From Gammaproteobacteria bacterium (GTDB lineage: Bacteria; Pseudomonadota; Gammaproteobacteria; Pseudomonadales; Pseudohongiellaceae): a DNA stretch of 64,000 bases. Both the position numbers and the translations under genes were made by a program. Shown here piece by piece: positions 1 to 64,000 of the stretch. The stretch lies in assembly GCA_024639905.1 (NCBI GenBank), contig JAHEGE010000001.1:434001-498000 (forward strand). Reading direction: 5' to 3'. Position 1 is the stretch's first letter. Each line of letters opens with the position of its first letter. Under the pieces are notes generated by a model. The model saw nothing but the letters and a program-made list of their open reading frames with translations, was not told where the DNA came from and did no database searches.

Positions 1-322
1 GGCCGGCGCCAGAGCTCGAGAGAACATAGGACTTAAAACTGCCTGAGCGTACGGCGAAAATCGATTTAAAGCCGTCATGTTGGCGATATAGGTGGTCACC
101 TTTCTTCAGCGGACGGTTGCGTTCGACGATATTGTCCAGCTGTTCCATTTCGCCCTCGTTAAGCGCGATGGGAAGGCAAAGTTCATTGAGCCGACAACTG
201 CCGCAGGAGACTCCTGTGCTGTGCGGGCAAAGCTTAACGATGGGGGCGTTCGCTCGATGGGTGTCGTGCTCGCTGGGGGCGTCGACGGCTATCGAATTGT
301 TCGAGCTTTCCACGGATGGCAT
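1..322 (-). CDS. fnr: FNR/Anr-family transcriptional regulator, N-terminal part (cut by window edge)
   Basis: Translating the minus strand from the ATG at 322 gives 107 residues of an FNR-type regulator before the window ends. Seen: the FNR cysteine cluster C-x2-C-x5-C (SCGSCRLNELCLP), then LNEGEMEQLDNIVERNRPL and the cyclic-nucleotide-binding-like barrel start (FAVRSGSFKSYVL), which align by eye with E. coli FNR around Cys20/23/29. In this family those cysteines plus one more further in hold an oxygen-labile [4Fe-4S] cluster, and the dimer binds TTGAT-N4-ATCAA. The start is supported by GAGGAG about 8 nt upstream. The DNA-binding helix lies outside the window. The call as FNR/Anr rather than cAMP-CRP rests on the cysteines. 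Confidence 0.9.
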   Translation of the reverse strand, partial: MPSVESSNNSIAVDAPSEHDTHRANAPIVKLCPHSTGVSCGSCRLNELCLPIALNEGEMEQLDNIVERNRPLKKGDHLYRQHDGFKSIFAVRSGSFKSYVLSSSGAG

Positions 323-344
323 CCCTGCGACTCCTCACTAATCA

Positions 345-358
345 TTGAGCTAAATCAA
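345..358 (-). promoter_or_regulatory. FNR/Anr box upstream of fnr
   Basis: TTGAGCTAAATCAA matches the FNR/Anr consensus TTGAT-N4-ATCAA at nine of ten fixed bases. Its centre is only about 29 nt from the fnr start codon, so it probably overlaps the core promoter or start point, the arrangement expected for autorepression. Inferred from sequence only. Confidence 0.65.
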
Positions 359-469
359 GATAATGAGGAGAGTTTGCCACTAATTGCCCACTGCGACAAT
401 TCTCGCTTGCCGCACAGGGGTGACAGTCTGTGTCCTAACTTTAGAGTGGGGTCTGCCTTTTCGGCGAGC

Positions 470-904
470 TCATTCGTCGCCCACATACACCGTCAGCACA
501 TCGCAGTGCGCGCCGTGCAATACGCTGTTAGCGGTGGAGCCGAGCAGAATCTTCCAGCCAGAATGGCCGTGGCTGCCTATAACGATCGCATCGACCGCGA
601 GCTCTTTAGCGAGCGCGCGAATCTCTGGTGCAGGCGAGCCTAGTAGCGAGTGTGTGGCGCCGGCGGGCAGCTTGCGTTCATGACCCAAGGCAGCGAGGCG
701 CTCTTCGGCGAATTTCGTCGCCTCAGTTTGCAACTCACTGACATTCGCCACATAGATATCCATGCTATAGGCGGCAGAGATAGGTTCGACGACGTGGACG
801 AGGTGCAGCTTCGAAGTGTCGCCTTTCGCGAGCGCGAGTGCGGCCTCGAGCACCTTATCTGTGTCTTTTGAGAGATCGATGGCAACGAGAATTTTCTGAT
901 ACAT
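470..904 (-). CDS. Universal stress protein, single UspA domain
   Basis: A 144-residue UspA-family protein covering the whole domain. It starts with the usual beta-strand MYQKILVAIDLS and carries the ATP-binding signature G-x2-G-x9-G-S/T near the C-terminus (GSHGHSGWKILLGSTAN). Such proteins are small cytoplasmic dimers that bind ATP or AMP and help cells through starvation, redox or oxygen stress. The ATG at 904 opens the domain directly. A near-perfect FNR/Anr box lies about 120 bp upstream, and the fnr-type gene lies downstream on the same strand, so induction at low oxygen is likely. Anr-controlled usp genes are known in pseudomonads. Confidence 0.9.
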   Translation of the reverse strand: MYQKILVAIDLSKDTDKVLEAALALAKGDTSKLHLVHVVEPISAAYSMDIYVANVSELQTEATKFAEERLAALGHERKLPAGATHSLLGSPAPEIRALAKELAVDAIVIGSHGHSGWKILLGSTANSVLHGAHCDVLTVYVGDE

Positions 905-1016
905 GGCGTTCTCCTATTGCGGCTGCGGGGTGTAGATCTAATCCGTGAGCACTCAAGATATACCTCTGAGTGGCTTGGATTCAATAGGATTTGATCGTGT
1001 TTTAGGCAAGATGGCG

Positions 1017-1030
1017 TTGATCGAGGTCAA
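1017..1030 (-). promoter_or_regulatory. FNR/Anr box upstream of uspA-type gene
   Basis: On the minus strand this reads TTGACCTCGATCAA, an Anr-type half-site pair. About 22 nt further downstream is TCAAAT, a four-of-six match to a -10 box, at the position expected for a class II FNR promoter (box centred near -41.5). The predicted start leaves about an 80-nt leader before the usp gene at 904. Confidence 0.6.
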
Positions 1031-1075
1031 TGCGCGCGGTGAAAAAAGACGCGTCTGCTGTGAGACGACTCGGCG

Positions 1076-2473
1076 CTAGAGAAAGGGCGAGAATAGCCAT
1101 GCGATGGCGTCGCGCAGGCGCATCCAGCGCGCTCGCGGGTCCGGAGCTTGCGGGTCAAGTTTGCGGGCATGGACGAATAGGTCGTCGATATAAGCGCCGA
1201 GCCAGGCATTGCAAGAATGTGAGAACAGCTCGAGACCAAGCTCGAAATTGAGTCTTAAGCTGCGCGGGTCGATGTTCGCAGAGCCCAGTAAGGCGTAGTC
1301 CTGATCGATGAGGATCGCCTTCGTATGGATGAAAGGCGCTGGCAAGAGATAGACCGGCAAGCCGTCGCTGACGAGACGCCTTAATGTGTGTTGCGCAGCC
1401 CAGTGCGCGAGGTGAACGTTGCCGCGCTCCGGCAGGATAACGCGCACGTCTACACCGCGAAGGCGGGCGGCAGTCAATGCGCCGACCAGGTCCCTATCGG
1501 GCAGGAAATAAGGTGTCATCAACCACAGACGATCTTGCGCGCTGGAGAACACGCCAAGTAGCACGTCATTGAGTTTGTCGAGGTCTTCATTCGGTCCGTC
1601 CAGTATCAGCCGAGCATGGATATCGCTATCGGGCGGCGTCTCTGTTTCGGCTGACCACCGAGCGTGCAGACTCTCGCCGCTGCTACGCTGCCAATCGTCG
1701 GCAAAGGCGCGACCGAAGTCGGCAACAATGGATCCCTCCACGCGCACGTGAAGGTCGCGCGCGGGTGAACGCACGGCGGGGTCGTCGACGAGGTGGCGCG
1801 CGCTGATGTTGTGGCCGCCGGTGTAGGCGATACGGCGATCGATGATGAGGGTCTTGCGGTGATTGCGCAGATTAATGTGTAGGGAGGGTGGAATGAGGCG
1901 CAGGGGGTCGAAACGCGTGAAACGGAGGCCGGCGCGCAGCAAATGGCTGCCCACTCGGGGAGGGTAGGCGAGCTCGCCAAGGCCATCGATGAGTATGCAG
2001 ACTTCTACGCCGCGCGCCTGCGCTGCTTCGAGTGCCGCAACAAATTGACGGCCGATCTGATCGTGCTGGAAAAGATAGGTGCACAGATAGATCGAATCCC
2101 GGGCCTGATGAATGTCATCAAGCATCGCGGGAAAGCACTCATCTCCGTTGACTAAGAAACGCAGATTTTGACACCCGCGCAGGCTGCGTCCACTCGCGCG
2201 TTGGCCTATAAGCGCACGTGTGTGTCCGGCGCGTGAATACTGTGCCTCGAGCTCTGCGCGTGACAGCTGCGGGCTCGCGTAGAGGCGAGCCGCGGTGCTG
2301 CGTGTCCGATTGATGCCGAACAGCAAATAAGCAGCCGGTCCGACGAGAGGCATGAGCAGGCAAAAGCTGACCCAAGCTAGCGCCGAACGTGAATCGCTTT
2401 TTGTGAGTAGCGCGTGGGTCGCCGCGGTGAATGCCAGCAATAACAGTGAAACGCTGAGAAGAAGGCTAAACAC
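1076..2473 (-). CDS. cls: Cardiolipin synthase (phospholipase D family)
   Basis: Makes cardiolipin from phosphatidylglycerol at the inner membrane. Two N-terminal membrane helices (FSLLLSVSLLLLAF and the segment around LAWVSFCLLMPLVGPAAYLLFG) are followed by two PLD catalytic motifs: HRKTLIID with GGHN, and HTKAILID with GSANID. Both histidine, lysine and aspartate sets are intact. The GTG at 2473 is preferred to the ATG at 2539. AGGAG sits 8 nt before it, the protein then begins at the first helix, and it overlaps the upstream gene's stop (2466) by only 8 nt rather than 74. Length from here is 465 residues, normal for the family. It is probably co-transcribed with the EEP gene. Confidence 0.9.
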   Translation of the reverse strand: MFSLLLSVSLLLLAFTAATHALLTKSDSRSALAWVSFCLLMPLVGPAAYLLFGINRTRSTAARLYASPQLSRAELEAQYSRAGHTRALIGQRASGRSLRGCQNLRFLVNGDECFPAMLDDIHQARDSIYLCTYLFQHDQIGRQFVAALEAAQARGVEVCILIDGLGELAYPPRVGSHLLRAGLRFTRFDPLRLIPPSLHINLRNHRKTLIIDRRIAYTGGHNISARHLVDDPAVRSPARDLHVRVEGSIVADFGRAFADDWQRSSGESLHARWSAETETPPDSDIHARLILDGPNEDLDKLNDVLLGVFSSAQDRLWLMTPYFLPDRDLVGALTAARLRGVDVRVILPERGNVHLAHWAAQHTLRRLVSDGLPVYLLPAPFIHTKAILIDQDYALLGSANIDPRSLRLNFELGLELFSHSCNAWLGAYIDDLFVHARKLDPQAPDPRARWMRLRDAIAWLFSPFL

Positions 2474-3212
2474 GCGGCTTACTCCTACAGTCTGCGACGA
2501 GTGCGCTGTGGTCGGATAGTCGTCGCCAGAGTGGGTCATTCGGTCTGCTTACCGATTCGATTCGAATCCCCCGGAAGTAGAGCCTGTCCATCTGCAGCAG
2601 CGGCAGGGTGGCGGGAAAGCTCTTCGCCAGCTTGCCGGTGCGGTACTCGAACGCCTCCTCCACGCCTAGCTGTTGCTTGAGGCGACGGTGGCTCAGTTGA
2701 CGCCAGTCGTTAAAGTCGCCGGCGACTAGCAGCGGCGCATCGGGGTCTATTTTTTCTTTAATGTAATCGATGAGTTTAGACAGCTGCGCGTGGCGCTCGC
2801 GTTCGAACAGGCCGAGGTGAACGCTGATGAGTTCGAACCCGGACTCCAAGGTGACGTGGAGAAGCCCTCGCTGGGAGACGCGGTGGAGGCTTAAGTCTTC
2901 GTTATGCCAGCGCGCGATTGGCACTGCGCTCATAATGGCATTGCCGTGATGGCCATTGGTCGTCACCGCGTTTTTACCGTAGGCAAAATGTGGCCACACG
3001 GCATCGGCGAGGAATTCGAGCTGATCGGTGTTTGGCCAACCGCTTAAACGCTTTCGATAGCGCCGGCTTTCGCCGCTAACCTCTTGCAGGAAGACAAGAG
3101 AGCAGCCACTGTCACGTAGAGCGACGCGCAGTGCCTCCAGCGTGTAGCGTAGATTGTTTGCAGAGAAACCTTTGTGCATGTTCAGCGTGAGCGCCTTGAA
3201 CTCTCCCTGCAT
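2466..3212 (-). CDS. Endonuclease/exonuclease/phosphatase (EEP) family protein
   Basis: A 248-residue metal-dependent phosphoesterase of the DNase I-like EEP fold. Visible motifs are the N-terminal strand with Asn (LTLNMHKGF), the metal-binding Glu (VFLQEV), the His of ISVHLGLF, the catalytic AGDFNDW, and the terminal SDHSALVADC. The ATG at 3212 has AAGGAGGTG upstream, stronger than any signal at the longer in-frame start (3311). There is no signal peptide. Genes of this type often sit beside cardiolipin synthase, as here, where the reading frames overlap. A role with phospholipid head groups is possible, but the substrate cannot be read from sequence. Confidence 0.85.
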   Translation of the reverse strand: MQGEFKALTLNMHKGFSANNLRYTLEALRVALRDSGCSLVFLQEVSGESRRYRKRLSGWPNTDQLEFLADAVWPHFAYGKNAVTTNGHHGNAIMSAVPIARWHNEDLSLHRVSQRGLLHVTLESGFELISVHLGLFERERHAQLSKLIDYIKEKIDPDAPLLVAGDFNDWRQLSHRRLKQQLGVEEAFEYRTGKLAKSFPATLPLLQMDRLYFRGIRIESVSRPNDPLWRRLSDHSALVADCRSKPRV

Positions 3213-3240
3213 CGTGGTCACCTCCTTGCTGTTAATCGAT

Positions 3241-4098
3241 CTAGCTTCGCTGCACGCGTTCGCCGCAGTACTTACAGAACTTAGCATCGAGGTCGTGGCC
3301 GCTAGCCTCACAGCCGTCGCAAGTCGAACTCACGCCAGTCTGCCTTTGGCCGCTGCGCTGCACCTGCTGCATCAGCTCCGCCCCAATAATCCCCGTTGGC
3401 ACGGCAATGATGGCGTAGCCGCAGATCATGGCAAACGCGGCAACGAACTGGCCTAGCGAGGTCTGTGGCGCGATATCGCCATAGCCCACGGTGGTAATGG
3501 TGACGATCGCCCAATAAATGGACACGGGTATATTGTTAAAGCCGTTTGCTGGGCCCTCTATAACGAACATGAGCGCGCCGAAAACAACGATGAGAATTAG
3601 CACGGAGAACAGGAAAACAAATATTTTGCGACGCGCTTGGAGTAATGCGGCGTACAACAGGTTGGCCTCGCCGATGTAGCGAAACAGTTTAAGTATGCGG
3701 AAGATACGTAGCACCCGCAGGATACGAATGACGAGCAGGTAAGCCGCGGCCGGGAACAAGAAGGCGAGGTAGGTCGGTAAGATCGAGAATAAGTCGATAA
3801 TGCCGTAAAAGCTGAAAATATAAGCGCGCTTACGCGTGGTTGAGTAGATGCGCAAGGCGTACTCGAAGGTGAAGACGAGAGTGAAAGCCCATTCTAGTCT
3901 GTAGAGGAGTTCGCCATAGTCGGCGTGCACGGAAGCGACAGAGTCCGCTAGGACGGCTGCCACGCTGGACAATATGAGGATGATGAGCACGAGATCAAAC
4001 CAGCGACCGGCGGGCGAGTCATAGCCGAAGATGATGTCGAAGATGGCTTTCTGTAGAGGAGATTGCTGCGCCTCTTGCGGGGACTGAGTGTCGGTCAT
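3241..4098 (-). CDS. Voltage-gated K+ channel-type ion transporter with C-terminal zinc ribbon
   Basis: A 285-residue Kv-type subunit. It has six membrane helices, an S4 segment with Arg/Lys every third residue (IRILRVLRIFRILKLFR), a pore helix and the K+ selectivity filter TTVGYGD (near residue 203), then S6 (FAMICGYAIIAVPTGII). Tetramers would pass K+ across the inner membrane in response to voltage. The tail is unusual: CDGCEA followed by CKYCGE forms a two-CxxC zinc-ribbon-like module of about 30 residues. The gene lies 28 bp upstream of the EEP gene, on the same strand, and may head that operon. Confidence 0.9.
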   Translation of the reverse strand: MTDTQSPQEAQQSPLQKAIFDIIFGYDSPAGRWFDLVLIILILSSVAAVLADSVASVHADYGELLYRLEWAFTLVFTFEYALRIYSTTRKRAYIFSFYGIIDLFSILPTYLAFLFPAAAYLLVIRILRVLRIFRILKLFRYIGEANLLYAALLQARRKIFVFLFSVLILIVVFGALMFVIEGPANGFNNIPVSIYWAIVTITTVGYGDIAPQTSLGQFVAAFAMICGYAIIAVPTGIIGAELMQQVQRSGQRQTGVSSTCDGCEASGHDLDAKFCKYCGERVQRS

Positions 4099-4204
4099 GT
4101 GTGCTTCGCTCGCAGTGTGCGGGTGCAGTGACGTCGACGATCACTCTACTCGGTCGAGTTCGAGAGCGCCTTGATCTGAATCTATCAAGGCGCGCTCGCT
4201 GTGG

Positions 4205-5353
4205 CTAGCTTGCCGCGCGGATCATGTTGCGGGCAATGATGATTTGTTGAATCTGGCTGGTGCCTTCGTACAGTCTAAAGAGGCGCACGTCGCGGTAGAA
4301 GCGCTCAACGGCATATTCCGACATGTAACCAGCGCCGCCGTGAATCTGCACGGCGCGGTCGGCGACACGGCCTACCATTTCGGTGCAGAACAACTTGCAG
4401 GCAGACGACTCGGTGCTCACGTTTTCGTTGCGGTCGCGGCGCCTTGCCGTCTCGAGAGTCATGCATTCTGCCGCGTAGGTTTCGGTCTGCGAGTCGGCGA
4501 GCATGGCTTGGATAAGCTGCTGCTCGGCGAGCGGCTGACCGAATTGCTTGCGCTGCATGGCGTAATCAAGGGCATCGGCTATGAGCCGCTTCGCGACGCC
4601 GATTGAGACACCAGAGATATGGAGGCGTCCACGGTCCAGCACCTTCATCGCGGTGATGAAGCCTTCGCCTTCCTCGCCAATGATGTTCTCAGCAGGCACT
4701 TTGACGTCCTCGAAAATCACATCACAGGTCATCGAACCAGACTGACCCATCTTCTTATCGATAGAGCCTAGTGTGATTCCGGGTGTGTCGCGCTCGACGA
4801 TGAAGGACGAGATGCCGCGTGCGCCCTTAATGTCTGGGTTGGTACGCGCCATGACGTTGAACGTGTGGGCGACCGGGGCGTTGGTGATATAGCGCTTGGT
4901 GCCGTTGATGATATAGAAATCGCCCTCGCGGCGTGCGGTGGTTCGTAACGAGGCGGCATCGGAGCCCGCCTCTGGCTCGGTCAGGCAGAAACAGCTAATC
5001 CATTCGCCGCTCGCGTATTTGGGCAGGTATTTCTGCTTCTGCGCCTCGGTGCCGTTAAACACGATCGCCGCAGAGCCGATGCCGTTATTCGTGCCCATAA
5101 TCGACCGGAACGCCGGCGAGGTGTGGCCCAAGGCCATGGAAACGAGAATTTCTTCCTCCATGGTCAATCCTAGTCCGCCGTACTCTTCAGGGATCGTGAG
5201 GCCGAAGAGGCCGAGCTCGCGCATCTCTTGCAGCAGGTGGTCGGGCAGTTTGCCTTCTTCTGCCATTTGTTCCTCAGCAGGAATAAGGCGTTCGCGTACG
5301 AAGCGTTCGATGATGTCGACGAGCTGGTTGATGGTCTCTTGATCACGGATCAT
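4205..5353 (-). CDS. Acyl-CoA dehydrogenase (short/medium-chain type)
   Basis: FAD enzyme, 382 residues, that makes trans-2-enoyl-CoA in beta-oxidation and passes electrons to ETF. Seen: the FAD/substrate segment CFCLTEPEAGSDAASL, the mid-domain ITNAPVAHTFNVMART, the RKQFGQPL motif, QIHGGAGYMSEY, and RLYEGTSQIQQ, whose Glu is the catalytic base in the short-chain family. The start is an ATG with AGGAAAA 4 nt upstream. The gene is divergent from the thiolase at 5743, with a 389-bp shared upstream region. Chain length and branched or straight preference cannot be fixed from sequence alone. Confidence 0.92.
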   Translation of the reverse strand: MIRDQETINQLVDIIERFVRERLIPAEEQMAEEGKLPDHLLQEMRELGLFGLTIPEEYGGLGLTMEEEILVSMALGHTSPAFRSIMGTNNGIGSAAIVFNGTEAQKQKYLPKYASGEWISCFCLTEPEAGSDAASLRTTARREGDFYIINGTKRYITNAPVAHTFNVMARTNPDIKGARGISSFIVERDTPGITLGSIDKKMGQSGSMTCDVIFEDVKVPAENIIGEEGEGFITAMKVLDRGRLHISGVSIGVAKRLIADALDYAMQRKQFGQPLAEQQLIQAMLADSQTETYAAECMTLETARRRDRNENVSTESSACKLFCTEMVGRVADRAVQIHGGAGYMSEYAVERFYRDVRLFRLYEGTSQIQQIIIARNMIRAAS

Positions 5354-5742
5354 GTGGTTTTCCTGTGTAATGTTTGGGCTCGAGCCTGAGGCAGCTGTGA
5401 GACTTTAATGGGAAAAGGAGCGGCTAGCGCGGCGTTGCTGGCCGGCAACTCTGGGGCAGCCTAGGGCGCCCCATGGCGTATTTGTTTGGATCGAGAAAAT
5501 ACCATAGTTGACAGCGCTGTGCGACCTCCTAGGAGGGCCTTCTGAGCGCACGGCAGATGCCGCTCTCCCACGCTTACCTCTGCTTAAAACCCTATGCTAT
5601 GATCGAGCGATTGGCGTCAGCTCGAGGAGACCTCAAGTTAACTTAGGCTGAAGACTCTACGTAACTCGCAGGCGCCCCAGACCACACCAATCACTTCAAG
5701 ATTCATCACCAAGATTCATAAAGAACAGAGAGAATTTATCCC
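5354..5742. promoter_or_regulatory. Divergent intergenic region between acyl-CoA dehydrogenase and thiolase
   Basis: 389 bp without a convincing gene. It must hold promoters for both flanking genes. Seen: a perfect 12-bp palindrome CCTCCTAGGAGG at 5525-5536, a perfect 10-bp palindrome AAGTTAACTT at 5635-5644, and a possible -10 box TATGAT at 5598-5603 pointing at the thiolase but with only a weak -35. The palindromes are candidate operators for an unlinked fatty-acid regulator, as no regulator gene is adjacent. Confidence 0.4.
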
Positions 5743-6963
5743 ATGGCAGACAAGCAACTCAACGACGCCTTTATCTACTCAGGCGGTCGCTCGGCCTTCG
5801 GTCGTCACGGCGGCGCCCTGTCGTCTATTCGTCCCGACGATTTGCTCGCTCACGTGATCAAATCCGTTGTCGAGAGCAGCGGCTTTACGCCAGAAACCTT
5901 CGAAGATGTGGTGATGGGCAATACTAACGGTGCCGGTGAGGATTGCCGCAACGTGGCCCGTTTCGCCTCACTGCGTGCGGGCATGCCAACTGCGCTTGCG
6001 GGCATCACGGTCAATCGACTGTGCGGCTCTGGCTTGGCAGCGACGCTCGATGCTGCGCGTGGCGTTAAAGTGGGCGAGGGCGACCTATTCCTCGCCGGTG
6101 GCGTAGAGTCGATGAGCCGAGCGCCGCTCGTCTTATCCAAGGCGAATAGCGCGTTCGATCGCGGTCAGCAGATCGCCGACAGCACGCTCGGCGCGCGCTT
6201 CACCAATCCGGCCTACGCGAAGGTCTTCGGTAACGACACGATGCCGCAGACTGCAGACAATATCGCCGCCGATCTTGGTATTTCCCGCGAGGACAGCGAT
6301 ATTTTCGCCGCCTCCTCGCAGTCTAAATACGAGGCCGCGCGCGCTGCTGAGTTCTTCAAAGACGAAATCATTCCCATCGAAGTCGACCAAGGCCGTAAAA
6401 AGCCCGCGATCACTGTCGATGCGGACGAGCACCCACGGCCTTCGTCCGATCTCGACACGTTAGCCAATCTGCGTTCGCTGTTCGAAGGCGGCGTGGTGAC
6501 CGCAGGTAATGCGTCGGGCATCAACGATGGCGCCGCGGCACTGGTTATCGGAAATCGGGAAGTTGGCGAAAAGTTCGGCATGAAGCCGCGGGTACGCATC
6601 ATCGCCGGTGCGGTGGCGGGCGTAGAGCCCCGGGTAATGGGTCTTGGTCCTGTATTCGCTATCCAAAAAGCACTGGCGCGAGCAAATCTTACTTTGAATG
6701 ATATGGATGTCATCGAGATCAATGAAGCGTTTGCCACACAGGTATTGGGCTGCCTCAAGATGCTGGAGGTCGATTTCACCGACCCTCGCGTCAATCCCAA
6801 TGGCGGCGCCATCGCGGTAGGGCACCCGCTGGGCGCGTCGGGTGCGCGCATCGCGCTTACGACGATGCGCCAACTCGAGCGCACTGGGGGCCGCTATGCG
6901 GCGATCAGCCTCTGCATTGGCATTGGCCAAGGCGTGGCTGCAATTATTGAACGCCTCGACTAG
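5743..6963 (+). CDS. Acetyl-CoA C-acyltransferase (3-ketoacyl-CoA thiolase)
   Basis: 406-residue thiolase that cleaves 3-ketoacyl-CoA to acetyl-CoA and a shortened acyl-CoA. The nucleophilic Cys is in NRLCGSGLAA (near residue 92), the His in GGAIAVGHPLGASGAR, and the second Cys in SLCIGIGQGVA; NEAFA is present. The ATG follows a weak purine stretch (AGAGAG, 12 nt away). It is the first gene of a same-strand run with the hydratase/dehydrogenase 64 bp downstream, giving the last three steps of beta-oxidation in one unit. Sequence style also resembles beta-ketoadipyl-CoA thiolases (PcaF-like), so the chain-length preference is open. Confidence 0.92.
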   Translation: MADKQLNDAFIYSGGRSAFGRHGGALSSIRPDDLLAHVIKSVVESSGFTPETFEDVVMGNTNGAGEDCRNVARFASLRAGMPTALAGITVNRLCGSGLAATLDAARGVKVGEGDLFLAGGVESMSRAPLVLSKANSAFDRGQQIADSTLGARFTNPAYAKVFGNDTMPQTADNIAADLGISREDSDIFAASSQSKYEAARAAEFFKDEIIPIEVDQGRKKPAITVDADEHPRPSSDLDTLANLRSLFEGGVVTAGNASGINDGAAALVIGNREVGEKFGMKPRVRIIAGAVAGVEPRVMGLGPVFAIQKALARANLTLNDMDVIEINEAFATQVLGCLKMLEVDFTDPRVNPNGGAIAVGHPLGASGARIALTTMRQLERTGGRYAAISLCIGIGQGVAAIIERLD

Positions 6964-7026
6964 CAGTTATCTGTTTACAGTCCAGTTCAACGAATACGGA
7001 ATACAAATCGAAAAGGGGAAGACACA

Positions 7027-9132
7027 ATGTCTACAGTAGTGAGTTACGAAATCGTCGATAACATCGGCGTTATCAGCGTCAATAATCCACCGGTTAACGC
7101 GCTTGCACAGGTTGTGCGTGCGGGCATTCTTGAGGCGGTTACCGCCGCACAGGGAGACGCGACTGAGGCGCTGGTTCTGCGCTGTGAAGGACGCACTTTT
7201 ATCGCCGGCGCCGACATCACAGAATTCGGCAAGCCGCCACAGGGCCCTGGCCTGCCGGAAGTGCTAGGTGCTATCGAGAATTCCAGTAAGCCTGTTGTGG
7301 CTGCGATTCACGGCACGGCATTGGGTGGTGGCTTCGAAGTTTCGCTCGCCTGTCACTATCGCTGCGCTATCGCTTCGGCAAAAGTGGGCCTGCCTGAAGT
7401 AAAACTGGGCTTGCTGCCCGGTGCCGGCGGCACCCAGCGCGTGCCACGCATTGCAGGCGTCGAGGCGGCGCTTGAAATGATCACTAGCGGCAACCCTGTG
7501 GCTGCAGCCAAAGCTAAGGCCATGAACCTTATCGATGCAGTAGTCGAAGGCGACGATGTGCGAACTGGTGCCATCGCCTACGCGAAAGAGCTCGTCGCCT
7601 CTGGCGCGCCACTCAAGCGTATTCGCGACATCACGATCGACCCCGCCAGTGTTGCACCCGGATTCTTCGATGCGGCGCGTAAGAAACTCGCCTCGCGTGC
7701 CCGCGGTCAAATCGCCCCCGACCGTATTGTTTCGTGCATTGAAGCGGCGGTGGGCAAGACTATGGACGAAGGTCTCGAGCGTGAGCGGGAGTTGTTCATG
7801 GAGCTGGTAAGCTCGCCAGAATCGACCGCGATGCGCCACATTTTCTTCGCCGAGCGTCAAGCTGCGAAGATTAAAGACCTACCCAAAGACACACCGCTGC
7901 GAGACATTAAGAAGGTAGCTGTCATTGGCGGCGGTACGATGGGCGGCGGCATCGCAATGTGTTTCGCCAACGTCGGCATTCAGACTGTGATGGTTGAGAT
8001 AAACGACGATGCGTTAGCCCGCGGCCTCGGTATCATCGAAAAGAATTACTCGATCACCATGAAGAAGGGCAAGCTCACCGAGGCACAGGTGCAGCAGTGC
8101 ATGGGCGCGATAAGCGGTACTACCGATTACGCGGACCTCGCCGATGTCGACCTCGTGATCGAGGCGGTATTCGAGAACCTCGAGCTTAAGAAAGAGATTT
8201 TCGCGAAGCTCGACGCCGTGTGTAAGCCCGGCGCGATTCTTGCGAGTAATACCTCCTACCAAGACATCGATGCGATTGCCGCTGCGACCCAACGTCCCCA
8301 AGATGTGCTTGGCATGCACTTCTTCAGCCCTGCGAATGTGATGAAGCTGCTCGAAGTCGTGCGCGGCGAGAAAACTGCTAACGATGCCCTCGCAACAGCG
8401 ATGGCGGTAGGCAAGAAGATCGGCAAAGTCTGCGCTCTGTCACGGGTTTGCTACGGTTTTATCGGCAATCGTATGCTCGGCGGCTATGGCCGCGAGTCGC
8501 AAATGCTGTTGCTCGATGGCTGTACTCCAGCACAGGTCGACGCGGCGCTCGAAGGATTCGGTATGGCGATGGGGCCACTGGCGATGGGTGACCTCGCGGG
8601 TCTCGATGTGGGCTATAAAGCGCGCGAAGGCCGCACCGATTTACCTGACGACCCCAAGCTTTACCGCATGGGTACGGTGCTCGTCGAAATGGATCGCTTC
8701 GGTCAAAAGACTGGCGGCGGATTCTACAAATACGATCCGGAGACGCGAGCTCGACTGAACGACCCAGAGATCGAAGCGCTAATTAAATCCGAGGCGCAAA
8801 AACTAGGTGTCGAACAGCGTGACGTGTCGAATCAAGAAATCCTCGAGCGCTGTTTATATCCGCTCATCAATGAAGGTGCGCTGATTTTGGAAGAAGGTAT
8901 CGCCCAGCGCCCTAGCGATATCGACGTGGTTTATGTGTTTGGCTACGCGTTCCCTGCACCTAAGGGTGGGCCAATGCACTATGCCGATCACGTTGGCCTG
9001 AAGAATGTCTACGATAAGATCTGTGAGTTCCGTGATCGCTACGGCGAGCAATACTGGAAGCCAGCACCACTGCTCGAGAAGCTTGCCAAAGAAGGCAAGA
9101 CTTTCGCGCAATGGGGTGCAGAGCAAGAGTAA
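7027..9132 (+). CDS. Bifunctional enoyl-CoA hydratase / 3-hydroxyacyl-CoA dehydrogenase
   Basis: 701 residues that hydrate trans-2-enoyl-CoA and oxidise the resulting 3-hydroxyacyl-CoA with NAD+. Residues 1-190 form the crotonase domain (oxyanion segment HGTALGGGFEVSLACHYR, then GLPEVKLGLLPGAGGTQRVPR with the catalytic Glu). The NAD fold begins near residue 296 (VAVIGGGTMGGGIA), with LGMHFFSPANVMKLLEVV further on, and two C-terminal helical domains follow. The order is that of FadB or peroxisomal multifunctional enzyme, slightly shorter than E. coli FadB. AGGGGAA precedes the ATG. It forms a fadA-fadB-like pair with the thiolase just upstream, in reverse order to E. coli fadBA. Confidence 0.92.
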   Translation: MSTVVSYEIVDNIGVISVNNPPVNALAQVVRAGILEAVTAAQGDATEALVLRCEGRTFIAGADITEFGKPPQGPGLPEVLGAIENSSKPVVAAIHGTALGGGFEVSLACHYRCAIASAKVGLPEVKLGLLPGAGGTQRVPRIAGVEAALEMITSGNPVAAAKAKAMNLIDAVVEGDDVRTGAIAYAKELVASGAPLKRIRDITIDPASVAPGFFDAARKKLASRARGQIAPDRIVSCIEAAVGKTMDEGLERERELFMELVSSPESTAMRHIFFAERQAAKIKDLPKDTPLRDIKKVAVIGGGTMGGGIAMCFANVGIQTVMVEINDDALARGLGIIEKNYSITMKKGKLTEAQVQQCMGAISGTTDYADLADVDLVIEAVFENLELKKEIFAKLDAVCKPGAILASNTSYQDIDAIAAATQRPQDVLGMHFFSPANVMKLLEVVRGEKTANDALATAMAVGKKIGKVCALSRVCYGFIGNRMLGGYGRESQMLLLDGCTPAQVDAALEGFGMAMGPLAMGDLAGLDVGYKAREGRTDLPDDPKLYRMGTVLVEMDRFGQKTGGGFYKYDPETRARLNDPEIEALIKSEAQKLGVEQRDVSNQEILERCLYPLINEGALILEEGIAQRPSDIDVVYVFGYAFPAPKGGPMHYADHVGLKNVYDKICEFRDRYGEQYWKPAPLLEKLAKEGKTFAQWGAEQE

Positions 9133-9143
9133 AAGCAGTATCG

Positions 9144-9166
9144 GAGCGGCGCTTTTGGCGCCGCTC
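9144..9166 (+). terminator. Strong hairpin between the hydratase/dehydrogenase and alcohol dehydrogenase genes
   Basis: GAGCGGCGC and GCGCCGCTC form a perfect 9-bp stem with a 5-nt loop, 12 bp after the stop at 9132. The run of T after it is broken (TGCATTCTTCT), so it may act as a partial terminator or as an mRNA 3'-end stabiliser rather than a complete stop. Confidence 0.55.
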
Positions 9167-9208
9167 TGCATTCTTCTACTCACACATTCTCATTTTTAGG
9201 AAAAACCT

Positions 9209-10246
9209 ATGCTTTCGTATCAAACAACCACACCGGGCGGCCCACTGAGTGCCGTCGAATCTGACACGCCACAGCCTCAAGGTAGCGAAGTCCTCGTTAA
9301 GATGATTGCCTGCGGCGTCTGTCATTCTGATATTCACATGCACGATGGCGTCTTCGATCTCGGTCATGGCAAACAGCTCGAGGTTGGCCGCGAGGGCATG
9401 GTCTTAGGCCACGAAATTTTCGGCGAAGTCATCGCTATTGGGCCCGATGTAACCGACGCCGCTATCGGCGATCGCCGCGTTGTTTATCCCTGGATCGGAT
9501 GCGGCGAATGCGCGGCATGTCTGCGAGGCGACGAAAACTTGTGTACGCCTGGTCGCGCGCTCGGCATTGCTGCCAAGGGCGGCTTCGCCGATGTCGTGAT
9601 GGTGCCGCATTCGCGTTACCTGTTCGATAAAGGGGATGTAGATGATTCTCTGGCTGCGACCTATGCTTGTTCAGGTCTCACCGCCTTCAGCGCGTTGAAC
9701 AAAGTGGGTGAGCTTGTACAGGGAGATGAAGTCGTGATCATCGGCGCCGGCGGCGTTGGCATGATGGCTATTCAGATCGCCCTCGGTAAGGGTCTCGACC
9801 CTATCGTCGTCGACATCGACGAGGCAAAACTTGCCGCGGCGCGAGAGATAGGCGTAACACGCACGTACAACTCGGGCGACCCGCAGTCTGGCAAGGATTT
9901 GCGTAAGTCCACAGGCGGCGCCTATGCCGTATTGGATTTCGTGGGCGCCGAAGCCTCGGTAAATTACGGCTTAGGTTGCCTGCGTAAGGGCGGCATGATT
10001 ATCGTCGTTGGTCTTTATGGCGGTTCGCTGAATATCCCGCTGCCGTTCATTCCGATGAATGCGCGCATCATCCAAGGCAGCTACGTGGGTACGCTGCAGG
10101 ACATGGCCGAGCTCATGGAGCTCGTCCGCGCCGGTAAGATCGCACCGATAGAAATCCACGAGCGACCACTCGCCGAGGCCGAAGCGGCGCTTGCCGACTT
10201 GAAGGCGGGCAAGGTGCGCGGTCGTCAGGTCTTAGTTAACAAATAG
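9209..10246 (+). CDS. Zinc-dependent alcohol dehydrogenase (MDR family)
   Basis: 345-residue medium-chain dehydrogenase. Seen: catalytic zinc Cys in ACGVCHSDIHMHDG (near residue 37), GHEIFGEV with the second zinc ligand, a full structural-zinc lobe C-x2-C-x2-C-x7-C (GCGECAACLRGDENLC), and the NAD(P) fold GAGGVGMMAIQIAL. An AGGAAAA site precedes the ATG. Lying between beta-oxidation genes, it may oxidise medium or long alcohols towards aldehyde for entry into that pathway, which fits with the CYP153 hydroxylase elsewhere in the window. That substrate is inferred. Confidence 0.88.
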   Translation: MLSYQTTTPGGPLSAVESDTPQPQGSEVLVKMIACGVCHSDIHMHDGVFDLGHGKQLEVGREGMVLGHEIFGEVIAIGPDVTDAAIGDRRVVYPWIGCGECAACLRGDENLCTPGRALGIAAKGGFADVVMVPHSRYLFDKGDVDDSLAATYACSGLTAFSALNKVGELVQGDEVVIIGAGGVGMMAIQIALGKGLDPIVVDIDEAKLAAAREIGVTRTYNSGDPQSGKDLRKSTGGAYAVLDFVGAEASVNYGLGCLRKGGMIIVVGLYGGSLNIPLPFIPMNARIIQGSYVGTLQDMAELMELVRAGKIAPIEIHERPLAEAEAALADLKAGKVRGRQVLVNK

Positions 10247-10262
10247 AGTAGGAGTAAATGCT

Positions 10263-11501
10263 GTGCAGGCGATAGCCCAGTTAGAAGATTTTAGAGAATC
10301 CACCCGCGCGTGGTTAGAAGAAAATTGTCCGCCCTCTATGCGGACTCCGATGGTTGATGCCGAGGTCGTTTGGGGCGGTCGCAATGCAACCTTCGCTAAT
10401 CCCGAGAGCAAAATCTGGCTCGAGCGCATGGCAGAAAAAGGATGGACGACGCCTACGTGGCCAACCGAATACGGCGGTGGTGGGCTAAATAAAGAGGAGT
10501 CGATCATCCTAGCGCAGGAGATGGCGAGAATTAATGCGCGTCAGCCACTAAATAGTTTCGGTATCAGCATGCTCGGTCCAGTACTTCTTGAGTCTGGAAC
10601 CCACGAGCAGAAGATGGAACATATTCCTAAGATCGTGCGTGGTGAGATTCGCTGGTGTCAAGGCTACTCAGAACCGGGTAGTGGTTCTGACCTAGCAAGC
10701 CTTAATACGAAGGCTATTCCAGACGGCGATGATTACGTGATCAATGGCTCGAAGGTGTGGACCTCCTATGCCGATAAGGCGGACTGGATTTTTTGCCTTG
10801 TACGGACCGACAGCGAGGTGCCAAAGCACGCAGGCATCAGCTTCATCTTGTTCGATATGGCGACGCCCGGCGTGACGACGAAGCCGATCCAGCTTATCAG
10901 CGGTATGTCGCCTTTCTGTGAAACATTCTTCGATGACGTCCGCGCGAAGGCGTCGAACCTTGTCGGCGGACTTAACAATGGCTGGGCGATCGCCAAACGC
11001 CTGCTGCAGCACGAGCGCACGATGATTTCAGGCTTTGGCCTAACTGGCAGTCAAGCGGACAAAGGTGGCACGACGTCGACCATGGACAGCGTCGAACGCG
11101 CAGCGATGCACTACCGTGGCGATACTGACAAGATTTCTGATCCCGCGCTGCGTGATCAAATCGCTCAGTTTAAAATTGATAGCGCGGCCTTTGCTATGAC
11201 CTCGCAGCGTTCTGTCGAAGAGTCGAAACAGGGTCAGGGTCCAAATGCGACTTCGTCGATGCTCAAGAACTACGGCTGTGAATTGAATAAGCGCCGCTAT
11301 GAACTGTTATTGAGCGCGCTCGGCAGTCAGGCACTCGGCTGGGAAGGCGAGGGCTTCGAGGGCGATGAGCTCGCAGTCACTCGCGAGTGGTTACGTTCGA
11401 AGGCGAACTCCATCGAAGGCGGCACCTCCGAGGTGCAGCTCAATGTGATCGCGAAGCGCGTGCTGGGTCTGCCGGACATGTTAAGCCTCGTGCAGAAGTA
11501 G
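10263..11501 (+). CDS. Acyl-CoA dehydrogenase, first of a tandem pair
   Basis: 412-residue acyl-CoA dehydrogenase. The N-terminal helical domain (residues 1-120) is followed by the beta-domain with GYSEPGSGSDLASL and VWTSYADKADWIFCLVRT, and the C-terminal helical domain ends in SIEGGTSEVQLNVIAKRVLG. The start is GTG: AGGAG lies 8 nt upstream, and the nearby ATG at 10258 is out of frame. It is 61 bp upstream of a second acyl-CoA dehydrogenase. In actinobacterial sterol and long-chain pathways such pairs form alpha2beta2 enzymes in which only one subunit is fully catalytic; the same is likely here. Confidence 0.9.
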   Translation: MQAIAQLEDFRESTRAWLEENCPPSMRTPMVDAEVVWGGRNATFANPESKIWLERMAEKGWTTPTWPTEYGGGGLNKEESIILAQEMARINARQPLNSFGISMLGPVLLESGTHEQKMEHIPKIVRGEIRWCQGYSEPGSGSDLASLNTKAIPDGDDYVINGSKVWTSYADKADWIFCLVRTDSEVPKHAGISFILFDMATPGVTTKPIQLISGMSPFCETFFDDVRAKASNLVGGLNNGWAIAKRLLQHERTMISGFGLTGSQADKGGTTSTMDSVERAAMHYRGDTDKISDPALRDQIAQFKIDSAAFAMTSQRSVEESKQGQGPNATSSMLKNYGCELNKRRYELLLSALGSQALGWEGEGFEGDELAVTREWLRSKANSIEGGTSEVQLNVIAKRVLGLPDMLSLVQK

Positions 11502-11562
11502 ACGGCGCAAACAAAGAATAGGTAAGGCGGGGTCCGAACGACTGTCCGCTAGAGAGAAAGTT

Positions 11563-12711
11563 ATGAGTTTAGTATTGAACGAAGATCAGCAGTTATTGAA
11601 GGACTCGGCGAAGGCATTCGTCGATCAGAACGCGCCGGTGTCGGTCCTACGCCGCCTGCGCGACAGTAAGGACGAGCGCGGTTACGACCAGGCGCTGTGG
11701 AATCAGATGCTCGAATTGGGCTGGGCAGGTATGGCGATTCCCGAAGCCTTCGGCGGCTTCGAGTTTGGCTATGGTGGGCTCGGCGTGGTGCTCGAAGAAT
11801 CCGGCCGCACGCTGGTGAGCTCGCCGCTGATTGCGTCCGTTTTACTCGGCGGCACGGCGATTAACGTACTTGGAAGCGATGCGCAAAAGGGCGAGTTACT
11901 GCCCGCAGTCGCTAGTGGTGAACTCTTACTCGCGCTTGCGATTGATGAGCGTCCCCACCACAACCCTACTCGCCTCGAGACGACGGCAAAGAAAGAAGGC
12001 GACGGGTATGTCTTGAATGGCTGTAAGACCTTCGTGCTCGATGGCCACATTGCGCATAAGCTGGTCGTTGTGGCGCGCACCTCGGGTGGGCAAGATGACG
12101 AGGCAGGCATCAGTGTGTTCTTAGTTGATGCACAGGCAAGCGGTGTAAGCATCAACCGCAGCCAGATGGTCGATACTCGTAATTCGGCGATGCTCAGTCT
12201 CAATGACGTCCGCGTCGGCGCCGACGCGCTCTTAGGCGGCGAAGGCGAGGCCTACGCGGGGCTCACTCGTGTCCTCGACATCGGCCGCATCGGCGTCGCC
12301 GCCGAGATGCTCGGCAGTATGCAGCAGGCGTTCGAGATCACGCTCGACTATCTCAAGCAGCGAGAACAGTTTGGCGTGCTTATCGGCTCTTTCCAAGGGC
12401 TCCAGCACCGCGCAGCAGAGATGTATTCTGAGATCGAGCTCTGCAAATCCGCCGTGCGTGGCGCGTTGTCAGCACTCGATGATGCGCAAAAGACCGATAA
12501 AGAAATCGCTATTCTCGCCAGCATTGCTAAGGCCAAGCTCAGTGAAGTGGCAACGCTGGTTAGCAACGAAGCTGTGCAGATGCACGGTGGCATTGGCATG
12601 ACCGACGAATATGATATCGGTTTCTACATGAAGCGGGCGCGCGTCGCTTCGGCATTCCTTGGCGACGCACTGTTTCATCGCGAACGCTACGCGACGCTCA
12701 ACGGGTTTTGA
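11563..12711 (+). CDS. Acyl-CoA dehydrogenase, second of a tandem pair (likely non-catalytic partner)
   Basis: 382 residues with the acyl-CoA dehydrogenase fold (N-terminal AKAFVDQNAPV, IPEAFGGFEFGYGGLG, the QREQFGVLIGSFQGLQHR motif, VQMHGGIGMTDEYDIG). The C-terminus runs FYMKRARVASAFLGDALFHRERYA and lacks the usual EGT-type segment that carries the catalytic Glu. The C(F/W)xxTEPxxGSD segment is also replaced (ALAIDERPHHNPTRLE), so flavin or substrate contacts are altered. It probably pairs with the enzyme encoded just upstream as a heterotetramer. AGAGAGAAAG precedes the ATG. Confidence 0.88.
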   Translation: MSLVLNEDQQLLKDSAKAFVDQNAPVSVLRRLRDSKDERGYDQALWNQMLELGWAGMAIPEAFGGFEFGYGGLGVVLEESGRTLVSSPLIASVLLGGTAINVLGSDAQKGELLPAVASGELLLALAIDERPHHNPTRLETTAKKEGDGYVLNGCKTFVLDGHIAHKLVVVARTSGGQDDEAGISVFLVDAQASGVSINRSQMVDTRNSAMLSLNDVRVGADALLGGEGEAYAGLTRVLDIGRIGVAAEMLGSMQQAFEITLDYLKQREQFGVLIGSFQGLQHRAAEMYSEIELCKSAVRGALSALDDAQKTDKEIAILASIAKAKLSEVATLVSNEAVQMHGGIGMTDEYDIGFYMKRARVASAFLGDALFHRERYATLNGF

Positions 12712-12747
12712 TTCTGAGGCTTAGTCGTAAAAACGGAGGAAGTTAGT

Positions 12748-13146
12748 GTGGACGGAGAAGAGGAAGGCTTCGCGATGGACGAGTCGCTCAACGTGTTCGG
12801 CGAGGTCTTGGTGCCCTGCGGCACAGATCCGGTCACCGGCTTTTTTCGTGATGGCTGCTGTAATACTAGCGAGCTAGATCACGGCTGTCATACGGTCTGC
12901 GTAGCGGTCACAGAAGACTTTTTAACCTACACCCGTTTTCGCGGCAACGACCTCACCACGCCCATGCCGCAGTTTGGCTTCCCTGGCCTTAAGCCTGGCG
13001 ACAGTTGGTGCTTGTGTGCCAGCCGCTGGCTAGAGGCGCATGAGCAAGGCATGGCGCCGCGGGTTTACTTACAGCGTACGCATCAAAAAACCCTCGAGAC
13101 AGTTTCGTTGGAGGTGCTGCGCGGATATGCGGTCGACCTTAATTAG
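12748..13146 (+). CDS. DUF2237 family protein
   Basis: 132 residues of the DUF2237 family, short soluble bacterial proteins of unknown function. Typical features are LNVFGEVLVPCGTDPVTGFFRDGCCNT, an HTVCVAVTEDFLTYTRFRGNDL block, and LKPGDSWCLCASRW; the family is rich in conserved Cys and Trp. GTG at 12748 is taken as start because GGAGGA lies 7 nt upstream; an in-frame ATG at 12775 is the alternative. It closes the lipid-catabolism run, 36 bp after the second acyl-CoA dehydrogenase. Confidence 0.88.
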   Translation: MDGEEEGFAMDESLNVFGEVLVPCGTDPVTGFFRDGCCNTSELDHGCHTVCVAVTEDFLTYTRFRGNDLTTPMPQFGFPGLKPGDSWCLCASRWLEAHEQGMAPRVYLQRTHQKTLETVSLEVLRGYAVDLN

Positions 13147-13216
13147 ACGATTGCAGCGCCTTGCCATAGCGCTCGATACGATCGAGCAATACAACAATCA
13201 ATAAGGAGTGCCCTTT

Positions 13217-15745
13217 ATGCTTGGTAAAACTCTCCGTCTGGCTATGTCTCAGCGCGTTAGTTTGGGTTTGGTCGCTTTGTTTTTTGCAGGCGCAGTCAAC
13301 GCGCAGGTGCCGATAATTCAGCCCGGCGCGCCCGGTCAGCCGAGCAGGCAGATTAGTGTTGACGAGGCGTCCAACCTCGCGAGTCTGAGTTTTACCGACG
13401 CGGACGTGAAATTCATGCAGGGCATGATCATGCATCACTCGCAGGCGCTGGAGATGGCGGCGCTGGTCGAGGCGCGCAGCTCGCGCGAGTCGCTGCAGCT
13501 CATGGCGCTGCGTATCTCGCTGTCACAGGAAGACGAGATTGCGATGATGCAGGACTGGCTAGAGGCGCGGGACCTGCCGACTGCGATGCCGATGGCAGAC
13601 ATGCAGGCGATGGCGGCGAATCCGGACATGATGCCCGGCATCCTCACCGAGGCGGAGCTTGCAGAGCTCGAAGGCCTCAGCTTCCAAGACTTCGATTCAC
13701 GTTTCTTGCAGCTAATGATCAAACACCACGAAGGCGCGATCACCATGGTCGAACGCCTCTTAGATCAACCAGGTACTGCTCAAGATTCGGTCCTGTTTGC
13801 GTTCACCACAGATGTCACCTCGGACCAAACCAGCGAAATAGAGCGGATGAGCGCTATGCTCGCCGGGTTCTCGCCGGATCCGCGTGTTGGCCTTAAGCCG
13901 GGCTATGCCGACGCGGGTCAGGCCGCGTTGAACATGCGTCTGCTCGCTGCGCTGCCCAAGCCCGACGGCTTTTTCGATCCCGCTAATCCCGAAGGCCTGC
14001 CCATGAGCCGCGCCCGCCCACAAGCGATTGCAGCGAGCGAGGACGGCGACACTCCCGAATCGACAGGGGGCGATGCGGAGTCGTCGGTAGTTGAGACTCT
14101 GACCAATGCCGCCGACGAAGGCGTAGTGCCTGCGGACGTCGAGGACGAAACGGCAGAGCCGCGGCCCAGCCTGATGAATTTCGCCAACACCGACTTGCTG
14201 TTCGACGGCGATGTTGTCGTTGCGGGCAATTACCACGGCTTTAACGCTTACGACATTTCCGATCCGCGGGCGCCGGAGCTGCTGAGCTCGGTCGTGTGTC
14301 CCGGCGGGCAGGGTGATGTGTCTATTATCGGCGATCTGCTGATCATGTCGGTCGAGCAAACCCGCGGGCGTCTAGACTGCGGTTTGCAGGGCGTCGCCGA
14401 GCCAGAAAGCGCGGAGCGCTTCCGCGGCATCCGCCTGTTCGATATCAGCGATTTCCGCATGCCTATCCAGGTGGGCGCGGTGCAGACTTGCCGCGGTTCG
14501 CATACGCACACGGTGGTGACCGATCCCGATGACGCCGGCAACGTGTATGTGTATGGCTCAGGCACCAGCTCCGTGCGTCCGGGTGAGGAGCTCGAAGGCT
14601 GTTACGACGAGTCGCCGTTCGAGAACCCCGAGTCGGCTCTGTTTCGCATCGATGTTATACAGATTCCGCTAAACGATCCGGCCTCGGCGCGGGTTGTGAA
14701 TCGCCCCACGATCTTCTCCGACCCCGATTCTGGCGTTATCGCCGGCCTATGGGAGGGCGGTGACCATGGCCCTGGTACCCAAACCACGCGCCAGACCAAT
14801 CAGTGTCACGACATCACAGCCTATCCTGAGGTGGGTCTGGCCGCCGGCGCCTGTTCGGGTAACGGCATCCTCATCGATATTTCGGACCCAGCTAACCCTA
14901 TCCGCGTGGCAGAGGTCATTGACCCGGGTTTCGCCTACTGGCATTCGGCGACGTTCAGCAACGACGGGCGCAAGGTCGTGTTCACCGATGAATGGGGTGG
15001 CGGTTCACGTCCTCGCTGCCGTCCTGCCGATCCGCTCACCTGGGGCGCCGATGCGATCTACGACATCGTCGACAATGAGATGCAGTTCCGCGGCTATTTT
15101 AAAATGCCAGCGCCACAGACCGATCAGGAGAACTGCGTCGCGCACAATGGCTCGCTGGTGCCTGTGCCCGGCCGCGACATCATGGTGCAGGCTTGGTATC
15201 AGGGCGGCATCTCAGTGTTCGATTTCACCGATTCGGCTAATCCGAAAGAGATCGCGTTCTTCGATCGCGGGCCGGTCGACGCCGAGGAACTGATTCTCGG
15301 CGGCTACTGGTCGGCCTATTGGTTTGAAGGGCTAATCTACGGCACAGAGATCGCGCGCGGATTCGACGTGTTAGAGCTGCTGCCGAGCGACGAGTTGAGC
15401 GAGAACGAAATTGCCGCTGCCTCACTGCGCAGCACCGGTGGTACGTTTAACGCCCAGCGTCAGCAGCAGCACGTGTGGCCGGCGGAGCCGGTTGTCGCGC
15501 TCGCTTACCGTGATCAGCTCGTACGCAGTGGCGTGTTGTCGTCCTCGCGTAGCGAAGAGCTTAGTGCGGCGCTCGCTGATGCTCAGGGCTTGATAGATGC
15601 TGTGGGCCGCGACGCGCGCGTCGCAGGCAAACTCCGCTCGCTCGCAGTGACTTTCAACGATGAAGCCGAGTCGGCGCGCGGCGTGTCGCGTGACAGGCTG
15701 ATCGCATTAAGTGGCTCGCTAGAAGAGATCGCAGACCGGCTTTAA
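13217..15745 (+). CDS. Secreted DUF305-LVIVD fusion protein
   Basis: 842 residues with a Sec signal peptide (cleavage after GAVNA, near residue 29). Residues about 45-210 hold two DUF305 half-repeats with His-His motifs (FMQGMIMHHSQALEMA and FLQLMIKHHEGAITMVERL), ferritin-like helices linked elsewhere to metal or copper handling. An acidic, low-complexity linker follows (residues about 260-310). A beta-propeller of LVIVD-type repeats runs to about residue 730 (NYHGFNAYDISDPRAPELLS, IRLFDISDFRMPIQVG, NGILIDISDPANPIRVAEV, GGISVFDFTDSANPKEIAFF). A helical tail ends the protein. ATG at 13217 follows AAGGAG by 8 nt. Acts outside the inner membrane; the ligand is unknown. Confidence 0.88.
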   Translation: MLGKTLRLAMSQRVSLGLVALFFAGAVNAQVPIIQPGAPGQPSRQISVDEASNLASLSFTDADVKFMQGMIMHHSQALEMAALVEARSSRESLQLMALRISLSQEDEIAMMQDWLEARDLPTAMPMADMQAMAANPDMMPGILTEAELAELEGLSFQDFDSRFLQLMIKHHEGAITMVERLLDQPGTAQDSVLFAFTTDVTSDQTSEIERMSAMLAGFSPDPRVGLKPGYADAGQAALNMRLLAALPKPDGFFDPANPEGLPMSRARPQAIAASEDGDTPESTGGDAESSVVETLTNAADEGVVPADVEDETAEPRPSLMNFANTDLLFDGDVVVAGNYHGFNAYDISDPRAPELLSSVVCPGGQGDVSIIGDLLIMSVEQTRGRLDCGLQGVAEPESAERFRGIRLFDISDFRMPIQVGAVQTCRGSHTHTVVTDPDDAGNVYVYGSGTSSVRPGEELEGCYDESPFENPESALFRIDVIQIPLNDPASARVVNRPTIFSDPDSGVIAGLWEGGDHGPGTQTTRQTNQCHDITAYPEVGLAAGACSGNGILIDISDPANPIRVAEVIDPGFAYWHSATFSNDGRKVVFTDEWGGGSRPRCRPADPLTWGADAIYDIVDNEMQFRGYFKMPAPQTDQENCVAHNGSLVPVPGRDIMVQAWYQGGISVFDFTDSANPKEIAFFDRGPVDAEELILGGYWSAYWFEGLIYGTEIARGFDVLELLPSDELSENEIAAASLRSTGGTFNAQRQQQHVWPAEPVVALAYRDQLVRSGVLSSSRSEELSAALADAQGLIDAVGRDARVAGKLRSLAVTFNDEAESARGVSRDRLIALSGSLEEIADRL

Positions 15746-15803
15746 AGGCCACATGGCGTGATAGGGTGTAGTTGATTTTGGTTTAATTACAGAGACTGGC
15801 GAC

Positions 15804-16238
15804 ATGAGCTTAACCCCTTTTCATATTGCATTGCAGGTGCGAGACATCGCTGAGGCGCGGGAATTTTACGGCGTTAAGATGGGCCTGCCCGAGGGGCGGA
15901 GCGCGCCCGATTGGATCGACTTTAATCTGTTTGGGCATCAGTTCGTCGTCCACCTGAATCGCGACCTTGGTCCTAAGGGGTCTGTGCGCAGCATCGCTAA
16001 TGCTGTCGACGGTCACGGCGTGCCCGTGCCACACTGCGGTGTCGTCCTCACTTTCACCGATTGGGAAGTGTTCGCCGAACGCGCCCGCGGCTTCGTCGAT
16101 GAATTTGTCATAGAACCCTATGTGAGATTCGCAGGCGAGGTGGGCGAACAGGGAACGATGTTTTTCACAGACCCCAGTGGGAACGCGCTTGAGTTCAAAG
16201 GGTTTCAAGATATCGACACGCAATTGTTTGCAAAATAA
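15804..16238 (+). CDS. VOC-family (glyoxalase/dioxygenase fold) protein
   Basis: 144 residues of the vicinal-oxygen-chelate superfamily. The first beta-alpha-beta module FHIALQVRDIAEAREFYGVKMGL carries the first metal-ligand His, and FFTDPSGNALEFKGF near the C-terminus carries the usual Glu ligand. HQFVVHLN and HCGVVLTF supply further possible ligand histidines. One domain, cytoplasmic. The family covers glyoxalase, extradiol dioxygenase and fosfomycin-resistance proteins; the presence of both modules does not say which. It lies 58 bp after the DUF305 gene. Confidence 0.87.
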   Translation: MSLTPFHIALQVRDIAEAREFYGVKMGLPEGRSAPDWIDFNLFGHQFVVHLNRDLGPKGSVRSIANAVDGHGVPVPHCGVVLTFTDWEVFAERARGFVDEFVIEPYVRFAGEVGEQGTMFFTDPSGNALEFKGFQDIDTQLFAK

Positions 16239-16297
16239 TAGAGTAGCGTTCGCGAGCGTGCGGGCCAATCAGCAACCAGTAGAAGAGGATTCGAGTA

Positions 16298-17020
16298 ATG
16301 TCCCGTTTCACAAGTTTAGTCGCGTTAGCTGCGAGCCGTTCACACAAATTCCTGCTCGCGGCGCTTCTCACTTTCCCAGCACTGGTTGCTGCGCAAAATC
16401 TCGATCCTACTCGTTTCGAGTCGACTATTGAACGCTTCGAGGCACGTGATGCTGAGTCGATGCCGCCTGAGGGCGCCATCGTGCTAACCGGCAGTTCCAG
16501 TATTGCTATGTGGAACAATCGTGCTGCTGAGGCTTTGGCTCCGCTCAGCGTTATTCCGCGTGGGTTTGGTGGTAGCGTCATGGGCGATGTGCTGCACTAC
16601 CTCGACCGCGTGGCGCTTAAATATAAGCCCCGCGCGATTCTTATCTACGAAGGCGATAACGACACCGCCTTCGGCCTAGAGCTCGATCTTGTTGAGTCGC
16701 AGCTCACTGAAATCATCGCCCGCATCGATGCAGAACTGCCAGAGACGCGCGTGTATCTGTTGTCGGTTAAGCCTAGCGTTGCGCGGCTCAATGTGTGGGA
16801 AAAGGCACAGGCTTTGACCGCGCGCTACGAGGCCATCGCTGCGGCGAATCCGAAGGTCTATACGATCGACGTGGTTAGCTCCTTCATGGATGCTCAGGGC
16901 GAGGTGATGACCGATATCTTCATTGCGGATAATCTGCACCTGAATGACAAGGGCAACGAGATCTGGGGGCGTGCGATTAAGGCGGGTCTCATGCCTGTCG
17001 AAGCGCGGTACGAGAAGTAG
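16298..17020 (+). CDS. Secreted SGNH/GDSL-type hydrolase
   Basis: 240 residues with an N-terminal signal peptide (LLAALLTFPALVAAQ). Block I is LTGSSSIAMW, the GSSS variant of GDS(L) that carries the nucleophilic Ser. Block II is PRGFGGSVMGD, block III is EGDND (oxyanion Asn), and block V is DNLHLNDKGNEIW with the catalytic Asp and His. All four SGNH residues are present. Likely an esterase or lipase in the periplasm. AGAGG precedes the ATG. The membrane-protein gene at 17024 follows with a 3-nt gap, suggesting translational coupling. Confidence 0.88.
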   Translation: MSRFTSLVALAASRSHKFLLAALLTFPALVAAQNLDPTRFESTIERFEARDAESMPPEGAIVLTGSSSIAMWNNRAAEALAPLSVIPRGFGGSVMGDVLHYLDRVALKYKPRAILIYEGDNDTAFGLELDLVESQLTEIIARIDAELPETRVYLLSVKPSVARLNVWEKAQALTARYEAIAAANPKVYTIDVVSSFMDAQGEVMTDIFIADNLHLNDKGNEIWGRAIKAGLMPVEARYEK

Positions 17021-17023
17021 ATT

Positions 17024-17602
17024 GTGATCGTCAGCCTGGTTACCGTCGCCCTGCAGCTAGGCATTCCTATGGCGCTGTTGAGCTGGCTGCTCTTCATGCG
17101 TTTCTTTAGTCGAGGTCAGTTGGATAGGGCATCAGATCGGAAAGAAATAGAGCGCAAAGTCAAAGAGTTCAAGACGAGTTATAACAAGATTAAAAAGGCG
17201 CGCCCAAAAGAAGGAAAGGAGGGCGATACGCTGGCCATGCGATCCAGTACAGACCATGTGTTCGATAAATGGATGTATTTCGGCAGCGGATTCTATGGGC
17301 TCGCTGCGTTATGGACACTTGTCGTTATTGAGGTTTTTAGCCTACTTGATCTTGCCATTAACCTACTGACGCTGAGCATGTTTGACGATGGCATCATCGC
17401 ATTCTTGATCGGCGTAGCAACCGAGCAGTTGGGGAATCTGATTAGCGCGTTTCTCTGGTTTAACTACTGGGACGATTCTCTCTTAGTAAGCTTCTTAATC
17501 GCCTATGTAGGCTACTGGTCAGGAGTCGAGGCGGCTAGGCGCAACCTTGATCTGTCGAGAGAGCGATTGTTCGAGGAAGTCAGGCGAAGAATAAAGCGCT
17601 AG
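17024..17602 (+). CDS. Membrane protein of unknown function
   Basis: 192 residues, no family recognised. One N-terminal helix (VTVALQLGIPMALLSWLLFM) is followed by a basic, charged, probably coiled segment (residues about 30-70), two or three further hydrophobic helices (FYGLAALWTLVVIEVFSLLDL; DGIIAFLIGVA; LLVSFLIAYVGYWSG), and a charged tail rich in Arg and Glu. The start is GTG immediately after the SGNH gene. Its stop overlaps the convergent LLM gene by 4 nt (CTAG). Tight coupling to the SGNH hydrolase hints at a joint role, but none can be named. Confidence 0.75.
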   Translation: MIVSLVTVALQLGIPMALLSWLLFMRFFSRGQLDRASDRKEIERKVKEFKTSYNKIKKARPKEGKEGDTLAMRSSTDHVFDKWMYFGSGFYGLAALWTLVVIEVFSLLDLAINLLTLSMFDDGIIAFLIGVATEQLGNLISAFLWFNYWDDSLLVSFLIAYVGYWSGVEAARRNLDLSRERLFEEVRRRIKR

Positions 17603-18612
17603 GCTGCACTTTGGCGATAATTGAATTCCTGTGCAAGCAACTCGTAAGACCTTAGGCGCGCTTTATGATCATGTACGATCGTCACTAGCATGATTTCATT
17701 GGCGCCGAATTCCTGCGCCAATGCTTCCACTTTATGTTTGACCTGTTCAGGCGTGCCCACAGCCCGTTTATGTCTATTCGCAGCAATGAGGTCGAGTTCA
17801 CCCTGTGCATACGGATAGTCGCGAGCTTCTTCGGGCGTTGGAAAGGGTCCCGGATTTCCGCGCAGCAGGCGGATATACCAGAGATCACGGCTTGTTGCTA
17901 AGCGCTGCGCCTCTTCCTCTGTTTCAGCACACACTGCAAAAAGCGTCAGGCAAGTGTGGGGGCTGTCCAGATTGGGCCCTGGCTGGAAGCGTTCCCGATA
18001 GAGATCGAAGATGTCAGGCGTGATATTGGGATTGATGAAATACGCGAAGTTGTAAGGTAGCCCTGCTAAGCCCGCGAGCATCGCACTGTCTTCACTTGAG
18101 CCTAGCATCCACATGTCTGGGGGCACGTCTGTCTTGGGGAACGCGCGCGCCGCCTCCAAGCCTGGTGTAGGCGGGTCCGTGTCGTTGAGCAGCGCCTGCA
18201 GATCCGCAATCATATTCGGGAAATGCTCAGGACCTACACGCGAGCCGTAGCGAATGGCGGCAGCGGTGAACGGATCGGTGCCGGGCGCGCGGCCAACGCC
18301 AAGGTCGATTCGGTTCGGGTAGAGGGTTTGCAAGAGCTTGAAATTCTCGGCCACTTTATAGGGGCTGTAGTGAGGCAGCATAATGCCGCCTGAGCCTAAG
18401 CGAATCCGCTTGGTTTCCGCGCCTAGCCTGCTGAGCAAGACTTCTGGCGAACAGCCTGCGAGCGCATCGGAGGCGTGATGTTCTGAGACCCAATAGCGAT
18501 GATAGCCGAGCGCGTCTGTCAGTCGAGCGAGCTCGATGGTTTCTTGCAGCGCTTCATAGGGTGTGCTGCCGGCACGAACCGGCGACTGATCGAGTACCGA
18601 GAGTTTTAGCAT
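17599..18612 (-). CDS. LLM-class (luciferase-like) flavin-dependent oxidoreductase
   Basis: 337 residues of the bacterial-luciferase-like monooxygenase family, the type with MLKLSVLDQSPVRAG at the N-terminus. Seen: HRYWVSEHHASDALAGCSPEVLL, RIRLGSGGIMLPHYSPYKVAENF, DLGVGRAPGTD, and PPDMWMLGSSEDSAMLAGLAGLPYNFAYF. These enzymes use FMNH2 or F420H2 on varied substrates; which flavin applies cannot be told here. It is the second gene of a minus-strand pair, 3 nt after the serine hydrolase stop. Confidence 0.87.
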   Translation of the reverse strand: MLKLSVLDQSPVRAGSTPYEALQETIELARLTDALGYHRYWVSEHHASDALAGCSPEVLLSRLGAETKRIRLGSGGIMLPHYSPYKVAENFKLLQTLYPNRIDLGVGRAPGTDPFTAAAIRYGSRVGPEHFPNMIADLQALLNDTDPPTPGLEAARAFPKTDVPPDMWMLGSSEDSAMLAGLAGLPYNFAYFINPNITPDIFDLYRERFQPGPNLDSPHTCLTLFAVCAETEEEAQRLATSRDLWYIRLLRGNPGPFPTPEEARDYPYAQGELDLIAANRHKRAVGTPEQVKHKVEALAQEFGANEIMLVTIVHDHKARLRSYELLAQEFNYRQSAA

Positions 18613-18615
18613 AAC

Positions 18616-19905
18616 TTAATCGATGATCGCCTGATAAACGCCGTTGCGGAGTGTGATGTGATCGTCGAGCCCTGGAGCTGGAATAATCTGTGTCAGGTAC
18701 ACGACTACGAGATCTTCAACAGGATCGACCCAATAGACCGAATGGTAGGCGCCGCCCCACGCGTATTCGCCGACCGAGCCGAGCGTGCCACGTAGACCGA
18801 GGTCTGTTGCGATAGAGAACCCGAGGCCGAAGCCTTGGCCGGGTCGGAATTCAATGTCGCCCAAATGGTCTGTTGTCATCAGCTCGATGGTCTTGCGTGA
18901 GACCAAGCGCACGCCGTCCAGTTCGCCACCATTCAGTGTCATCTGCAGGAAGCGCGCGTAGTCGCGCGCGGTGGAAAGCAGTCCAGCGCCGCCGGAATAG
19001 CTTTGGCGCGGCCCCTCGTCATAGAGGCCTTGGCTATTCATGCCATTCCTTTCGGGCCTCGCTTCTATGCCACCGCCTGCGGCCGGGCGGTAAACCGTGG
19101 CGAGGCGGCCGCTTTTCGATTCGGGCAGATAGAAGTGAGTGTCGACCATGTTCAGCGGGTTAAGTATGTTATCGCTGAAAAACGTAGCGAGGTCATCTCC
19201 ACTTACCGCTTCGATTACCGCGCCCAGGATGTCGGTGTTATAGCCGTAGATCCACTGTTCACCGGGGTGAGCATCGAGTGGTAGCGCTGCCATTCGGGCG
19301 ATAGTGTCGCTAACGGATTCTTCACGATCGGCGAAATACCAGCCCTGCATTTTAGCCTCTGCCCACGCCTTGGCTGCGGGTCCAGTTCCGTAGCTCATGC
19401 CGCCGGTGTGGGTGAGCAAATGTCGAAGGGTAATCTCACGGCGCGCAGGTTCCAGCGTGTAACCACCGTTGTCGTCAGCAATCGCGACTTGCATGTCGCT
19501 CCACTCAGGGAGGTAGCGAGAAAGCGGTGCGTTAATGTCGAGCTGCCCACGTTCCTGCAGCATCATGATACCCAGGCTGGTTATGGCTTTGGTTTGCGAG
19601 GCGATGCGAAACAGTGTGTCGTGGCGCATTGGCGTTTTCTGGCTTATGTCTTGCAACCCGTTCGCTTCGTGCGCCACAACTTCACCATGGCGCATCACTA
19701 AGTACACTTGACCTGCGAGGCGTGACTCACCAATAAAGCGTTCTAGGTTGGAGTCGAGCAGCGCGAGTCGCTCGCTAGACATCCCAACGCGCTCTGCGAC
19801 GACGACTTCGCTGGCGCTCAGCAGTGGCGTAAAGAGCAGGGCGGTGCATAGGGCGAGGTGCCGGAAATGTCGTGCGGATAACTTAGCGTCGGTAGGCTGC
19901 AGCAT
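18616..19905 (-). CDS. Secreted serine hydrolase, beta-lactamase class C / esterase family
   Basis: 429 residues of the class C beta-lactamase-like family (Pfam Beta-lactamase). A signal peptide (LALCTALLFTPLLSAS) is followed by the SxxK nucleophile motif in RIASQTKAITSLG, the YxN motif in IYGYNTDILG, and a C-terminal GGAYHSVYWVDP segment where the KTG/HxG motif would lie. Members include esterases, D-aminopeptidases and true beta-lactamases; this variety usually has esterase activity. The ATG at 19905 is chosen because GGAG lies 9 nt upstream and the signal peptide then starts correctly; a longer frame to 19965 lacks both. Confidence 0.87.
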   Translation of the reverse strand: MLQPTDAKLSARHFRHLALCTALLFTPLLSASEVVVAERVGMSSERLALLDSNLERFIGESRLAGQVYLVMRHGEVVAHEANGLQDISQKTPMRHDTLFRIASQTKAITSLGIMMLQERGQLDINAPLSRYLPEWSDMQVAIADDNGGYTLEPARREITLRHLLTHTGGMSYGTGPAAKAWAEAKMQGWYFADREESVSDTIARMAALPLDAHPGEQWIYGYNTDILGAVIEAVSGDDLATFFSDNILNPLNMVDTHFYLPESKSGRLATVYRPAAGGGIEARPERNGMNSQGLYDEGPRQSYSGGAGLLSTARDYARFLQMTLNGGELDGVRLVSRKTIELMTTDHLGDIEFRPGQGFGLGFSIATDLGLRGTLGSVGEYAWGGAYHSVYWVDPVEDLVVVYLTQIIPAPGLDDHITLRNGVYQAIID

Positions 19906-20365
19906 GGTTGAGCTCCAAGAAGGTGAACGATGATCGATTATTGATCTCAATCTTAAGTATTGCAAACGCCCCGACAGCGGCCTCGATTGACAGCGATTGT
20001 CGGAGGGCGTATCTTCGCCCCCATGAATTTTTCAGCACTCATCACAAGGGATAGCGACTTGGCACGTGGCAACAGCGCCGCAGCCAGTCCACTCCGCCTC
20101 GTGCAAGGTTGGCGACGCTCTTTGGGTCGCCGGAATTTTGCGCGCGCTACACTCTGACTCTCACGCTTTCCTTTCTTTGAGTCGAAACTAGTCAAGCTTA
20201 GCGCACTACCTCTCTGGTCGCCCTGGATTATGGCGGCCGTGTATACCTCCTTAGAATAACTCGGCTAGATGCGCGTCTTATGCGTGCGTTCATTTTATCC
20301 AGTGCGGTCAGTCATAGATTGATTATTGACGCCGCTCAGCGAGCGTCGACACTGGAGCTATTTTG
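19906..20365. promoter_or_regulatory. Divergent intergenic region upstream of trpEG and the serine hydrolase
   Basis: About 460 bp without a convincing gene. It holds a short G+C hairpin near 20000-20020 (GGGCG/CGCCC) with no T-run, and no -35/-10 pair that I trust. A stretch around 20214-20250 reads W-S-P-W in one frame but has no start codon or ribosome-binding site, so I do not call a trp leader peptide. Confidence 0.4.
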
Positions 20366-22579
20366 ATGAACGAGCACACTAAGGACACGATGACAGATCT
20401 TGGTACAGGGCAGCGATATCTTCGCTACACCTGTGCTAGCGGCGTCGGTATTACGCGTACGACGCAGACTCAGGAGTATCTCACTGCGGTAGCAGCACTC
20501 GCGTCGAAGCTTGATTCTGCACCGGGTGTGCTGCTCGCCTCGAGCTACGAGTATCCAGGTCGGTATAGACGATGGGACATCGGGTTCGTCAATCCGCCTC
20601 TGATGTTTGAAGGTCGTGGGCGTAGCCTTCAAGTTAGTGCCCTTAACCAGCGCGGACGAGTGCTATTGCCTGAGATCGAGCGGGCCTTGCGAGGCTGCGA
20701 TGCAGTCGAATCGGTACAGGCGAGTGCGGAAGGATTCGAAGTTCAGATCAAAGAAAGTAGCGGGCATTTCACCGAAGAACAACGGTCGCGGCAGCCGACG
20801 GTATTTAGTGCGCTGCGCGCGCTGACCTCGCACTTTAAGAGCTCAGAAGATAGCTTTCTCGGTTTGTTCGGTGCGTTTGGCTACGACCTGACGTTCCAGT
20901 TCGAGGACATCGATAGACTCCAGAGGCGCAGCGGCAGCGATCGCGATCTTGTGCTCTATCTACCCGACGAAATTCTAGTTGCCGACCACCGAGTGAGAAC
21001 GGCGACGCTATACCGCTACGAATTCCTTTGTCGGGGCGAGGCGAAGCCGGGGGTGTTCGATGAAACAACCGGAGGCTTCGTTCGCAGTGGGCCACAGCTT
21101 GAATACGTCCCCGGGGCAGCGGTCGCGACAAGCGATCATGCTGTGGGCGAATTTGCAGCGACTGTGCGCCACGCACAGGAGCACTTCTCTCGCGGTGAGC
21201 TTTTTGAGGCCGTACCTGGCCAGGTGTTTAGCGAGCCTTGCCGCGACAAGCCCTCTGAGGTGTTTGCCCGGCTACAGACGAGCAACCCTGCGCCCTATGG
21301 AGCGCTGATTAATCTAGGCAAGCGTGAATACCTCGTTGCCGCTTCGCCGGAAATGTTCGTGCGCGTGCGTGGCCGACGAGTAGAGACGTGCCCTATATCC
21401 GGCACCATCGCTCGAGGGCGAAATGCCATCGAGGATGCGGCTCAGATTAAGACCCTGCTCAATTCTACGAAAGACGAGGCAGAGCTGTCGATGTGTACGG
21501 ATGTCGATCGCAACGACAAGGCGAGAGTCTGTGTGCCGGGCTCGATAGAGGTGATTGGTCGCCGTCAGATCGAGCTGTATTCACGCCTAATTCATACAGT
21601 CGATCATGTGTGTGGCACGCTACGCGACGGCATGGATGCCCTCGATGCGTTCCTCGCTCATACGTGGGCGGTCACAGTTACCGGCGCACCCAAGCTTGCC
21701 GCTATGCAATTCATCGAACGTGTAGAGAAGTCGCCGCGTCACTGGTATGGCGGTGCTATGGGGCAGCTCGGATTCGACGGCAACATCAATACCGGTTTGA
21801 CTCTGCGTACGTTGCGGGTAAAAGACGGCGTGGGCGAGGTGCGGGCGGGTGCCACGCTGCTAAGCGACTCCGTGCCTGAAGACGAAGAGGCAGAGACTCA
21901 TCTCAAAGCGTCGGCTTTGCTTGGCGCGCTGCGCGCAGAAAAGCCGTTATTCGCTGAGGAGGTCACCGTAGAACCGGCGACGCAAAAAAGGACACGTCCG
22001 CGCGCGTTGATGGTCGACCATCGCGATTCTTTCGTGCATAACTTGGCGCACTATTTTCGCGAAGCGGGTGTCGATCTCATTACTTTGCGTCCCGAGGCTG
22101 CGCGTGCTGAGCTAAGACAACACAAGCCGGATCTGCTTATTCTCTCTCCTGGCCCTGGGCGACCAGAGGATTTTCAGATGAATGAGACGCTCAGCTGTGC
22201 GCAAGAGTTTGGCGTGCCCGTATTCGGCGTCTGTTTGGGTTTGCAGGGCATGGTCGAATATTTCGGTGGCAGCCTAAGGCAATTACCTGTGCCTATGCAT
22301 GGTAAGGGTTCGCTAGTTGATCATGAAGACAGTGCGGTGTTTGAGGGTGTGCCGAGCCCCTTCCGCGCAGGTCGTTATCATTCACTCGTAGCAGACTGTG
22401 TCCCGGCGTCTTTGCGCGTGATCGCTAGTAGCGATGATGGCGAGGTAATGGCTGTTGAGCATGAGACACTGCCATTCTGCGCGGTGCAATTTCACCCAGA
22501 ATCGATACTGTCGCTGGAGGGCGAAGCGGGGCGCAAGCTCATTGCTAATGTTGTCGGTGCGCTGGCACGTCGGGAATAG
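20366..22579 (+). CDS. trpEG: Anthranilate synthase, fused TrpE-TrpG
   Basis: 737 residues that convert chorismate and glutamine to anthranilate, the first step of tryptophan synthesis. Residues about 1-530 form the TrpE chorismate domain (FGYDLTFQFEDIDR, EAVPGQVFSEP, CPISGTIARGRN, DVDRNDKARVC, TVTGAPKLAAMQFIE, YGGAMGQLGFDGNINTGLTLRT). Residues about 545-737 form the glutamine amidotransferase with GVCLGLQG (nucleophilic Cys) and VQFHPESILS (His/Glu). The two halves are one unbroken frame. The ATG has GGAG 8 nt upstream; a TTG one codon earlier is less likely. Fused enzymes are typical of rhizobia and a minority of gammaproteobacteria; phenazine-type PhzE is the main alternative. Confidence 0.9.
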   Translation: MNEHTKDTMTDLGTGQRYLRYTCASGVGITRTTQTQEYLTAVAALASKLDSAPGVLLASSYEYPGRYRRWDIGFVNPPLMFEGRGRSLQVSALNQRGRVLLPEIERALRGCDAVESVQASAEGFEVQIKESSGHFTEEQRSRQPTVFSALRALTSHFKSSEDSFLGLFGAFGYDLTFQFEDIDRLQRRSGSDRDLVLYLPDEILVADHRVRTATLYRYEFLCRGEAKPGVFDETTGGFVRSGPQLEYVPGAAVATSDHAVGEFAATVRHAQEHFSRGELFEAVPGQVFSEPCRDKPSEVFARLQTSNPAPYGALINLGKREYLVAASPEMFVRVRGRRVETCPISGTIARGRNAIEDAAQIKTLLNSTKDEAELSMCTDVDRNDKARVCVPGSIEVIGRRQIELYSRLIHTVDHVCGTLRDGMDALDAFLAHTWAVTVTGAPKLAAMQFIERVEKSPRHWYGGAMGQLGFDGNINTGLTLRTLRVKDGVGEVRAGATLLSDSVPEDEEAETHLKASALLGALRAEKPLFAEEVTVEPATQKRTRPRALMVDHRDSFVHNLAHYFREAGVDLITLRPEAARAELRQHKPDLLILSPGPGRPEDFQMNETLSCAQEFGVPVFGVCLGLQGMVEYFGGSLRQLPVPMHGKGSLVDHEDSAVFEGVPSPFRAGRYHSLVADCVPASLRVIASSDDGEVMAVEHETLPFCAVQFHPESILSLEGEAGRKLIANVVGALARRE

Positions 22580-22582
22580 CGC

Positions 22583-23593
22583 TTAGTCTGCAGACAGCGC
22601 GTTCTGAAACCAGATGGCGAGCCTGAGGCCTGCGAGTCCGAGGCGCTGCGCCGAAAGCTCGACCATCGCGCTGACATAGTCATCGTCGAGCTCTTGATTG
22701 GACAGGCGGCGCAGCCCGCCTGTGTCAGCCTGTGTGATCGCACCGAGCAGCGCAGGGCTGTAAACGTCTGGAGTGAGATAGCTGCGACTCTCCGCAAGCC
22801 ACAGCGTCCAGTCTGATCCCTGGCCGCTAAAATCCTCGTAGGCTGCGTCATAGAGCAGCTCGCGCGCGCGTTGATCAGCACCGCGTAGCGCTTGATCCCA
22901 GCGCGAATGTAAATTGCTGTCGTCGATGCCAATCGCATTGCCACCGCGGTCGCCTGTCTCAAACAGCGACGCACTGTAGAGCGAGCCGGAGTGCAGGGGC
23001 TGATGAATGTCGCCCATCAGATGCAATACCCAGCACAAAGCGACAGCGCGCTTGGCAGGATCGGCGTTGCTATCGGCGAGCACATAGGTGTTGTAGTCGA
23101 GTGCCGTGACCACGTTATTGGCCTGGGACTCGAGTGTGATCTCGTTGCCTGGCGTTCCGAAAATGTCGGGCGCAGGAGAGCGGTTTACATAGACATTACC
23201 TTGCTCGCTAGCCGCACCGCGGAGCCAGGCGCCATCGATATAATGCCAGGCAGGGCGGCTGTATTTGTCGCGGTCGGCGTCGTTAAAGCCACGGGCGATA
23301 TCAGGCCAGTAGGCTGCTTGTCCGAGAAGCCACCCGAGCTGTCTCTCTGGTGGAGCATCGATCAGGTCTTGAGGCATCTGCTGCTGAAAATCCAGCTCGT
23401 AACGCGGATGTTGCTTAAGTATTGCAAGCAGCTGTCTTTGTGAGTTGATGTCGAGATAGCGTAAGGCGACATTTGCTGAGAGTCGATGGCCAGTGGAGTC
23501 CCAAGCGGAGCTAGGGGGGGCGATCATACAGGCTAGCGCGAAGACTGCGCTGGACAGCACGCGGGAAAGTCGTTGGGCGTGAAGCGGGAACAT
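22583..23593 (-). CDS. Secreted S1/P1-family nuclease
   Basis: 336 residues of the zinc-dependent S1/P1 nuclease family, which cut single-stranded DNA and RNA. The signal peptide (SSAVFALACMIAPPSSA) ends right before WDSTGHRLSA, so the mature N-terminal Trp is the first zinc ligand, as the family requires. Further ligands are seen in the Trp/Asp segment AAYWPDIARG, in the HYIDG block and in WVLHLMGDIHQPLHSG; GDRGGNAIGI follows. All three zinc sites appear complete. Likely a periplasmic or secreted nuclease for nucleic-acid scavenging. It is convergent with trpEG, with a 3-nt gap. Confidence 0.9.
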   Translation of the reverse strand: MFPLHAQRLSRVLSSAVFALACMIAPPSSAWDSTGHRLSANVALRYLDINSQRQLLAILKQHPRYELDFQQQMPQDLIDAPPERQLGWLLGQAAYWPDIARGFNDADRDKYSRPAWHYIDGAWLRGAASEQGNVYVNRSPAPDIFGTPGNEITLESQANNVVTALDYNTYVLADSNADPAKRAVALCWVLHLMGDIHQPLHSGSLYSASLFETGDRGGNAIGIDDSNLHSRWDQALRGADQRARELLYDAAYEDFSGQGSDWTLWLAESRSYLTPDVYSPALLGAITQADTGGLRRLSNQELDDDYVSAMVELSAQRLGLAGLRLAIWFQNALSAD

Positions 23594-23642
23594 GATGCGG
23601 TCTCTTGAAAGTGTGTCGAGAATATTGATCGGAGTAGAAGGG

Positions 23643-24338
23643 CTAGACCTCTAGCCATTCGGCGCGCACGTCTTGAGCCTCCATGAGGCTCGCAGGCGTG
23701 CCTTCGTAAACGATCTTGCCATGGCCCATCACGTAGAGACGCTGCGAAATCTTTAAGGCTATCGACAGTTTTTGCTCAACCAAAAGAATCGAGACGCCGC
23801 GGCTGGCAATTTCTTGCAGCAGGTCGCCGATCTGTTCAACCACCTTGGGTGCAAGCCCCTCAGTAGGCTCGTCGATCATAATTAATTCGGGGTCACCCAT
23901 AAGCGTGCGGCACATGCATAGCATCTGCTGTTCGCCGCCACTTAACACACCACCTGCGACTTCTGCACGCGCCGCGAGATTAGGAAACATCTGAAACATA
24001 TCGTCGATGCTCCAGCGGCTACTTTCGTGTTTGCCCTTAAGTCCGAGCACCAGGTTTTGACGGACGGTGAGTGTCGGAAAGATATCGCGGTTCTCTGGTA
24101 CGCAACCAAGCCCGCGCTGTGCTATTTCAAATGCCTTGAGGCCTGCGATCTCCTCGCCTTTGAATTCAATTGAGCCATGTGGAGTGACTTCACCCATTAG
24201 GGTTTTCACGGTAGTGGAGCGCCCCACACCATTACGGCCGAGGAGGCTGACAATTTCACCCGCACCCACTTCGAAGTTGACGCCTTGCAGGATATGGCTT
24301 TTGTCGTAATAAGCGTGCAGGTCTTTCACCTTAAGCAT
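23643..24338 (-). CDS. livF: Branched-chain amino-acid-type ABC transporter ATPase, LivF
   Basis: 231-residue ATPase subunit of a HAAT-type importer. Signature motif LSGGEQQML, Walker B LIMIDEPTEGLAP and the switch His segment are normal. The Walker A segment reads GRNGVGRSTT: the usual Lys is Arg, a substitution I believe occurs in some LivF proteins. The ATG at 24338 has GAGGTG 7 nt upstream and overlaps the livG stop by 8 nt (ATGCTTAA), so translation is coupled. It is the last gene of the five-gene unit. The longer frame to 24425 runs through livG and is not used. Confidence 0.9.
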   Translation of the reverse strand: MLKVKDLHAYYDKSHILQGVNFEVGAGEIVSLLGRNGVGRSTTVKTLMGEVTPHGSIEFKGEEIAGLKAFEIAQRGLGCVPENRDIFPTLTVRQNLVLGLKGKHESSRWSIDDMFQMFPNLAARAEVAGGVLSGGEQQMLCMCRTLMGDPELIMIDEPTEGLAPKVVEQIGDLLQEIASRGVSILLVEQKLSIALKISQRLYVMGHGKIVYEGTPASLMEAQDVRAEWLEV

Positions 24339-25083
24339 CGTTAGGCACCTCGCCGAGGTAGGCTTCTTGCACGCGCGTGTTGCTGCGAATGTGTTCGGGT
24401 TTGTCGGTGGCGATGATTTCTCCATAGACTAGCACACTGATGCGGTCGGCAATATCGAAGACGATGTTCATGTCGTGCTCCACCATGATGAGGGTCTTGC
24501 CCTCGGTAATGCGGCGGATAAGCGCAACCGCATTTTCAGCCTCGCTATTACTCATGCCTGCAACCGGCTCGTCGAGCATGATAAGTTCTGCGCCACTGGC
24601 GACGGCAATCCCTAGCTCGAGTGCGCGCTGCTGCGCATAGGCGAGTTCGCCGCTGGGTAGGTCTGCTTTGTCCGCAAGACCGATCTGCTCCAACATGTCG
24701 TGCGCGCGGGCATTGAGAGCTGTCTGCTTGCCAAGGAGTCGCCAAAACGAATAGCGGTAGCCTTCGGACCAGAGTAGCGCGCAGCGAATATTCTCGAACA
24801 CACTCATGCGATGGAAAATATTAGTGACTTGAAAGCTGCGCGCCAATCCGCGACGGGCGATCTCATAGGGGGGCAAATTTTGAATGGCTTCGCCCTTAAA
24901 ATCGATTGCGCCGCTGCTCACGTTATAGCGTCCAGAAATGAGATGAAACAGCGTCGACTTTCCGGCGCCATTCGGTCCGATGATCGCATGCTTCTCACCT
25001 GGTTCGATGGCGAGTGACACGTCGCGAATAATTTCGGTGGAGCCGAAGCGCTTACATACCGAATCAAGGGTCAGGATACTCAT
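24331..25083 (-). CDS. livG: Branched-chain amino-acid-type ABC transporter ATPase, LivG
   Basis: 250-residue ATPase with normal Walker A (GPNGAGKST), Walker B (LIMLDEPVAGMS) and switch His (VEHDMNIVFDIAD). The signature region is ELAYAQQRALEL, the LivG variant of LSYGQQR. It pairs with LivF as the ATPase heterodimer. Its ATG overlaps the stop of livM by 4 nt (ATGA). Confidence 0.92.
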   Translation of the reverse strand: MSILTLDSVCKRFGSTEIIRDVSLAIEPGEKHAIIGPNGAGKSTLFHLISGRYNVSSGAIDFKGEAIQNLPPYEIARRGLARSFQVTNIFHRMSVFENIRCALLWSEGYRYSFWRLLGKQTALNARAHDMLEQIGLADKADLPSGELAYAQQRALELGIAVASGAELIMLDEPVAGMSNSEAENAVALIRRITEGKTLIMVEHDMNIVFDIADRISVLVYGEIIATDKPEHIRSNTRVQEAYLGEVPNDA

Positions 25084-26303
25084 GATTTCGCCTCCTGCGC
25101 CGCTGCGTTAGCGTGCTCCCATGCCGCCGCGAGACGCGGGCGCGCAAGTTTGACGCCACCGGCACCGATCGCCGCCAGCATGGCGAGCACGAACCAACTA
25201 AAGGCAGAGTCGTTCGCCAGGTCCATGCTAAGGAAGTGGAGCAGTTCGTCGGCATGGCTGAGTTCTACCATGCCGATAAACGCTGTGAGGAATAGGCCAG
25301 CAGGTAAGGCTGTGAGGCAATAGGGCAGCACGAGCGAACCCATCTTGCCGTTATTCCATGCCGCGCGATGCATCATGATAAAGCCGGCGAAGCCTTTGGG
25401 CAGAAACATGACGGTGAGCAAGAACAGGATGCCGAGATACAACATCCACATTTCAGAATAATTGCTGAGTAGCGAATTCATCAGCGTAAGGATTACCGCG
25501 CCGATGATGGGGCCGATAAAGAAACCGAGGCCACCGATATAGGCCATGAGCAACACGCGACCCGAGGTGAGCGCGTTGAGGTTTTCCTCGGTGATGAATT
25601 CGTAGTTAATCGCAAACAGGCCGCCGGCTACGCCTGCAAACATACCCGCTGCGCAGAAGGTGATAAAACGAACGCGGCGCGTACTGTAGCCGATAAATTC
25701 TGCTCGCTCTGGATTGTCACGTACCGCGTTAGCCATGCGCCCAGCCGGAGTTTGGGTGAATAGATACATGAGTAAGGTGGCGACGAAAAGCCAGAACGCA
25801 CCGAGGTAGTAGACCTCGGAATCTTGCAGGAATTCGATGCCGAAGAACGCCGGGCCATAGGTTCTGTCGCCGCTCACGCCGGCCTCGCCTCCGAAGAAAT
25901 CGACGAAGATAAGCGATGAGGCAACGATTAACTCGCCGATGCCGAGCGAGATCATGGCGAACACAGTGCCGGCCTTGCGTGTGGAGAAGCTGCCAATAAA
26001 CAACGCAGCCAGCAGGCCGAAGACGCCGCCCACGAGGGGGATTAGGGTGATCGAGAATACCAGTACTTCGTCGGCGATAAGATTAAGCGCGTGCACACTC
26101 ATAAAGCCGCCGAGGCCGAAGTATACCGCGTGGCCGAATGACAGCATCCCGCCTTGTCCAAGCATCATGTTGTAGCTAAGCGCGAAGAGTATCCAAATGG
26201 TCATCTGATTAAGGATGGAGATACCAAGCACAGAGCTGAATAAAGAGGGCAGTAATACTAGGACAAGCGCGTAGGCCGCCCATAGGAGTAAGTGTTTCTT
26301 CAT
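25080..26303 (-). CDS. livM: Branched-chain amino-acid-type ABC permease, LivM, with C-terminal extension
   Basis: 407-residue inner-membrane permease. The core has the LivM pattern (YNMMLGQGGMLSFGHAVYFGLGGF near residue 60, PAGRMANAVRDNPERAEFIGY, LTSGRVLLMAYIGGLGFFIGPIIGA). From about residue 310 there is an added tail of roughly 95 residues with two more hydrophobic segments (LPYCLTALPAGLFLTAFIGMV and FSWFVLAMLAAIGAGG) and an Ala-rich end, beyond the usual LivM length of about 300-330. It lies 6 nt downstream of livH. Confidence 0.9.
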   Translation of the reverse strand: MKKHLLLWAAYALVLVLLPSLFSSVLGISILNQMTIWILFALSYNMMLGQGGMLSFGHAVYFGLGGFMSVHALNLIADEVLVFSITLIPLVGGVFGLLAALFIGSFSTRKAGTVFAMISLGIGELIVASSLIFVDFFGGEAGVSGDRTYGPAFFGIEFLQDSEVYYLGAFWLFVATLLMYLFTQTPAGRMANAVRDNPERAEFIGYSTRRVRFITFCAAGMFAGVAGGLFAINYEFITEENLNALTSGRVLLMAYIGGLGFFIGPIIGAVILTLMNSLLSNYSEMWMLYLGILFLLTVMFLPKGFAGFIMMHRAAWNNGKMGSLVLPYCLTALPAGLFLTAFIGMVELSHADELLHFLSMDLANDSAFSWFVLAMLAAIGAGGVKLARPRLAAAWEHANAAAQEAKS

Positions 26304-26309
26304 TGGTGC

Positions 26310-27260
26310 TTATTCTTCCCGGTTGCCCATGAGGCCTGTCGGTTTAAAGATGAGTACTAGTATCAGCAGTAAGTAAGGCAGTACTGGCGCGATCTGTGGC
26401 AGCTTCAGCGTCCAAAGGTCGTTTAACGGATGGCTTCGCTCGAAGCTCACGCCTAGCCATTCTAGAAGTTCGGGCATGCCCGCGTCGGCGGCGATCGCGT
26501 AGGACTGCAAGAGGCCCACTAAAAGTGACGCGATGAAGGCGCCGGGTAGGCTGCCAAGCCCGCCGATGACAACGATGATGTAGACGATACTGCCGAGTAC
26601 GACTGCCATGCCAGGGAATGTGGTGAGTACGGGTCCAGCGATGACGCCCGCAACGCCGGCCAGAGCCGTGCCCGCACCAAACACGCACATGAAGATGAAC
26701 GGCACATTATGACCGAGATTCGCGACAGTATGGGGGTGACTAATAGACGCTTGAATGATGATGCCGACGCGGCTGCGGGTAAGCACGACATAAAGCGCCG
26801 CGAAGATGCCGAGCGAGATTGCGATCATGAATCCTCTGTAGGCTGAGAATTCCTGCCCGAACAGAGTAAAGAGCGCGAAGTCTAAAAGCTCTGGCGTCTG
26901 GTAATTCTTCGTATCGCGGCCCCAAAAGAACTGCACGAGTTCTTCGATGAGAAACGCAAGACCAAAGGTAAATATGAGCTCAGCAACATGGCCGTAAGAG
27001 TGCACCCGGCGCAGGCCGTAACGCTCGACCCCCGCGCCCAAGGCGCCAACGAGAAGCGGTGCGATAAGCAGTCCGCCCCAGAAGCCGATATAACCGCTAA
27101 CGGTATAGGCGATATAGGCCCCCAGCATATAGAAGCTGGCGTGGGCAAAGTTCAGCACGCCCATCATGCTGAAGATGAGCGTGAGGCCGCTGGCGAGCAT
27201 AAACAACAGTAAGCCGGTCACTAACCCATTGAGGGTCGCGAAAATAAAGACTTCATTCAT
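26310..27260 (-). CDS. livH: Branched-chain amino-acid-type ABC permease, LivH
   Basis: 316-residue permease with the LivH signature (LNGLVTGLLLFMLASGLTLIF, NFAHASFYMLGAYIAY, VIIGGLGSLPGAFIASLLVGL) and about eight membrane helices. It partners LivM to form the channel. The insert LDFALFTLFGQEF and the ERSHPLNDLW loop near the C-terminus are larger than in E. coli LivH. It starts 3 nt after the binding-protein gene's stop. Confidence 0.92.
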   Translation of the reverse strand: MNEVFIFATLNGLVTGLLLFMLASGLTLIFSMMGVLNFAHASFYMLGAYIAYTVSGYIGFWGGLLIAPLLVGALGAGVERYGLRRVHSYGHVAELIFTFGLAFLIEELVQFFWGRDTKNYQTPELLDFALFTLFGQEFSAYRGFMIAISLGIFAALYVVLTRSRVGIIIQASISHPHTVANLGHNVPFIFMCVFGAGTALAGVAGVIAGPVLTTFPGMAVVLGSIVYIIVVIGGLGSLPGAFIASLLVGLLQSYAIAADAGMPELLEWLGVSFERSHPLNDLWTLKLPQIAPVLPYLLLILVLIFKPTGLMGNREE

Positions 27261-27263
27261 GGC

Positions 27264-28529
27264 TTAGCGTCGCGGTCTGCGCATGCGGCAGCTGTGCTCG
27301 AGTGCGGTGTCGTCGGCTGTGACCTCGTATTCGGTGAGCAGCCCGTAACCCGAATTATCGGCATCGAACTCAATGCCTTCGTCCGTTTGCTTCGAAATAT
27401 AGAGAGGCTGAATGAGCTGGTGGTCGTCTGGGCGCATCCACAGCTCGTCGCCACCGATGTTGGTGAAGCGCATGTCCTCCAGCGCTACTGCAACGTCATA
27501 CGGGTCAGTGCTCTGTGATTTCTCCATCGCAGTGACAACCATCATCAAGGCGTTCACGAGTCGCGACTGGGTGACATCGAAATTCGGGTGAGCGTCTTTG
27601 TAGGTGTGATTAAAATCGCGTCGCGTCTTGCTAGCAATCGGGTTTGCACTATCGGTGTGGATCAGGCGAATGCGGTCTTTGCCATCTTCGCCCAGTGTCG
27701 CCGTGATGCCGTCGTATGCGGCATAGAACGTATAAATCGGCGCGTCCATACCAGAGTCGATAATCGATCGTGCGAGGGATACCATGTCGGCGCCGAAGTT
27801 GCCGGTGATAACTGCGTCTGCGCCCGAAGACACTATTTTCGTTACGTAAGGTGTGAAGTCTTTTACCGTGCCAATGGGGTGGAATTCGTTGCCGACGATT
27901 TCGATGTCGGGCCGCTTCTCATTAAGCAGGCGAATGGTGTTGTCGGCGACGACTTGGCCAAAGGAATAATCTTGACCGATGATGTAAACGCTCTTGATGT
28001 CTTCGTTCATGGCGATGAAATCAGTGAGCACCTCGAGTTTCATAACCGCGTGGGCGTCGAAGCGGAAATGCCAAAAGCTGCACTCTTCGTTGGTCAGGAT
28101 CGGGTCTACTGCTGCGTAGTTTATTTGTAAGACTTCTTGGCCTGGGTTGCGGCGATTGTGGCGCGTAATCGTCTGATTTAGCGTGTTTGCAACCGCTGAG
28201 CTGTTGCCCTGAAAGAGGATGCGCAGCTCCTCGCTCACCGCGCGGCGGAATTGCAGCTGCGTTTCTGTTGGGCTCTGCTTGTTGTCGAGCGGCACGATCT
28301 CAATCATACGCCCGCCCAAGATTCCGCCTTTGGAGTTGTACAGGTAGTCAACGGCGAATTCGAGCAGGTTGAGCCCGCTGGTGCCAACGGACGCAAACGT
28401 GCCCGAAAGCGGGTCCATAAAGCCAAGACGAACAGGGTCTTGTGCGTTAGCGACAGGGGTGAGCGCGGCACTGGCAAGGAGGCTGGCGGTGAGCAAGGGG
28501 CGAAGCGATCGGCTAAAAGAGTGCAGCAT
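27264..28529 (-). CDS. ABC transporter periplasmic binding protein, HAAT/Leu-Ile-Val type
   Basis: 421-residue periplasmic protein with a signal peptide (LTASLLASAALTPVANA). The mature part begins QDPVRLGFMDPLSGTFASVG, the family's usual opening strand and ligand loop. Later blocks such as SVYIIGQDYSFGQVVADN and ISGGADAVITGNFGADMV-like strands match type I binding proteins. It lies first in the liv unit, so its ligand sets the specificity, which may be amino acids, amides, urea or short acids. The second ATG (28529) is used: AGGA lies 8 nt upstream, whereas the ATG at 28538 has no site. Confidence 0.9.
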   Translation of the reverse strand: MLHSFSRSLRPLLTASLLASAALTPVANAQDPVRLGFMDPLSGTFASVGTSGLNLLEFAVDYLYNSKGGILGGRMIEIVPLDNKQSPTETQLQFRRAVSEELRILFQGNSSAVANTLNQTITRHNRRNPGQEVLQINYAAVDPILTNEECSFWHFRFDAHAVMKLEVLTDFIAMNEDIKSVYIIGQDYSFGQVVADNTIRLLNEKRPDIEIVGNEFHPIGTVKDFTPYVTKIVSSGADAVITGNFGADMVSLARSIIDSGMDAPIYTFYAAYDGITATLGEDGKDRIRLIHTDSANPIASKTRRDFNHTYKDAHPNFDVTQSRLVNALMMVVTAMEKSQSTDPYDVAVALEDMRFTNIGGDELWMRPDDHQLIQPLYISKQTDEGIEFDADNSGYGLLTEYEVTADDTALEHSCRMRRPRR

Positions 28530-28734
28530 AAAGGGCATCCTAGAGGCGCTTATCGAGAAGCGTATTTAGACTAATTATTGCGAATGACCTTATCCTACAG
28601 CGCCCCGGTCTGCAACAAGCCTCGCTGACGATTTCTGTGCAGAGCAGGACTCCTCAGCAGGCGAAATGTCGCGAGCCCGGCGCAAGGTTGATAGACTCCT
28701 GCTCTCGATAACAAAACAGTCATTCAGGCGCGCT

Positions 28735-29136
28735 ATGCGACAGATTCTAGAAGCAGAGGTTGATTTTTCGGCGATCCGTGCCAGCGGCCCAGGTGGGCAG
28801 AATGTCAACAAGGTATCGACAGCGGTTCAACTGCGTTTCGATTTCATGCGCGCGCGCATTACTCATGCTCAGCGGGAACAAATTAAGCTTATGCGCGATG
28901 CACGTATTACGAGCGGCGGTGAGATTGTGATAAAGGCGCAGCGCTTTCGCAGCCAAGAAAAGAACAAGCAGGATGCGTTAGACCGGCTGAATGGGCTGCT
29001 CGCCAAAGCAACCGCAGTGCAGGCAACGCGTATCGCCACCAAGCCTACGCGAGGGGCAAAGGAAAGGCGACTAGAGGGTAAGCGCAACGTGGCGGGGAAA
29101 AAATCCGGACGCGGCACAGTGAGGGAGTTTGATTAG
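28735..29136 (+). CDS. arfB: Alternative ribosome-rescue factor ArfB (peptidyl-tRNA hydrolase, GGQ)
   Basis: 133 residues. The release-factor domain has the catalytic SGPGGQNVNKVSTAVQLRFD (GGQ near residue 21) and a basic C-terminal tail (TRIATKPTRGAKERRLEGKR) which in ArfB enters the mRNA channel of stalled ribosomes. Hydrolyses peptidyl-tRNA on ribosomes that lack a stop codon. The start at 28735 gives the family's normal N-terminus; the longer frame from 28666 adds 23 unrelated residues. It stands alone, divergent from the liv operon, and is followed by a strong terminator. Confidence 0.9.
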   Translation: MRQILEAEVDFSAIRASGPGGQNVNKVSTAVQLRFDFMRARITHAQREQIKLMRDARITSGGEIVIKAQRFRSQEKNKQDALDRLNGLLAKATAVQATRIATKPTRGAKERRLEGKRNVAGKKSGRGTVREFD

Positions 29137-29157
29137 GGGTTTGGGTTAGAGGCTTCG

Positions 29158-29194
29158 AAAAAAAGCAGAGTGCGCAACGCGACTCTGCTTTTTT
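29158..29194 (+). terminator. Rho-independent terminator, usable in both directions
   Basis: GCAGAGT and ACTCTGC form a 7-bp stem, extended by A-T pairs between seven A's before it and six T's after it. It lies 21 bp after the arfB stop. The A-run on one side and the T-run on the other make it bidirectional, so it could also stop transcripts that come through the thiolase from the right. Confidence 0.85.
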
Positions 29195-29250
29195 GTGTGT
29201 AAGCCACCGGGGTTTCGGCTTTATTTGGCTTCCTTGCCGTTAAAACGGTA

Positions 29251-29286
29251 GGAAAAATGCATCGATGAAAGACCTGACCCCGGGTT
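29251..29286 (-). repeat. 36-bp dispersed repeat, copy 1
   Basis: Read on the minus strand, this 36-mer matches 56065-56100 on the plus strand at 35 of 36 positions (one A/G difference). It begins about 11 nt after the thiolase stop codon, in the direction of transcription. It contains the palindromes CCCGGG-like CCCGGGG and ATCGAT, then a T-run that could end transcription. Confidence 0.85.
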
Positions 29287-29296
29287 TGCTGGAGGT

Positions 29297-30481
29297 TTAG
29301 AATACTTCGAAGAGGCCTGCTGCGCCCATGCCGCCGCCTACGCACATGGTGCAGACAACGTATTTCGCGCCGCGGCGCTTGCCTTCGATGAGTGCGTGCC
29401 CAACCATGCGCGCGCCGCTCATACCGTAAGGGTGGCCGATAGAGATCGCGCCGCCGTTTACGTTTAATAGCTCATCGGGGATGCCGAGCTGGTCGCGGCA
29501 ATAGATCACCTGCACGGCGAACGCTTCGTTAAGTTCCCACAAACCAATGTCGTCCATCTTGAGACCATTGCGCTCTAACAGCTTAGGAATGGCGAAGACT
29601 GGGCCGATGCCCATTTCTTCAGGGGCCAAACCAGCGACCGCCATGCCGCGATAGGCGCCGAGTGGGCTGAGACCGCGCTGTTCAGCGAGTTTGCTGTCCA
29701 TAATGACAGACGCCGATGCGCCATCAGAGAGCTGGCTTGCGTTGCCCGCGGTGATCACGCCGCCTTCCACAACGGGTCGGAGACCGACGAGACCTTCGAG
29801 TGTCGTCGTTGGACGATTGCCTTCGTCTTTCTCGAGCAGTACGTCATGGACGCTCTGCTGCTTGGTTTCCTTGTCCATGAACAACATTTTGGAGGCGAGT
29901 GGGACGATCTCATCGTCGAACTTACCTGCTGCTTGCGCCGCTGCTGTGCGCTGCTGGCTCTGCAAGGAGTATTCATCTTGTGCGTCGCGCGAGATGTTGT
30001 AGCGCTTGGCGACGATCTCAGCCGTTTCCAGCATTGAGATATAGGCGTGCTCAGACTTAGAGACTACGTTTGGGTCTACCGCGCGATAGCCATTACGGTG
30101 CTCATTCTGCACGAGGCTGATCGACTCGAGTCCGCCACCGATTACAATAGGCATGCCGTCGGAGATAACTTGTTTCGCGGCAGTCGCGATCGCCATCATA
30201 CCCGAAGCGCACTGACGATCCATGCTCATGCCAGAGACTGTGTTCGGCAGACCAGCCGCCACGCCCGCTGTGCGGCCTATGTTAAAACCCGAAGAACCCT
30301 GCTGCATCGCGCAGCCCATGACGACATCGTCAACTTCGGCAGGGTCGATACCCGCGCGTTGCACCGCAGCGGCGATGACGTGGCCGCCTAGCGTTGGGGC
30401 GTCTGTGTCGTTAAATGCGCCGCGGTAGGCCTTGCCAATTGGGGTTCGTGCCGTGGATACGATTACTGCTTCTCTTGTCAT
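29297..30481 (-). CDS. Acetyl-CoA C-acetyltransferase / thiolase
   Basis: 394-residue thiolase. The nucleophilic Cys lies in [13 protein letters not shown] (near residue 91), with [24 protein letters not shown] (catalytic His) and [16 protein letters not shown] (second Cys). Shape and length fit biosynthetic or degradative thiolases acting on short acyl-CoA. GGGAG lies 11 nt before the ATG, and a possible -10 (TATAGT) lies in the 57-bp gap to the selenoprotein gene. It is therefore either the last gene of the selenoprotein operon or has its own promoter. Confidence 0.92.
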
Positions 30482-30538
30482 GCTGGTGTTGCTCCCTTTT
30501 CAATAAAATCTGTCTTAATCACTATACTTAATAAATCT

Positions 30539-31060
30539 TTAGCGCGGTTCGCTCACGAGCAGGAGAATCTTTTCGATGGCATCGCGTGCCAATAGCTTCA
30601 TCTCTTCATCGCTCCGATCCTGAATAGGATGCGGCACGAACAGGCTGGCTGGCGTAATGCCCAGCGAGCGCCCCTGCGCGGCTGCTGCGTCGACGAATTC
30701 TGTCGAGGCGATAAAGGCCGCGGGTAGTCCTCTGCTTTCTAGGCTCATGATGTCATGCAAACTGCACGAGGTACATGAGCCTCAGTCGGCGAGTCCTTCG
30801 ATTACTGCGTCGCATTCGATGCTAATGCGCTGCGTGAGCTCCACCGGCGCGGTGCGGGCAAAGGTCGGCTTGGCGTAGCGCTTTACCTTCGCGCCTATCG
30901 CCAGCAGCTGCGCTTCAACCTCATCGAGAAACTCCTTACCTCTTGGTTTGGAGATATCGAGCAGACCTATGGTCGCACCGGCTAGCGAGGCTAGGCGGGG
31001 AAGAATCTGCCGCTCTACCGGGCTTAGCTCGGCAGTAGGGTCTAGCAGGGTGGTGTGCAT
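30539..31060 (-). CDS. UGSC-family selenoprotein with in-frame UGA (Sec93)
   Basis: One gene of 173 residues when the in-frame UGA at 30784-30782 is read as selenocysteine. Upstream reading ends EGLAD, then U-G-S-C-T-S-C-S-L continues in the same frame to a true stop at 30539. The Sec-Gly-Ser-Cys motif defines the UGSC family, known mainly from marine bacteria. Cys96 would form a selenenylsulfide with Sec93, with Cys99 (TSC) as a possible resolving residue. Residues before it (ATIGLLDISKPRGKEFLDEVEAQL) and after it (GLPAAFIASTEFVDAAAAQ) are as expected of a small Rossmann-like domain. ATG at 31060 follows AAGGAG by 7 nt. A SECIS-like hairpin, SelB and tRNA-Sec support the reading. A gene finder would split it or call a pseudogene. 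Confidence 0.93.
30742..30781 (-). promoter_or_regulatory. SECIS element directly after the Sec UGA
   Basis: The 40 nt after the UGA fold into two stems: an outer 8-bp stem (GGCTCATG with CATGAGCC, no mismatch), an internal loop (4 and 3 nt), and an inner 7-bp stem closed by the loop GTT. Bacterial SelB binds a short hairpin immediately 3' of the UGA with G and U in the apical loop, and that is what is seen. The hairpin also codes for the following residues. Confidence 0.85.
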
Positions 31061-31112
31061 GGACTCACTCCTTACTTGGTTCGTTGTTAAAAAGCACGCT
31101 GCCGTGCTGTGG

Positions 31113-32546
31113 CTAGTAGACCGCTTGTGACACGAGCTGGCTGCCACGCTCACCCGAGGCTACCCAACCGCCGATGATTGCGGAGAACATCCCGGCGGTG
31201 CCGCCGAGCGTGACAATATGCAGTCCATCGTCGCGAAATTTGTTCAGTATCTTGTCTTTAAGCTTCTCCGGCATGCCCTCGGCGATGCCATTGGCTCCGC
31301 GCATGATTTCCGTACCTGGGGTCATGAGCGCGTTATAGAGTGCAGCGCGCAGGTCTGCCTTGCTCCAGCCGCCTTCGCGGAATACGCGTCTGTGCTCGGG
31401 GGAGACTAGCAGAATCGCGTCAGCCATACCAAACAGCTTGGTGTGGGCTACGGCGCGCAGGCTAGCCGCGAGGCTGAGTGCGAGGGATTCGGGCGTGCGA
31501 GATTGCTGATCGACGATGCCTTGCAGGCCTTCGCCAGCGAACAGACTGACCACCGATTCGCCGCGGGCGAAGCCGCGATCCTCCGCCAGCGTGGGCCAGT
31601 CGGCATCACTTTCGTCTTCGGCGAAGCAATAGCTGTACTTGCCGGGGTTGCCCATGGTCGCGCGATCTATACCACCGGGCACGCCGCCGCCCACGTTTCG
31701 GATCAGCAACTGCAGGGCGCGTCCGATGGTGGCGTTGGCGCGGTTGCCTTGGCCAAGCGCGTTCATCCCCGAGTTCATACCGATACGCTTTGCGACCTCG
31801 CCGTTGACGATCACCACAGGTGAGGAGAAGTAAGTCGTGCACAGGAGCCCGTGCATGCAGAATTTGTCTTGTAACGCGGCTTCGACAGACGCGAGTACCA
31901 CGGGGAAGTATTCGGGCTTGCAACCGGCGAGTACGGCGTTAATCGCCACCTTCTCTACGCTGCACGGCACATTGTCTGGTGGCACGTTGCCAATAATCTC
32001 GGCGGCATCTCGCTGTGCCCCGCGTAGCATGCGCAGCACGCGCAGCGCAGTGGGTGGCACGACTGGCAGGCCGTCGCTCCAGCCGCGGTCGTAGCAGGCC
32101 TCGAGCTCGTCTTCTGAGGCTGCAAGTTCTACGTGGCGCGCGTGTAGCTGGCCCTCGCCAAAGCGGAGTGCGAGGACATCGTCCATGCCGGGGTCTTGAG
32201 TCTTGGAGCCACAGCCGGGCTTGAAAGGAATAAGCGGTTCGCCGAGAAAGGGCAGCTGCGTTAATACCCGCCACTGCCCTCGGTCCCAGCCCTCTGCGCG
32301 TTCGGCGTCGTCGCGAATCAGGGTCGGGACCACCTCGATGTGCGCTCGGTAGGAATGCTCCAGCTGTGTATCATCGATGACGTCACTGGCGACAGGGAAG
32401 TCTGGGTCGTCCTGAGAGTAGATCTGTAGCGTGACGCCTGCGGCGCGCAGTTCATCGATCACCGGCACGATGAGCTGGCAGGTGGGGCAATCGCGCTTTA
32501 AGAAAAGGGAATAAGAGGGCGTTGATTTTGCGCTTGAGTCTGTCAC
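31113..32546 (-). CDS. Thioredoxin-like domain fused to an uncharacterised UGSC-associated domain
   Basis: 477 residues, no signal peptide. Residues 1-100 look like a thioredoxin fold: the strand YSLFLKRDCPTCQLIV with a CPTC redox motif (Cys20, Cys23) and HIEVVPTLI, where VVPT is the cis-Pro loop. Residues about 160-477 are a separate conserved domain (YDRGWSDGLPVVPPTALRVL, EKVAINAVLAGCKPEYFPVVL, GQGNRANATIGRALQLL, HIVTLGGTAGMFSAIIGGW) of unknown activity. GTG at 32546 has GGAG 8 nt upstream. It lies directly upstream of the UGSC selenoprotein gene, with a 52-bp gap, so the Trx-like part may reduce the selenoprotein. That role is inferred. Confidence 0.75.
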   Translation of the reverse strand: MTDSSAKSTPSYSLFLKRDCPTCQLIVPVIDELRAAGVTLQIYSQDDPDFPVASDVIDDTQLEHSYRAHIEVVPTLIRDDAERAEGWDRGQWRVLTQLPFLGEPLIPFKPGCGSKTQDPGMDDVLALRFGEGQLHARHVELAASEDELEACYDRGWSDGLPVVPPTALRVLRMLRGAQRDAAEIIGNVPPDNVPCSVEKVAINAVLAGCKPEYFPVVLASVEAALQDKFCMHGLLCTTYFSSPVVIVNGEVAKRIGMNSGMNALGQGNRANATIGRALQLLIRNVGGGVPGGIDRATMGNPGKYSYCFAEDESDADWPTLAEDRGFARGESVVSLFAGEGLQGIVDQQSRTPESLALSLAASLRAVAHTKLFGMADAILLVSPEHRRVFREGGWSKADLRAALYNALMTPGTEIMRGANGIAEGMPEKLKDKILNKFRDDGLHIVTLGGTAGMFSAIIGGWVASGERGSQLVSQAVY

Positions 32547-32566
32547 CGGGCGCTCCGTTGGATGGG

Positions 32567-32878
32567 TTAATAGACGAAGCCGAGGGTGCAGATGCCGACT
32601 AAGATATTGGTAATCATGAACACTGAGGAGGTTCGCGACATCACCTTCCACATCTGCGGCCCTTTGTAGCCGGCTCTGATGCCGACGACCAGCGCGAAGG
32701 TATAGATAAGCTGAGCTGCGACTATCAGAAGGAAATACAGCCAGCGATCGTTGTCGACCGCCCAGCTGCCACCGAAGAAGAAGGCGGTAGCGCCGAGGAC
32801 ATACAGCAGCCAATAGCTCACGGCGAGTCGAAGGTCGCCGGATTTAAACGCAGAAGTGGAATCGTAGGTGTCTGACAT
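32567..32878 (-). CDS. Small membrane protein of unknown function
   Basis: 103 residues with about three hydrophobic helices (LAVSYWLLYVLGATAFFFGG, WLYFLLIVAAQLIYTFALVVGI, SVFMITNILVGICTLGFVY). I recognise no family. AGGCGG precedes the ATG at 32878. It lies 20 bp upstream of the thioredoxin-like gene on the same strand and so probably opens the selenoprotein operon. It may anchor the system at the membrane, but nothing in the sequence proves that. Confidence 0.7.
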   Translation of the reverse strand: MSDTYDSTSAFKSGDLRLAVSYWLLYVLGATAFFFGGSWAVDNDRWLYFLLIVAAQLIYTFALVVGIRAGYKGPQMWKVMSRTSSVFMITNILVGICTLGFVY

Positions 32879-33088
32879 GGAGCCGCCTAGGCTAAGTTGA
32901 ACCGACTCTGGCTGAGTCGGTTTGCTCGATCCCCTGAGTCTACCCCAGTCTCGTTGGGGCGACAATTTGTTGCATCAGTGTGCCGCTCCACCATGAAGCC
33001 TTTGGCAAAGAGCGCAGTGAGTTGATTCGACTGAGGGCTAGGACGGTGGTACGGTTTTGAGGGTATTGATTCATTCAGGTTGGACGCC

Positions 33089-33532
33089 ATGACTATCGAA
33101 GCCATTTTTACGTTTTGTAATATCCTGGTCTTGCCGGGCTGGGCACTGCTTATCTTGCTGCCGCGCTGGAAATGGACGCTGGGCCTTATTTCGGCGGGGC
33201 TCATTCCCTTCGTGCTGGCACTTGTCTATGCGTGGCTTTTCGCGGGTCGGCTCAGCCTCATGCCGGAAGGAGGTGGTTTCGGCTCGCTCCCTGCGCTGAT
33301 GGTGCTTTTTACCGACCCTGCGTTGGTCACGGTGGGCTGGATTCACTATCTCGCCTTTGATTTGTTCGTGGGCTGCTGGGAAGTTAACGATTCGCGCAAG
33401 CAGGGAATCAACCACTGGCTGGTGATTCCGTGCTTGCTCCTCACATTCTTGCTCGGGCCAATTGGGCTGGCACTGTACTTTGTGCTGCGCGCGGTGAAAA
33501 CGGGTAACGCGCTGATCTACCCGTCCACTTAG
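33089..33532 (+). CDS. ABA4-like (DUF4281) membrane protein
   Basis: 147 residues with four membrane helices, resembling the bacterial relatives of plant ABA4, a neoxanthin-synthesis factor. Seen: FTFCNILVLPGWALLILLPRW, LMVLFTDPALVTVGWIHYLAFDLFVGCWEVND (with the conserved His and Asp), and LLTFLLGPIGLALYF. In bacteria the role is unknown. ATG at 33089 is preferred to TTG at 33080. The gene is monocistronic and divergent from the selenoprotein operon. Confidence 0.8.
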   Translation: MTIEAIFTFCNILVLPGWALLILLPRWKWTLGLISAGLIPFVLALVYAWLFAGRLSLMPEGGGFGSLPALMVLFTDPALVTVGWIHYLAFDLFVGCWEVNDSRKQGINHWLVIPCLLLTFLLGPIGLALYFVLRAVKTGNALIYPST

Positions 33533-33574
33533 AGCTGATTAGGTTAGAGCTGGTTAGGGCTGGCAGTCGCGGTG

Positions 33575-34426
33575 TTAGCGGCTGCCGATCATGCCCTTGA
33601 TCGCTGCAGGAATATCGGCGGGGAAGACAACGAACTTCGAGTTATCGGAGCTCGATAGGTTTTGCAGTGAAGCGATGTACTTTTCGCCGAGCAGGTAGGC
33701 GACGGGGAGTTCTTTGTCGCCAACCGCGGAGGTGACGAGGTCGATGGCCTTCCTGCTTGCCTCAGCCAAGATGACCTGCGCCTCAGCCTCGCGTCTCGAT
33801 GCCTCGAGCTTGCCTTCTGCCTGTAAAATCGCCGCCTGTTTGTCACCGTCGGCACGCGTCACCGTCGCACGTCGCGCGCGCTCGGCTGCGGCCTGTTCTT
33901 CCATCGCCTTCTGCATGGTGCCAGAAGGGTTGATGTCCTGAATCTCGACGGTCTTCAGTGTAATCCCCCAGTCGGCGATGTCGTCGCTGATTGCCGCCTT
34001 AAGCTTGGCCTTTATATGGTCTCGTGACGACAGCGCCGCATCGAGCGCCATCTCGCCGACGATGGAGCGCAGCGAGGTCTGGACTAAAGTCTGGATCGCC
34101 AACTCGTAGTCTTCCACGCCATAGACCGCCTTCTCGGGCGACACGATATTGATGTAGGCCACCGCGTTCGTCATGATCACCGCGTTATCCATGGTGATGA
34201 CTTCCTGTGAGGGGATGTCGAGCACGATGTCTTTTGTGGTGACCTTGTAGGCAATGCTGTCGATGTAGGGTATGACGAAATTCAGGCCAGGGTTCAGTGA
34301 GGTGTAGTACTTGCCGAGGCGCTGTACCACCCACTTATTGCCTTGGGGAACTTGGCGAACGCCCTTGGCGACGGTGACGAGGAGGAAAAGCAGTAAGGCT
34401 ATCGAGAGAATGAGGGCCGGTTCCAT
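33575..34426 (-). CDS. SPFH/band 7 membrane protein, stomatin/QmcA type
   Basis: 283 residues. One N-terminal helix (LILSIALLLFLLVTVAKGV) is followed by the band 7 domain (VPQGNKWVVQRLGKYYTSLNPGLNFVIPYID, residues about 25-200), a helical Ala/Glu-rich coiled segment (AMEEQAAAERARRATVTRADG), and a C-terminal hydrophobic end. These proteins form large membrane-bound rings that organise lipid domains or act with proteases. The partner NfeD gene lies 33 bp upstream, the standard pairing. GGAG lies 6 nt before the ATG. Confidence 0.92.
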   Translation of the reverse strand: MEPALILSIALLLFLLVTVAKGVRQVPQGNKWVVQRLGKYYTSLNPGLNFVIPYIDSIAYKVTTKDIVLDIPSQEVITMDNAVIMTNAVAYINIVSPEKAVYGVEDYELAIQTLVQTSLRSIVGEMALDAALSSRDHIKAKLKAAISDDIADWGITLKTVEIQDINPSGTMQKAMEEQAAAERARRATVTRADGDKQAAILQAEGKLEASRREAEAQVILAEASRKAIDLVTSAVGDKELPVAYLLGEKYIASLQNLSSSDNSKFVVFPADIPAAIKGMIGSR

Positions 34427-34459
34427 AGCGTGCTCCTTAAGTGAAATCAGTGGAATAAC

Positions 34460-34906
34460 TTAGACGCGCTCGACGATCAGTGAGTTACCCGAAACGTCTC
34501 TTACGGCAACGCGGTCGCCGATAGCCAGTGTGTCCTGCGACATGATAAGCCACTCGTCCGAACCGAGCAGCGGGGCAGGAAAGCGCACCATGCCACGCTT
34601 GTCGCCATTAGGCGCCGACAACACTTGGCCGATCTCGCCCATCAATGCTTCGCGGGAGAGTCCAGCCTTAGTCACGTCTTTCGACAGCGGCTTTAAGAAG
34701 CGGAACCAGGCGACGGCGAAGCTTAGTGACAGTAGGGTCCACGCGATAAGCTGTGTCTCCTCACTGATGCTTGGTGCGATGATTAGGCTGAGACCTACTA
34801 CTACGGCTGCTGCGCCAAACCAAAAGATAAAGAATGAGCCAATGAAAATCTCGGCAAGCATGAGCGCGAGCCCGAGTACAATCCAGTGCCAGTATGCTAG
34901 TTCCAT
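34460..34906 (-). CDS. NfeD-family membrane protein (short type)
   Basis: 148 residues. Three helices (YWHWIVLGLALMLAEIFIGSFFIFW, AAAVVVGLSLIIAP, LIAWTLLSLSFAVAWF) are followed by an OB-fold tail (MVRFPAPLLGSDEWLI, GDRVAVRDVSGNSLIVE). It is the short NfeD form without the ClpP-like protease domain. It is co-transcribed with the SPFH gene that follows, and the two proteins are expected to act together at the inner membrane. Confidence 0.9.
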   Translation of the reverse strand: MELAYWHWIVLGLALMLAEIFIGSFFIFWFGAAAVVVGLSLIIAPSISEETQLIAWTLLSLSFAVAWFRFLKPLSKDVTKAGLSREALMGEIGQVLSAPNGDKRGMVRFPAPLLGSDEWLIMSQDTLAIGDRVAVRDVSGNSLIVERV

Positions 34907-35092
34907 GGGGCTTCCTCATCAGCGAGTTAATAGACTAGACCGAGTGGAGTGGAATATCTTGCAGTCGATTTTTGTCCGCTAAGTGTTAGGTCATGGCTCG
35001 CACCAATCCAACCCTTCGCTTAGACTGTATAACCTTCTCGTCGTGCAGTACAGATCGGCGAGCCGTCCTGCTTTTGAAGAGATTCACTGACC

Positions 35093-35935
35093 GTGCAGCC
35101 ACTCCCGCTAAGAAGCCGTCTCCCCGTATTAGATTTTGGAGGATTCGGCCCTAAATTGTTGTTTTCTCACGCGAATGGATACCCGCCAGGGGTCTATAGC
35201 CAGTTGTTGAACCACTTACGCGAGCGGTTCCACGTACTTGCGGTTGAGCATCGCCCACTCTGGCAGGACGATCCTCAACAGCTCGACTCGTGGGAGCGCT
35301 TCGCCGATGACGTTATCGAACTGCTCGATGAGCTGGGCGAGCCGGTGCATGGATTCGGGCATTCGATGGGCGGCTCGACGCTCCTGCTCGCGGCGCAGCG
35401 TCGCCCCGAGGCGTTTAAGAGCCTCGCCCTGATGGAGCCTGTGCTTCTGCCAAGCGCTTGGCAGTTTGGGTTGAGGCAGATTGGCAAGTTCTTCCCGAGT
35501 AAGGTGCCGCCGATTCAGCGCGCGCTTAATCGTGTTGACCGCTGGGAGAACCGCGAGGCGGTGTTTGGCCACTGGCGGCCGAAAGCGGTGTTCAAAGGCT
35601 TTAGTGACGCCGCCCTGTGGGATTTAGTCGAACATTCGACAGTCGAGCAGCCTGGTAACGGCGTCACGCTGCGCTTTACAAAAGAGTGGGAGGCACGCTG
35701 CTACGCGCTTGTGCACAACGTGTGGCCGAGCTTAAGTAAGCTTGGAGTGCCACTGCTAGGTTTCAGGGGAGCTAAATCGAACACCCTCGCCGAGCGAGAA
35801 TGGCGTCGCTGGCAGAAGGCCGTCCCTGCTGGGCACTATCACGAGATTGAGAATACCGGTCATCTGCTGCCCTTGGAGAAACCGCAGCTGATTGGCGATA
35901 TTTACCTGGGCTGGCAATCGGACCTACCCGGCTAG
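35093..35935 (+). CDS. Alpha/beta-hydrolase
   Basis: 280 residues with the alpha/beta-hydrolase fold. The oxyanion strand is LFSHANGYPPGVY, the nucleophile elbow is GFGHSMGGS (Ser near residue 91), and a late His lies in IENTGHLLPLEKP. An acidic partner may lie in the FRGAKSN region, but this block has no clear Asp. The start is GTG 10 nt after AAGAGA. It is convergent with the desaturase; the stop codons overlap by 4 nt (CTAG). The substrate cannot be named. Confidence 0.85.
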   Translation: MQPLPLRSRLPVLDFGGFGPKLLFSHANGYPPGVYSQLLNHLRERFHVLAVEHRPLWQDDPQQLDSWERFADDVIELLDELGEPVHGFGHSMGGSTLLLAAQRRPEAFKSLALMEPVLLPSAWQFGLRQIGKFFPSKVPPIQRALNRVDRWENREAVFGHWRPKAVFKGFSDAALWDLVEHSTVEQPGNGVTLRFTKEWEARCYALVHNVWPSLSKLGVPLLGFRGAKSNTLAEREWRRWQKAVPAGHYHEIENTGHLLPLEKPQLIGDIYLGWQSDLPG

Positions 35936-36720
35936 CCTAGGCTACTGGTTTTGACCCAGGAGGTGCGGATGAGCGTCTCGGGGATTTTGTCCTGAATCTG
36001 CGCATGCAATTTCGGTAGCTTGGACCAGTGCAGGCCGCCGCGATGGTGATGGGCGGTGTGGTAGCCGAGATTGCCGGTGAAGAGGTTATACCAGCGATTG
36101 AGGTTGTTAAAAGATGCCTCAAATTCGTTCTCTACATTCAGCCCCGAGTGATGCTCATAGGTCGCCCACGCGGTAATGAGCAAGCCGACCACCATAGGCA
36201 GCGCGAACACCAGCAGGCCGGCAAGTGGATCTAAGACGAGGAGCGTAGCCACGGTCGCAAAGGTGAGAATGCCGTAGGCGACAAAGGCGCGTCGATCCTC
36301 TGGGTAATTTGCGCCCACTTTGTAGCCGCGCCAGTAGGCGGTGGCCGCAACTTCTATTGTGTATTCTAGCTCCCCCATCTTGCTGCCGTCCGCGCGGGCC
36401 CAGGGGCTCTCGTCCTTACTTTGGTCGAGGAAGTTAAGATGGTGGCCATACACATGATGCAGTAGCCACAGATGCGTGGTGACGCCTGTATGCAGCGCGT
36501 AGAAAAATTCGAGGACGCGGTTCGGCAGTTTGTGGCGAAAGGTTGGCGTGTGTTGATGGTGATGGTTCCATGCGCAAATATGAGCCTTGGGCAGCACCAT
36601 TAACACAAAATAGCCGAGCAAAAGCGCGAGGCTGTCGACGAGGGCGTACACGGTAAAATCGAGTGCGCTAAGCGCGAGAATGCAGAGGACCGGCACGCGG
36701 TCGGCAGAGTGTTTAAACAA
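35932..36720 (-). CDS. Fatty acid desaturase-type membrane enzyme
   Basis: 262 residues with the diiron His-box pattern: WNHHHQH (near residue 52), HHVYGHH (near residue 88) and HTAHHHRGG (near residue 223), with two hydrophobic regions between. It would introduce double bonds, or carry out a related oxidation, into membrane acyl chains. The only in-frame start near the N-terminus is TTG at 36720; there is no ATG before residue 41. It stands alone. Carotenoid hydroxylase/ketolase relatives share these boxes, so 'desaturase' means the family. Confidence 0.85.
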   Translation of the reverse strand: MFKHSADRVPVLCILALSALDFTVYALVDSLALLLGYFVLMVLPKAHICAWNHHHQHTPTFRHKLPNRVLEFFYALHTGVTTHLWLLHHVYGHHLNFLDQSKDESPWARADGSKMGELEYTIEVAATAYWRGYKVGANYPEDRRAFVAYGILTFATVATLLVLDPLAGLLVFALPMVVGLLITAWATYEHHSGLNVENEFEASFNNLNRWYNLFTGNLGYHTAHHHRGGLHWSKLPKLHAQIQDKIPETLIRTSWVKTSSLG

Positions 36721-36825
36721 AATAAGTCTACTTCTTAAGGCTGGTGTTAAAGGCGGCTGATGGCTTGCCGTGAAGGCTCCGCGATACTGAACGGGCAGAA
36801 GGTTAGCACAGGCTGTGAAGGAGTC

Positions 36826-38052
36826 CTACTCGTAGCGCAGCGCGTCTATGGGGTCCAAATTGGCCGCTTTGGCGGCAGGTAGAATGCCGAACAGCACCCC
36901 AACGAAACCCGAAAAGCCGAGCGCAAGCGCAATCGACCAAAAGGGGATGGTGGCGGGGGGGAAGCCAGGAATGCTGCTAGAGATTAGGGTGCCAAGACCG
37001 TAGCCGATCGCAAGGCCGATAAGCCCTCCTAAGAGTGACAATAGCAGCGCCTCGATGAGGAATTGCAACAGGATGTGGTGGCGCTTGGCACCGATCGCCT
37101 TGCAGATGCCTATCTCCCGGGTGCGTTCGGTCACCGAGACCAGCATGATGTTCATGATGCCGATGCCGCCAACCAGCAGCGAGATGCTGACGATGCCGCC
37201 GACAACCACCGTGACGGTGTTAATTATCGTATCGAAGGTCGCCATAAGTTGTTCTGAGGTTTGGATTCGAAAGTCGTCGTCTTCGTCGCTTGCCAAGCCA
37301 TGGGCATTGCGCAGCAAAGTGGTGAGCTGCTGTGAGACGGTTTCGATGTCGGCCTGCTCGCTGAGGCTTAGCTGAATCTGGATATCTGTCTGCGCCTGAT
37401 TGCCTTGGATGCTGCGCATGGTATTAAACGGCATGATGACCAGATCGTCTTGGCTAAAACCCATGAGGTCGCCCTTGGGCTCTAAAAGTCCAACGATTTT
37501 CAGCCACTCGCCGCCGATCTCGACATACTCATTCACTGGGTTTTCGGGCAGGCTCAGATTCTCGCGCACCGAATCGCCAATCACGACGACGCGGCGGCGG
37601 GTGTCGTTATCGCTAGCGGCGATAAATCGACCGACCCGCATATAAGACTGCGAGACTTCTTGGAAAGCATAGGTGGTGCCGAATATTTGGCTAAACGCCG
37701 TTTGCGAGCCGGCTTTGACCTGCGAGGTGCGGTTGGCATAGAGGATAGGAGTGATCGAGGCAATGCCATCGCCGCGGCGCTCGACAAGCTCTAGGTCGCT
37801 AGGAGTGAGGCGCGCACGGATGCCCTTCATCTGATCTTCGAGCGGCGTGTAGGACTCGATAGTGAGGCTGTTTGAACCCAGGCTGGAAAAGGTGTCGCCG
37901 ATGAACGCACTCATGCCTTGGGTGACCGACACCACCGCGATAACGCTCGCGACTCCGATAACAATGCCGAGTGTGGTCAGGAAGCTGCGCAGCCCGTGCG
38001 CGAAGATCGAGGCGAAGGCGGCGCGCGAGCTTTCAAATAAGGAAAAGAGCAT
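36826..38052 (-). CDS. MacB-type ABC transporter permease
   Basis: 408 residues. One N-terminal membrane helix (FLTTLGIVIGVASVIAVVSV), a large periplasmic domain (MacB-PCD, residues about 45-250), and three C-terminal helices of the FtsX domain (LVGGIGIMNIMLVSVTERTREIGICKAIGAKRHHIL, then two more). This is the permease half of a mechanotransmitting export system that pushes substrates from the periplasm through an outer-membrane channel. It overlaps the ATPase gene's stop by 1 nt. Confidence 0.92.
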   Translation of the reverse strand: MLFSLFESSRAAFASIFAHGLRSFLTTLGIVIGVASVIAVVSVTQGMSAFIGDTFSSLGSNSLTIESYTPLEDQMKGIRARLTPSDLELVERRGDGIASITPILYANRTSQVKAGSQTAFSQIFGTTYAFQEVSQSYMRVGRFIAASDNDTRRRVVVIGDSVRENLSLPENPVNEYVEIGGEWLKIVGLLEPKGDLMGFSQDDLVIMPFNTMRSIQGNQAQTDIQIQLSLSEQADIETVSQQLTTLLRNAHGLASDEDDDFRIQTSEQLMATFDTIINTVTVVVGGIVSISLLVGGIGIMNIMLVSVTERTREIGICKAIGAKRHHILLQFLIEALLLSLLGGLIGLAIGYGLGTLISSSIPGFPPATIPFWSIALALGFSGFVGVLFGILPAAKAANLDPIDALRYE

Positions 38053-38786
38053 TAGGCGCCAGCCTCCGTCTTGCGGGCAGGGCTGCCGCTGTCGTGTGCA
38101 ATCTTGCCGTCTTTCATCTCCACCACGCGCTGACAGTGCTGCGCGATCTCATCTTCGTGTGTCACGACAATCAGCGTCTGTCCCTCGCGATGGAGCTCGT
38201 CGAACAGCGCCATAATCTCCACTGTGGTTCTGGAGTCCAGATTGCCGGTAGGCTCGTCGGCGAGCAGTATCGACGGGTCGGTGACCAAAGCGCGCGCGAT
38301 GGCCACACGCTGGCGTTGGCCGCCAGAGAGCTGATTGGGCAAATGCCCCACACGGTCGCCGAGCCCGACGCGCTGCAGCGCCTCTAGCGCGCGTTTCTTT
38401 CGCTGGCCATAAGGCACATTGCGGTAAATGAGTGGCTGCATCACATTGCCTAGCGCGCTGGCGCGGGGCAGCAGATTAAAACTTTGAAAGATGAAGCCTA
38501 TCTCGAGATTGCGTATCTCCGAGAGCTGATTCTGATCCAGCGTTTCGACGTTTTTACCGTTGAGATGGTATTGCCCGCTGCTGGGTTTATCGAGGCAACC
38601 TAGGATGTTGAGCATCGTCGACTTGCCTGAACCGGAACTGCCGATAAATGCCATGTAATCGTTTTTCTGCACGGCGATATCGATACCGTCGAGCGCGCGC
38701 ACAACCTGATCGCCCATCTCGTAATACTTGGTCACTGCGTCGAGCGTGATAAGTGCCACGGAGTTAAGGTTCCAGTCGCGTCGCAT
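38052..38786 (-). CDS. MacB-type ABC transporter ATPase
   Basis: 244 residues of the LolD/MacB ATPase family: Walker A GSSGSGKST, signature LSGGQRQR, Walker B ILLADEPTGNLDS, and the H-switch in LIVVTHEDEIA. Two starts are possible. ATG at 38786 has GGAGGG 11 nt upstream but overlaps the HlyD gene by 23 nt. GTG at 38759 begins exactly where family members begin (VALITLDAVTKYYEMGD) but has a weaker site. The longer form is given here. Confidence 0.92.
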   Translation of the reverse strand: MRRDWNLNSVALITLDAVTKYYEMGDQVVRALDGIDIAVQKNDYMAFIGSSGSGKSTMLNILGCLDKPSSGQYHLNGKNVETLDQNQLSEIRNLEIGFIFQSFNLLPRASALGNVMQPLIYRNVPYGQRKKRALEALQRVGLGDRVGHLPNQLSGGQRQRVAIARALVTDPSILLADEPTGNLDSRTTVEIMALFDELHREGQTLIVVTHEDEIAQHCQRVVEMKDGKIAHDSGSPARKTEAGA

Positions 38787-39942
38787 CGATAGCGTCGCCC
38801 TCCAGCAAGTGGCGAAGCTCCTCGTCGGGACCCACTACGATCTCTACGTCGCCCTCAATGCCGGTCAATAGCTCTTGGTATTCGTCATCGGAAATGCCGA
38901 CCTCGATGCGCGTCTTGCGCGCGACGCCGTTGTCGTTCACAAAAACGAAGTAGTCACTCTTGAGCGCCGCACGGTCCTCTTCGAACAGAATCGCCTGAAT
39001 CGGCACAGCCGCCACTGATTGATCCTGGCGGGTGAAGATCTCAGCGCGGCAGGACATGCCGGGACGCAGGGTGACCTCGCCCGCATCGACGATATCGATC
39101 TCAACCGTGAAGCTCAGTCCCTGACGCCCGGGCGCGATCTTTGCGGTGTTGGCGATATAGCGTACCTCGCCGATCATCGGTTGGTCGGGGTAGGCGATGG
39201 CGACGATCTCAACGCGTTGACCGACGGCGATGGTTGCAACGTCGGCCTCATCGACCAAGACCTCGGTATAAATGCTTGCGGGATTAGCGATAGTCATTAA
39301 CGACGAACCGGGAATGTTGGTGGCGCTGGCGATTGCCGTTTCTCCGACCTTGATATCGAGGCTCGTGACCACACCGTCTATCGGCGAGACGATTTTGGTG
39401 TTGTTAAGCTGGTCCTGGATTTGATCGAGTTGTGCCTCGGATTGTGTAAGGCGTTCGCGTGCCGATTTCAAATCGACTCGGGCGAGGTCTAATTGATTGC
39501 GCATGAGCTCGAACTCGTCATCGCCGATGACCTCGCGGTCGTGTAGCGCGTTGGAGCGTGCGAATTGATTCTCGAGATTGGCGATGCGAATTTCTTGGCG
39601 TTCGATGTCGATCCGATTGAGTCGCACCGCGGCCTGCGCTTGTTCGAGTCCTGCAATGAAATTGATGTCTTCAACTTGCAACACGAGTTGCCCTGCGACC
39701 ACACTGTCGCCTTCTTCGACGTAAAGTTTGTCGACTTTGCCGATGACCTCGGAGCTCAGCATGACTTCTTCTTCGTGCGCGAGGAATCCCGAAGCAAGTA
39801 TCGATGGGCTAATGATGCGCTCGGAGATGCCTGCGACCGATACTGCCTTTTGCGCGGTGCCAAACACAGCGCGATTGATAAAGGGTAGGGCGATAACCGC
39901 TGCAAGGATAAGGCCGACTACTGCAAGTTTTCTGGCATTCAT
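38764..39942 (-). CDS. HlyD/MacA-type periplasmic adaptor (membrane fusion protein)
   Basis: 392 residues. An N-terminal membrane helix (LAVVGLILAAVIALPFI) is followed by the first biotinyl-lipoyl half (VMLSSEVIGKVDKLYVEEGDSVVAGQLVLQ), an alpha-helical hairpin of about 95 residues (RLNRIDIERQEIRIANLENQ onward), the second lipoyl half (IVSPIDGVVTSLDIKVGETA), a beta-barrel and a membrane-proximal domain. It would link the MacB-type pump to an outer-membrane exit duct, for which no gene is in the window. It is the first gene of the adaptor-ATPase-permease operon. Confidence 0.9.
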   Translation of the reverse strand: MNARKLAVVGLILAAVIALPFINRAVFGTAQKAVSVAGISERIISPSILASGFLAHEEEVMLSSEVIGKVDKLYVEEGDSVVAGQLVLQVEDINFIAGLEQAQAAVRLNRIDIERQEIRIANLENQFARSNALHDREVIGDDEFELMRNQLDLARVDLKSARERLTQSEAQLDQIQDQLNNTKIVSPIDGVVTSLDIKVGETAIASATNIPGSSLMTIANPASIYTEVLVDEADVATIAVGQRVEIVAIAYPDQPMIGEVRYIANTAKIAPGRQGLSFTVEIDIVDAGEVTLRPGMSCRAEIFTRQDQSVAAVPIQAILFEEDRAALKSDYFVFVNDNGVARKTRIEVGISDDEYQELLTGIEGDVEIVVGPDEELRHLLEGDAIDATRLEP

Positions 39943-39988
39943 TCAATGGCTCTCTCGTGCTCACAAAATGGGGATGGATGAGGGTGTG

Positions 39989-40705
39989 CTAATTGCTAAA
40001 GGCTAACACCGCAGCGAGCACAGCGACGTAAGGTCCAAGCACAATGAGAGACGCTTTCGCCAGGGAGGCGCGCTGCCACTGACCGAAACCAATCACGGTG
40101 AGCGCCATGGCCCAGAGCATCGGCAAACTGATGCTGCTCGTAATAGGCTCATAAGTCTCGCCTAGGGTAAGCCCCATTGCGGCGAGGGTTGTGGGGTCGA
40201 GGTCGAAGGAGCTTAGCTGTCCGCCCGGATGGAGCGAGACATTGACCAGTATGGCTATCGCATTCACGATAAAAGGGGTGCCCGCCCAACTAGCAAGTCC
40301 GAACCAGTGTCTAAACTTGTAGTCGGAACCCATTAGGGCGCCGGCGAGGCTGAGATACACAGCCTCGATGAGTACGAACAGGAGTGTGCCTATCAGAGTT
40401 GAGACCACGCCGAAGCTAAGCATCATGGTGCGAGTCATCGAGCCCATGGCCATGCGGGCCGCTTCGAGGTCTTCGCCGGTGGCTTTGGACTGGCGCAGGG
40501 TATCGTCGATCCACCACGCCAGGTCTAAAATTGAAAAATAATAGCTCGTGGCTATCAGGCTCGTGAGAAGGGTCAATGCCAGCGGAAACCACGGTCGCGG
40601 CGCAGCCGCTACAGAGTCGAATGCCTCTTTCGGTGAGGTAAACATGTCGATAAGTGTTGGCCAGACACGCTTGGCTCGGTTGCGCTCTGAGGTATTCTCA
40701 GTCAT
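39989..40705 (-). CDS. YIP1-family membrane protein
   Basis: 238 residues with about five or six membrane helices. The N-terminus carries MFTSPKEAFDSVAAAPRPWFPLALTLL, the YIP1 domain opening, and later blocks GALMGSDYKFRHWFGLASWAGTPFIVNAIAI fit the same family. The biological role in bacteria is unknown. It lies 46 bp upstream of the MacA-like gene on the same strand and may belong to that export operon. AAGGAG lies 9 nt before the ATG. Confidence 0.87.
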   Translation of the reverse strand: MTENTSERNRAKRVWPTLIDMFTSPKEAFDSVAAAPRPWFPLALTLLTSLIATSYYFSILDLAWWIDDTLRQSKATGEDLEAARMAMGSMTRTMMLSFGVVSTLIGTLLFVLIEAVYLSLAGALMGSDYKFRHWFGLASWAGTPFIVNAIAILVNVSLHPGGQLSSFDLDPTTLAAMGLTLGETYEPITSSISLPMLWAMALTVIGFGQWQRASLAKASLIVLGPYVAVLAAVLAFSN

Positions 40706-40731
40706 CCGTGATTTCTCCTTAGTGGGAGTGC

Positions 40732-41343
40732 TTATTCCACCGCCTTTTCAACCGCACGGGCGAAGGCAGGGCGTTGGGTGCAGCGGGCGAGATACTGCTT
40801 CAAGCTTGGGTAGGCCTCGAGTTGTCCGAGGCGGTCGGCAAGCGACACGACATAGGCGATGCCGAAATCGGCGGCGCTGAAGTCGTGTCCGAGGATGTAG
40901 TCGTTTTCCCCTAGCTGACTGGCAATATGACCGAGATGGAGTGAGATTTCTTTCGCGCTGAAGGACGCCAGACCCTCGTGCTCGCCCCCGCGGGCAAGTA
41001 GCATGTTGATCAGCAGCGGTGCGAACACCGAACCCTCGGGGTAGTGCAGCCACTGGCTGAACTTGGCCCAGGCGGCGAGGTCGCCGCGGGGTGGTGCAAA
41101 GCGGTTTTGGTCATCGAATTTCTCAAGCAGATAGCTGGTGATGGCGCCAGACTCGGAGAGGACTAATCCACCTTCTTCGATCACCGGCGACTTGCCGAGG
41201 GGGTGTATCTCCTTTAACTCGGCCGGAGCACGGAAGTTTGCGTCTCGCAGATAGACCTTCAGGTCGTAGTCGGCGCCTAGCTCTTCGAGCTGCCAAACGG
41301 TAAATAGCGAACGGCCAATACGCAGGTGATGCAGGGTGATCAT
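40732..41343 (-). CDS. Glutathione S-transferase
   Basis: 203 residues with an N-terminal thioredoxin-like domain (residues 1-80: MITLHHLRIGRSLFTVWQLEELG, HPLGKSPVIEEGGLVLSESGAITSYLLEKF, the GSH-binding cis-Pro and ESG signature) and a helical C-terminal domain. The N-terminal catalytic position has Ser/Arg, not the classical Tyr, so it is of the beta/theta-like group. Cytoplasmic; conjugates or reduces small molecules with glutathione. Confidence 0.9.
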   Translation of the reverse strand: MITLHHLRIGRSLFTVWQLEELGADYDLKVYLRDANFRAPAELKEIHPLGKSPVIEEGGLVLSESGAITSYLLEKFDDQNRFAPPRGDLAAWAKFSQWLHYPEGSVFAPLLINMLLARGGEHEGLASFSAKEISLHLGHIASQLGENDYILGHDFSAADFGIAYVVSLADRLGQLEAYPSLKQYLARCTQRPAFARAVEKAVE

Positions 41344-41476
41344 AGGGCAAGGATCTCGATTGTTGTGAGTGAGTAAAGCATTGCGCGACTTAAAGTTACA
41401 TCATAAGGGGTGAGTGTCGCATGCTAGAATCACAATAAACAGGGCACCGAGCGCTGTTTGTGTTCGAGAATTTTGT

Positions 41477-42910
41477 ATGTCCTCTAATGTGAGTGATCAG
41501 TCTTCTGCTCCCCAATCTCCGCCGCCTAGGCTCTCTCAAGAGGACGTCGCTGACGCGCGCGCCCGCGCACAGACCACGCTGCCAGCTTTGCTGGGTAGAG
41601 CTTGGCCAATCATCCTCGCCAATGCCGCGGTACCGCTCCTAGGGCTTGCTGACACCGCCATCATTGGCAATACAGCCACCACCGCGGACCTCGGGGCCAT
41701 CGCCCTCGGGGCGCTTATATTCTCCTTCGTGTATTGGAGCTTCGGCTTCTTGCGCATGAGCACGACCGGTTTCGTCGCGGCCGCCGCTGGCGCCGATGAC
41801 AATGAAGAGCTGCGCGCCGTCCTTGGCAGAGCGCTGTGCGTCGCATTGGGCTTGGGCTTTCTCATTATTATCGCGCAAGGCCCTATCGCCTGGGTGGCTC
41901 TGGAAGCATTTAGTGCCAGCGATCAAGTCGAGCGTGTCACGCGGGGCTATTTCGATCTGCGTATTTATGGCGCGCCAGCGACGCTAAGCCTGTTTGTGCT
42001 GATGGGCGTGCTTATTGGTCTCGGACTAAGCAAACAGTTGCTGGTAGCGCAGCTGTTTATGAACGCCACTAATATCGCGCTCGACCTGCTGTTTGCGGGG
42101 GTTTACGACATGGGGGCGCCAGGCGTGGCGATGGGCACCGCGATAACTGAGTGGCTTACCCTGGTGTTGGGGCTGTGGCTGGTCGTGCGGGCGCTCAATG
42201 CCCGCGGCAGGACGCCTAAGTTTTTCGTCTGGCCAAGAATCTTCGAGAGAGAGGCGCTGCTCGGCATGCTGTCGTCTAACCTCGATATTATGATTCGCAC
42301 CCTCGTGTTAATCGCGTCATTTTCCTTCTTCGCCGACCAGAGCGCGCGCTACGGCGAAGTGGTGTTGGCGAGCAATCATATCCTGCTGCAGCTCGTGTCC
42401 TTTGCCGCATTCTTTTTAGACGGCTATGCCTTCGTGGTCGAGGCTCTCGTGGGTAAAGCTAAGGGTGCCAAGCATGCGCTGCTGTTCGAGCTTGCGGTGC
42501 GTCAGACCACGAAGCTTGCTCTGGCCACGGCCTTAGCACTCGCGATACTTCTGTTTTTCGCCGGTGCGTGGCTGGTGTCGCTGCTTACCGACATCGCTGA
42601 GGTGCGCGCCGCGACTGCGCCGTTCCTTGGGCTTGCGGCACTTTACATCGCGGTGTCTTTCGCCGCGTTTCAGCTCGATGGGGTGTTTATCGGTTTGGGC
42701 GCCACGCGGCCCATGCGCAACGCCGCGCTACAGGCTATCGTCATCTATTTCGCCGCCTGGTGGTTCCTTGCCCCGGCCTACGGTGTAGCAGGGCTGTGGG
42801 GAGCGATGATTATCTATGTGATAGCCCGTGCGGCGACGCTGTGGCGGTACTTTCCCGCGCTTCTTGGTGGGCTGCAGTCAGAGGGGTCAGACCCCTTTTC
42901 TCGCGGCTAA
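41477..42910 (+). CDS. MATE-family efflux transporter
   Basis: 477 residues, twelve membrane helices in two halves. Typical blocks are AWPIILANAAVPLLGLADTAIIG, GFVAAAAGADDNEELRAVLGRAL, NATNIALDLLFAGVYDMGAPGVAMGTAITEW, and LDGVFIGLGATRPMRNAALQ. A cation/drug or metabolite exporter of the DinF-like subgroup. The ATG at 41477 is chosen: the GTG at 41414 adds 21 non-homologous residues. The last ten codons, reading SEGSDPFSRG, are made of a GGGGTCAGACCCC palindrome (42883-42895). Confidence 0.88.
   Translation: MSSNVSDQSSAPQSPPPRLSQEDVADARARAQTTLPALLGRAWPIILANAAVPLLGLADTAIIGNTATTADLGAIALGALIFSFVYWSFGFLRMSTTGFVAAAAGADDNEELRAVLGRALCVALGLGFLIIIAQGPIAWVALEAFSASDQVERVTRGYFDLRIYGAPATLSLFVLMGVLIGLGLSKQLLVAQLFMNATNIALDLLFAGVYDMGAPGVAMGTAITEWLTLVLGLWLVVRALNARGRTPKFFVWPRIFEREALLGMLSSNLDIMIRTLVLIASFSFFADQSARYGEVVLASNHILLQLVSFAAFFLDGYAFVVEALVGKAKGAKHALLFELAVRQTTKLALATALALAILLFFAGAWLVSLLTDIAEVRAATAPFLGLAALYIAVSFAAFQLDGVFIGLGATRPMRNAALQAIVIYFAAWWFLAPAYGVAGLWGAMIIYVIARAATLWRYFPALLGGLQSEGSDPFSRG
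42883..42895 (+). repeat. Dispersed palindrome GGGGTCAGACCCC, within the MATE C-terminus
   Basis: Followed by TTTT. This 13-nt palindrome is inside the MATE reading frame, so the repeat supplies its last residues. It is the first of a cluster of similar palindromes up to 45.8 kb. Confidence 0.8.
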
Positions 42911-43251
42911 TGCAGCGTCTCGTCGGTTTCGGTGCCCGGCAGCACATGGGGCTCGACCTCTAAGCGGTGCAGGCGCACGCCATAGAGTTCTATCCAGCCG
43001 CGGTAGCGGGTTTCGCCGGTGGTGGCGAATTCGAAACGATAGTGGCGGCGCAGGTGCAGGCCGCCTGACTCGCCGCGCACGGGTTTAACGCCAACTAAGA
43101 CTAGCGACTGATCGAGGAGCTGCAGCCCTTGTTCGCGGCAGTATTTGAGCGCGTGACCGTAGGCGAAGCTGCGCACCTTGTCGCTCTGCCACCAGAAGCC
43201 GACGAGGGCGGCGATGAGGCCGCACCAGAAAAAGAATGAGAGGGAGTGCAT
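42907..43251 (-). CDS. DUF3301 family membrane-anchored protein
   Basis: 114 residues. An N-terminal anchor helix (LSFFFWCGLIAALVGFWW) is followed by DKVRSFAYGHALKYCREQGLQLLDQSLVL and a beta-rich tail ending in RRHYRFEFATTGETRYRGWIELYGVRL, the DUF3301 pattern. Function unknown. It is convergent with the MATE gene; the stops overlap by 4 nt. Confidence 0.85.
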   Translation of the reverse strand: MHSLSFFFWCGLIAALVGFWWQSDKVRSFAYGHALKYCREQGLQLLDQSLVLVGVKPVRGESGGLHLRRHYRFEFATTGETRYRGWIELYGVRLHRLEVEPHVLPGTETDETLH

Positions 43252-43300
43252 TGGTTTTCGCTTGGTTTAATGGGCGTAGATAAAGTAAAGGGAGATCAAT

Positions 43301-43319
43301 AAAGGGGTCTGACCCCTTT
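43301..43319. repeat. Perfect 19-nt palindrome of the GGGGTCnGACCCC family
   Basis: AAAGGGGTC-T-GACCCCTTT, a perfect palindrome about one central base, between the DUF3301 and the 43329 gene. It lies just after the latter's stop, where it could fold as a terminator in either direction. Confidence 0.85.
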
Positions 43320-43328
43320 ACTGCCCCC

Positions 43329-44375
43329 TTACTGTGAAGCCGCGCGTGCCTCTTCTGCACGGGCGCCGCGGAGGATGTTGAGCAGGCCATAATTGCCTTC
43401 CTGGCAAGCATATTCATACAGCTGGCCCGCGACTTTCGCCATCGGCAACACCGCCTCGATCTTGTCGGTGAAGGTGGCAGGATCGTCGAGCGTCCATCGA
43501 TAGTCTAGCGCGTCGAAGGCGGTGCGGGTAAAGCGTTCGGTAAGCGTTTTGTTTTTACCCGTGCCCAGAGACGCAAGGCTTGCAGTGTAGAAGCTGAAAT
43601 TGCGAGTCTCGACAACTAACGTGTCGCCGTCCCAGTAGCCGCGGGAATCGCCTGTCCACTGCTCTATTGAGTCGGGCAGGGGGGGCAAGTCTGTCAGCGG
43701 CACCATACGTGCGTTATGAATCATCTCGCCGAGTATCACTACATGGTCTCGGTTCTGCACAATCTGCAGGTTGTTGTTATAGCGGCTAGCGCGGTAGGGC
43801 GGCAATCCGTTAAGGCCGATGAGGCATCGCTCAGGAAGGCCTCGGTCCTCGGGGCCATCTTTGCCAATACCGCCGCTGCCGGTCCGCACAGGGCGGCTGC
43901 CCTGAGCGTCTTGCAAGAAACCACTCTGGCCACGTGGCGCGCCGGCTACCAAAGGCGGCAGCTGGCCGTTCGCTGGATAAACGATTTGCGAAGTGCGCAC
44001 GGTATCGGCGATGGACGCCATTTCATACCAGAAGTGATCGTAGCCGTAGAGAAACCTCTCGTCGTTAGACGGTGCGCCGCGATTCGCCAGCTCTTCGCTT
44101 GCTTCACGCGTGGCGCCTTCTTCTGCCTCGGCGGCAAGCCGTGCCTTGATCGCCTCGATTTCTTGCGCGGTTAAAAACTCGCGCTCGCCAAACTCGGCGG
44201 GTCGCTCGAACGGAATCTCGGTCGAGAAATTCCACACGCCCTGCAGGTCGGGCTGGCCCCATTCGGTCTCAAAGCGCTGTGGCTCCGCTGCCATGACTAG
44301 CGGCGCATAGAGGCAGCATAAAGCGAGCCGGACACCTGAGCGAGCCAGCGGAATGAGGAGAGTTGATCGAAGCAT
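43329..44375 (-). CDS. Secreted hypothetical protein
   Basis: 348 residues. A signal peptide (LCCLYAPLVMA) is followed by a mature protein with WGQPDLQGVWNFSTEIPFERP, PPYRASRYNNNLQIVQNRDHVVILGEMIHNARMVPL and SRGYWDGDTLVVETRNFSF. I recognise a widespread family with the PDLxGVW and YWDGDTLVVET signatures in environmental bacteria, but it has no known function. Repeats of GGGGTC palindromes border it on both sides (43301 and 44393). Confidence 0.8.
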   Translation of the reverse strand: MLRSTLLIPLARSGVRLALCCLYAPLVMAAEPQRFETEWGQPDLQGVWNFSTEIPFERPAEFGEREFLTAQEIEAIKARLAAEAEEGATREASEELANRGAPSNDERFLYGYDHFWYEMASIADTVRTSQIVYPANGQLPPLVAGAPRGQSGFLQDAQGSRPVRTGSGGIGKDGPEDRGLPERCLIGLNGLPPYRASRYNNNLQIVQNRDHVVILGEMIHNARMVPLTDLPPLPDSIEQWTGDSRGYWDGDTLVVETRNFSFYTASLASLGTGKNKTLTERFTRTAFDALDYRWTLDDPATFTDKIEAVLPMAKVAGQLYEYACQEGNYGLLNILRGARAEEARAASQ

Positions 44376-44392
44376 GGGTCATGTCTCAATGC

Positions 44393-44427
44393 GGGGAGAA
44401 AAAGGGATCTGACCCCTTTTTCTCCCC
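44393..44427. repeat. 35-nt near-perfect palindrome (17-bp arms), GGGGTCnGACCCC family
   Basis: Both arms are 17 nt, GGGGAGAAAAAGGG plus ATC on the left and its complement on the right with one mismatch. It can fold into a long stem with an A/T-rich middle. It lies 10 nt from the stop of the FAH gene and upstream of the 43329 gene, so it could terminate FAH transcripts. Confidence 0.8.
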
Positions 44428-44436
44428 GAGAGTGGA

Positions 44437-45606
44437 TTAGTTGTCGCGGTAGCTGCTCACCGGAGGCAGCTGCGCACCAGATAAATCAGCGGGGATACTC
44501 TTCTCTGCACGCACTGTGTGGGTGAGCGTGCCGATGCCCTCGATCGTCGCGGTGACGGTTTCGCCATCGATCAGATAGCCTGAGCCGCTCGCGCGCTCAA
44601 CTCGACCGGCGCCAGTACCGCCTGAGGTGCCGCTCTGCATTACATCGCCCGGAAAGACGGTGATTAGCGATGAGGCATACTCGATGAGCTCGGGGATGTT
44701 GTGAATCATGTCGCCTGCTTTGGCTTCCTGCACCGTCACGCCGTCGACAACGGTGATTTGGTGGAGACGCTCCATGGGGTCGCCGTAGAATTCCTTAGGC
44801 ACGATCCATGGGCCGTGGGGCGCGAAGGTGTCATGACCTTTGCCGACGAACCAGTCTGAGCGCACGCCGTAACCGCCGGGTGGGCGGCCGCCGCGGTCAG
44901 ATACGTCCATCGCCACCATGTAGCCGAACACATGGTCGTAGGCGCGGTCGGCGGAGATGTATTTGCCAGTCTTGCCGAATACGATCGCCATCTCGACTTC
45001 GTATTCAATCTCGTCGCGACCGTAAGGCATGATGATGTCTTCACCGTCGCCGATGACGGCGCCGCGAGTCGGCTTGAGGAAGAGGTAGGGCACGCCACGA
45101 TTCTCTTGGCGCTCTTTTGTGCGCCGCGCGAGCTCGTCATCGTTACAGCCTTCGCAAGCGTGGGTGTAAAAGTTTACCGCCGCGTTCATAATCTTGCTGG
45201 GGTATTGCACCGGCGCCATGATGTCTACCGTGCCGACATCGTGGACGAAGTCGCGGCGCGAGCTCCCGCTGAGCAGGTTGTTTTCAACCATCCAGTTTAC
45301 GACTTCGTAGACACGGTATTTCATGCCGTATTCGTACTGCTCGATCAGCCCAATCATGTCGCTGGGCATTTCTAGGTGGCTGTACTGAGGGAGTAGTTGC
45401 ATGGCGCGGTTGGCCGCAACCAGATCGACAATAAGGCTGTCGTCTCGCATCACGAGTCCGACCGTTGGCACATCGTTTATAGCGAAGGTGCCGACCTTAA
45501 AGGGCTCCGCCGACTCGCTCGCCTGCGCGAACGCGACGAGGGGGCTAGCGAGCAGTGTGAGGGTTGTCATGAGTGCTAGGGCAAAGCGGGACTTTATTCT
45601 TAACAT
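44437..45606 (-). CDS. Secreted fumarylacetoacetate hydrolase (FAH) family protein
   Basis: 389 residues. A clear signal peptide (LALMTTLTLLASPLVAFAQA) precedes an N-terminal domain and the FAH catalytic domain (residues about 130-370: YPSKIMNAAVNFYTHACEG, YLFLKPTRGAVIGDGEDIIMP, EIEYEVEMAIVFGKTGKYIS, YMVAMDVSDRGGRPPGGYG, KGHDTFAPHGPW). The metal ligands (Glu-x-Glu of YEVEMA and Asp of MDVSD) are present. FAH enzymes hydrolyse or decarboxylate acyl-pyruvates and are normally cytoplasmic, so export is unusual. GGGAGA precedes the ATG. Confidence 0.88.
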   Translation of the reverse strand: MLRIKSRFALALMTTLTLLASPLVAFAQASESAEPFKVGTFAINDVPTVGLVMRDDSLIVDLVAANRAMQLLPQYSHLEMPSDMIGLIEQYEYGMKYRVYEVVNWMVENNLLSGSSRRDFVHDVGTVDIMAPVQYPSKIMNAAVNFYTHACEGCNDDELARRTKERQENRGVPYLFLKPTRGAVIGDGEDIIMPYGRDEIEYEVEMAIVFGKTGKYISADRAYDHVFGYMVAMDVSDRGGRPPGGYGVRSDWFVGKGHDTFAPHGPWIVPKEFYGDPMERLHQITVVDGVTVQEAKAGDMIHNIPELIEYASSLITVFPGDVMQSGTSGGTGAGRVERASGSGYLIDGETVTATIEGIGTLTHTVRAEKSIPADLSGAQLPPVSSYRDN

Positions 45607-45734
45607 CTTAGTCTCCCGTGCAGGATATCAACGATTTACTGGGTTTATGGAACCCATACAAGGTATATCCATCGGGTGAGCTTGTCGAGTGTAGACAAAC
45701 AAGAATCTAAGCAGGGGGCAGGGAAACGAAAAGG

Positions 45735-45803
45735 GGAACGAAAAGAAGGCTGGCCCCTTTTTCAGAACAGCAGGAAAATAGGGGTCTGGCCCCTTTTCGT
45801 TCC
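45735..45803. repeat. Composite inverted repeat with two GGCCCC-type palindromes
   Basis: GGAACGAAAAG at 45735-45745 is matched by CTTTTCGTTCC at 45793-45803, an 11-bp inverted repeat. Between them lie GGCTGGCCCC (45748-45757) and GGGGTCTGGCCCC (45781-45793), variants of the palindromes at 42.8-44.4 kb. The right arm reaches the fabH stop codon. Confidence 0.75.
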
Positions 45804-46891
45804 TATCCTCGCGCTGCAGCGCGAGCAGCGTAGCGAGCGATGTGAGGCTCTAGCAATTCCAGTGCCGTCTTGTCGTTAGGCGGCAGCTCAGCGTCGCTGA
45901 CAGCGAGAGGCGTGGTGCGCTCGCCCCAGCGGATGACGCCGGCGCCCCAGGTAAGGCCCGCGCCAAACGAGGCGGTGAGTAGCGTGTCTCCCGCCTTTAC
46001 GCGGCCTTCGTCCACCGCCTCGGCGAGCGCTACGGGAATCGTTCCGGCAGAGGTGTTGCCGTATTTATGCACATTGACGAATACGCGGTCTTCGTCGATG
46101 CCCACACGCTTAGCCAGCGCGTCAAGAATGCGCTTGTTCGCCTGGTGTGGCACCACGAGGCTGACGTCGTCGATGCTCAAGCCGGTGTCACGAAGCACTT
46201 CTTCGCAGCCCTGCGCCATCGCCTTTACGGCGCGCTTAAACACCTCCTGGCCTTCGAAGTTCCACGTGTTGAACAGGAACTCCTCCGACAAGCGGCTCTC
46301 TGCTGAGCCGATGTTAGTAATTTGAATCGCGTATTTGGCATCCGACTCGCAGCCAATGCGTGCCGACAGCAGGCCAACTTCGTGGTCAGCCGCCTCGATA
46401 ACAACTGCCCCGCAGGCGTCGCCAAACAGGACTGCGACGTCGCGGTTACTCCAATCCATATAATGCGAAATGAATTCGCCACCGAGCACCAAGACCTTCT
46501 TATGGGCGCCGGTCTTGATTAGGTTAGAACCCACGTGTAGCCCATAAAGGAAGCCAGTACACGCCGAGTTGAGGTCAATCGCCGCTGCGTTGCGCGCACC
46601 GAGCTCGTCAGCTATGAGCGATGCCGTGTTCGGACACATGGAATCGACCGTGAGGCTACCGAGCAGGATCAGGTCGAGCTCCATAGGGTCAAGGTTCGCG
46701 GCTGCAAGCGCGCGGCGTGCGGCGACCACAGCCATGTCGGAGAAATTGCAGTGCAGTATGCGCCGCTCTTGGATTCCAGTGCGCGAAGTGATCCACTCGT
46801 CACTAGTATCCATAAAGGTGGTTAGGTCGGCATTGCTTAACACTGCCGGGGGGAGGCATTTCCCCCAACCGGTAATTTCGGCGAATTTCAT
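45803..46891 (-). CDS. Beta-ketoacyl-ACP synthase III-type protein (FabH-like)
   Basis: 362 residues, a thiolase-fold condensing enzyme. The catalytic triad is visible: Cys in DLNSACTGFLYGL (near residue 120), His in VVPHQANKRILDAL, Asn in KYGNTSAGTIPVAL. The N-terminus MKFAEITGWGKCLPPAVLSNADL and DTSDEWITSRTGIQERR are FabH hallmarks. It joins acetyl- or another acyl-CoA to malonyl-ACP to begin fatty-acid synthesis. It stands away from other fab genes, so it may be a second copy for special starter units (my inference). ATG at 46891 has GGAGAG upstream; the longer frame to 46921 does not fit the family. Confidence 0.9.
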   Translation of the reverse strand: MKFAEITGWGKCLPPAVLSNADLTTFMDTSDEWITSRTGIQERRILHCNFSDMAVVAARRALAAANLDPMELDLILLGSLTVDSMCPNTASLIADELGARNAAAIDLNSACTGFLYGLHVGSNLIKTGAHKKVLVLGGEFISHYMDWSNRDVAVLFGDACGAVVIEAADHEVGLLSARIGCESDAKYAIQITNIGSAESRLSEEFLFNTWNFEGQEVFKRAVKAMAQGCEEVLRDTGLSIDDVSLVVPHQANKRILDALAKRVGIDEDRVFVNVHKYGNTSAGTIPVALAEAVDEGRVKAGDTLLTASFGAGLTWGAGVIRWGERTTPLAVSDAELPPNDKTALELLEPHIARYAARAAARG

Positions 46892-47035
46892 TCGTTCTCT
46901 CCGTGCCCTGTCAGGCCTCAATGGCGGTCGCGCTTGGCGAGCGTTATTCTTCTACTCTATATTGACCGCGCAGCGCTTTTCTTAAGTTTTTTCCGTGTTT
47001 AGCCGAGAATGGGCGATTCGATGAGGGTAATAATC

Positions 47036-47881
47036 ATGTTTATCCAGTTTGCCCCGCGTATTAGCGGGTTAACGAGAAGGGCGCTCCCGCCGTTGGCTTT
47101 AGCAATCTTTTTAATTTTCGCCGTTATGCGGGGATCTGCGCAGGAGGCATCATTCGATCACAGCGGCTGGGACGGAGTGCTTAAGGCAAACGTGGTCAGC
47201 GCAGACGGCGGCGCCGCAACGCGGGTCGATTATGCCGGCATGGCCAAGGCCCAACCTGCACTCGATGCCTATCTTGCTGGCATCGCTGAGCTGTCGCGCG
47301 CGGAGTTCGACGCATTGCCTCTTAATGAGCAGCTGGCCCTTCTCATTAACCTCTATAATGCGGCCACGGTTGCGCTCATCGTCGAGCAACCCGTCGACAT
47401 CGACTCGATTCGAGATATCGGCAGCTTCTTTACCTCGGCATGGGAGATAGCGCGTGTTGACCTTTTCGGCGAGCTGGTCACCCTCGATCACATAGAGCAC
47501 GAACTCATCCGCGGCTCGGGACGTTACCAGGAGCCGCGCATCCACTTCGCCGTAAACTGTGCCGCTATCGGCTGTCCAGCACTGCGCGCGGAGGCCTATA
47601 CGGGTGCGCGCCTAGAACAGCAGCTCGATGACGCAACGAGGCGCTTCCTTGCGGATCGCAGCCGAAACTCTTTCGATGGCCGCAGACTCAGGCTCTCGAG
47701 TATCTTTAAATGGTACCGTGAGGATTTCGAAAGCGGCTGGGGAGGCAGTGACTCGCTAGGCCAGTTCGCCGCCCGCTACGCAGCCGAATTAGGCTTGAGT
47801 GAGGCGCAGGCTCGAACACTGGCTGCCGGAGAGATGGGTATTCGCTTTCTAAGTTATGACTGGAGCCTAAACGGGCTCTAA
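47036..47881 (+). CDS. Secreted DUF547 family protein
   Basis: 281 residues with an N-terminal signal segment (PPLALAIFLIFAVMRGSAQE). The domain DUF547 is seen in FDALPLNEQLALLINLYNAATVALIVE, LFGELVTLDHIEHELIRG, EPRIHFAVNCAAIGCPALRAEAY and LSSIFKWYREDFESG. The conserved Cys/His cluster suggests an enzyme, but none is known. ATG at 47036 has GAGGG 8 nt upstream. It lies 69 bp before tRNA-Sec. Confidence 0.88.
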   Translation: MFIQFAPRISGLTRRALPPLALAIFLIFAVMRGSAQEASFDHSGWDGVLKANVVSADGGAATRVDYAGMAKAQPALDAYLAGIAELSRAEFDALPLNEQLALLINLYNAATVALIVEQPVDIDSIRDIGSFFTSAWEIARVDLFGELVTLDHIEHELIRGSGRYQEPRIHFAVNCAAIGCPALRAEAYTGARLEQQLDDATRRFLADRSRNSFDGRRLRLSSIFKWYREDFESGWGGSDSLGQFAARYAAELGLSEAQARTLAAGEMGIRFLSYDWSLNGL

Positions 47882-47950
47882 TTAAGGCGGCAAGCCAAGG
47901 CGGCAAACTAGAGTCTCGAACTCACGAGTCGTTATGCTAAGCTCTCTCGC

Positions 47951-48046
47951 GGAAGAGTATCATTCCCGGTGGGGTGCCCGGACTTCAACTCCGGTGAAGC
48001 GTGTTAAAGACAGGCTTGGTGGGTTCGACTCCTGCCTCTTCCGCCA
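47951..48046 (+). tRNA. selC: tRNA-Sec (selenocysteine, anticodon UCA)
   Basis: 96 nt with encoded CCA. The anticodon arm is CCGGA-CTTCAAC-TCCGG with TCA at 47985-47987. The D-arm can form six pairs with a 4-nt loop (CATTCC and GGGGTG), and the variable arm is long (AAGC...GCTT plus TGT/ACA), both hallmarks of tRNA-Sec. The T-loop reads TTCGACT. It starts GGAAGAG like E. coli selC. The acceptor plus T-stem adds up to 12 pairs by my count, one fewer than the 13 of E. coli. It decodes the UGA of the selenoprotein at 30539 together with SelB. Confidence 0.95.
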
Positions 48047-48202
48047 ATTTTTCTCTCTTCTTCTCGATTCATCCAGTCTACCTAAGCCCGATTTCGTCTT
48101 CGATTTGCCGGCTTCTGTTTGCCTTGCCACAACTTGAGGTAGGCAGGCAAGCGCGCTCAGCGGCAGTTTCTTTCCTGGGAGGAGTGTAAAAAGAGACCGA
48201 AT

Positions 48203-48244
48203 GGCCCTTCCCTCAAGTTAAAAACTTGGTGTCTGCGAAGGGCC
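48203..48244 (-). terminator. Two-tier hairpin, likely terminator of the PQQ-propeller gene
   Basis: Outer stem GGCCCTTC with GAAGGGCC (8 bp), inner stem CAAGTT with AACTTG (6 bp, loop AAA). On the minus strand it is followed about 10 nt later by a T-run, 37 nt after the stop at 48281. Confidence 0.65.
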
Positions 48245-48280
48245 TGTCAGCGCATCGTTGCTATCTTGGCTCGCCCCAAC

Positions 48281-49957
48281 TTACTCCGCCGGCTTAAACG
48301 CCAACAGCACATTGCCTGCCACTTGACTGAAAGACCCGTAGCCGGATCCTACAAACACCATGCCCGATCCCGCGGCGATGGAGTGGCTGTCGATAGAGCC
48401 GCCATAGCCTTCGACACCGTTGACGGTGTCATAGTCTTTCACGGTATCGTATTTGAAGAGTTGCTCACCGGTTTCGGAATTGAAGATGAAAAGTCGGCCG
48501 TCTAGCCCTGCGGTGATGACGGCGCCATCTACCGAGAGGGGTGTTGCAGAGAAACCATATAACAGCTCGCAGCGACGAAGTCTGTCGCTGCGCTCGGCAC
48601 CACACTCTGGCTGCACCTCATAAGACCAGCTGGCCTCGCCGGTGCCGGTGAAATAGGTATAGAGACCCGGCTGGTTGTTCTCGACCATGTTGGCAGGATC
48701 ATTCACTGTCATAAACGCGCGCTCAGCATTTGCTGCGATGCCCCAGTGATTGCCGCCCAAGGCGGTGCCGTCGCCAACGCGCTGGTTCCATACTACCGCG
48801 CCGGTGTCCGGATTAATCGCCCAGAGGTCGCCGGATTTTTGGCCGGCAACGAGCAGCTCCTGCCCGTTCGCTTCTACCAAAATAGCGGGGCCGCCAAAGT
48901 CGAAGTCGACCGAGTTGGTATCGGGCAAGATGATGCAGTTTGGCCCCGCAGCGCTGCAGGAGAAATTCCACATGTCGTTTTCAAGCGCTTGAAAGACCCA
49001 TTTCTCTGCGCCCGTATCGATGTCGATTGCGATAATAGCGTCGCTCGTGCCCGTGGTGGGATGCGAGGTGTTCTCGCCAGTGGTGACGATGACTTGTCCG
49101 CGCTTGGCATCGATGGTTGGCGTCGTCCAGATTGGCGCGCCAGACGGCCCGCGCTGTTTGACGCCGGTAGAGCTCACCATGCCGTTGTATTCGGCGGTGG
49201 GCATCGTGTGGTATTCCCAGAGTTTCTCGCCGGTGATCAGGTTTAATGCGGTTACCGCGCCGTGGTTGTCGCAGCATTCGAATTTGGGGTTGCCACCAGT
49301 TATCACGCCAGAACCGGACAGTGGAACGATAATCTTGTCGTCGTGAATCACCGGCGTGCCGGTAATCATGGCCTGATTGTCAGTCGCCTGACCGCTGACA
49401 ACCCAGTTGGCGCTGCCGTCTGCGGCGTTGAGAGAGTGAATCATGCCGCGTTGATCGCCGAACACGAGCGTGCCGCGGTCATCTACAACGCTGTAGGCGA
49501 GTGAGGAGCGCAGGCGCGTGCCCGCCTCATAGACCCACCTCGCGCAGCCGCTGCGGGTGTCTAGCGCGAACACACGACCCGCGTCGGTGGCGGAGTAAAA
49601 CAAAGTGTCGCCGAGGATGACCGGCGCGGCGCGCATGCTCGAGGTGTCGGGAAAGGCGATGGCCCAGGCGAGTTCTAGCGATGCCATGTCGTCTGTGGTG
49701 AGGCCCGCCGTTGCAGCATCGAGGTGGCGCGGGTTGTTGCCGTCGGCGCTAGTAAACGTGAAGGACGGAGCCTGTTGTAAATCGACAGCGCGGCTATCCT
49801 CCGCACACAGTGAGGCGGCTACCCAGTCACTTACTGCTGACTCTGTGGCTGCGTCTTGAGAAAAACCTATTTGTGCGCTGACAAGGCCGAGGCCAAGGCA
49901 CGCGGTTGCAAGTGATTGCAGTGTGGATCTCGATTTGAACAGGGTGCGAAAAGACAT
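48281..49957 (-). CDS. Secreted PQQ-type beta-propeller dehydrogenase-like protein
   Basis: 558 residues. A signal peptide (LATACLGLGLVSAQIGFS) precedes an eight-bladed propeller with tryptophan-docking-like repeats (GCARWVYEAG, GSANWVVSGQ, GEKLWEYHTMP, GAEKWVFQAL, GAVVWNQRVGDG, GEASWSYEV, GEQLFKYD). Vicinal cysteines are seen (KFECCDNHGAVTAL), as in quinoprotein alcohol dehydrogenases where they form a disulfide near PQQ. There is no CxxCH haem site. Similar to polyvinyl-alcohol-dehydrogenase-like periplasmic proteins. ATG at 49957 has AAGGAA 9 nt upstream; the frame to 50035 is less likely. Whether PQQ is bound is open. Confidence 0.85.
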   Translation of the reverse strand: MSFRTLFKSRSTLQSLATACLGLGLVSAQIGFSQDAATESAVSDWVAASLCAEDSRAVDLQQAPSFTFTSADGNNPRHLDAATAGLTTDDMASLELAWAIAFPDTSSMRAAPVILGDTLFYSATDAGRVFALDTRSGCARWVYEAGTRLRSSLAYSVVDDRGTLVFGDQRGMIHSLNAADGSANWVVSGQATDNQAMITGTPVIHDDKIIVPLSGSGVITGGNPKFECCDNHGAVTALNLITGEKLWEYHTMPTAEYNGMVSSTGVKQRGPSGAPIWTTPTIDAKRGQVIVTTGENTSHPTTGTSDAIIAIDIDTGAEKWVFQALENDMWNFSCSAAGPNCIILPDTNSVDFDFGGPAILVEANGQELLVAGQKSGDLWAINPDTGAVVWNQRVGDGTALGGNHWGIAANAERAFMTVNDPANMVENNQPGLYTYFTGTGEASWSYEVQPECGAERSDRLRRCELLYGFSATPLSVDGAVITAGLDGRLFIFNSETGEQLFKYDTVKDYDTVNGVEGYGGSIDSHSIAAGSGMVFVGSGYGSFSQVAGNVLLAFKPAE

Positions 49958-50092
49958 CAGAGACATTTCCTTAAAAATTGAATGGTGCAACCGTGTGATT
50001 GAGGACAACGAATTTGCCAGAATTCGCTTAAACAATCCACAGAGGCGGGGTATAACAGACGGCGACAGATTATTCCTAGTTAGGAGGATTCA

Positions 50093-51571
50093 ATGATCCG
50101 GCCACTACCCACTCTTGGACGTCTTTTGTGCAGGCATTCTGGCTTTGCGACACGGCTGTTCTCGCTGCTTGCCTTTGGCGTGGTAGCGCCTAATGCGGCG
50201 GCGCAGCAGCAGGACACCTTCGATTACTGGCAGCCGCAGCGCGAGATGATTGCGCGCGGTCAGCAGGCCATTTTTCTCTGTAACGGCTTGTTCACGTCGA
50301 ATAGGGATGTTGAACAGGTCTTCGCCGAGGAGTTAGCGTTCCTCCCCGCGTCGAAAGAGACTTTCAAAAACGGAGATTTCACAATCGACTGGGAACTACA
50401 GGCGGTTGAAATAGGCGCTGAAGAGACGGGGCCTGTCATGCGTGCTGCATTTCGCCGTGGTATCGGCTGCGTAAGCTTGCCCCCCGATCAAACTCTGCAA
50501 GACATCGCCGAGCTCCCCGAGCTAAACCTCGCTGGACCGCTGGGGGATCCCGAACAAATCGCTTGGCCTGATGGCGAGCGATTGAGCAACACATCCCTGT
50601 CCGCGAACATCGATGAGTCTAAGCTTGCAGCTGCATCAGACTGGGCCTTCGAACGCCCCACGCCAGAGCAGAAAACTGTCAGCCTGTTGGTGCTGCACAA
50701 GGGCGAAATCGTCCATGAGCGCTACGCACAAGGCTTTACTAAGGAAACCCGAACGCGGACGTGGTCAACAGCAAAAAGCATCGCTGTCACGCTAATTGGC
50801 ATGCTTGTCGATCAGGGAAAAATGGCGCTTGACGAGCCTCTAGGATTCGATTGGCTGCCGCCGGTTAGTGCGCCGGAAGACGATCCACGCAGCGCCATAA
50901 CCCTGCGGCACGTTCTCAATATGTCTAGCGGCTTGGAGAGCATCGATAATGGAGGGCTTGAATACGCCACTGGATCGGGTTTGTCCTATTGGGCGGGCGC
51001 GAGTTCTATCGATGGTGCTCGCAGCAGGGCGCTAATAAGAACCCCAGGTAAGCGGTTCGATTATGAAAACTACGACACGCTATTGGCGGTTTATGCGATG
51101 AAGCTTGCTTTGGCGGACACCGCGGAATACGCGGAATTTCCACGCAGGGCGCTGCTTGATCGCATTGGCATGCGCAATACGTTAGTGAGCACCGATCGCT
51201 TTGGCGACTTTATTTTAAGTAGTCAGGTGTATACGAACGCACGCGACCTCGCGCGTTTTGGTTTGCTGTACCTGAATGAGGGCGAGTGGGGTGGCGAGAG
51301 GCTGCTCTCAGAGGAATGGATCGACTTCGTGAGAACCCCAGCGCCTTCAACGCGAGAGATTGGCAGTATGTACGGCGGACAGTGGTGGCTAGTGCCCGAT
51401 GGCCGTACCGATGTCCCCAAGGATGCGTACTCCACCGCCGGCAACCGGGGGCAGTTCGTCATCGTGGTGCCGAGTCACGATCTCGTCATTGTCAGGCGAG
51501 GGCTCGACTACGGCAGGCAAGGTTTCGATCGTTGGGACCTAACGCGTGAAGTGCTTAAGGCGATCAATTAG
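50093..51571 (+). CDS. Secreted serine hydrolase, beta-lactamase-like family
   Basis: 492 residues. Hydrophobic N-terminus (LFSLLAFGVVAPNAAAQQ, signal peptide), then a 120-residue leader domain, then the hydrolase domain: SxxK in RTWSTAKSIAVTLIG, the ITLRHVLNMSSGLES block, YxN in FDYENYDTLLAV, and the C-terminal segment TAGNRGQFVIVVPSHDLVIVRRG. Class C beta-lactamase fold; probably an esterase or amidase, possibly related to 6-aminohexanoate-dimer hydrolase. AGGAGG before the ATG is strong. It is divergent from the PQQ-type gene. Confidence 0.88.
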   Translation: MIRPLPTLGRLLCRHSGFATRLFSLLAFGVVAPNAAAQQQDTFDYWQPQREMIARGQQAIFLCNGLFTSNRDVEQVFAEELAFLPASKETFKNGDFTIDWELQAVEIGAEETGPVMRAAFRRGIGCVSLPPDQTLQDIAELPELNLAGPLGDPEQIAWPDGERLSNTSLSANIDESKLAAASDWAFERPTPEQKTVSLLVLHKGEIVHERYAQGFTKETRTRTWSTAKSIAVTLIGMLVDQGKMALDEPLGFDWLPPVSAPEDDPRSAITLRHVLNMSSGLESIDNGGLEYATGSGLSYWAGASSIDGARSRALIRTPGKRFDYENYDTLLAVYAMKLALADTAEYAEFPRRALLDRIGMRNTLVSTDRFGDFILSSQVYTNARDLARFGLLYLNEGEWGGERLLSEEWIDFVRTPAPSTREIGSMYGGQWWLVPDGRTDVPKDAYSTAGNRGQFVIVVPSHDLVIVRRGLDYGRQGFDRWDLTREVLKAIN

Positions 51572-51674
51572 TCATAACCAAGTCGTTAAGCGCTGAGCTC
51601 GAAGAATAAGACGGGAGACTCAGCGGCGGTATTTTATCAGCGAGCCTAGCCATCCTGTGTTAGGCTGCCTCGTC

Positions 51675-52838
51675 ATGAACACGATTTTGCTAGTCGCCGT
51701 GTTGACGATACTCCTCGTCGTGCTGTGCATTTTGTTTTACTACGGCCGCCAGATTCTCCATGGCAGCAACCCCACGCGCTTCTTCGCGTTCTTCGCGATC
51801 CTGTTCACCTCGGGGCTGGACGTGGGTCTCATCATGTTCCCGCTTACCGAATTTCCGATGTACGAGACCGAGGCGGTGTACGCTTTCACCAATCCCCTAG
51901 CGATCGAGTTCGGTTTCTGGGGCTTTTACATCTGGCTTTTCTATTTCCTGACGACCTTTTATTTTTGCCTGCTCGAGCCGCAGCTGCGTATCTTCGAGAT
52001 TCCCTGGGTTAAGTTCACCAATAACGTCATCATCATTACAACCTGTTCGTTTACTGGCTTCCTGTTTCTGCAGTATTTGCCTGATTATATCGAAGGTATT
52101 ACGCCATTCTCGCGTTTTGCCCTGGTGGGGCTTGTGCTACTGGCAGCGATTATTTGTAGCACTGAGGTTCGTTACATTAAGATTCTCAGCCTCGGCTCTG
52201 CGGGACTTTTCTTGCTGCTTATCGCGGCGATGGGCGTGTTTGGCGGCGTGAGTTTTACCGCGCTCGGTGCGAATTTGCTCGCTCTAGGCGACTATTTCCC
52301 CAATATCCATCGCTTCGTGGTGCCGTTTTCGGACTACCACGCCTTTTACTTATTCTGGTGGTTTGCGTGGAGCATCATGATCGGGCAGTTCGTCGCCAAG
52401 TTTGTAGGCGGTCTCGCTACTTGGCAGCTGCTTCTCGCGTTGCTCGTCGTGCCATCCATTCCTATCGCGATCTGGTTTTCGGTGCTGTACGGGGTTTACG
52501 CGCAGGGCGAGAGCGTATCGAATTTCATGAACGGCTTTATGATTCTGGTCGGCGTCGTGTTCGTGGTGAATTCCCTCGATTCGCTCACGCGGCTCTACAC
52601 CGAGAGTTTAGATCTCACGGTTAAGCGGCTCGGTACGCTGCGCTATATCGCCGGGCATTGGGTGCTGCTTTACAGTTTGATTCTGCTTTATCAGTTCACG
52701 CCGCTGCGCATCGAATGGATAGGACTTGTGGTGATTGCGCTCTATTGTGCGGTGGCTTGGCAGATTGCGCGTCGCAAACACCTGCTTGGTAGCCCTCACT
52801 TGACGTCAACAGAACGAGAGGAGATTTCCGTATCTTAA
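51675..52838 (+). CDS. BCCT-family transporter, shorter than usual
   Basis: 387 residues, about ten membrane helices. [29 protein letters not shown] resembles the conserved Trp-rich helix of the betaine/choline/carnitine transporter family, with the [17 protein letters not shown] helix after it. Full-length members have about twelve helices and 500 residues, so a part of the N-terminal region is missing or diverged; no frameshift is evident. The following GMC oxidoreductase gene overlaps its stop, and the pairing suggests uptake and oxidation of choline or a related amino alcohol. Confidence 0.75.
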
Positions 52839-54514
52839 ATTACGATTTCATCATCGTCGGCGCTGGGTCGGCAGGTTGTGTGCTCGCAAACCGGCTTTCT
52901 GAAGACCCCAACACACGGGTGTTGTTGCTAGAAGCAGGTGGCGGCGATAACAGCCTGTTTGTCAAAATGCCGACTGCGCTTGCATACCCCATGGCTTCGA
53001 CACGGTTTAACTGGGGCTACCACTCAGATCCTGAGCCTCACCTCGATGGGCGACGCATTAGCTGTCCGCGCGGCAAAGGACTGGGTGGCTCGTCGTCGAT
53101 TAACGGCATGGTGTATGTGCGAGGCAATCCGCAGGACTACGAAGAGTGGCAGCGGGCGGGTGCCCACGGTTGGGGCTACCGCGAGTGTCTGCCGTATTTT
53201 AAGAAGGCGGAGAGCTGGCATTTAGGCGGTGACGACTACCGTGGTGGCGATGGCCCTCTCGGCGTGTGCGCGGGCAATGACATGCGCCTGAACCCGCTAT
53301 ACCGCGCGTTTATCGATGCGGGCGTGCAAGCAGGTTACGACGAAACACCAGACTACAACGCAGTCCAGCAAGAAGGCTTTGGCCCCATGCACATGACTGT
53401 CCGTGGCGGGGTGCGCGAATCAACTGCGCGGGCGTATTTGCAGCCTGTGTTGAATCGACCGAACCTGACGCTGCGGACGCATACACAGGTTGAGCGCGTT
53501 GTGTTCGATGGGCCTCGCGCCGTCGGAGTGGAGGTGATAAAAAAGGGCAAGCGCGACACTCTATATGCGAGCCGTGAGATTATTCTCGCCGCCGGCGCCA
53601 TTGCCTCGCCGGCACTGTTGCAGCGCTCAGGGGTTGGCGCGGAGGCTGACCTCGCGGCGGCGGGAATAGAGCTCGCGCACAGCCTGCCCGGCGTGGGTGG
53701 GAATCTTCAGGACCATCTTGAGGTGTATTTTCAGTTCCACTGCACGCAGCCGGTAAGTCTAAACTCGAAGCTAAATTGGTTTAGCAAAGGGCTTATAGGT
53801 GCGCAGTGGCTGCTCTCTCGCAAGGGACTTGGCGCGACGAATCACTTCGAGTCCTGCGCGTTTATTCGCTCGCGCGCAGGGCTTAAAGCGCCGGATATTC
53901 AGTATCATTTTTTACCTGCAGCAATGCGTTATGACGGCACTGCCTCGATCAGCGGGCACGGATTTCAAGTACACGTGGGGCCGAATAAACCGCAGAGCAG
54001 AGGCAAGGTAACAAGCCTCTCGGCTGACCCTTTCGAGGCGCCGAGCATCGCATTTAATTATCTCGAGCATGCGCAGGATCGAGCGGACTGGCGTGCGTGT
54101 ATTCGTCTTACGCGAGAGATTATCCGTCAACAGGCAATGGATGATTTTCGCGGTGACGAGATCCAGCCTGGGCTAGATGTTCAGTCGGATGACGAGATCG
54201 ATGCGTGGGTGAGAGACAATGTTGAGAGTGCTTATCACCCCGCGGGCACGTGCAAGATGGGGGCGCAAGAAGACCCATTGAGCGTCGTAGACAGTGAGTG
54301 CCGAGTTTACGGATTAGAAGGGATCAGAGTCGTGGATGCGTCGATCTTCCCGACCTTGCCCAATGGCAATATCAACGCCCCTGTCATTATGGCTGCCGAG
54401 AAAGCGGCAGATTTGATCGCGGGCATAAAAATTCGTGCCTCTGCGGCGGTCGAGATTCCGTTGCCAGAGGATTGGGAGCAGACCCAGCGGCCACGCCATC
54501 CGCAAAGGCCTTAA
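52832..54514 (+). CDS. GMC oxidoreductase (choline/alcohol dehydrogenase family), apparent AUC start
   Basis: 560 residues if translation begins at the ATC at 52832. The N-terminal FAD motif reads [19 protein letters not shown] (GxGxxG), and the GMC signatures ([21 protein letters not shown] and [16 protein letters not shown]) and the active-site His in HPAGTCKMG with Asn in [19 protein letters not shown] are complete. No ATG, GTG or TTG precedes the FAD motif in frame after the TAG at 52790; the first GTG (52880) would remove it. AGAGGAG lies 8 nt before the ATC. It overlaps the BCCT stop by 7 nt. Flavoenzyme that oxidises primary alcohols; choline is the likely substrate from context. Confidence 0.85.
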
Positions 54515-54552
54515 GACCTAGTCGTCCGCCTTAACCTGCGACAGTGCCGCGT

Positions 54553-54957
54553 TCAATTGGGGTATTTGCTGCAGGAACCGACAAACGCGAGCGCATCCAG
54601 GCCGTAGTCCATGTACACCAGCAAGAAGTTGCGATGATCGGGGTGCAGCGACAGCGTCGCCTCGCCGAAGGTCAGGTTCTGCTCTTTGCACACGATATAA
54701 CCTTGCTCCTCGACACACGACCCACCGAAGAAATCGACATCGCTGCGCCTCCAGCCGCGGCGGGTGTCGACAATCCAAGAGAGGCTCTGTTGTTCCGCGC
54801 TCCCCTCGCTAGTTGGAGCTTCTTGATTGCTTGTTACGGCATGTTTGTCGATCGACACCTGTGCACTACTTATGCAAAGGAATTGCTCCGCAAGAGCTGG
54901 CGAAGCAGCGGCTGTCAGTGTGGTCAGCATGATGGACGTGAGAAGGACTGTTTTCAT
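54553..54957 (-). CDS. Small secreted hypothetical protein
   Basis: 134 residues with a Sec signal peptide (VLLTSIMLTTLTAAASPALA). The mature part has four Cys (FLCISS, GGSCVEEQGYIVCKEQ, GSCSKYPN), possibly two disulfides. No family recognised. ATG at 54957 begins the signal peptide; an ATG at 54990 is possible. There is no good ribosome-binding site for either. It is convergent with the GMC gene (38-bp gap) and divergent from the tandem Usp gene. Confidence 0.6.
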   Translation of the reverse strand: MKTVLLTSIMLTTLTAAASPALAEQFLCISSAQVSIDKHAVTSNQEAPTSEGSAEQQSLSWIVDTRRGWRRSDVDFFGGSCVEEQGYIVCKEQNLTFGEATLSLHPDHRNFLLVYMDYGLDALAFVGSCSKYPN

Positions 54958-55105
54958 GGGTGTATGCAAATGGTTGAGATACTTAGTCATAACGACGCAA
55001 ATGCGGTGAGAGATCTATCGCTGCGTCCTTGCGGAACCTGTGTTGTAGGCAGTCATGAGGCGGTCACGAGGCCGTTACGAGAAAGGGGAAAGATCGTCAA
55101 GAGAG

Positions 55106-55119
55106 TTGACCACGATCAA
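55106..55119 (+). promoter_or_regulatory. FNR/Anr box in a class II promoter for the tandem Usp gene
   Basis: TTGACCACGATCAA is a near-perfect FNR/Anr site. A -10 box CATACT lies at 55141-55146, which puts a start near 55153, about 41 nt from the centre of the box, exactly the class II spacing. Confidence 0.75.
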
Positions 55120-55187
55120 TTTGACCCTTCGCCGCCGCGGCATACTGAAATCCTCAATGTTGATCACAAAAAGCGAGGTGTAGCCTT

Positions 55188-56066
55188 ATGTTCGAAGCCA
55201 ATAAGATTACAGTGGTGGTGGATCCCGAGGTTGATAACGCCAATGTTATAGCCAAGGCGATGCTGCTCGCGAAGGTGAGCAGGGCGCAAGTCGAGCTCGT
55301 TTATTCTGAGTACGTGCATTATCTAGAGGACGGGTATTTTTACGACCCGGTAGTCGCCAAGACACTGCGCGAAGATCATAGCGCGGTGAATGCTGACAAG
55401 GTGGCAGCAATGGCTCAAACGCTGCGCGAAGCTGGACTGACGGTGAACATCGTCGCCCTGTGGGGTAGCCCGGCAAATCGTGCCATCCTCGAACACCTCT
55501 CAGGTAGCACGCCGTCGCTGCTTATCAAGAGCACCGCGCATCACAATCGCGTCGCGCGCCTGTTTCTCGCCAATGAAGATTGGGAGCTCGTGCGCCATGC
55601 GCCGGTACCCTTGCTGCTGGTGAAAGGCTTGCCCTGGGCAGAGCCGCCGGTGTTTATCGCGGCGGTCGACCCCGATCATCTGCGCGATAAGCCCGAGAGT
55701 CTCGATAAGAAATTGATCACGCACGCGTTGGAGCTCAAAGACCGCTTTAACGGGGAGGCTCACCTTTACCACTATGACTGGATTCCGCCTCTCTCAGGCC
55801 TCTATGCGCTACAGATAGACACGGCGAAAGAATCAGCAAAGCTCGCCGACCTAGGCGCCGCCCATGGTATTTCGCCCGATCACTGCCACTGGACCGATGC
55901 CCTAATCAATGACTCTCTTCCCGCGCTCGTCGAAGAACTCGACGCTGCGGTGGTGGTGATGGGCGCGATCTCGCGCTCGACTCTAGACCGCGTGTTAGTC
56001 GGCAGCACCGCCGAACGCCTCCTAGATGAGTTAGCCTGCGATGTCCTAGTCCTAAAGCCCGACTAA
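55188..56066 (+). CDS. Tandem universal stress protein (UspE-type)
   Basis: 292 residues with two UspA domains (residues about 1-145 and 150-292). The second keeps the nucleotide motif, VVMGAISRSTLDRVLVGSTAERLL; the first has a weaker version (LLIKSTAHHNRVARLFLANEDWELV). Its strand NKITVVVDPEVDNANVIAKAMLLAK opens the fold. Paired-domain Usp proteins such as UspE take part in stress tolerance, motility and aggregation. GAGGTG precedes the ATG; an FNR/Anr promoter lies upstream, so expression should rise at low oxygen. Confidence 0.9.
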   Translation: MFEANKITVVVDPEVDNANVIAKAMLLAKVSRAQVELVYSEYVHYLEDGYFYDPVVAKTLREDHSAVNADKVAAMAQTLREAGLTVNIVALWGSPANRAILEHLSGSTPSLLIKSTAHHNRVARLFLANEDWELVRHAPVPLLLVKGLPWAEPPVFIAAVDPDHLRDKPESLDKKLITHALELKDRFNGEAHLYHYDWIPPLSGLYALQIDTAKESAKLADLGAAHGISPDHCHWTDALINDSLPALVEELDAAVVVMGAISRSTLDRVLVGSTAERLLDELACDVLVLKPD

Positions 56067-56100
56067 CCCGGGGTCAGGTCTTTCATCGATGCGTTTTTCC
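56065..56100 (+). repeat. 36-bp dispersed repeat, copy 2
   Basis: Begins on the stop codon of the tandem Usp gene. It is 35 of 36 identical to the reverse complement of 29251-29286. Both copies face the same way relative to the gene they follow and end in a T-run. Confidence 0.85.
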
Positions 56101-56249
56101 CGAGATAAGGCCGGGACCCGCAACGCCGAGGCCGCGCACGAAAAGGGTTTGAGTCCACGAGGGTTGCTGATATGAGCTGAGGTTCGTCGCATGCTAGACT
56201 CTGGTGTAGCACGGCTTTGTATCCAAATCACACGCGACTTCGTCTGACT

Positions 56250-57134
56250 ATGAAAAAAACCTCTCACGCCCCCAGCTCCCACAATTATTTCTCCCAGCGC
56301 CTGCGACTGCACTATGTCGACTGGGGCAATGCGGACGCGCCGCCGATGTTGCTGATTCACGGCGGCCGCGATCACTGCCGCAACTGGGATTGGGTGGCGG
56401 AACATTTTGCTGACGATTACCACATCATCGCGCCTGACCTGCGCGGCCATGGCGACAGTCAGTGGGAAGAGGGCAGCTCCTACAACATGATTAGCTACGT
56501 TTACGATATCGCCGCGCTGCTGCAGCAGAAAGAGATGCAAGGGGTCACGATAATTGGGCATTCTTTAGGTGGTGCCATTGCGCTCATGCTCACGTCGCTT
56601 TTCCCCGACCGGGTTAAGAAACTAGTCGCCATCGAGGGCATGGGTCCGTCACCGACTCTCGCGGCAAAACAGGCACTAAAGCCGATGACCGAACGCGTCG
56701 GGGAGTGGATGGCAGAGATGCGTAAGCTCTCGGGTCGCCTGCCGCGGCGATACGCGACACTCGATGACGCGTTCACGCGGATGCGCGATGAGAACCCCCA
56801 TTTGTCCGAGGCTCAGGCGCGCCACCTAACCGTGCACGGCGCGAACCAGAACGAAGATGGCAGCTACAGCTGGAAATTCGATAACTATGTGCGCGTGTTT
56901 TCGATGAGCGGCCTGCCGAACGACGAGGTGAAGAAGATGTATGGCGAAATCACCTGCCCAACACTTCTGATCCGCGGTGAGGAGTCGTGGGCCTCAGACC
57001 CTGTCGCCGATGGGCGCACAGCCTGCTTTAACTGCCCAGTTGAGTATACGGCCTTTGCAAAAGCTGGCCACTGGGTGCATCACGACCAGTTGGACGCCTT
57101 TGTCGACAGGGTCAAAACCTTCCTTGCAGATTAG
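56250..57134 (+). CDS. Alpha/beta-hydrolase
   Basis: 294 residues. The oxyanion loop is LLIHGGRDHCRNWDW, the strand APDLRGHGDSQW follows, and the nucleophile elbow is IIGHSLGGAIAL (Ser near residue 105). The late Asp is in RGEESWASDP and the His in FAKAGHWVHHDQ. Catalytic residues appear complete. Soluble esterase, haloalkane-dehalogenase-like or C-C hydrolase family; the substrate is unknown. The ATG at 56250 has no strong site. Its stop overlaps the convergent MFS gene by 4 nt. Confidence 0.85.
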   Translation: MKKTSHAPSSHNYFSQRLRLHYVDWGNADAPPMLLIHGGRDHCRNWDWVAEHFADDYHIIAPDLRGHGDSQWEEGSSYNMISYVYDIAALLQQKEMQGVTIIGHSLGGAIALMLTSLFPDRVKKLVAIEGMGPSPTLAAKQALKPMTERVGEWMAEMRKLSGRLPRRYATLDDAFTRMRDENPHLSEAQARHLTVHGANQNEDGSYSWKFDNYVRVFSMSGLPNDEVKKMYGEITCPTLLIRGEESWASDPVADGRTACFNCPVEYTAFAKAGHWVHHDQLDAFVDRVKTFLAD

Positions 57135-58357
57135 GCTGCGGGCTGCAGGCTGGCTTCATAGCTCTGCTCTTTAATTGGCCAGTGCAGCAGAGCAGCCAAC
57201 AAGCCCAGCGCGACACCGGATAGCCAGATGCCATCGTAGCTGCCCGTGGTTTCATAAAGATAGCCGCCAAGCCAGACGCCGCTGAAGCTGCCAAGCTGAT
57301 GGCTTAAGAAAACGAGTCCGTACAGATAAGGCATGTTTCTTACGCCAAAGAACTGGGCGACCAATCCCGATGTAGGCGGAATGGTCGAAAGCCAGAGGAA
57401 CCCCATAGCTGCGCTAAAGCCGAGAATGCTCACGAGAGACGGCGGGGCAAGGAGAAAGGCGAGGATCGCGATCGCCCGTGCCACGTAAATCGCCGACAGC
57501 ATCGTATGCTTGGGTCGCTTGCCGCTCAGCACGCCCGAATAATAGGCCCCCACCACGTTGCACAGGCCGATCATGCCAATGCTCCACGCACCCACCTGCG
57601 CGCTAAATCCCAGATCGACGACATAGCCCGGCATGTGCACGGTAATAAAGGCGAGGTGATACCCACACACGTAAAAGCCAATAAGTAGCAGCACGTAGGA
57701 GCGTATTCTCAATGCTTGCCTCGTGAGTTGCCATAGGCTCAGGCGCGGAGATTGAGTGTCTTCCGTGCTCGTCTGCTGGCCGTATTTTGCGAGGGGAATA
57801 ACGCAGGCTGCCATGGCGAACGCGAGAATACCCATGAGCTGTAAGGCGCCGAGCCAGCCAAGAGAATCGATGAAGACCTGCGCCAAGGGCACGACAAGGA
57901 ACTGCCCGACGCTACCGGCGGCGGTGCCGATGCCTAGCGCCCAGCCTTGCTTCTCGGCGGGAACGGCACTGGCGATGGCCGGCAGCACAATGCCGAATGA
58001 GGTGCCAGCGACACCGGCACCGATGATCACGCCGGCGGTCAGATTTGCGCTCAGCGCGGTGGTGCTCGAGGCCATGCCGAGGATGCCGAGGCCGTAGAGT
58101 AGGATGCCACCGAGGAGCACGCGCGCGGTACCGAAGCGGTTGACCAGTCCGCCCGCGACCACCGCGCTGAGCCCCCATGACAGGTTCTGGATCGCCAGCG
58201 CGAGGGCTAGGACGTCGCGGCCCCAACCGTTAGCTTCACTCATTGGTTGCATAAAAAGCCCAAAGCCCGACCTTATGCCAAACGAGAGCGCCAGCAGCAC
58301 ACAGGCGCTGATCAAGACAGGGATATAACGGCTTGCACTTTGATGCTTAGGGCTCAT
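57131..58357 (-). CDS. MFS transporter
   Basis: 408 residues and twelve helices of the major facilitator superfamily. Motif-A-like loops RFGTARVLLGGILLYG and a central linker (AKYGQQTSTEDTQSPRLSLWQ) divide the two six-helix halves. Helices 4-5 hold GAGVAGTSFGIVLPAIASAVP and GIGTAAGSVGQFLVVP, typical of the oxalate/formate or monocarboxylate group of MFS. Likely a small organic-acid transporter; the direction is unknown. It is divergent from the CYP153 operon. Confidence 0.88.
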   Translation of the reverse strand: MSPKHQSASRYIPVLISACVLLALSFGIRSGFGLFMQPMSEANGWGRDVLALALAIQNLSWGLSAVVAGGLVNRFGTARVLLGGILLYGLGILGMASSTTALSANLTAGVIIGAGVAGTSFGIVLPAIASAVPAEKQGWALGIGTAAGSVGQFLVVPLAQVFIDSLGWLGALQLMGILAFAMAACVIPLAKYGQQTSTEDTQSPRLSLWQLTRQALRIRSYVLLLIGFYVCGYHLAFITVHMPGYVVDLGFSAQVGAWSIGMIGLCNVVGAYYSGVLSGKRPKHTMLSAIYVARAIAILAFLLAPPSLVSILGFSAAMGFLWLSTIPPTSGLVAQFFGVRNMPYLYGLVFLSHQLGSFSGVWLGGYLYETTGSYDGIWLSGVALGLLAALLHWPIKEQSYEASLQPAA

Positions 58358-58456
58358 AAGGGGCTCGATTAATCTGTTACTGATTTCTTCTAATGCTGCA
58401 GTTGCGCGGTTCGGTCCATTTTTCTTGGCTAAACGCCCTGCCGAGAGTAACTGGTT

Positions 58457-58473
58457 TCTCGAATTTGTCGAGA
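58457..58473. promoter_or_regulatory. Inverted repeat upstream of the ferredoxin-P450 operon
   Basis: TCTCGA and TCGAGA form a perfect 6-bp inverted repeat with a 5-nt spacer, about 90 nt before the ferredoxin start, in the region shared with the divergent MFS gene. A possible operator for an alkane or fatty-acid regulator; no regulator gene is nearby. Confidence 0.3.
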
Positions 58474-58563
58474 GCAGCGCATTGATTGCCGTAATGCTTT
58501 ATTCGGGAGGGGGATTTTTGTTACTTTAGCTGCTTTCTAACCACCGCAGTAGCAGGATTTAAC

Positions 58564-58884
58564 ATGGTAAAAGTAGTTTTCACAGACCACGCAGGTAGCG
58601 AGCAATCAGTCGAGGTGGCAACCGGCGTATCGATTATGGAGGCGGCTGTCTCTAATGGAATCTCTGGCATCGATGCCGACTGTGGCGGTTCGTGCTCCTG
58701 CGCTACCTGTCACGTGTACGTCGATAAGGCATGGCTTGGTAAGCTCGACGCCATGAATCCCGATGAAGATGCAATGCTGGGCCTAAGCACTGACCGCCAA
58801 GATAACTCGCGCCTTTCTTGTCAGATCCGACTCCGCGACGAACTCGATGGTATCGCGGTAACGACGCCAGAATTCCAATTCTAA
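58564..58884 (+). CDS. [2Fe-2S] ferredoxin, adrenodoxin/putidaredoxin type
   Basis: 106 residues with the cluster ligands C-x5-C-x2-C (ADCGGSCSCATCHV) and the fourth Cys in SRLSCQIRLRDELDG. It carries electrons from a ferredoxin reductase to the P450 that follows, 36 nt downstream. AGG lies 8 nt before the ATG. No ferredoxin reductase gene lies in the window. Confidence 0.93.
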   Translation: MVKVVFTDHAGSEQSVEVATGVSIMEAAVSNGISGIDADCGGSCSCATCHVYVDKAWLGKLDAMNPDEDAMLGLSTDRQDNSRLSCQIRLRDELDGIAVTTPEFQF

Positions 58885-58920
58885 TACCGCTTCGTTTTAA
58901 CGAGCTCACAGGAGAGCGCA

Positions 58921-60207
58921 ATGAGTGATTCAATAGTAAACGAAGAGATCGACCGCCGTCCCGAGAGTAAGTGGAGCATGGTCGGTAAAGACCCCTACTC
59001 CATGCCGCTGGAGAAAATCGATCTCGCGCATCCGGGTATCTGGCAAGAAAATGAGTTTCTGCCGTTTCTGAAGCGCCTCCGTGAAGAGGCACCTGTGCAT
59101 TACTGCGCGGAGTCTGCGACAGGCCCCTATTGGTCGGTGACCAAATACAAAGACATCATGGAAGTCGATACCTCGCCGCACATCTACTCGTCGGAGCCGA
59201 CGATCGGTATCGTCGATGCGTATGAGCAATTCACGATCCCTTCTTTTATTTCCATGGATCCTCCAAAGCATGATGAGCAGCGCCGTGTGGTGCAGGGTGT
59301 CGTGGCGCCGACTAACCTGAAGGCCTTAGAGGGGTTGATCCGCCAGCGTGCGCAGACAATTCTTGATGGCCTGCCCATAGGTGAAGAATTCGATTGGGTA
59401 GAGCGCGTATCGATCGAGCTTACGACGCAGATGCTCGCCACCTTATTTGATTTTCCCTTTGAGGATCGACATAAGCTGACCTACTGGTCTGATGTCGCCA
59501 CCGCAATCCCCGGCGGTGGCATTATCGACAATAACGAACAGCGCTGGGCAGCGATGGAAGACTGTCTCGCGACATTCACGCGGCTGTGGAACGAGCGCAT
59601 CAATGCCGAGCCCGGTAACGACTTGATCTCGATGCTAGCCCACGGCGAGGCGACGAAGAACATGCCGCCGATGGAGTATCTCGGCAATATCCTCCTGCTT
59701 ATCGTTGGCGGTAATGACACAACGCGCAACTCGATTACTGGCGGCGTCCTCGCGCTCAATCAGTTCCCCGAGGAGTACGATAAGCTGCGTTCGGACCACT
59801 CTCTCATTCCGAACATGGTCTCCGAGATCATCCGCTGGCAAACGCCGCTTGCGTATATGCGACGAACGGCGAAGGTGGACACGGTCCTGAATGGTCAGCA
59901 GATCAAAAAGGGCGAAAAGGTCATCATGTGGTATGCCTCAGGCAACCAGGATGACGAGGTCATCGAAAATCCCGAGCGCATGATCGTCGATCGTCCTAAC
60001 GCGCGGCAGCACTTGTCGTTTGGTTTCGGCCTGCATCGCTGCATGGGCAATCGCCTTGCCGAGATGCAGCTGCGTATTGTGTGGGAAGAAATCATGCAGC
60101 GCTTCGAGCGCATCGAGGTGGTCGGCGAGCCGGAGCGCATCTACTCAAGCTTCGTGAAGGGCTATGCGAAAATGAACGTCGTTCTGCATCCCAAGAAGGC
60201 CGCGTAA
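58921..60207 (+). CDS. Cytochrome P450, CYP153-type alkane hydroxylase
   Basis: 428 residues. The I helix has LLLIVGGNDTTRNSITGGVL (near residue 260), the signature of CYP153; the ExxR motif is in SEIIRW; and the haem-thiolate loop is FGFGLHRCMGNRLAEMQLRI (Cys near residue 368). CYP153 enzymes hydroxylate medium-chain n-alkanes and fatty acids at the terminal carbon. The product would feed the alcohol dehydrogenase and acyl-CoA genes of the first part of this window. Co-transcribed with the ferredoxin. Confidence 0.92.
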   Translation: MSDSIVNEEIDRRPESKWSMVGKDPYSMPLEKIDLAHPGIWQENEFLPFLKRLREEAPVHYCAESATGPYWSVTKYKDIMEVDTSPHIYSSEPTIGIVDAYEQFTIPSFISMDPPKHDEQRRVVQGVVAPTNLKALEGLIRQRAQTILDGLPIGEEFDWVERVSIELTTQMLATLFDFPFEDRHKLTYWSDVATAIPGGGIIDNNEQRWAAMEDCLATFTRLWNERINAEPGNDLISMLAHGEATKNMPPMEYLGNILLLIVGGNDTTRNSITGGVLALNQFPEEYDKLRSDHSLIPNMVSEIIRWQTPLAYMRRTAKVDTVLNGQQIKKGEKVIMWYASGNQDDEVIENPERMIVDRPNARQHLSFGFGLHRCMGNRLAEMQLRIVWEEIMQRFERIEVVGEPERIYSSFVKGYAKMNVVLHPKKAA

Positions 60208-60215
60208 GGTCTTCG

Positions 60216-62225
60216 CTACCACGGCCTGCGCACGATGCGCAGGTTGTCTTTGCGCAGCGTAAACCCGACTGCATCGAAGTGTTCTAGCACTTCGATGCAA
60301 AGGTTGCGGCCCATCTGAGTCGCATCGCGAAATTCGATCACACTGAATCCCTCCGCCTCGCTTCGCCCCATGAGTTGCTCGGCAATCTGCGCTAGTGTCG
60401 TCAAGGTTGCCGGCAAGTAGTAGCGATTGTCTGCGACGCGAACCGCGGCGCCTTCGCGTGCAACATGCTGCAATATTCTTTCCACCGCCTTCAACGGTAT
60501 TCCTGTGGCGTCTACGATCTCGCGCGTGCGCGGGGGAGTAGTGGCGCCTTTACGAAGAAGTGGTGCGATAACCGCGTCGAACTCCTCTCGCTCCTTACTA
60601 ATCTGCGCCTTATGCGAGGGCAGCGCATAGAGTGTGCCGCCTCGCCTCAGCACGCCATCGATTACGAGGCCGTCGAGTAACGCGTTGAGCAGCTTGGGGT
60701 TTGGCGCGAGCTGGCGGCTGAATCGTCTCAACACCTCTCGTTCATCGCAGCCTGTGGCGCTCGGCATTGCCGCATGGAAGGAGGCGATCGCGGCCTTGGT
60801 TTCGTGAGTGAGTGCGTTGAAGTGTGCTCGAGAAAAGAGCAGGGGCCAGCGCTGGTTTTTCGTTGCCAATTCTAGCGGTGCCGTGTCGGTCGCGCGCAGT
60901 GCAACGAGCAAGGCGTCCACGGCGCTGTCGGCGAGATTGCGGGCATTCGCGAATTGCGTAACAGAGACTCCGAACCGGCTGAGTCCGATTAGCCCCTCTA
61001 GTGCATCCGCTGTCGGTGCGCAGTGTGCGTTGAGTAGCGCAAGCCGTTCATCGCTTGCGCGCGCTCTGCGTGGAACGGCCGTATCGATTATCCTGCCGCC
61101 GCCGAGCGTTTGCCTAGCGGACGGGTCACGCAGAATAAACCGGTCTCCCCAATAACAACTCAGCGGTGCGTCGAGGCTCAACTGGTAGAGGTGTTCCCGT
61201 GGTTGAGCAGGGCTTGGTGTCGCGGCCGAAGCGGCAGTGCTGCGAGCGCCTGCATTCTGCAAAAGGCGCAAGCGGGCGAGTCTATGCGATGCGCCGATAT
61301 GAAGATGGTAGTCGACGCCGGGTTTAATCGGCGGAGCATCGCCTCTGCTCAATGCAAGCAGTCGCAACTCGGCATCCATGCGCTGCACAGGGGCTGCCTC
61401 GACCCCCAACCAGTCGCCGCGTTCAACCGCCTCGTGGCTTAAGCTCACGTTAAGCGCTGCGCGCTGTCCAGCGAGTGCGTATGTCCGCTCATCGTGATCG
61501 ACGCGAATACCCCTAACCTTTGCCTCACTGCCACTGGAATGCAGATAGTCTTCGCCGCTTGCGAACGTGCCCGCGACGACGGTGCCTGTGACCAGTGTGC
61601 CTATGCCCTTGGCGCTGAAAGCGCGGTCGATAAGAAAGCGAGGTCGCTGCTGCATGGCGGCTTGCGCTGAATTTTGGTCGTCGACCCAAGACTCGAGATG
61701 TGTCGCCAATTCGGCAATTCCGTCCCCGCTAAGGTTATCCACCTCTATGATTTTCGCGTCGGCGAGGCTGGTGTCAGCAAGCAGAGCGAGCAGCTCGGCA
61801 CGCACGGCCGCTAGGGCTTCGGCGTCGACTCGATCGATTTTGGTGAGAGCAATGACGCCGCGCGAGAGCCCCAGTAGATCGAGTATGGCGAGGTGTTCGC
61901 GCGTCTGGGGCATGATGCCGTCATCGGCCGCCACGACCAGCAGCGCGGCGCCAACAGCGCTGACGCCGGCCAGCATATTATTAATGAAATCACTGTGGCC
62001 GGGTACATCGACGAATCCGAGCGTGGCGCGAGAGCGATCGGCGAGCGTGAAGTGTCGATAGGCGAAACCGGAGTTAATCGTCAGCCCCCGCGCTTTTTCC
62101 TCGGCGAGGGTGTCAGTGTCGGTGCCGGTGAGGTGTCGCACGAGTGAGGTCTTCCCGTGGTCAACATGCCCAGCGGTGGCGACGGCGAGAAAGCGGGTAT
62201 GCGGAAGAGTATTAGCGGAATTCAT
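60216..62225 (-). CDS. selB: Selenocysteine-specific elongation factor SelB
   Basis: 669 residues. The GTPase domain has G1 [16 protein letters not shown] (near residue 16), G3 DVPGHSD and G4 TKID; domains II-III follow ([24 protein letters not shown]), and the C-terminal winged-helix region (from about residue 400) binds the [36 protein letters not shown] and the final [29 protein letters not shown]. SelB brings Sec-tRNA to the ribosome at UGA. ATG at 62225 overlaps the lactate permease stop by 4 nt (ATGA); the 95 residues before it are permease DNA out of frame. Convergent with the P450. Confidence 0.93.
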
Positions 62226-64000
62226 CCTTGCAAGGGTAGCACTCGAGCACGGGCAATGGCGACGACGAAACTGGCCACGATGAGCGCGGCGAGTGCAAAG
62301 CCAATGTTCAAGCCCCCGCCGGCGAGGCTCACGATGCCGAGGCCCAGCGCGCCTGTGAATAACGCGTAATAGGCGAAGGCTAGCAGGGTTTTGCGGATGA
62401 CCGCGCCTTCTTTGCCCACGAGCCCAACGACCGCCGATGCTGCGACCACGTTGTGTACGCAGATGATATTGCCGGCGGCGCCACCTACCGCTTGGAGTGC
62501 CACAATCCACAGGGGATCGAAGCCTACGCGTTCTCCTACGCCGAATTGAAACAGCGCGAACATCATATTACTCACGGTGTTGCTACCCGCGACGAAGGCG
62601 CCTAACCCGCCAATGAGAGGCGAGAACAAGGGCCACGCGGCTCCAGCGAGTTCGGCGACACCCTCGGCGAGTGCGATGGGCATCTGTTCGTAGCCTGCGC
62701 CACCGCCGCTCGAATTAATGAACACCTGCACCATTGGCACGGTGAAGATGAGCGCCATGGAGGCAGGAACCAGCGTCTTAACCGATTCGGCTGCGGCTAG
62801 CCTAAAGTGTGCTAACGGCAATCTATGAAGGCCAATCGTCGCTATCGCGGCGGCGATAAATATGCTGCCAGGAGACCATAGCGGTTGGAAGGACGCCGAG
62901 ATCGAGCTGCCGAGTATTTGCGGCCAGGCCCAAGTAATAAACGGATCGCTGCTGCGCAGCAGGGATTCTAAGTCGAGCGCGCGCAGGCGCGTCATCACCA
63001 AGAGCGCGGCGATGAGAAGATAGGGCGACCAGGCGCGCAGAAGGCCCATAGTCGGGGAGTCGTCTTGATCGGCGGGTGCGGGGGTCGTGGCGCCGGTCCA
63101 TTCCTTTTCCCACTGCGCAGGTTCTGTGAAACGCCAAGGCTTAGCGGCGTCTGGCATGAGGAAGCCGCGCTTCGCCGCCGGGACAACGATAGCGAGGCCG
63201 ATAATGCCGCCAAACATCGAGGGAAATTCTGGGCCGAGGAATGTGGCTACGAGCAGATAGGGTAGCGTCATCGCAAAGGCCGCGAAGAGTGCGAAGCGCC
63301 ATACTGCAAGTCCCTCTGCGAAGCTGCGATTGACGCCGAAGAAGCGCGTCATCGTAGCCACGACTAGAAGCGGAATAAAAGTGCCGGCGATCGCATGCAG
63401 GAGCGCGACACGGGCACCGATATCGGCGATGAACAGACTCCAATCGCTAAATCCCTGCGTGAGGGCAAAGTCGGCCATGCCTGGATCCGCAGAGAGGCCG
63501 CTGCTAATGCCAACTAGCATCGGCGTGCCCATCGCGCCGAAAGAGACCGGGGTGCTCTGAATAATCATGCCCGCGACGACCGCGGCCATGGCTGGAAAGC
63601 CTAGGCCGACCATAAGCGGCACGGCGACTGCAGCTGGCGTGCCGAAACCGGCTGAACCTTCGATAAACGAGCCGAATAGCCAAGCAATGATGATGACTTG
63701 AATGCGCCGGTCGGGGGTGATGTCTGCAAAGCCCGCGCGAATTGCGCGCATCGCACCGCTTTGTTGCAGGGTGTTGAGCAGCAGTATGGCACCGAAGATG
63801 ATGTAAATGAGAGTGCCGGCGACGATGAGGCCATTGATGCTAGCGGCGAGCACTTGTACCCCGGGGACCTGCCAAACGCCAAGCGTTAAGCCGGCGACCA
63901 CGAGATAGGCGACAGGCATCGCACGGCTTGCCGGCCAGCGGAGACCGACGAGTAGCGCGGCGACGACGAGAATCGGCGCGAAGGCGAGTAGGGCGAGAAT
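62222..64000 (-). CDS. lldP: L-lactate permease, N-terminus cut by window edge
   Basis: 592 residues visible, of the LctP family of 12-14-helix lactate/glycolate permeases. Seen: [59 protein letters not shown] (family signature), [20 protein letters not shown]-like block, and EGAVIRKTL near the end. The frame stays open from 63919 to 64000 with permease-like residues ([19 protein letters not shown]), so the start lies beyond the window. Its last codon overlaps selB, so the two are probably co-transcribed. Confidence 0.9.

Follow-up and report, generated by a model that had tools for sequence, protein, structure and literature searches.

A UGSC-family selenoprotein gene and its constant partner point to a candidate two-part, thioredoxin-linked enzyme

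Two adjacent reading frames on the minus strand of a marine gammaproteobacterial contig lie in the same phase and are separated by a single TGA. Is this codon the end of a gene or a site of selenocysteine (Sec) insertion, and, if Sec is inserted, what kind of protein results? We addressed both questions in the whole stretch of DNA analysed, 64,000 nucleotides in length (hereafter the window), and in related genomes and plasmids.

Reading frame, family and selenocysteine codon

The original prediction had placed one in-frame TGA at 30784-30782 between the two frames, with the junction reading E-G-L-A-D-U-G-S-C-T-S-C and a product of 173 residues if TGA encodes Sec. Position, frame and junction proved exact, and the product length was borne out. 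The gene (30539..31060, minus strand) runs from an ATG start, with AAGGAG, a Shine-Dalgarno-like sequence, read 5' of it, through TGA at codon 93 (30782..30784, minus strand; U93) to a TAA stop. Its product matches the Pfam family PF24696 'UGSC' over residues 5-167 (E 3.1e-40, 138.5 bits, gathering cut-off 25) and NCBIfam NF041046 over residues 28-167 (141.9 bits, cut-off 125), whereas a sequence search of the PDB returned no credible match. Both family models cover both sides of the TGA, and homologues, whose presence past the UGA was the check attached to the original prediction, continue there in the same frame.

The TGA is kept at the same codon in 80/80 relatives, the best 80 of 122 found on genome contigs; 79 were recognized by script and one (L017), with an N close after the TGA, was read by eye. 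Among 58 related genomes, our own counted, 36 carry UGSC, and the 57 family match rows comprise 55 with one TGA and two fragments starting past the motif. Across 398 genomes of the phylum, UGSC occurred in five, again including our own, with six rows, five of them with TGA and the sole TGA-less one (G197) reading C-G-S-C. Homologues with Cys in place of Sec had also been anticipated: in a ten-member alignment, Cys occupies the Sec column in five distant members (Natrinema, Variovorax SRS16, Roseovarius, Arthrobacter and Halorientalis), two fused proteins, from Sporomusa termitida and Vibrio europaeus, have Met there, and the three remaining members are TGA forms. Sec or Cys is followed by G-S-C, with homologues aligned on both sides; Neorhizobium galegae has C-S-T-C in place of C-G-S-C. 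Given the Met in the Sporomusa and Vibrio fusions, at least one branch manages with no selenol. The Arthrobacter UGSC protein (L103:9001-9816) ends in a tail that contains A-C-S-D-C-V-M-P and looks similar to NifU, and one member of the ten-member set matches NifU_proper at E 0.021.

A SECIS-like stem-loop begins at the TGA (30741..30784, minus strand), with a 9-bp lower stem, an internal loop, a 7-bp upper stem and a 3-nt apical loop, GUU, in which G comes first. This layout agrees with the bacterial SECIS definition given in the available part of PMC1088965, a stem-loop directly 3' of UGA with a small apical loop containing G. Fold energy and codon usage both mark the element. The 44 bases from the TGA have a minimum free energy of -22.6 kcal/mol, whereas 100 codon-preserving shuffles averaged -11.3 (sd 3.2) and 0/100 were as low. 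Across 80 genes (an N-containing gene was dropped), shuffle z-scores averaged -2.38 (range -4.96 to -0.33), with 5/100 shuffles as low as the real hairpin for each of two genes (L077 and L081); the hairpin signal is clear for many genes, not for each. Codons +5 to +10 show frozen synonymous sites across 81 genes (the window's and the best 80 of 122 relatives), with TCG at +5 in 81, TGC at +6 in 80, CAT at +9 in 81 and GAC at +10 in 80. Excess codon identity over expectation averages 0.446 at +1 to +11, compared with 0.056 (sd 0.097, 80 codons) outside +1 to +14. An Rfam scan of the SECIS stretch gave chance-level matches only, and a promoter and terminator scan of 29000-33200 returned nothing above chance (two promoter-like and two terminator-like sites, where shuffled sequence averaged 1.4 and 3.5).

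The genome holds SelA, SelB, tRNA-Sec and SelD, the full set expected of a bacterium that makes selenoproteins. The selenocysteine tRNA (selC, anticodon TCA) lies at 47950..48045 on the plus strand (Rfam RF01852, 63.3 bits, gathering cut-off 47), and the elongation factor SelB at 60216..62510 on the minus strand (Pfam Beta-barrel_SelB, 64.7 bits, cut-off 27; SelB-wing_3, 44.9, cut-off 23.2), its open reading frame as listed being probably overlong, with homology from about residue 107. SelD (C9:408820-409722) and SelA (C9:504940-506334) are encoded on the same contig as UGSC, so the UGSC gene and all four components fall within ~98 kb of a 691-kb contig. In one Burkholderiales genome (L081), selA and selB directly follow UGSC. 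The selD match in our genome (L090, G000:C9:408820-409722) sits within a 788-residue open frame, far above the 311-position SelD model, and is perhaps a fusion like the Ndh-SelD proteins mentioned in PMC2398784, which was available in part.

If the TGA were a true stop, the locus would hold a pseudogene or two separate short genes, and the gene table of one relative, from Acidovorax, does read it so. This reading is hard to reconcile with a TGA kept in all of the best 80 of 122 relatives and replaced by Cys in others, with frozen synonymous sites over a stem-loop, and with complete Sec machinery; we rejected it on the TGA conservation, the Cys homologues and the frozen sites, and give it a negligible probability. 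Sequence comparison indicates instead, with near certainty, that the gene encodes a genuine UGSC-family selenoprotein, and the family match above cut-offs, the Sec/Cys alignment, the SECIS-like element and the Sec machinery uphold the family named in the original prediction. The gene is a new member of an already known, functionally uncharacterized family, in print since at least 2008 (PMC2398784, seen in part). In an ocean survey, UGSC made up 8.2% of selenoprotein genes and was among the most abundant families (PMC9402790, in the part available); we found no function for it in the portions of published accounts of the family open to us.

A partner gene beside UGSC

Only 52 nt upstream of UGSC lies a gene (31113..32546, minus strand) for a protein of 477 amino acids, for which we propose a GTG start. 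It is made up of an N-terminal domain, thioredoxin-like as modelled, with a CPTC motif (approximately residues 1-125; 32172..32546, minus strand) and a core domain (approximately residues 150-477; 31116..32099, minus strand), the core being common to archaea, actinobacteria and fused proteins. The protein had no Pfam match and no PDB sequence match at E up to 5, and no NCBIfam match at E up to 0.001. One Cys of the core is invariant in 17/17 aligned sequences; this 17-row profile omits, among plasmid loci fetched with UGSC, one that was unannotated (L116) and one that was interrupted (L119). No solved structure matches the core closely in Foldseek. Kinship of the partner with fumarate hydratases was considered and rejected: Leishmania fumarate hydratases headed the Foldseek rows for the whole protein at a TM-score of only about 0.2.

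The association of the two genes is constant in the loci that we compared. A partner relative lies just upstream of UGSC in 80/80 loci (best 80 of 122), and in a collection of 72,556 plasmid records the 16 with UGSC all have the partner adjoining it, in either order. Eight further plasmid records hold the partner with no UGSC match at threshold, two of them being the Sporomusa and Vibrio europaeus proteins in which a UGSC-like domain is fused to the partner. The genomes with the partner are the same as those with UGSC, 36/58 related genomes and 5/398 genomes of the phylum (our own counted in both) and no others, and some carry extra partner copies that have no UGSC of their own (for example, three partner genes versus two UGSC genes in G193). 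UGSC-partner pairs are spread over proteobacteria, actinobacteria and haloarchaea, hosts that we take to be largely aerobes.

Fusions join the two proteins outright. UGSC and partner form one protein, with Cys, in Variovorax boronicumulans, and UGSC-like domain and partner are fused in Sporomusa termitida and Vibrio europaeus. On the IncP conjugative plasmid p2-T1 of Acidovorax sp. T1 (L102, about 8640-10280), they share one frame across an in-frame TGA. The original prediction had warned that automatic annotation would split such genes, and this plasmid is a case in point: in its PLSDB gene table, which is incomplete (the original record may say more), a short hypothetical protein ends at the same TGA and nothing covers the partner part. 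A gene table can thus still cut this family at the UGA. Ocean metagenomes described in 2008 included UGSC fused to a domain called 'Unknown_1' (PMC2398784, in the part available), which may be the same partner. Taken together, adjacency, co-occurrence and fusions make it very probable that UGSC is one subunit of a two-part enzyme and the adjacent partner the other.

Some loci depart from the simple pair. In three (L127, L128 and L129) there is an additional UGSC-partner pair; it too has TGA, and its partner has no thioredoxin-like domain. This pair is near threonine ammonia-lyase, crotonase-family and amino-acid transporter genes in L127 and near a crotonase-looking frame in L128, with no such neighbour identified in L129. 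On two haloarchaeal plasmids (L106 and L117), UGSC sits between two partner copies, one on each side.

Thioredoxin links, predicted folds and neighbouring genes

The AlphaFold2 model of the partner has a mean pLDDT of 84.3, and its N-terminal domain matches thioredoxins in Foldseek with probabilities mostly of 0.99-1.00 and E of about 0.004-0.03. Cys20, Thr22 and Cys23 of its CxTC motif are invariant in 47/47 aligned sequences (47 of the 81 available were used). Many partners outside the window's group are shorter and have no such domain. TrxB-like genes were found in 7/13 plasmid loci with UGSC (13 of the 16 records) and 2/7 other genome loci, and in 0/80 loci of the window's group (best 80 of 122). 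The TrxB cut-off is passed by two loci (L100 and L133) and missed by two (L115 and L118), the others being unscored; two carry a trxB annotation (L101 and L103), and the weak cases are an interrupted gene (L119), one only 29% identical (L131) and one 5-7 kb away (L116). In Arthrobacter, trxB and trxA adjoin partner and UGSC. Given the domain in the partner here and the TrxB neighbours elsewhere, thioredoxin may be supplied in cis where neighbouring genes supply none, although one locus (L133) has both. In the window's lineage, the partner's own thioredoxin-like domain probably passes electrons to the selenol.

UGSC itself is predicted to fold differently. Its AlphaFold2 model (pLDDT 90.2, pTM 0.84; 51 sequences of the 81 available) follows the order E H E H E H E H E H, strands alternating with helices, and U93 opens the helix that follows the third strand. 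Comparison with PDB structures gave mixed rows with TM-scores of about 0.4-0.56, several flavodoxins or flavodoxin-type domains being among the best; top scores of about 0.5 mean that no solved structure is close, and no thioredoxin appeared among the best 50 rows. A thioredoxin-like fold has been suggested for UGSC (PMC2398784, in the part available). The flavodoxin-like (beta-alpha)5 model, with no thioredoxin among those matches, does not support that suggestion, and we set it aside.

UGSC bears a weak resemblance to the Sec-bearing subunits of glycine and D-proline reductases. The NCBIfam glycine reductase protein B model TIGR01917 weakly matches UGSC residues 79-166, at the Sec region (E 3.8e-4; 19.5 bits versus a cut-off of 602.2), TIGR01918 gives 15.1 bits versus 65.45, and the window-protein matches included neither TIGR04483 at E up to 0.1 nor PF07355 at E up to 0.001. 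Five of ten UGSC members match protein B at E up to 0.1, a count that is not of independent cases because three of the ten are close kin (the window's, L078 and L081). PrdB-like selenoproteins (L-V-P-L-U-P-V-C) are present in 6/48 related genomes (L107-L112), one copy (L107) scoring 84.7 bits for PrdB, below the cut-off of 300; a search of the window's own genome (E up to 0.001) returned none. Aligned to these by hhalign, the UGSC profile places Sec on Sec with E 3.6e-4, at a probability of only 37%, against E of 0.066, 0.3 and 0.43 in control comparisons. The GrdB motif U-x-x-C-x-x-C (PMC13188914, in the part available) is present in 51/51 close UGSC members, the third Cys being C99, which is kept in only 2/5 distant unfused members. 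A search of 200 genomes, run with no positive control, yielded no relative of PF09338. We regard the link as suggestive, a lead and not membership.

The genes around UGSC are of a catabolic kind. An acetyl-CoA C-acyltransferase (thiolase; 29297..30481, minus strand) lies 57 nt downstream, followed by a branched-chain-amino-acid/urea-type ABC transporter (23643..28538, minus strand), a possible uptake system with partial conservation. It comprises a binding protein (27264-28538), permeases (26310-27260 and 25080-26303) and ATPases (24331-25083 and 23643-24425), all on the minus strand, the permeases and ATPases being named by the look of their sequences. Thiolase relatives occur downstream of UGSC in 62/80 loci and the binding protein in 40/80 (best 80 of 122 in each case), many loci being too short to tell. 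Also near the operon, the plus-strand gene at 28666-29136 encodes an RF-1-domain protein with a GGQ motif, presumably an ArfB-type ribosome rescue factor.

Elsewhere the neighbours vary from clade to clade. An SDR dehydrogenase is found in L066 and L078 and a CaiB/BaiF-type CoA-transferase in L077, and other loci hold transporters of the tripartite tricarboxylate or TRAP type, CoA-transferases, a CoA ester lyase, LysR regulators and dehydratases, two further records being unannotated in this region. A C4-dicarboxylate transporter, TrxB and a distant BhcC relative mark L133. In L127, the neighbours comprise a threonine ammonia-lyase, an amino-acid transporter and a protein of the crotonase family, several of these names resting on scores below equivalog cut-offs. 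Below cut-offs as well, an XcbD-like lyase and a ComA-like synthase (sulfolactate/coenzyme M synthesis) stand beside UGSC pairs (L099:7434-8777 and L103:5672-6460), a possible hint at sulfonate substrates. No single substrate follows from the neighbours, and we rejected the attempt to name one, since the leads diverge: Natrinema and Arthrobacter have genes of the sulfolactate type, L133 has C4-dicarboxylate transport, L127 a threonine ammonia-lyase together with an amino-acid transporter, and the window a thiolase and a branched-chain-type ABC transporter. The common theme, drawn with no matched control of unrelated plasmid genes, is the import and CoA-linked degradation of small acids rather than defence against stress.

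A candidate enzyme and its relation to known systems

The original prediction had called the product a thiol/selenol redox protein. As a broad description this remains plausible; it is too general, and the evidence favours half of a two-protein enzyme over a free-standing thiol oxidoreductase. The best overall explanation, which we hold tentatively and at somewhat less than an even chance, is a Sec-bearing two-part enzyme fed by thioredoxin, with chemistry resembling that of glycine and D-proline reductases. The substrate bound by the partner would be a small organic acid, an amino acid or the CoA ester of such an acid; the U93 selenolate, at the tip of the flavodoxin-like domain, would displace a leaving group from carbon; Cys96 of U-x-x-C would resolve the adduct to a selenenylsulfide; the partner's thioredoxin-like domain would reduce this and restore the selenol; and the product would enter CoA metabolism via the downstream thiolase. 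Precedents for the steps exist in sources available in part. Glycine reductase receives electrons from thioredoxin, and a carboxymethyl selenoether is thought to form (PMC10298544); for PrdB, an attack by Sec on the alpha carbon of pyruvoyl-bound proline has been proposed (PMC3091704); and a GrdB-like pair of Cloacibacillus is proposed to cleave the C-F bond of fluoroacetate (PMC10838667). By analogy, chemistry of the glycine/D-proline reductase type on a small organic or amino acid or CoA ester, with the product passing to CoA metabolism through thiolase, is conceivable but on balance doubtful; our estimate was lowered because most distant members lack the third Cys and because D-proline reductase is reported to work without thioredoxin.

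Might UGSC be a general antioxidant or a thiol-disulfide oxidoreductase, working like a peroxidase or by reducing disulfides? Its UxxC motif would fit, printed reviews assuming as much for most uncharacterized UxxC selenoproteins, as would the thioredoxin links of the partner and neighbours. GrdB peroxidase activity appears in the title of a reference cited by PMC3091704 (itself seen in part), so even a Grd-like protein could show such activity. The predicted (beta-alpha)5 flavodoxin-like fold is not that of thioredoxin, however, the constant partner has a core matching no known redox family, and the neighbours are catabolic, with transporters and CoA enzymes; we judge this role unlikely. The partner's invariant Cys and conserved core, in all 17 aligned sequences, could alternatively mean that catalysis resides in the partner alone and that UGSC, much like GrdA or a thioredoxin, only carries electrons or groups for it; the partner core is retained in the Sporomusa and Vibrio fusions, which have Met for Sec/Cys. 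All other members read, C-S-T-C in Neorhizobium galegae included, nevertheless have Sec or Cys at this position, and for the comparably placed Sec of PrdB an attack on the carbon of the substrate has been proposed (PMC3091704, in the part available). A mere carrier role is accordingly rather improbable in our estimation, below the antioxidant.

Returning to the two-part enzyme, we offer a bolder formulation that should be read as speculative. UGSC and partner might constitute an unrecognized class of thioredoxin-driven reductases that use selenolate or thiolate chemistry to break carbon-heteroatom bonds in small organic acids; such a class would be a remote analogue, perhaps a homologue, of the anaerobic glycine and D-proline reductases in which a new substrate-binding subunit replaces the pyruvoyl proprotein. 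If true, Grd/Prd-like chemistry would extend beyond anaerobic amino-acid fermenters. The constant partner, the thioredoxin source and the catabolic operons turn 'some redox protein' into a testable enzyme, and it is the partner and the enzyme it implies that deserve follow-up.

How does the pair compare with known systems? From the UGSC family (NF041046/PF24696) the gene differs in nothing: both cut-offs are passed, the U/C-G-S-C motif is there, and the TGA carries its SECIS-like element. Neither the constant partner with its thioredoxin-like domain nor the co-occurrence of the two genes was found in those parts of the family literature that were available. Thioredoxins and thioredoxin-fold selenoproteins are resembled by the partner's N-terminal domain, as modelled, whereas UGSC itself is predicted to be flavodoxin-like. 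The Cloacibacillus fluoroacetate operon (PMC10838667, in the part available) serves as precedent only, suggesting that such chemistry is not limited to amino acids; it belongs to an anaerobe, consists of different genes and is likened here without sequence comparison. Closest in possible chemistry are D-proline reductase PrdB and protein B of the glycine, betaine and sarcosine reductases (TIGR04483, TIGR01917, TIGR01918 and PF07355). UGSC scores far below their cut-offs and its partner is unrelated to them by sequence; no pyruvoyl-forming PF09338 proprotein, the partner expected of such reductases, turned up in the 200-genome search with no positive control, and the UGSC partner matches no Pfam family; most distant UGSC members lack the third Cys of the GrdB motif; and D-proline reductase, according to the available part of PMC10298544, is not driven by thioredoxin. 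Shared with protein B are a Sec in U-x-x-C and a weak profile similarity in register, and shared with glycine reductase would be the thioredoxin system as electron source (PMC10298544 and PMC3091704, both available in part).
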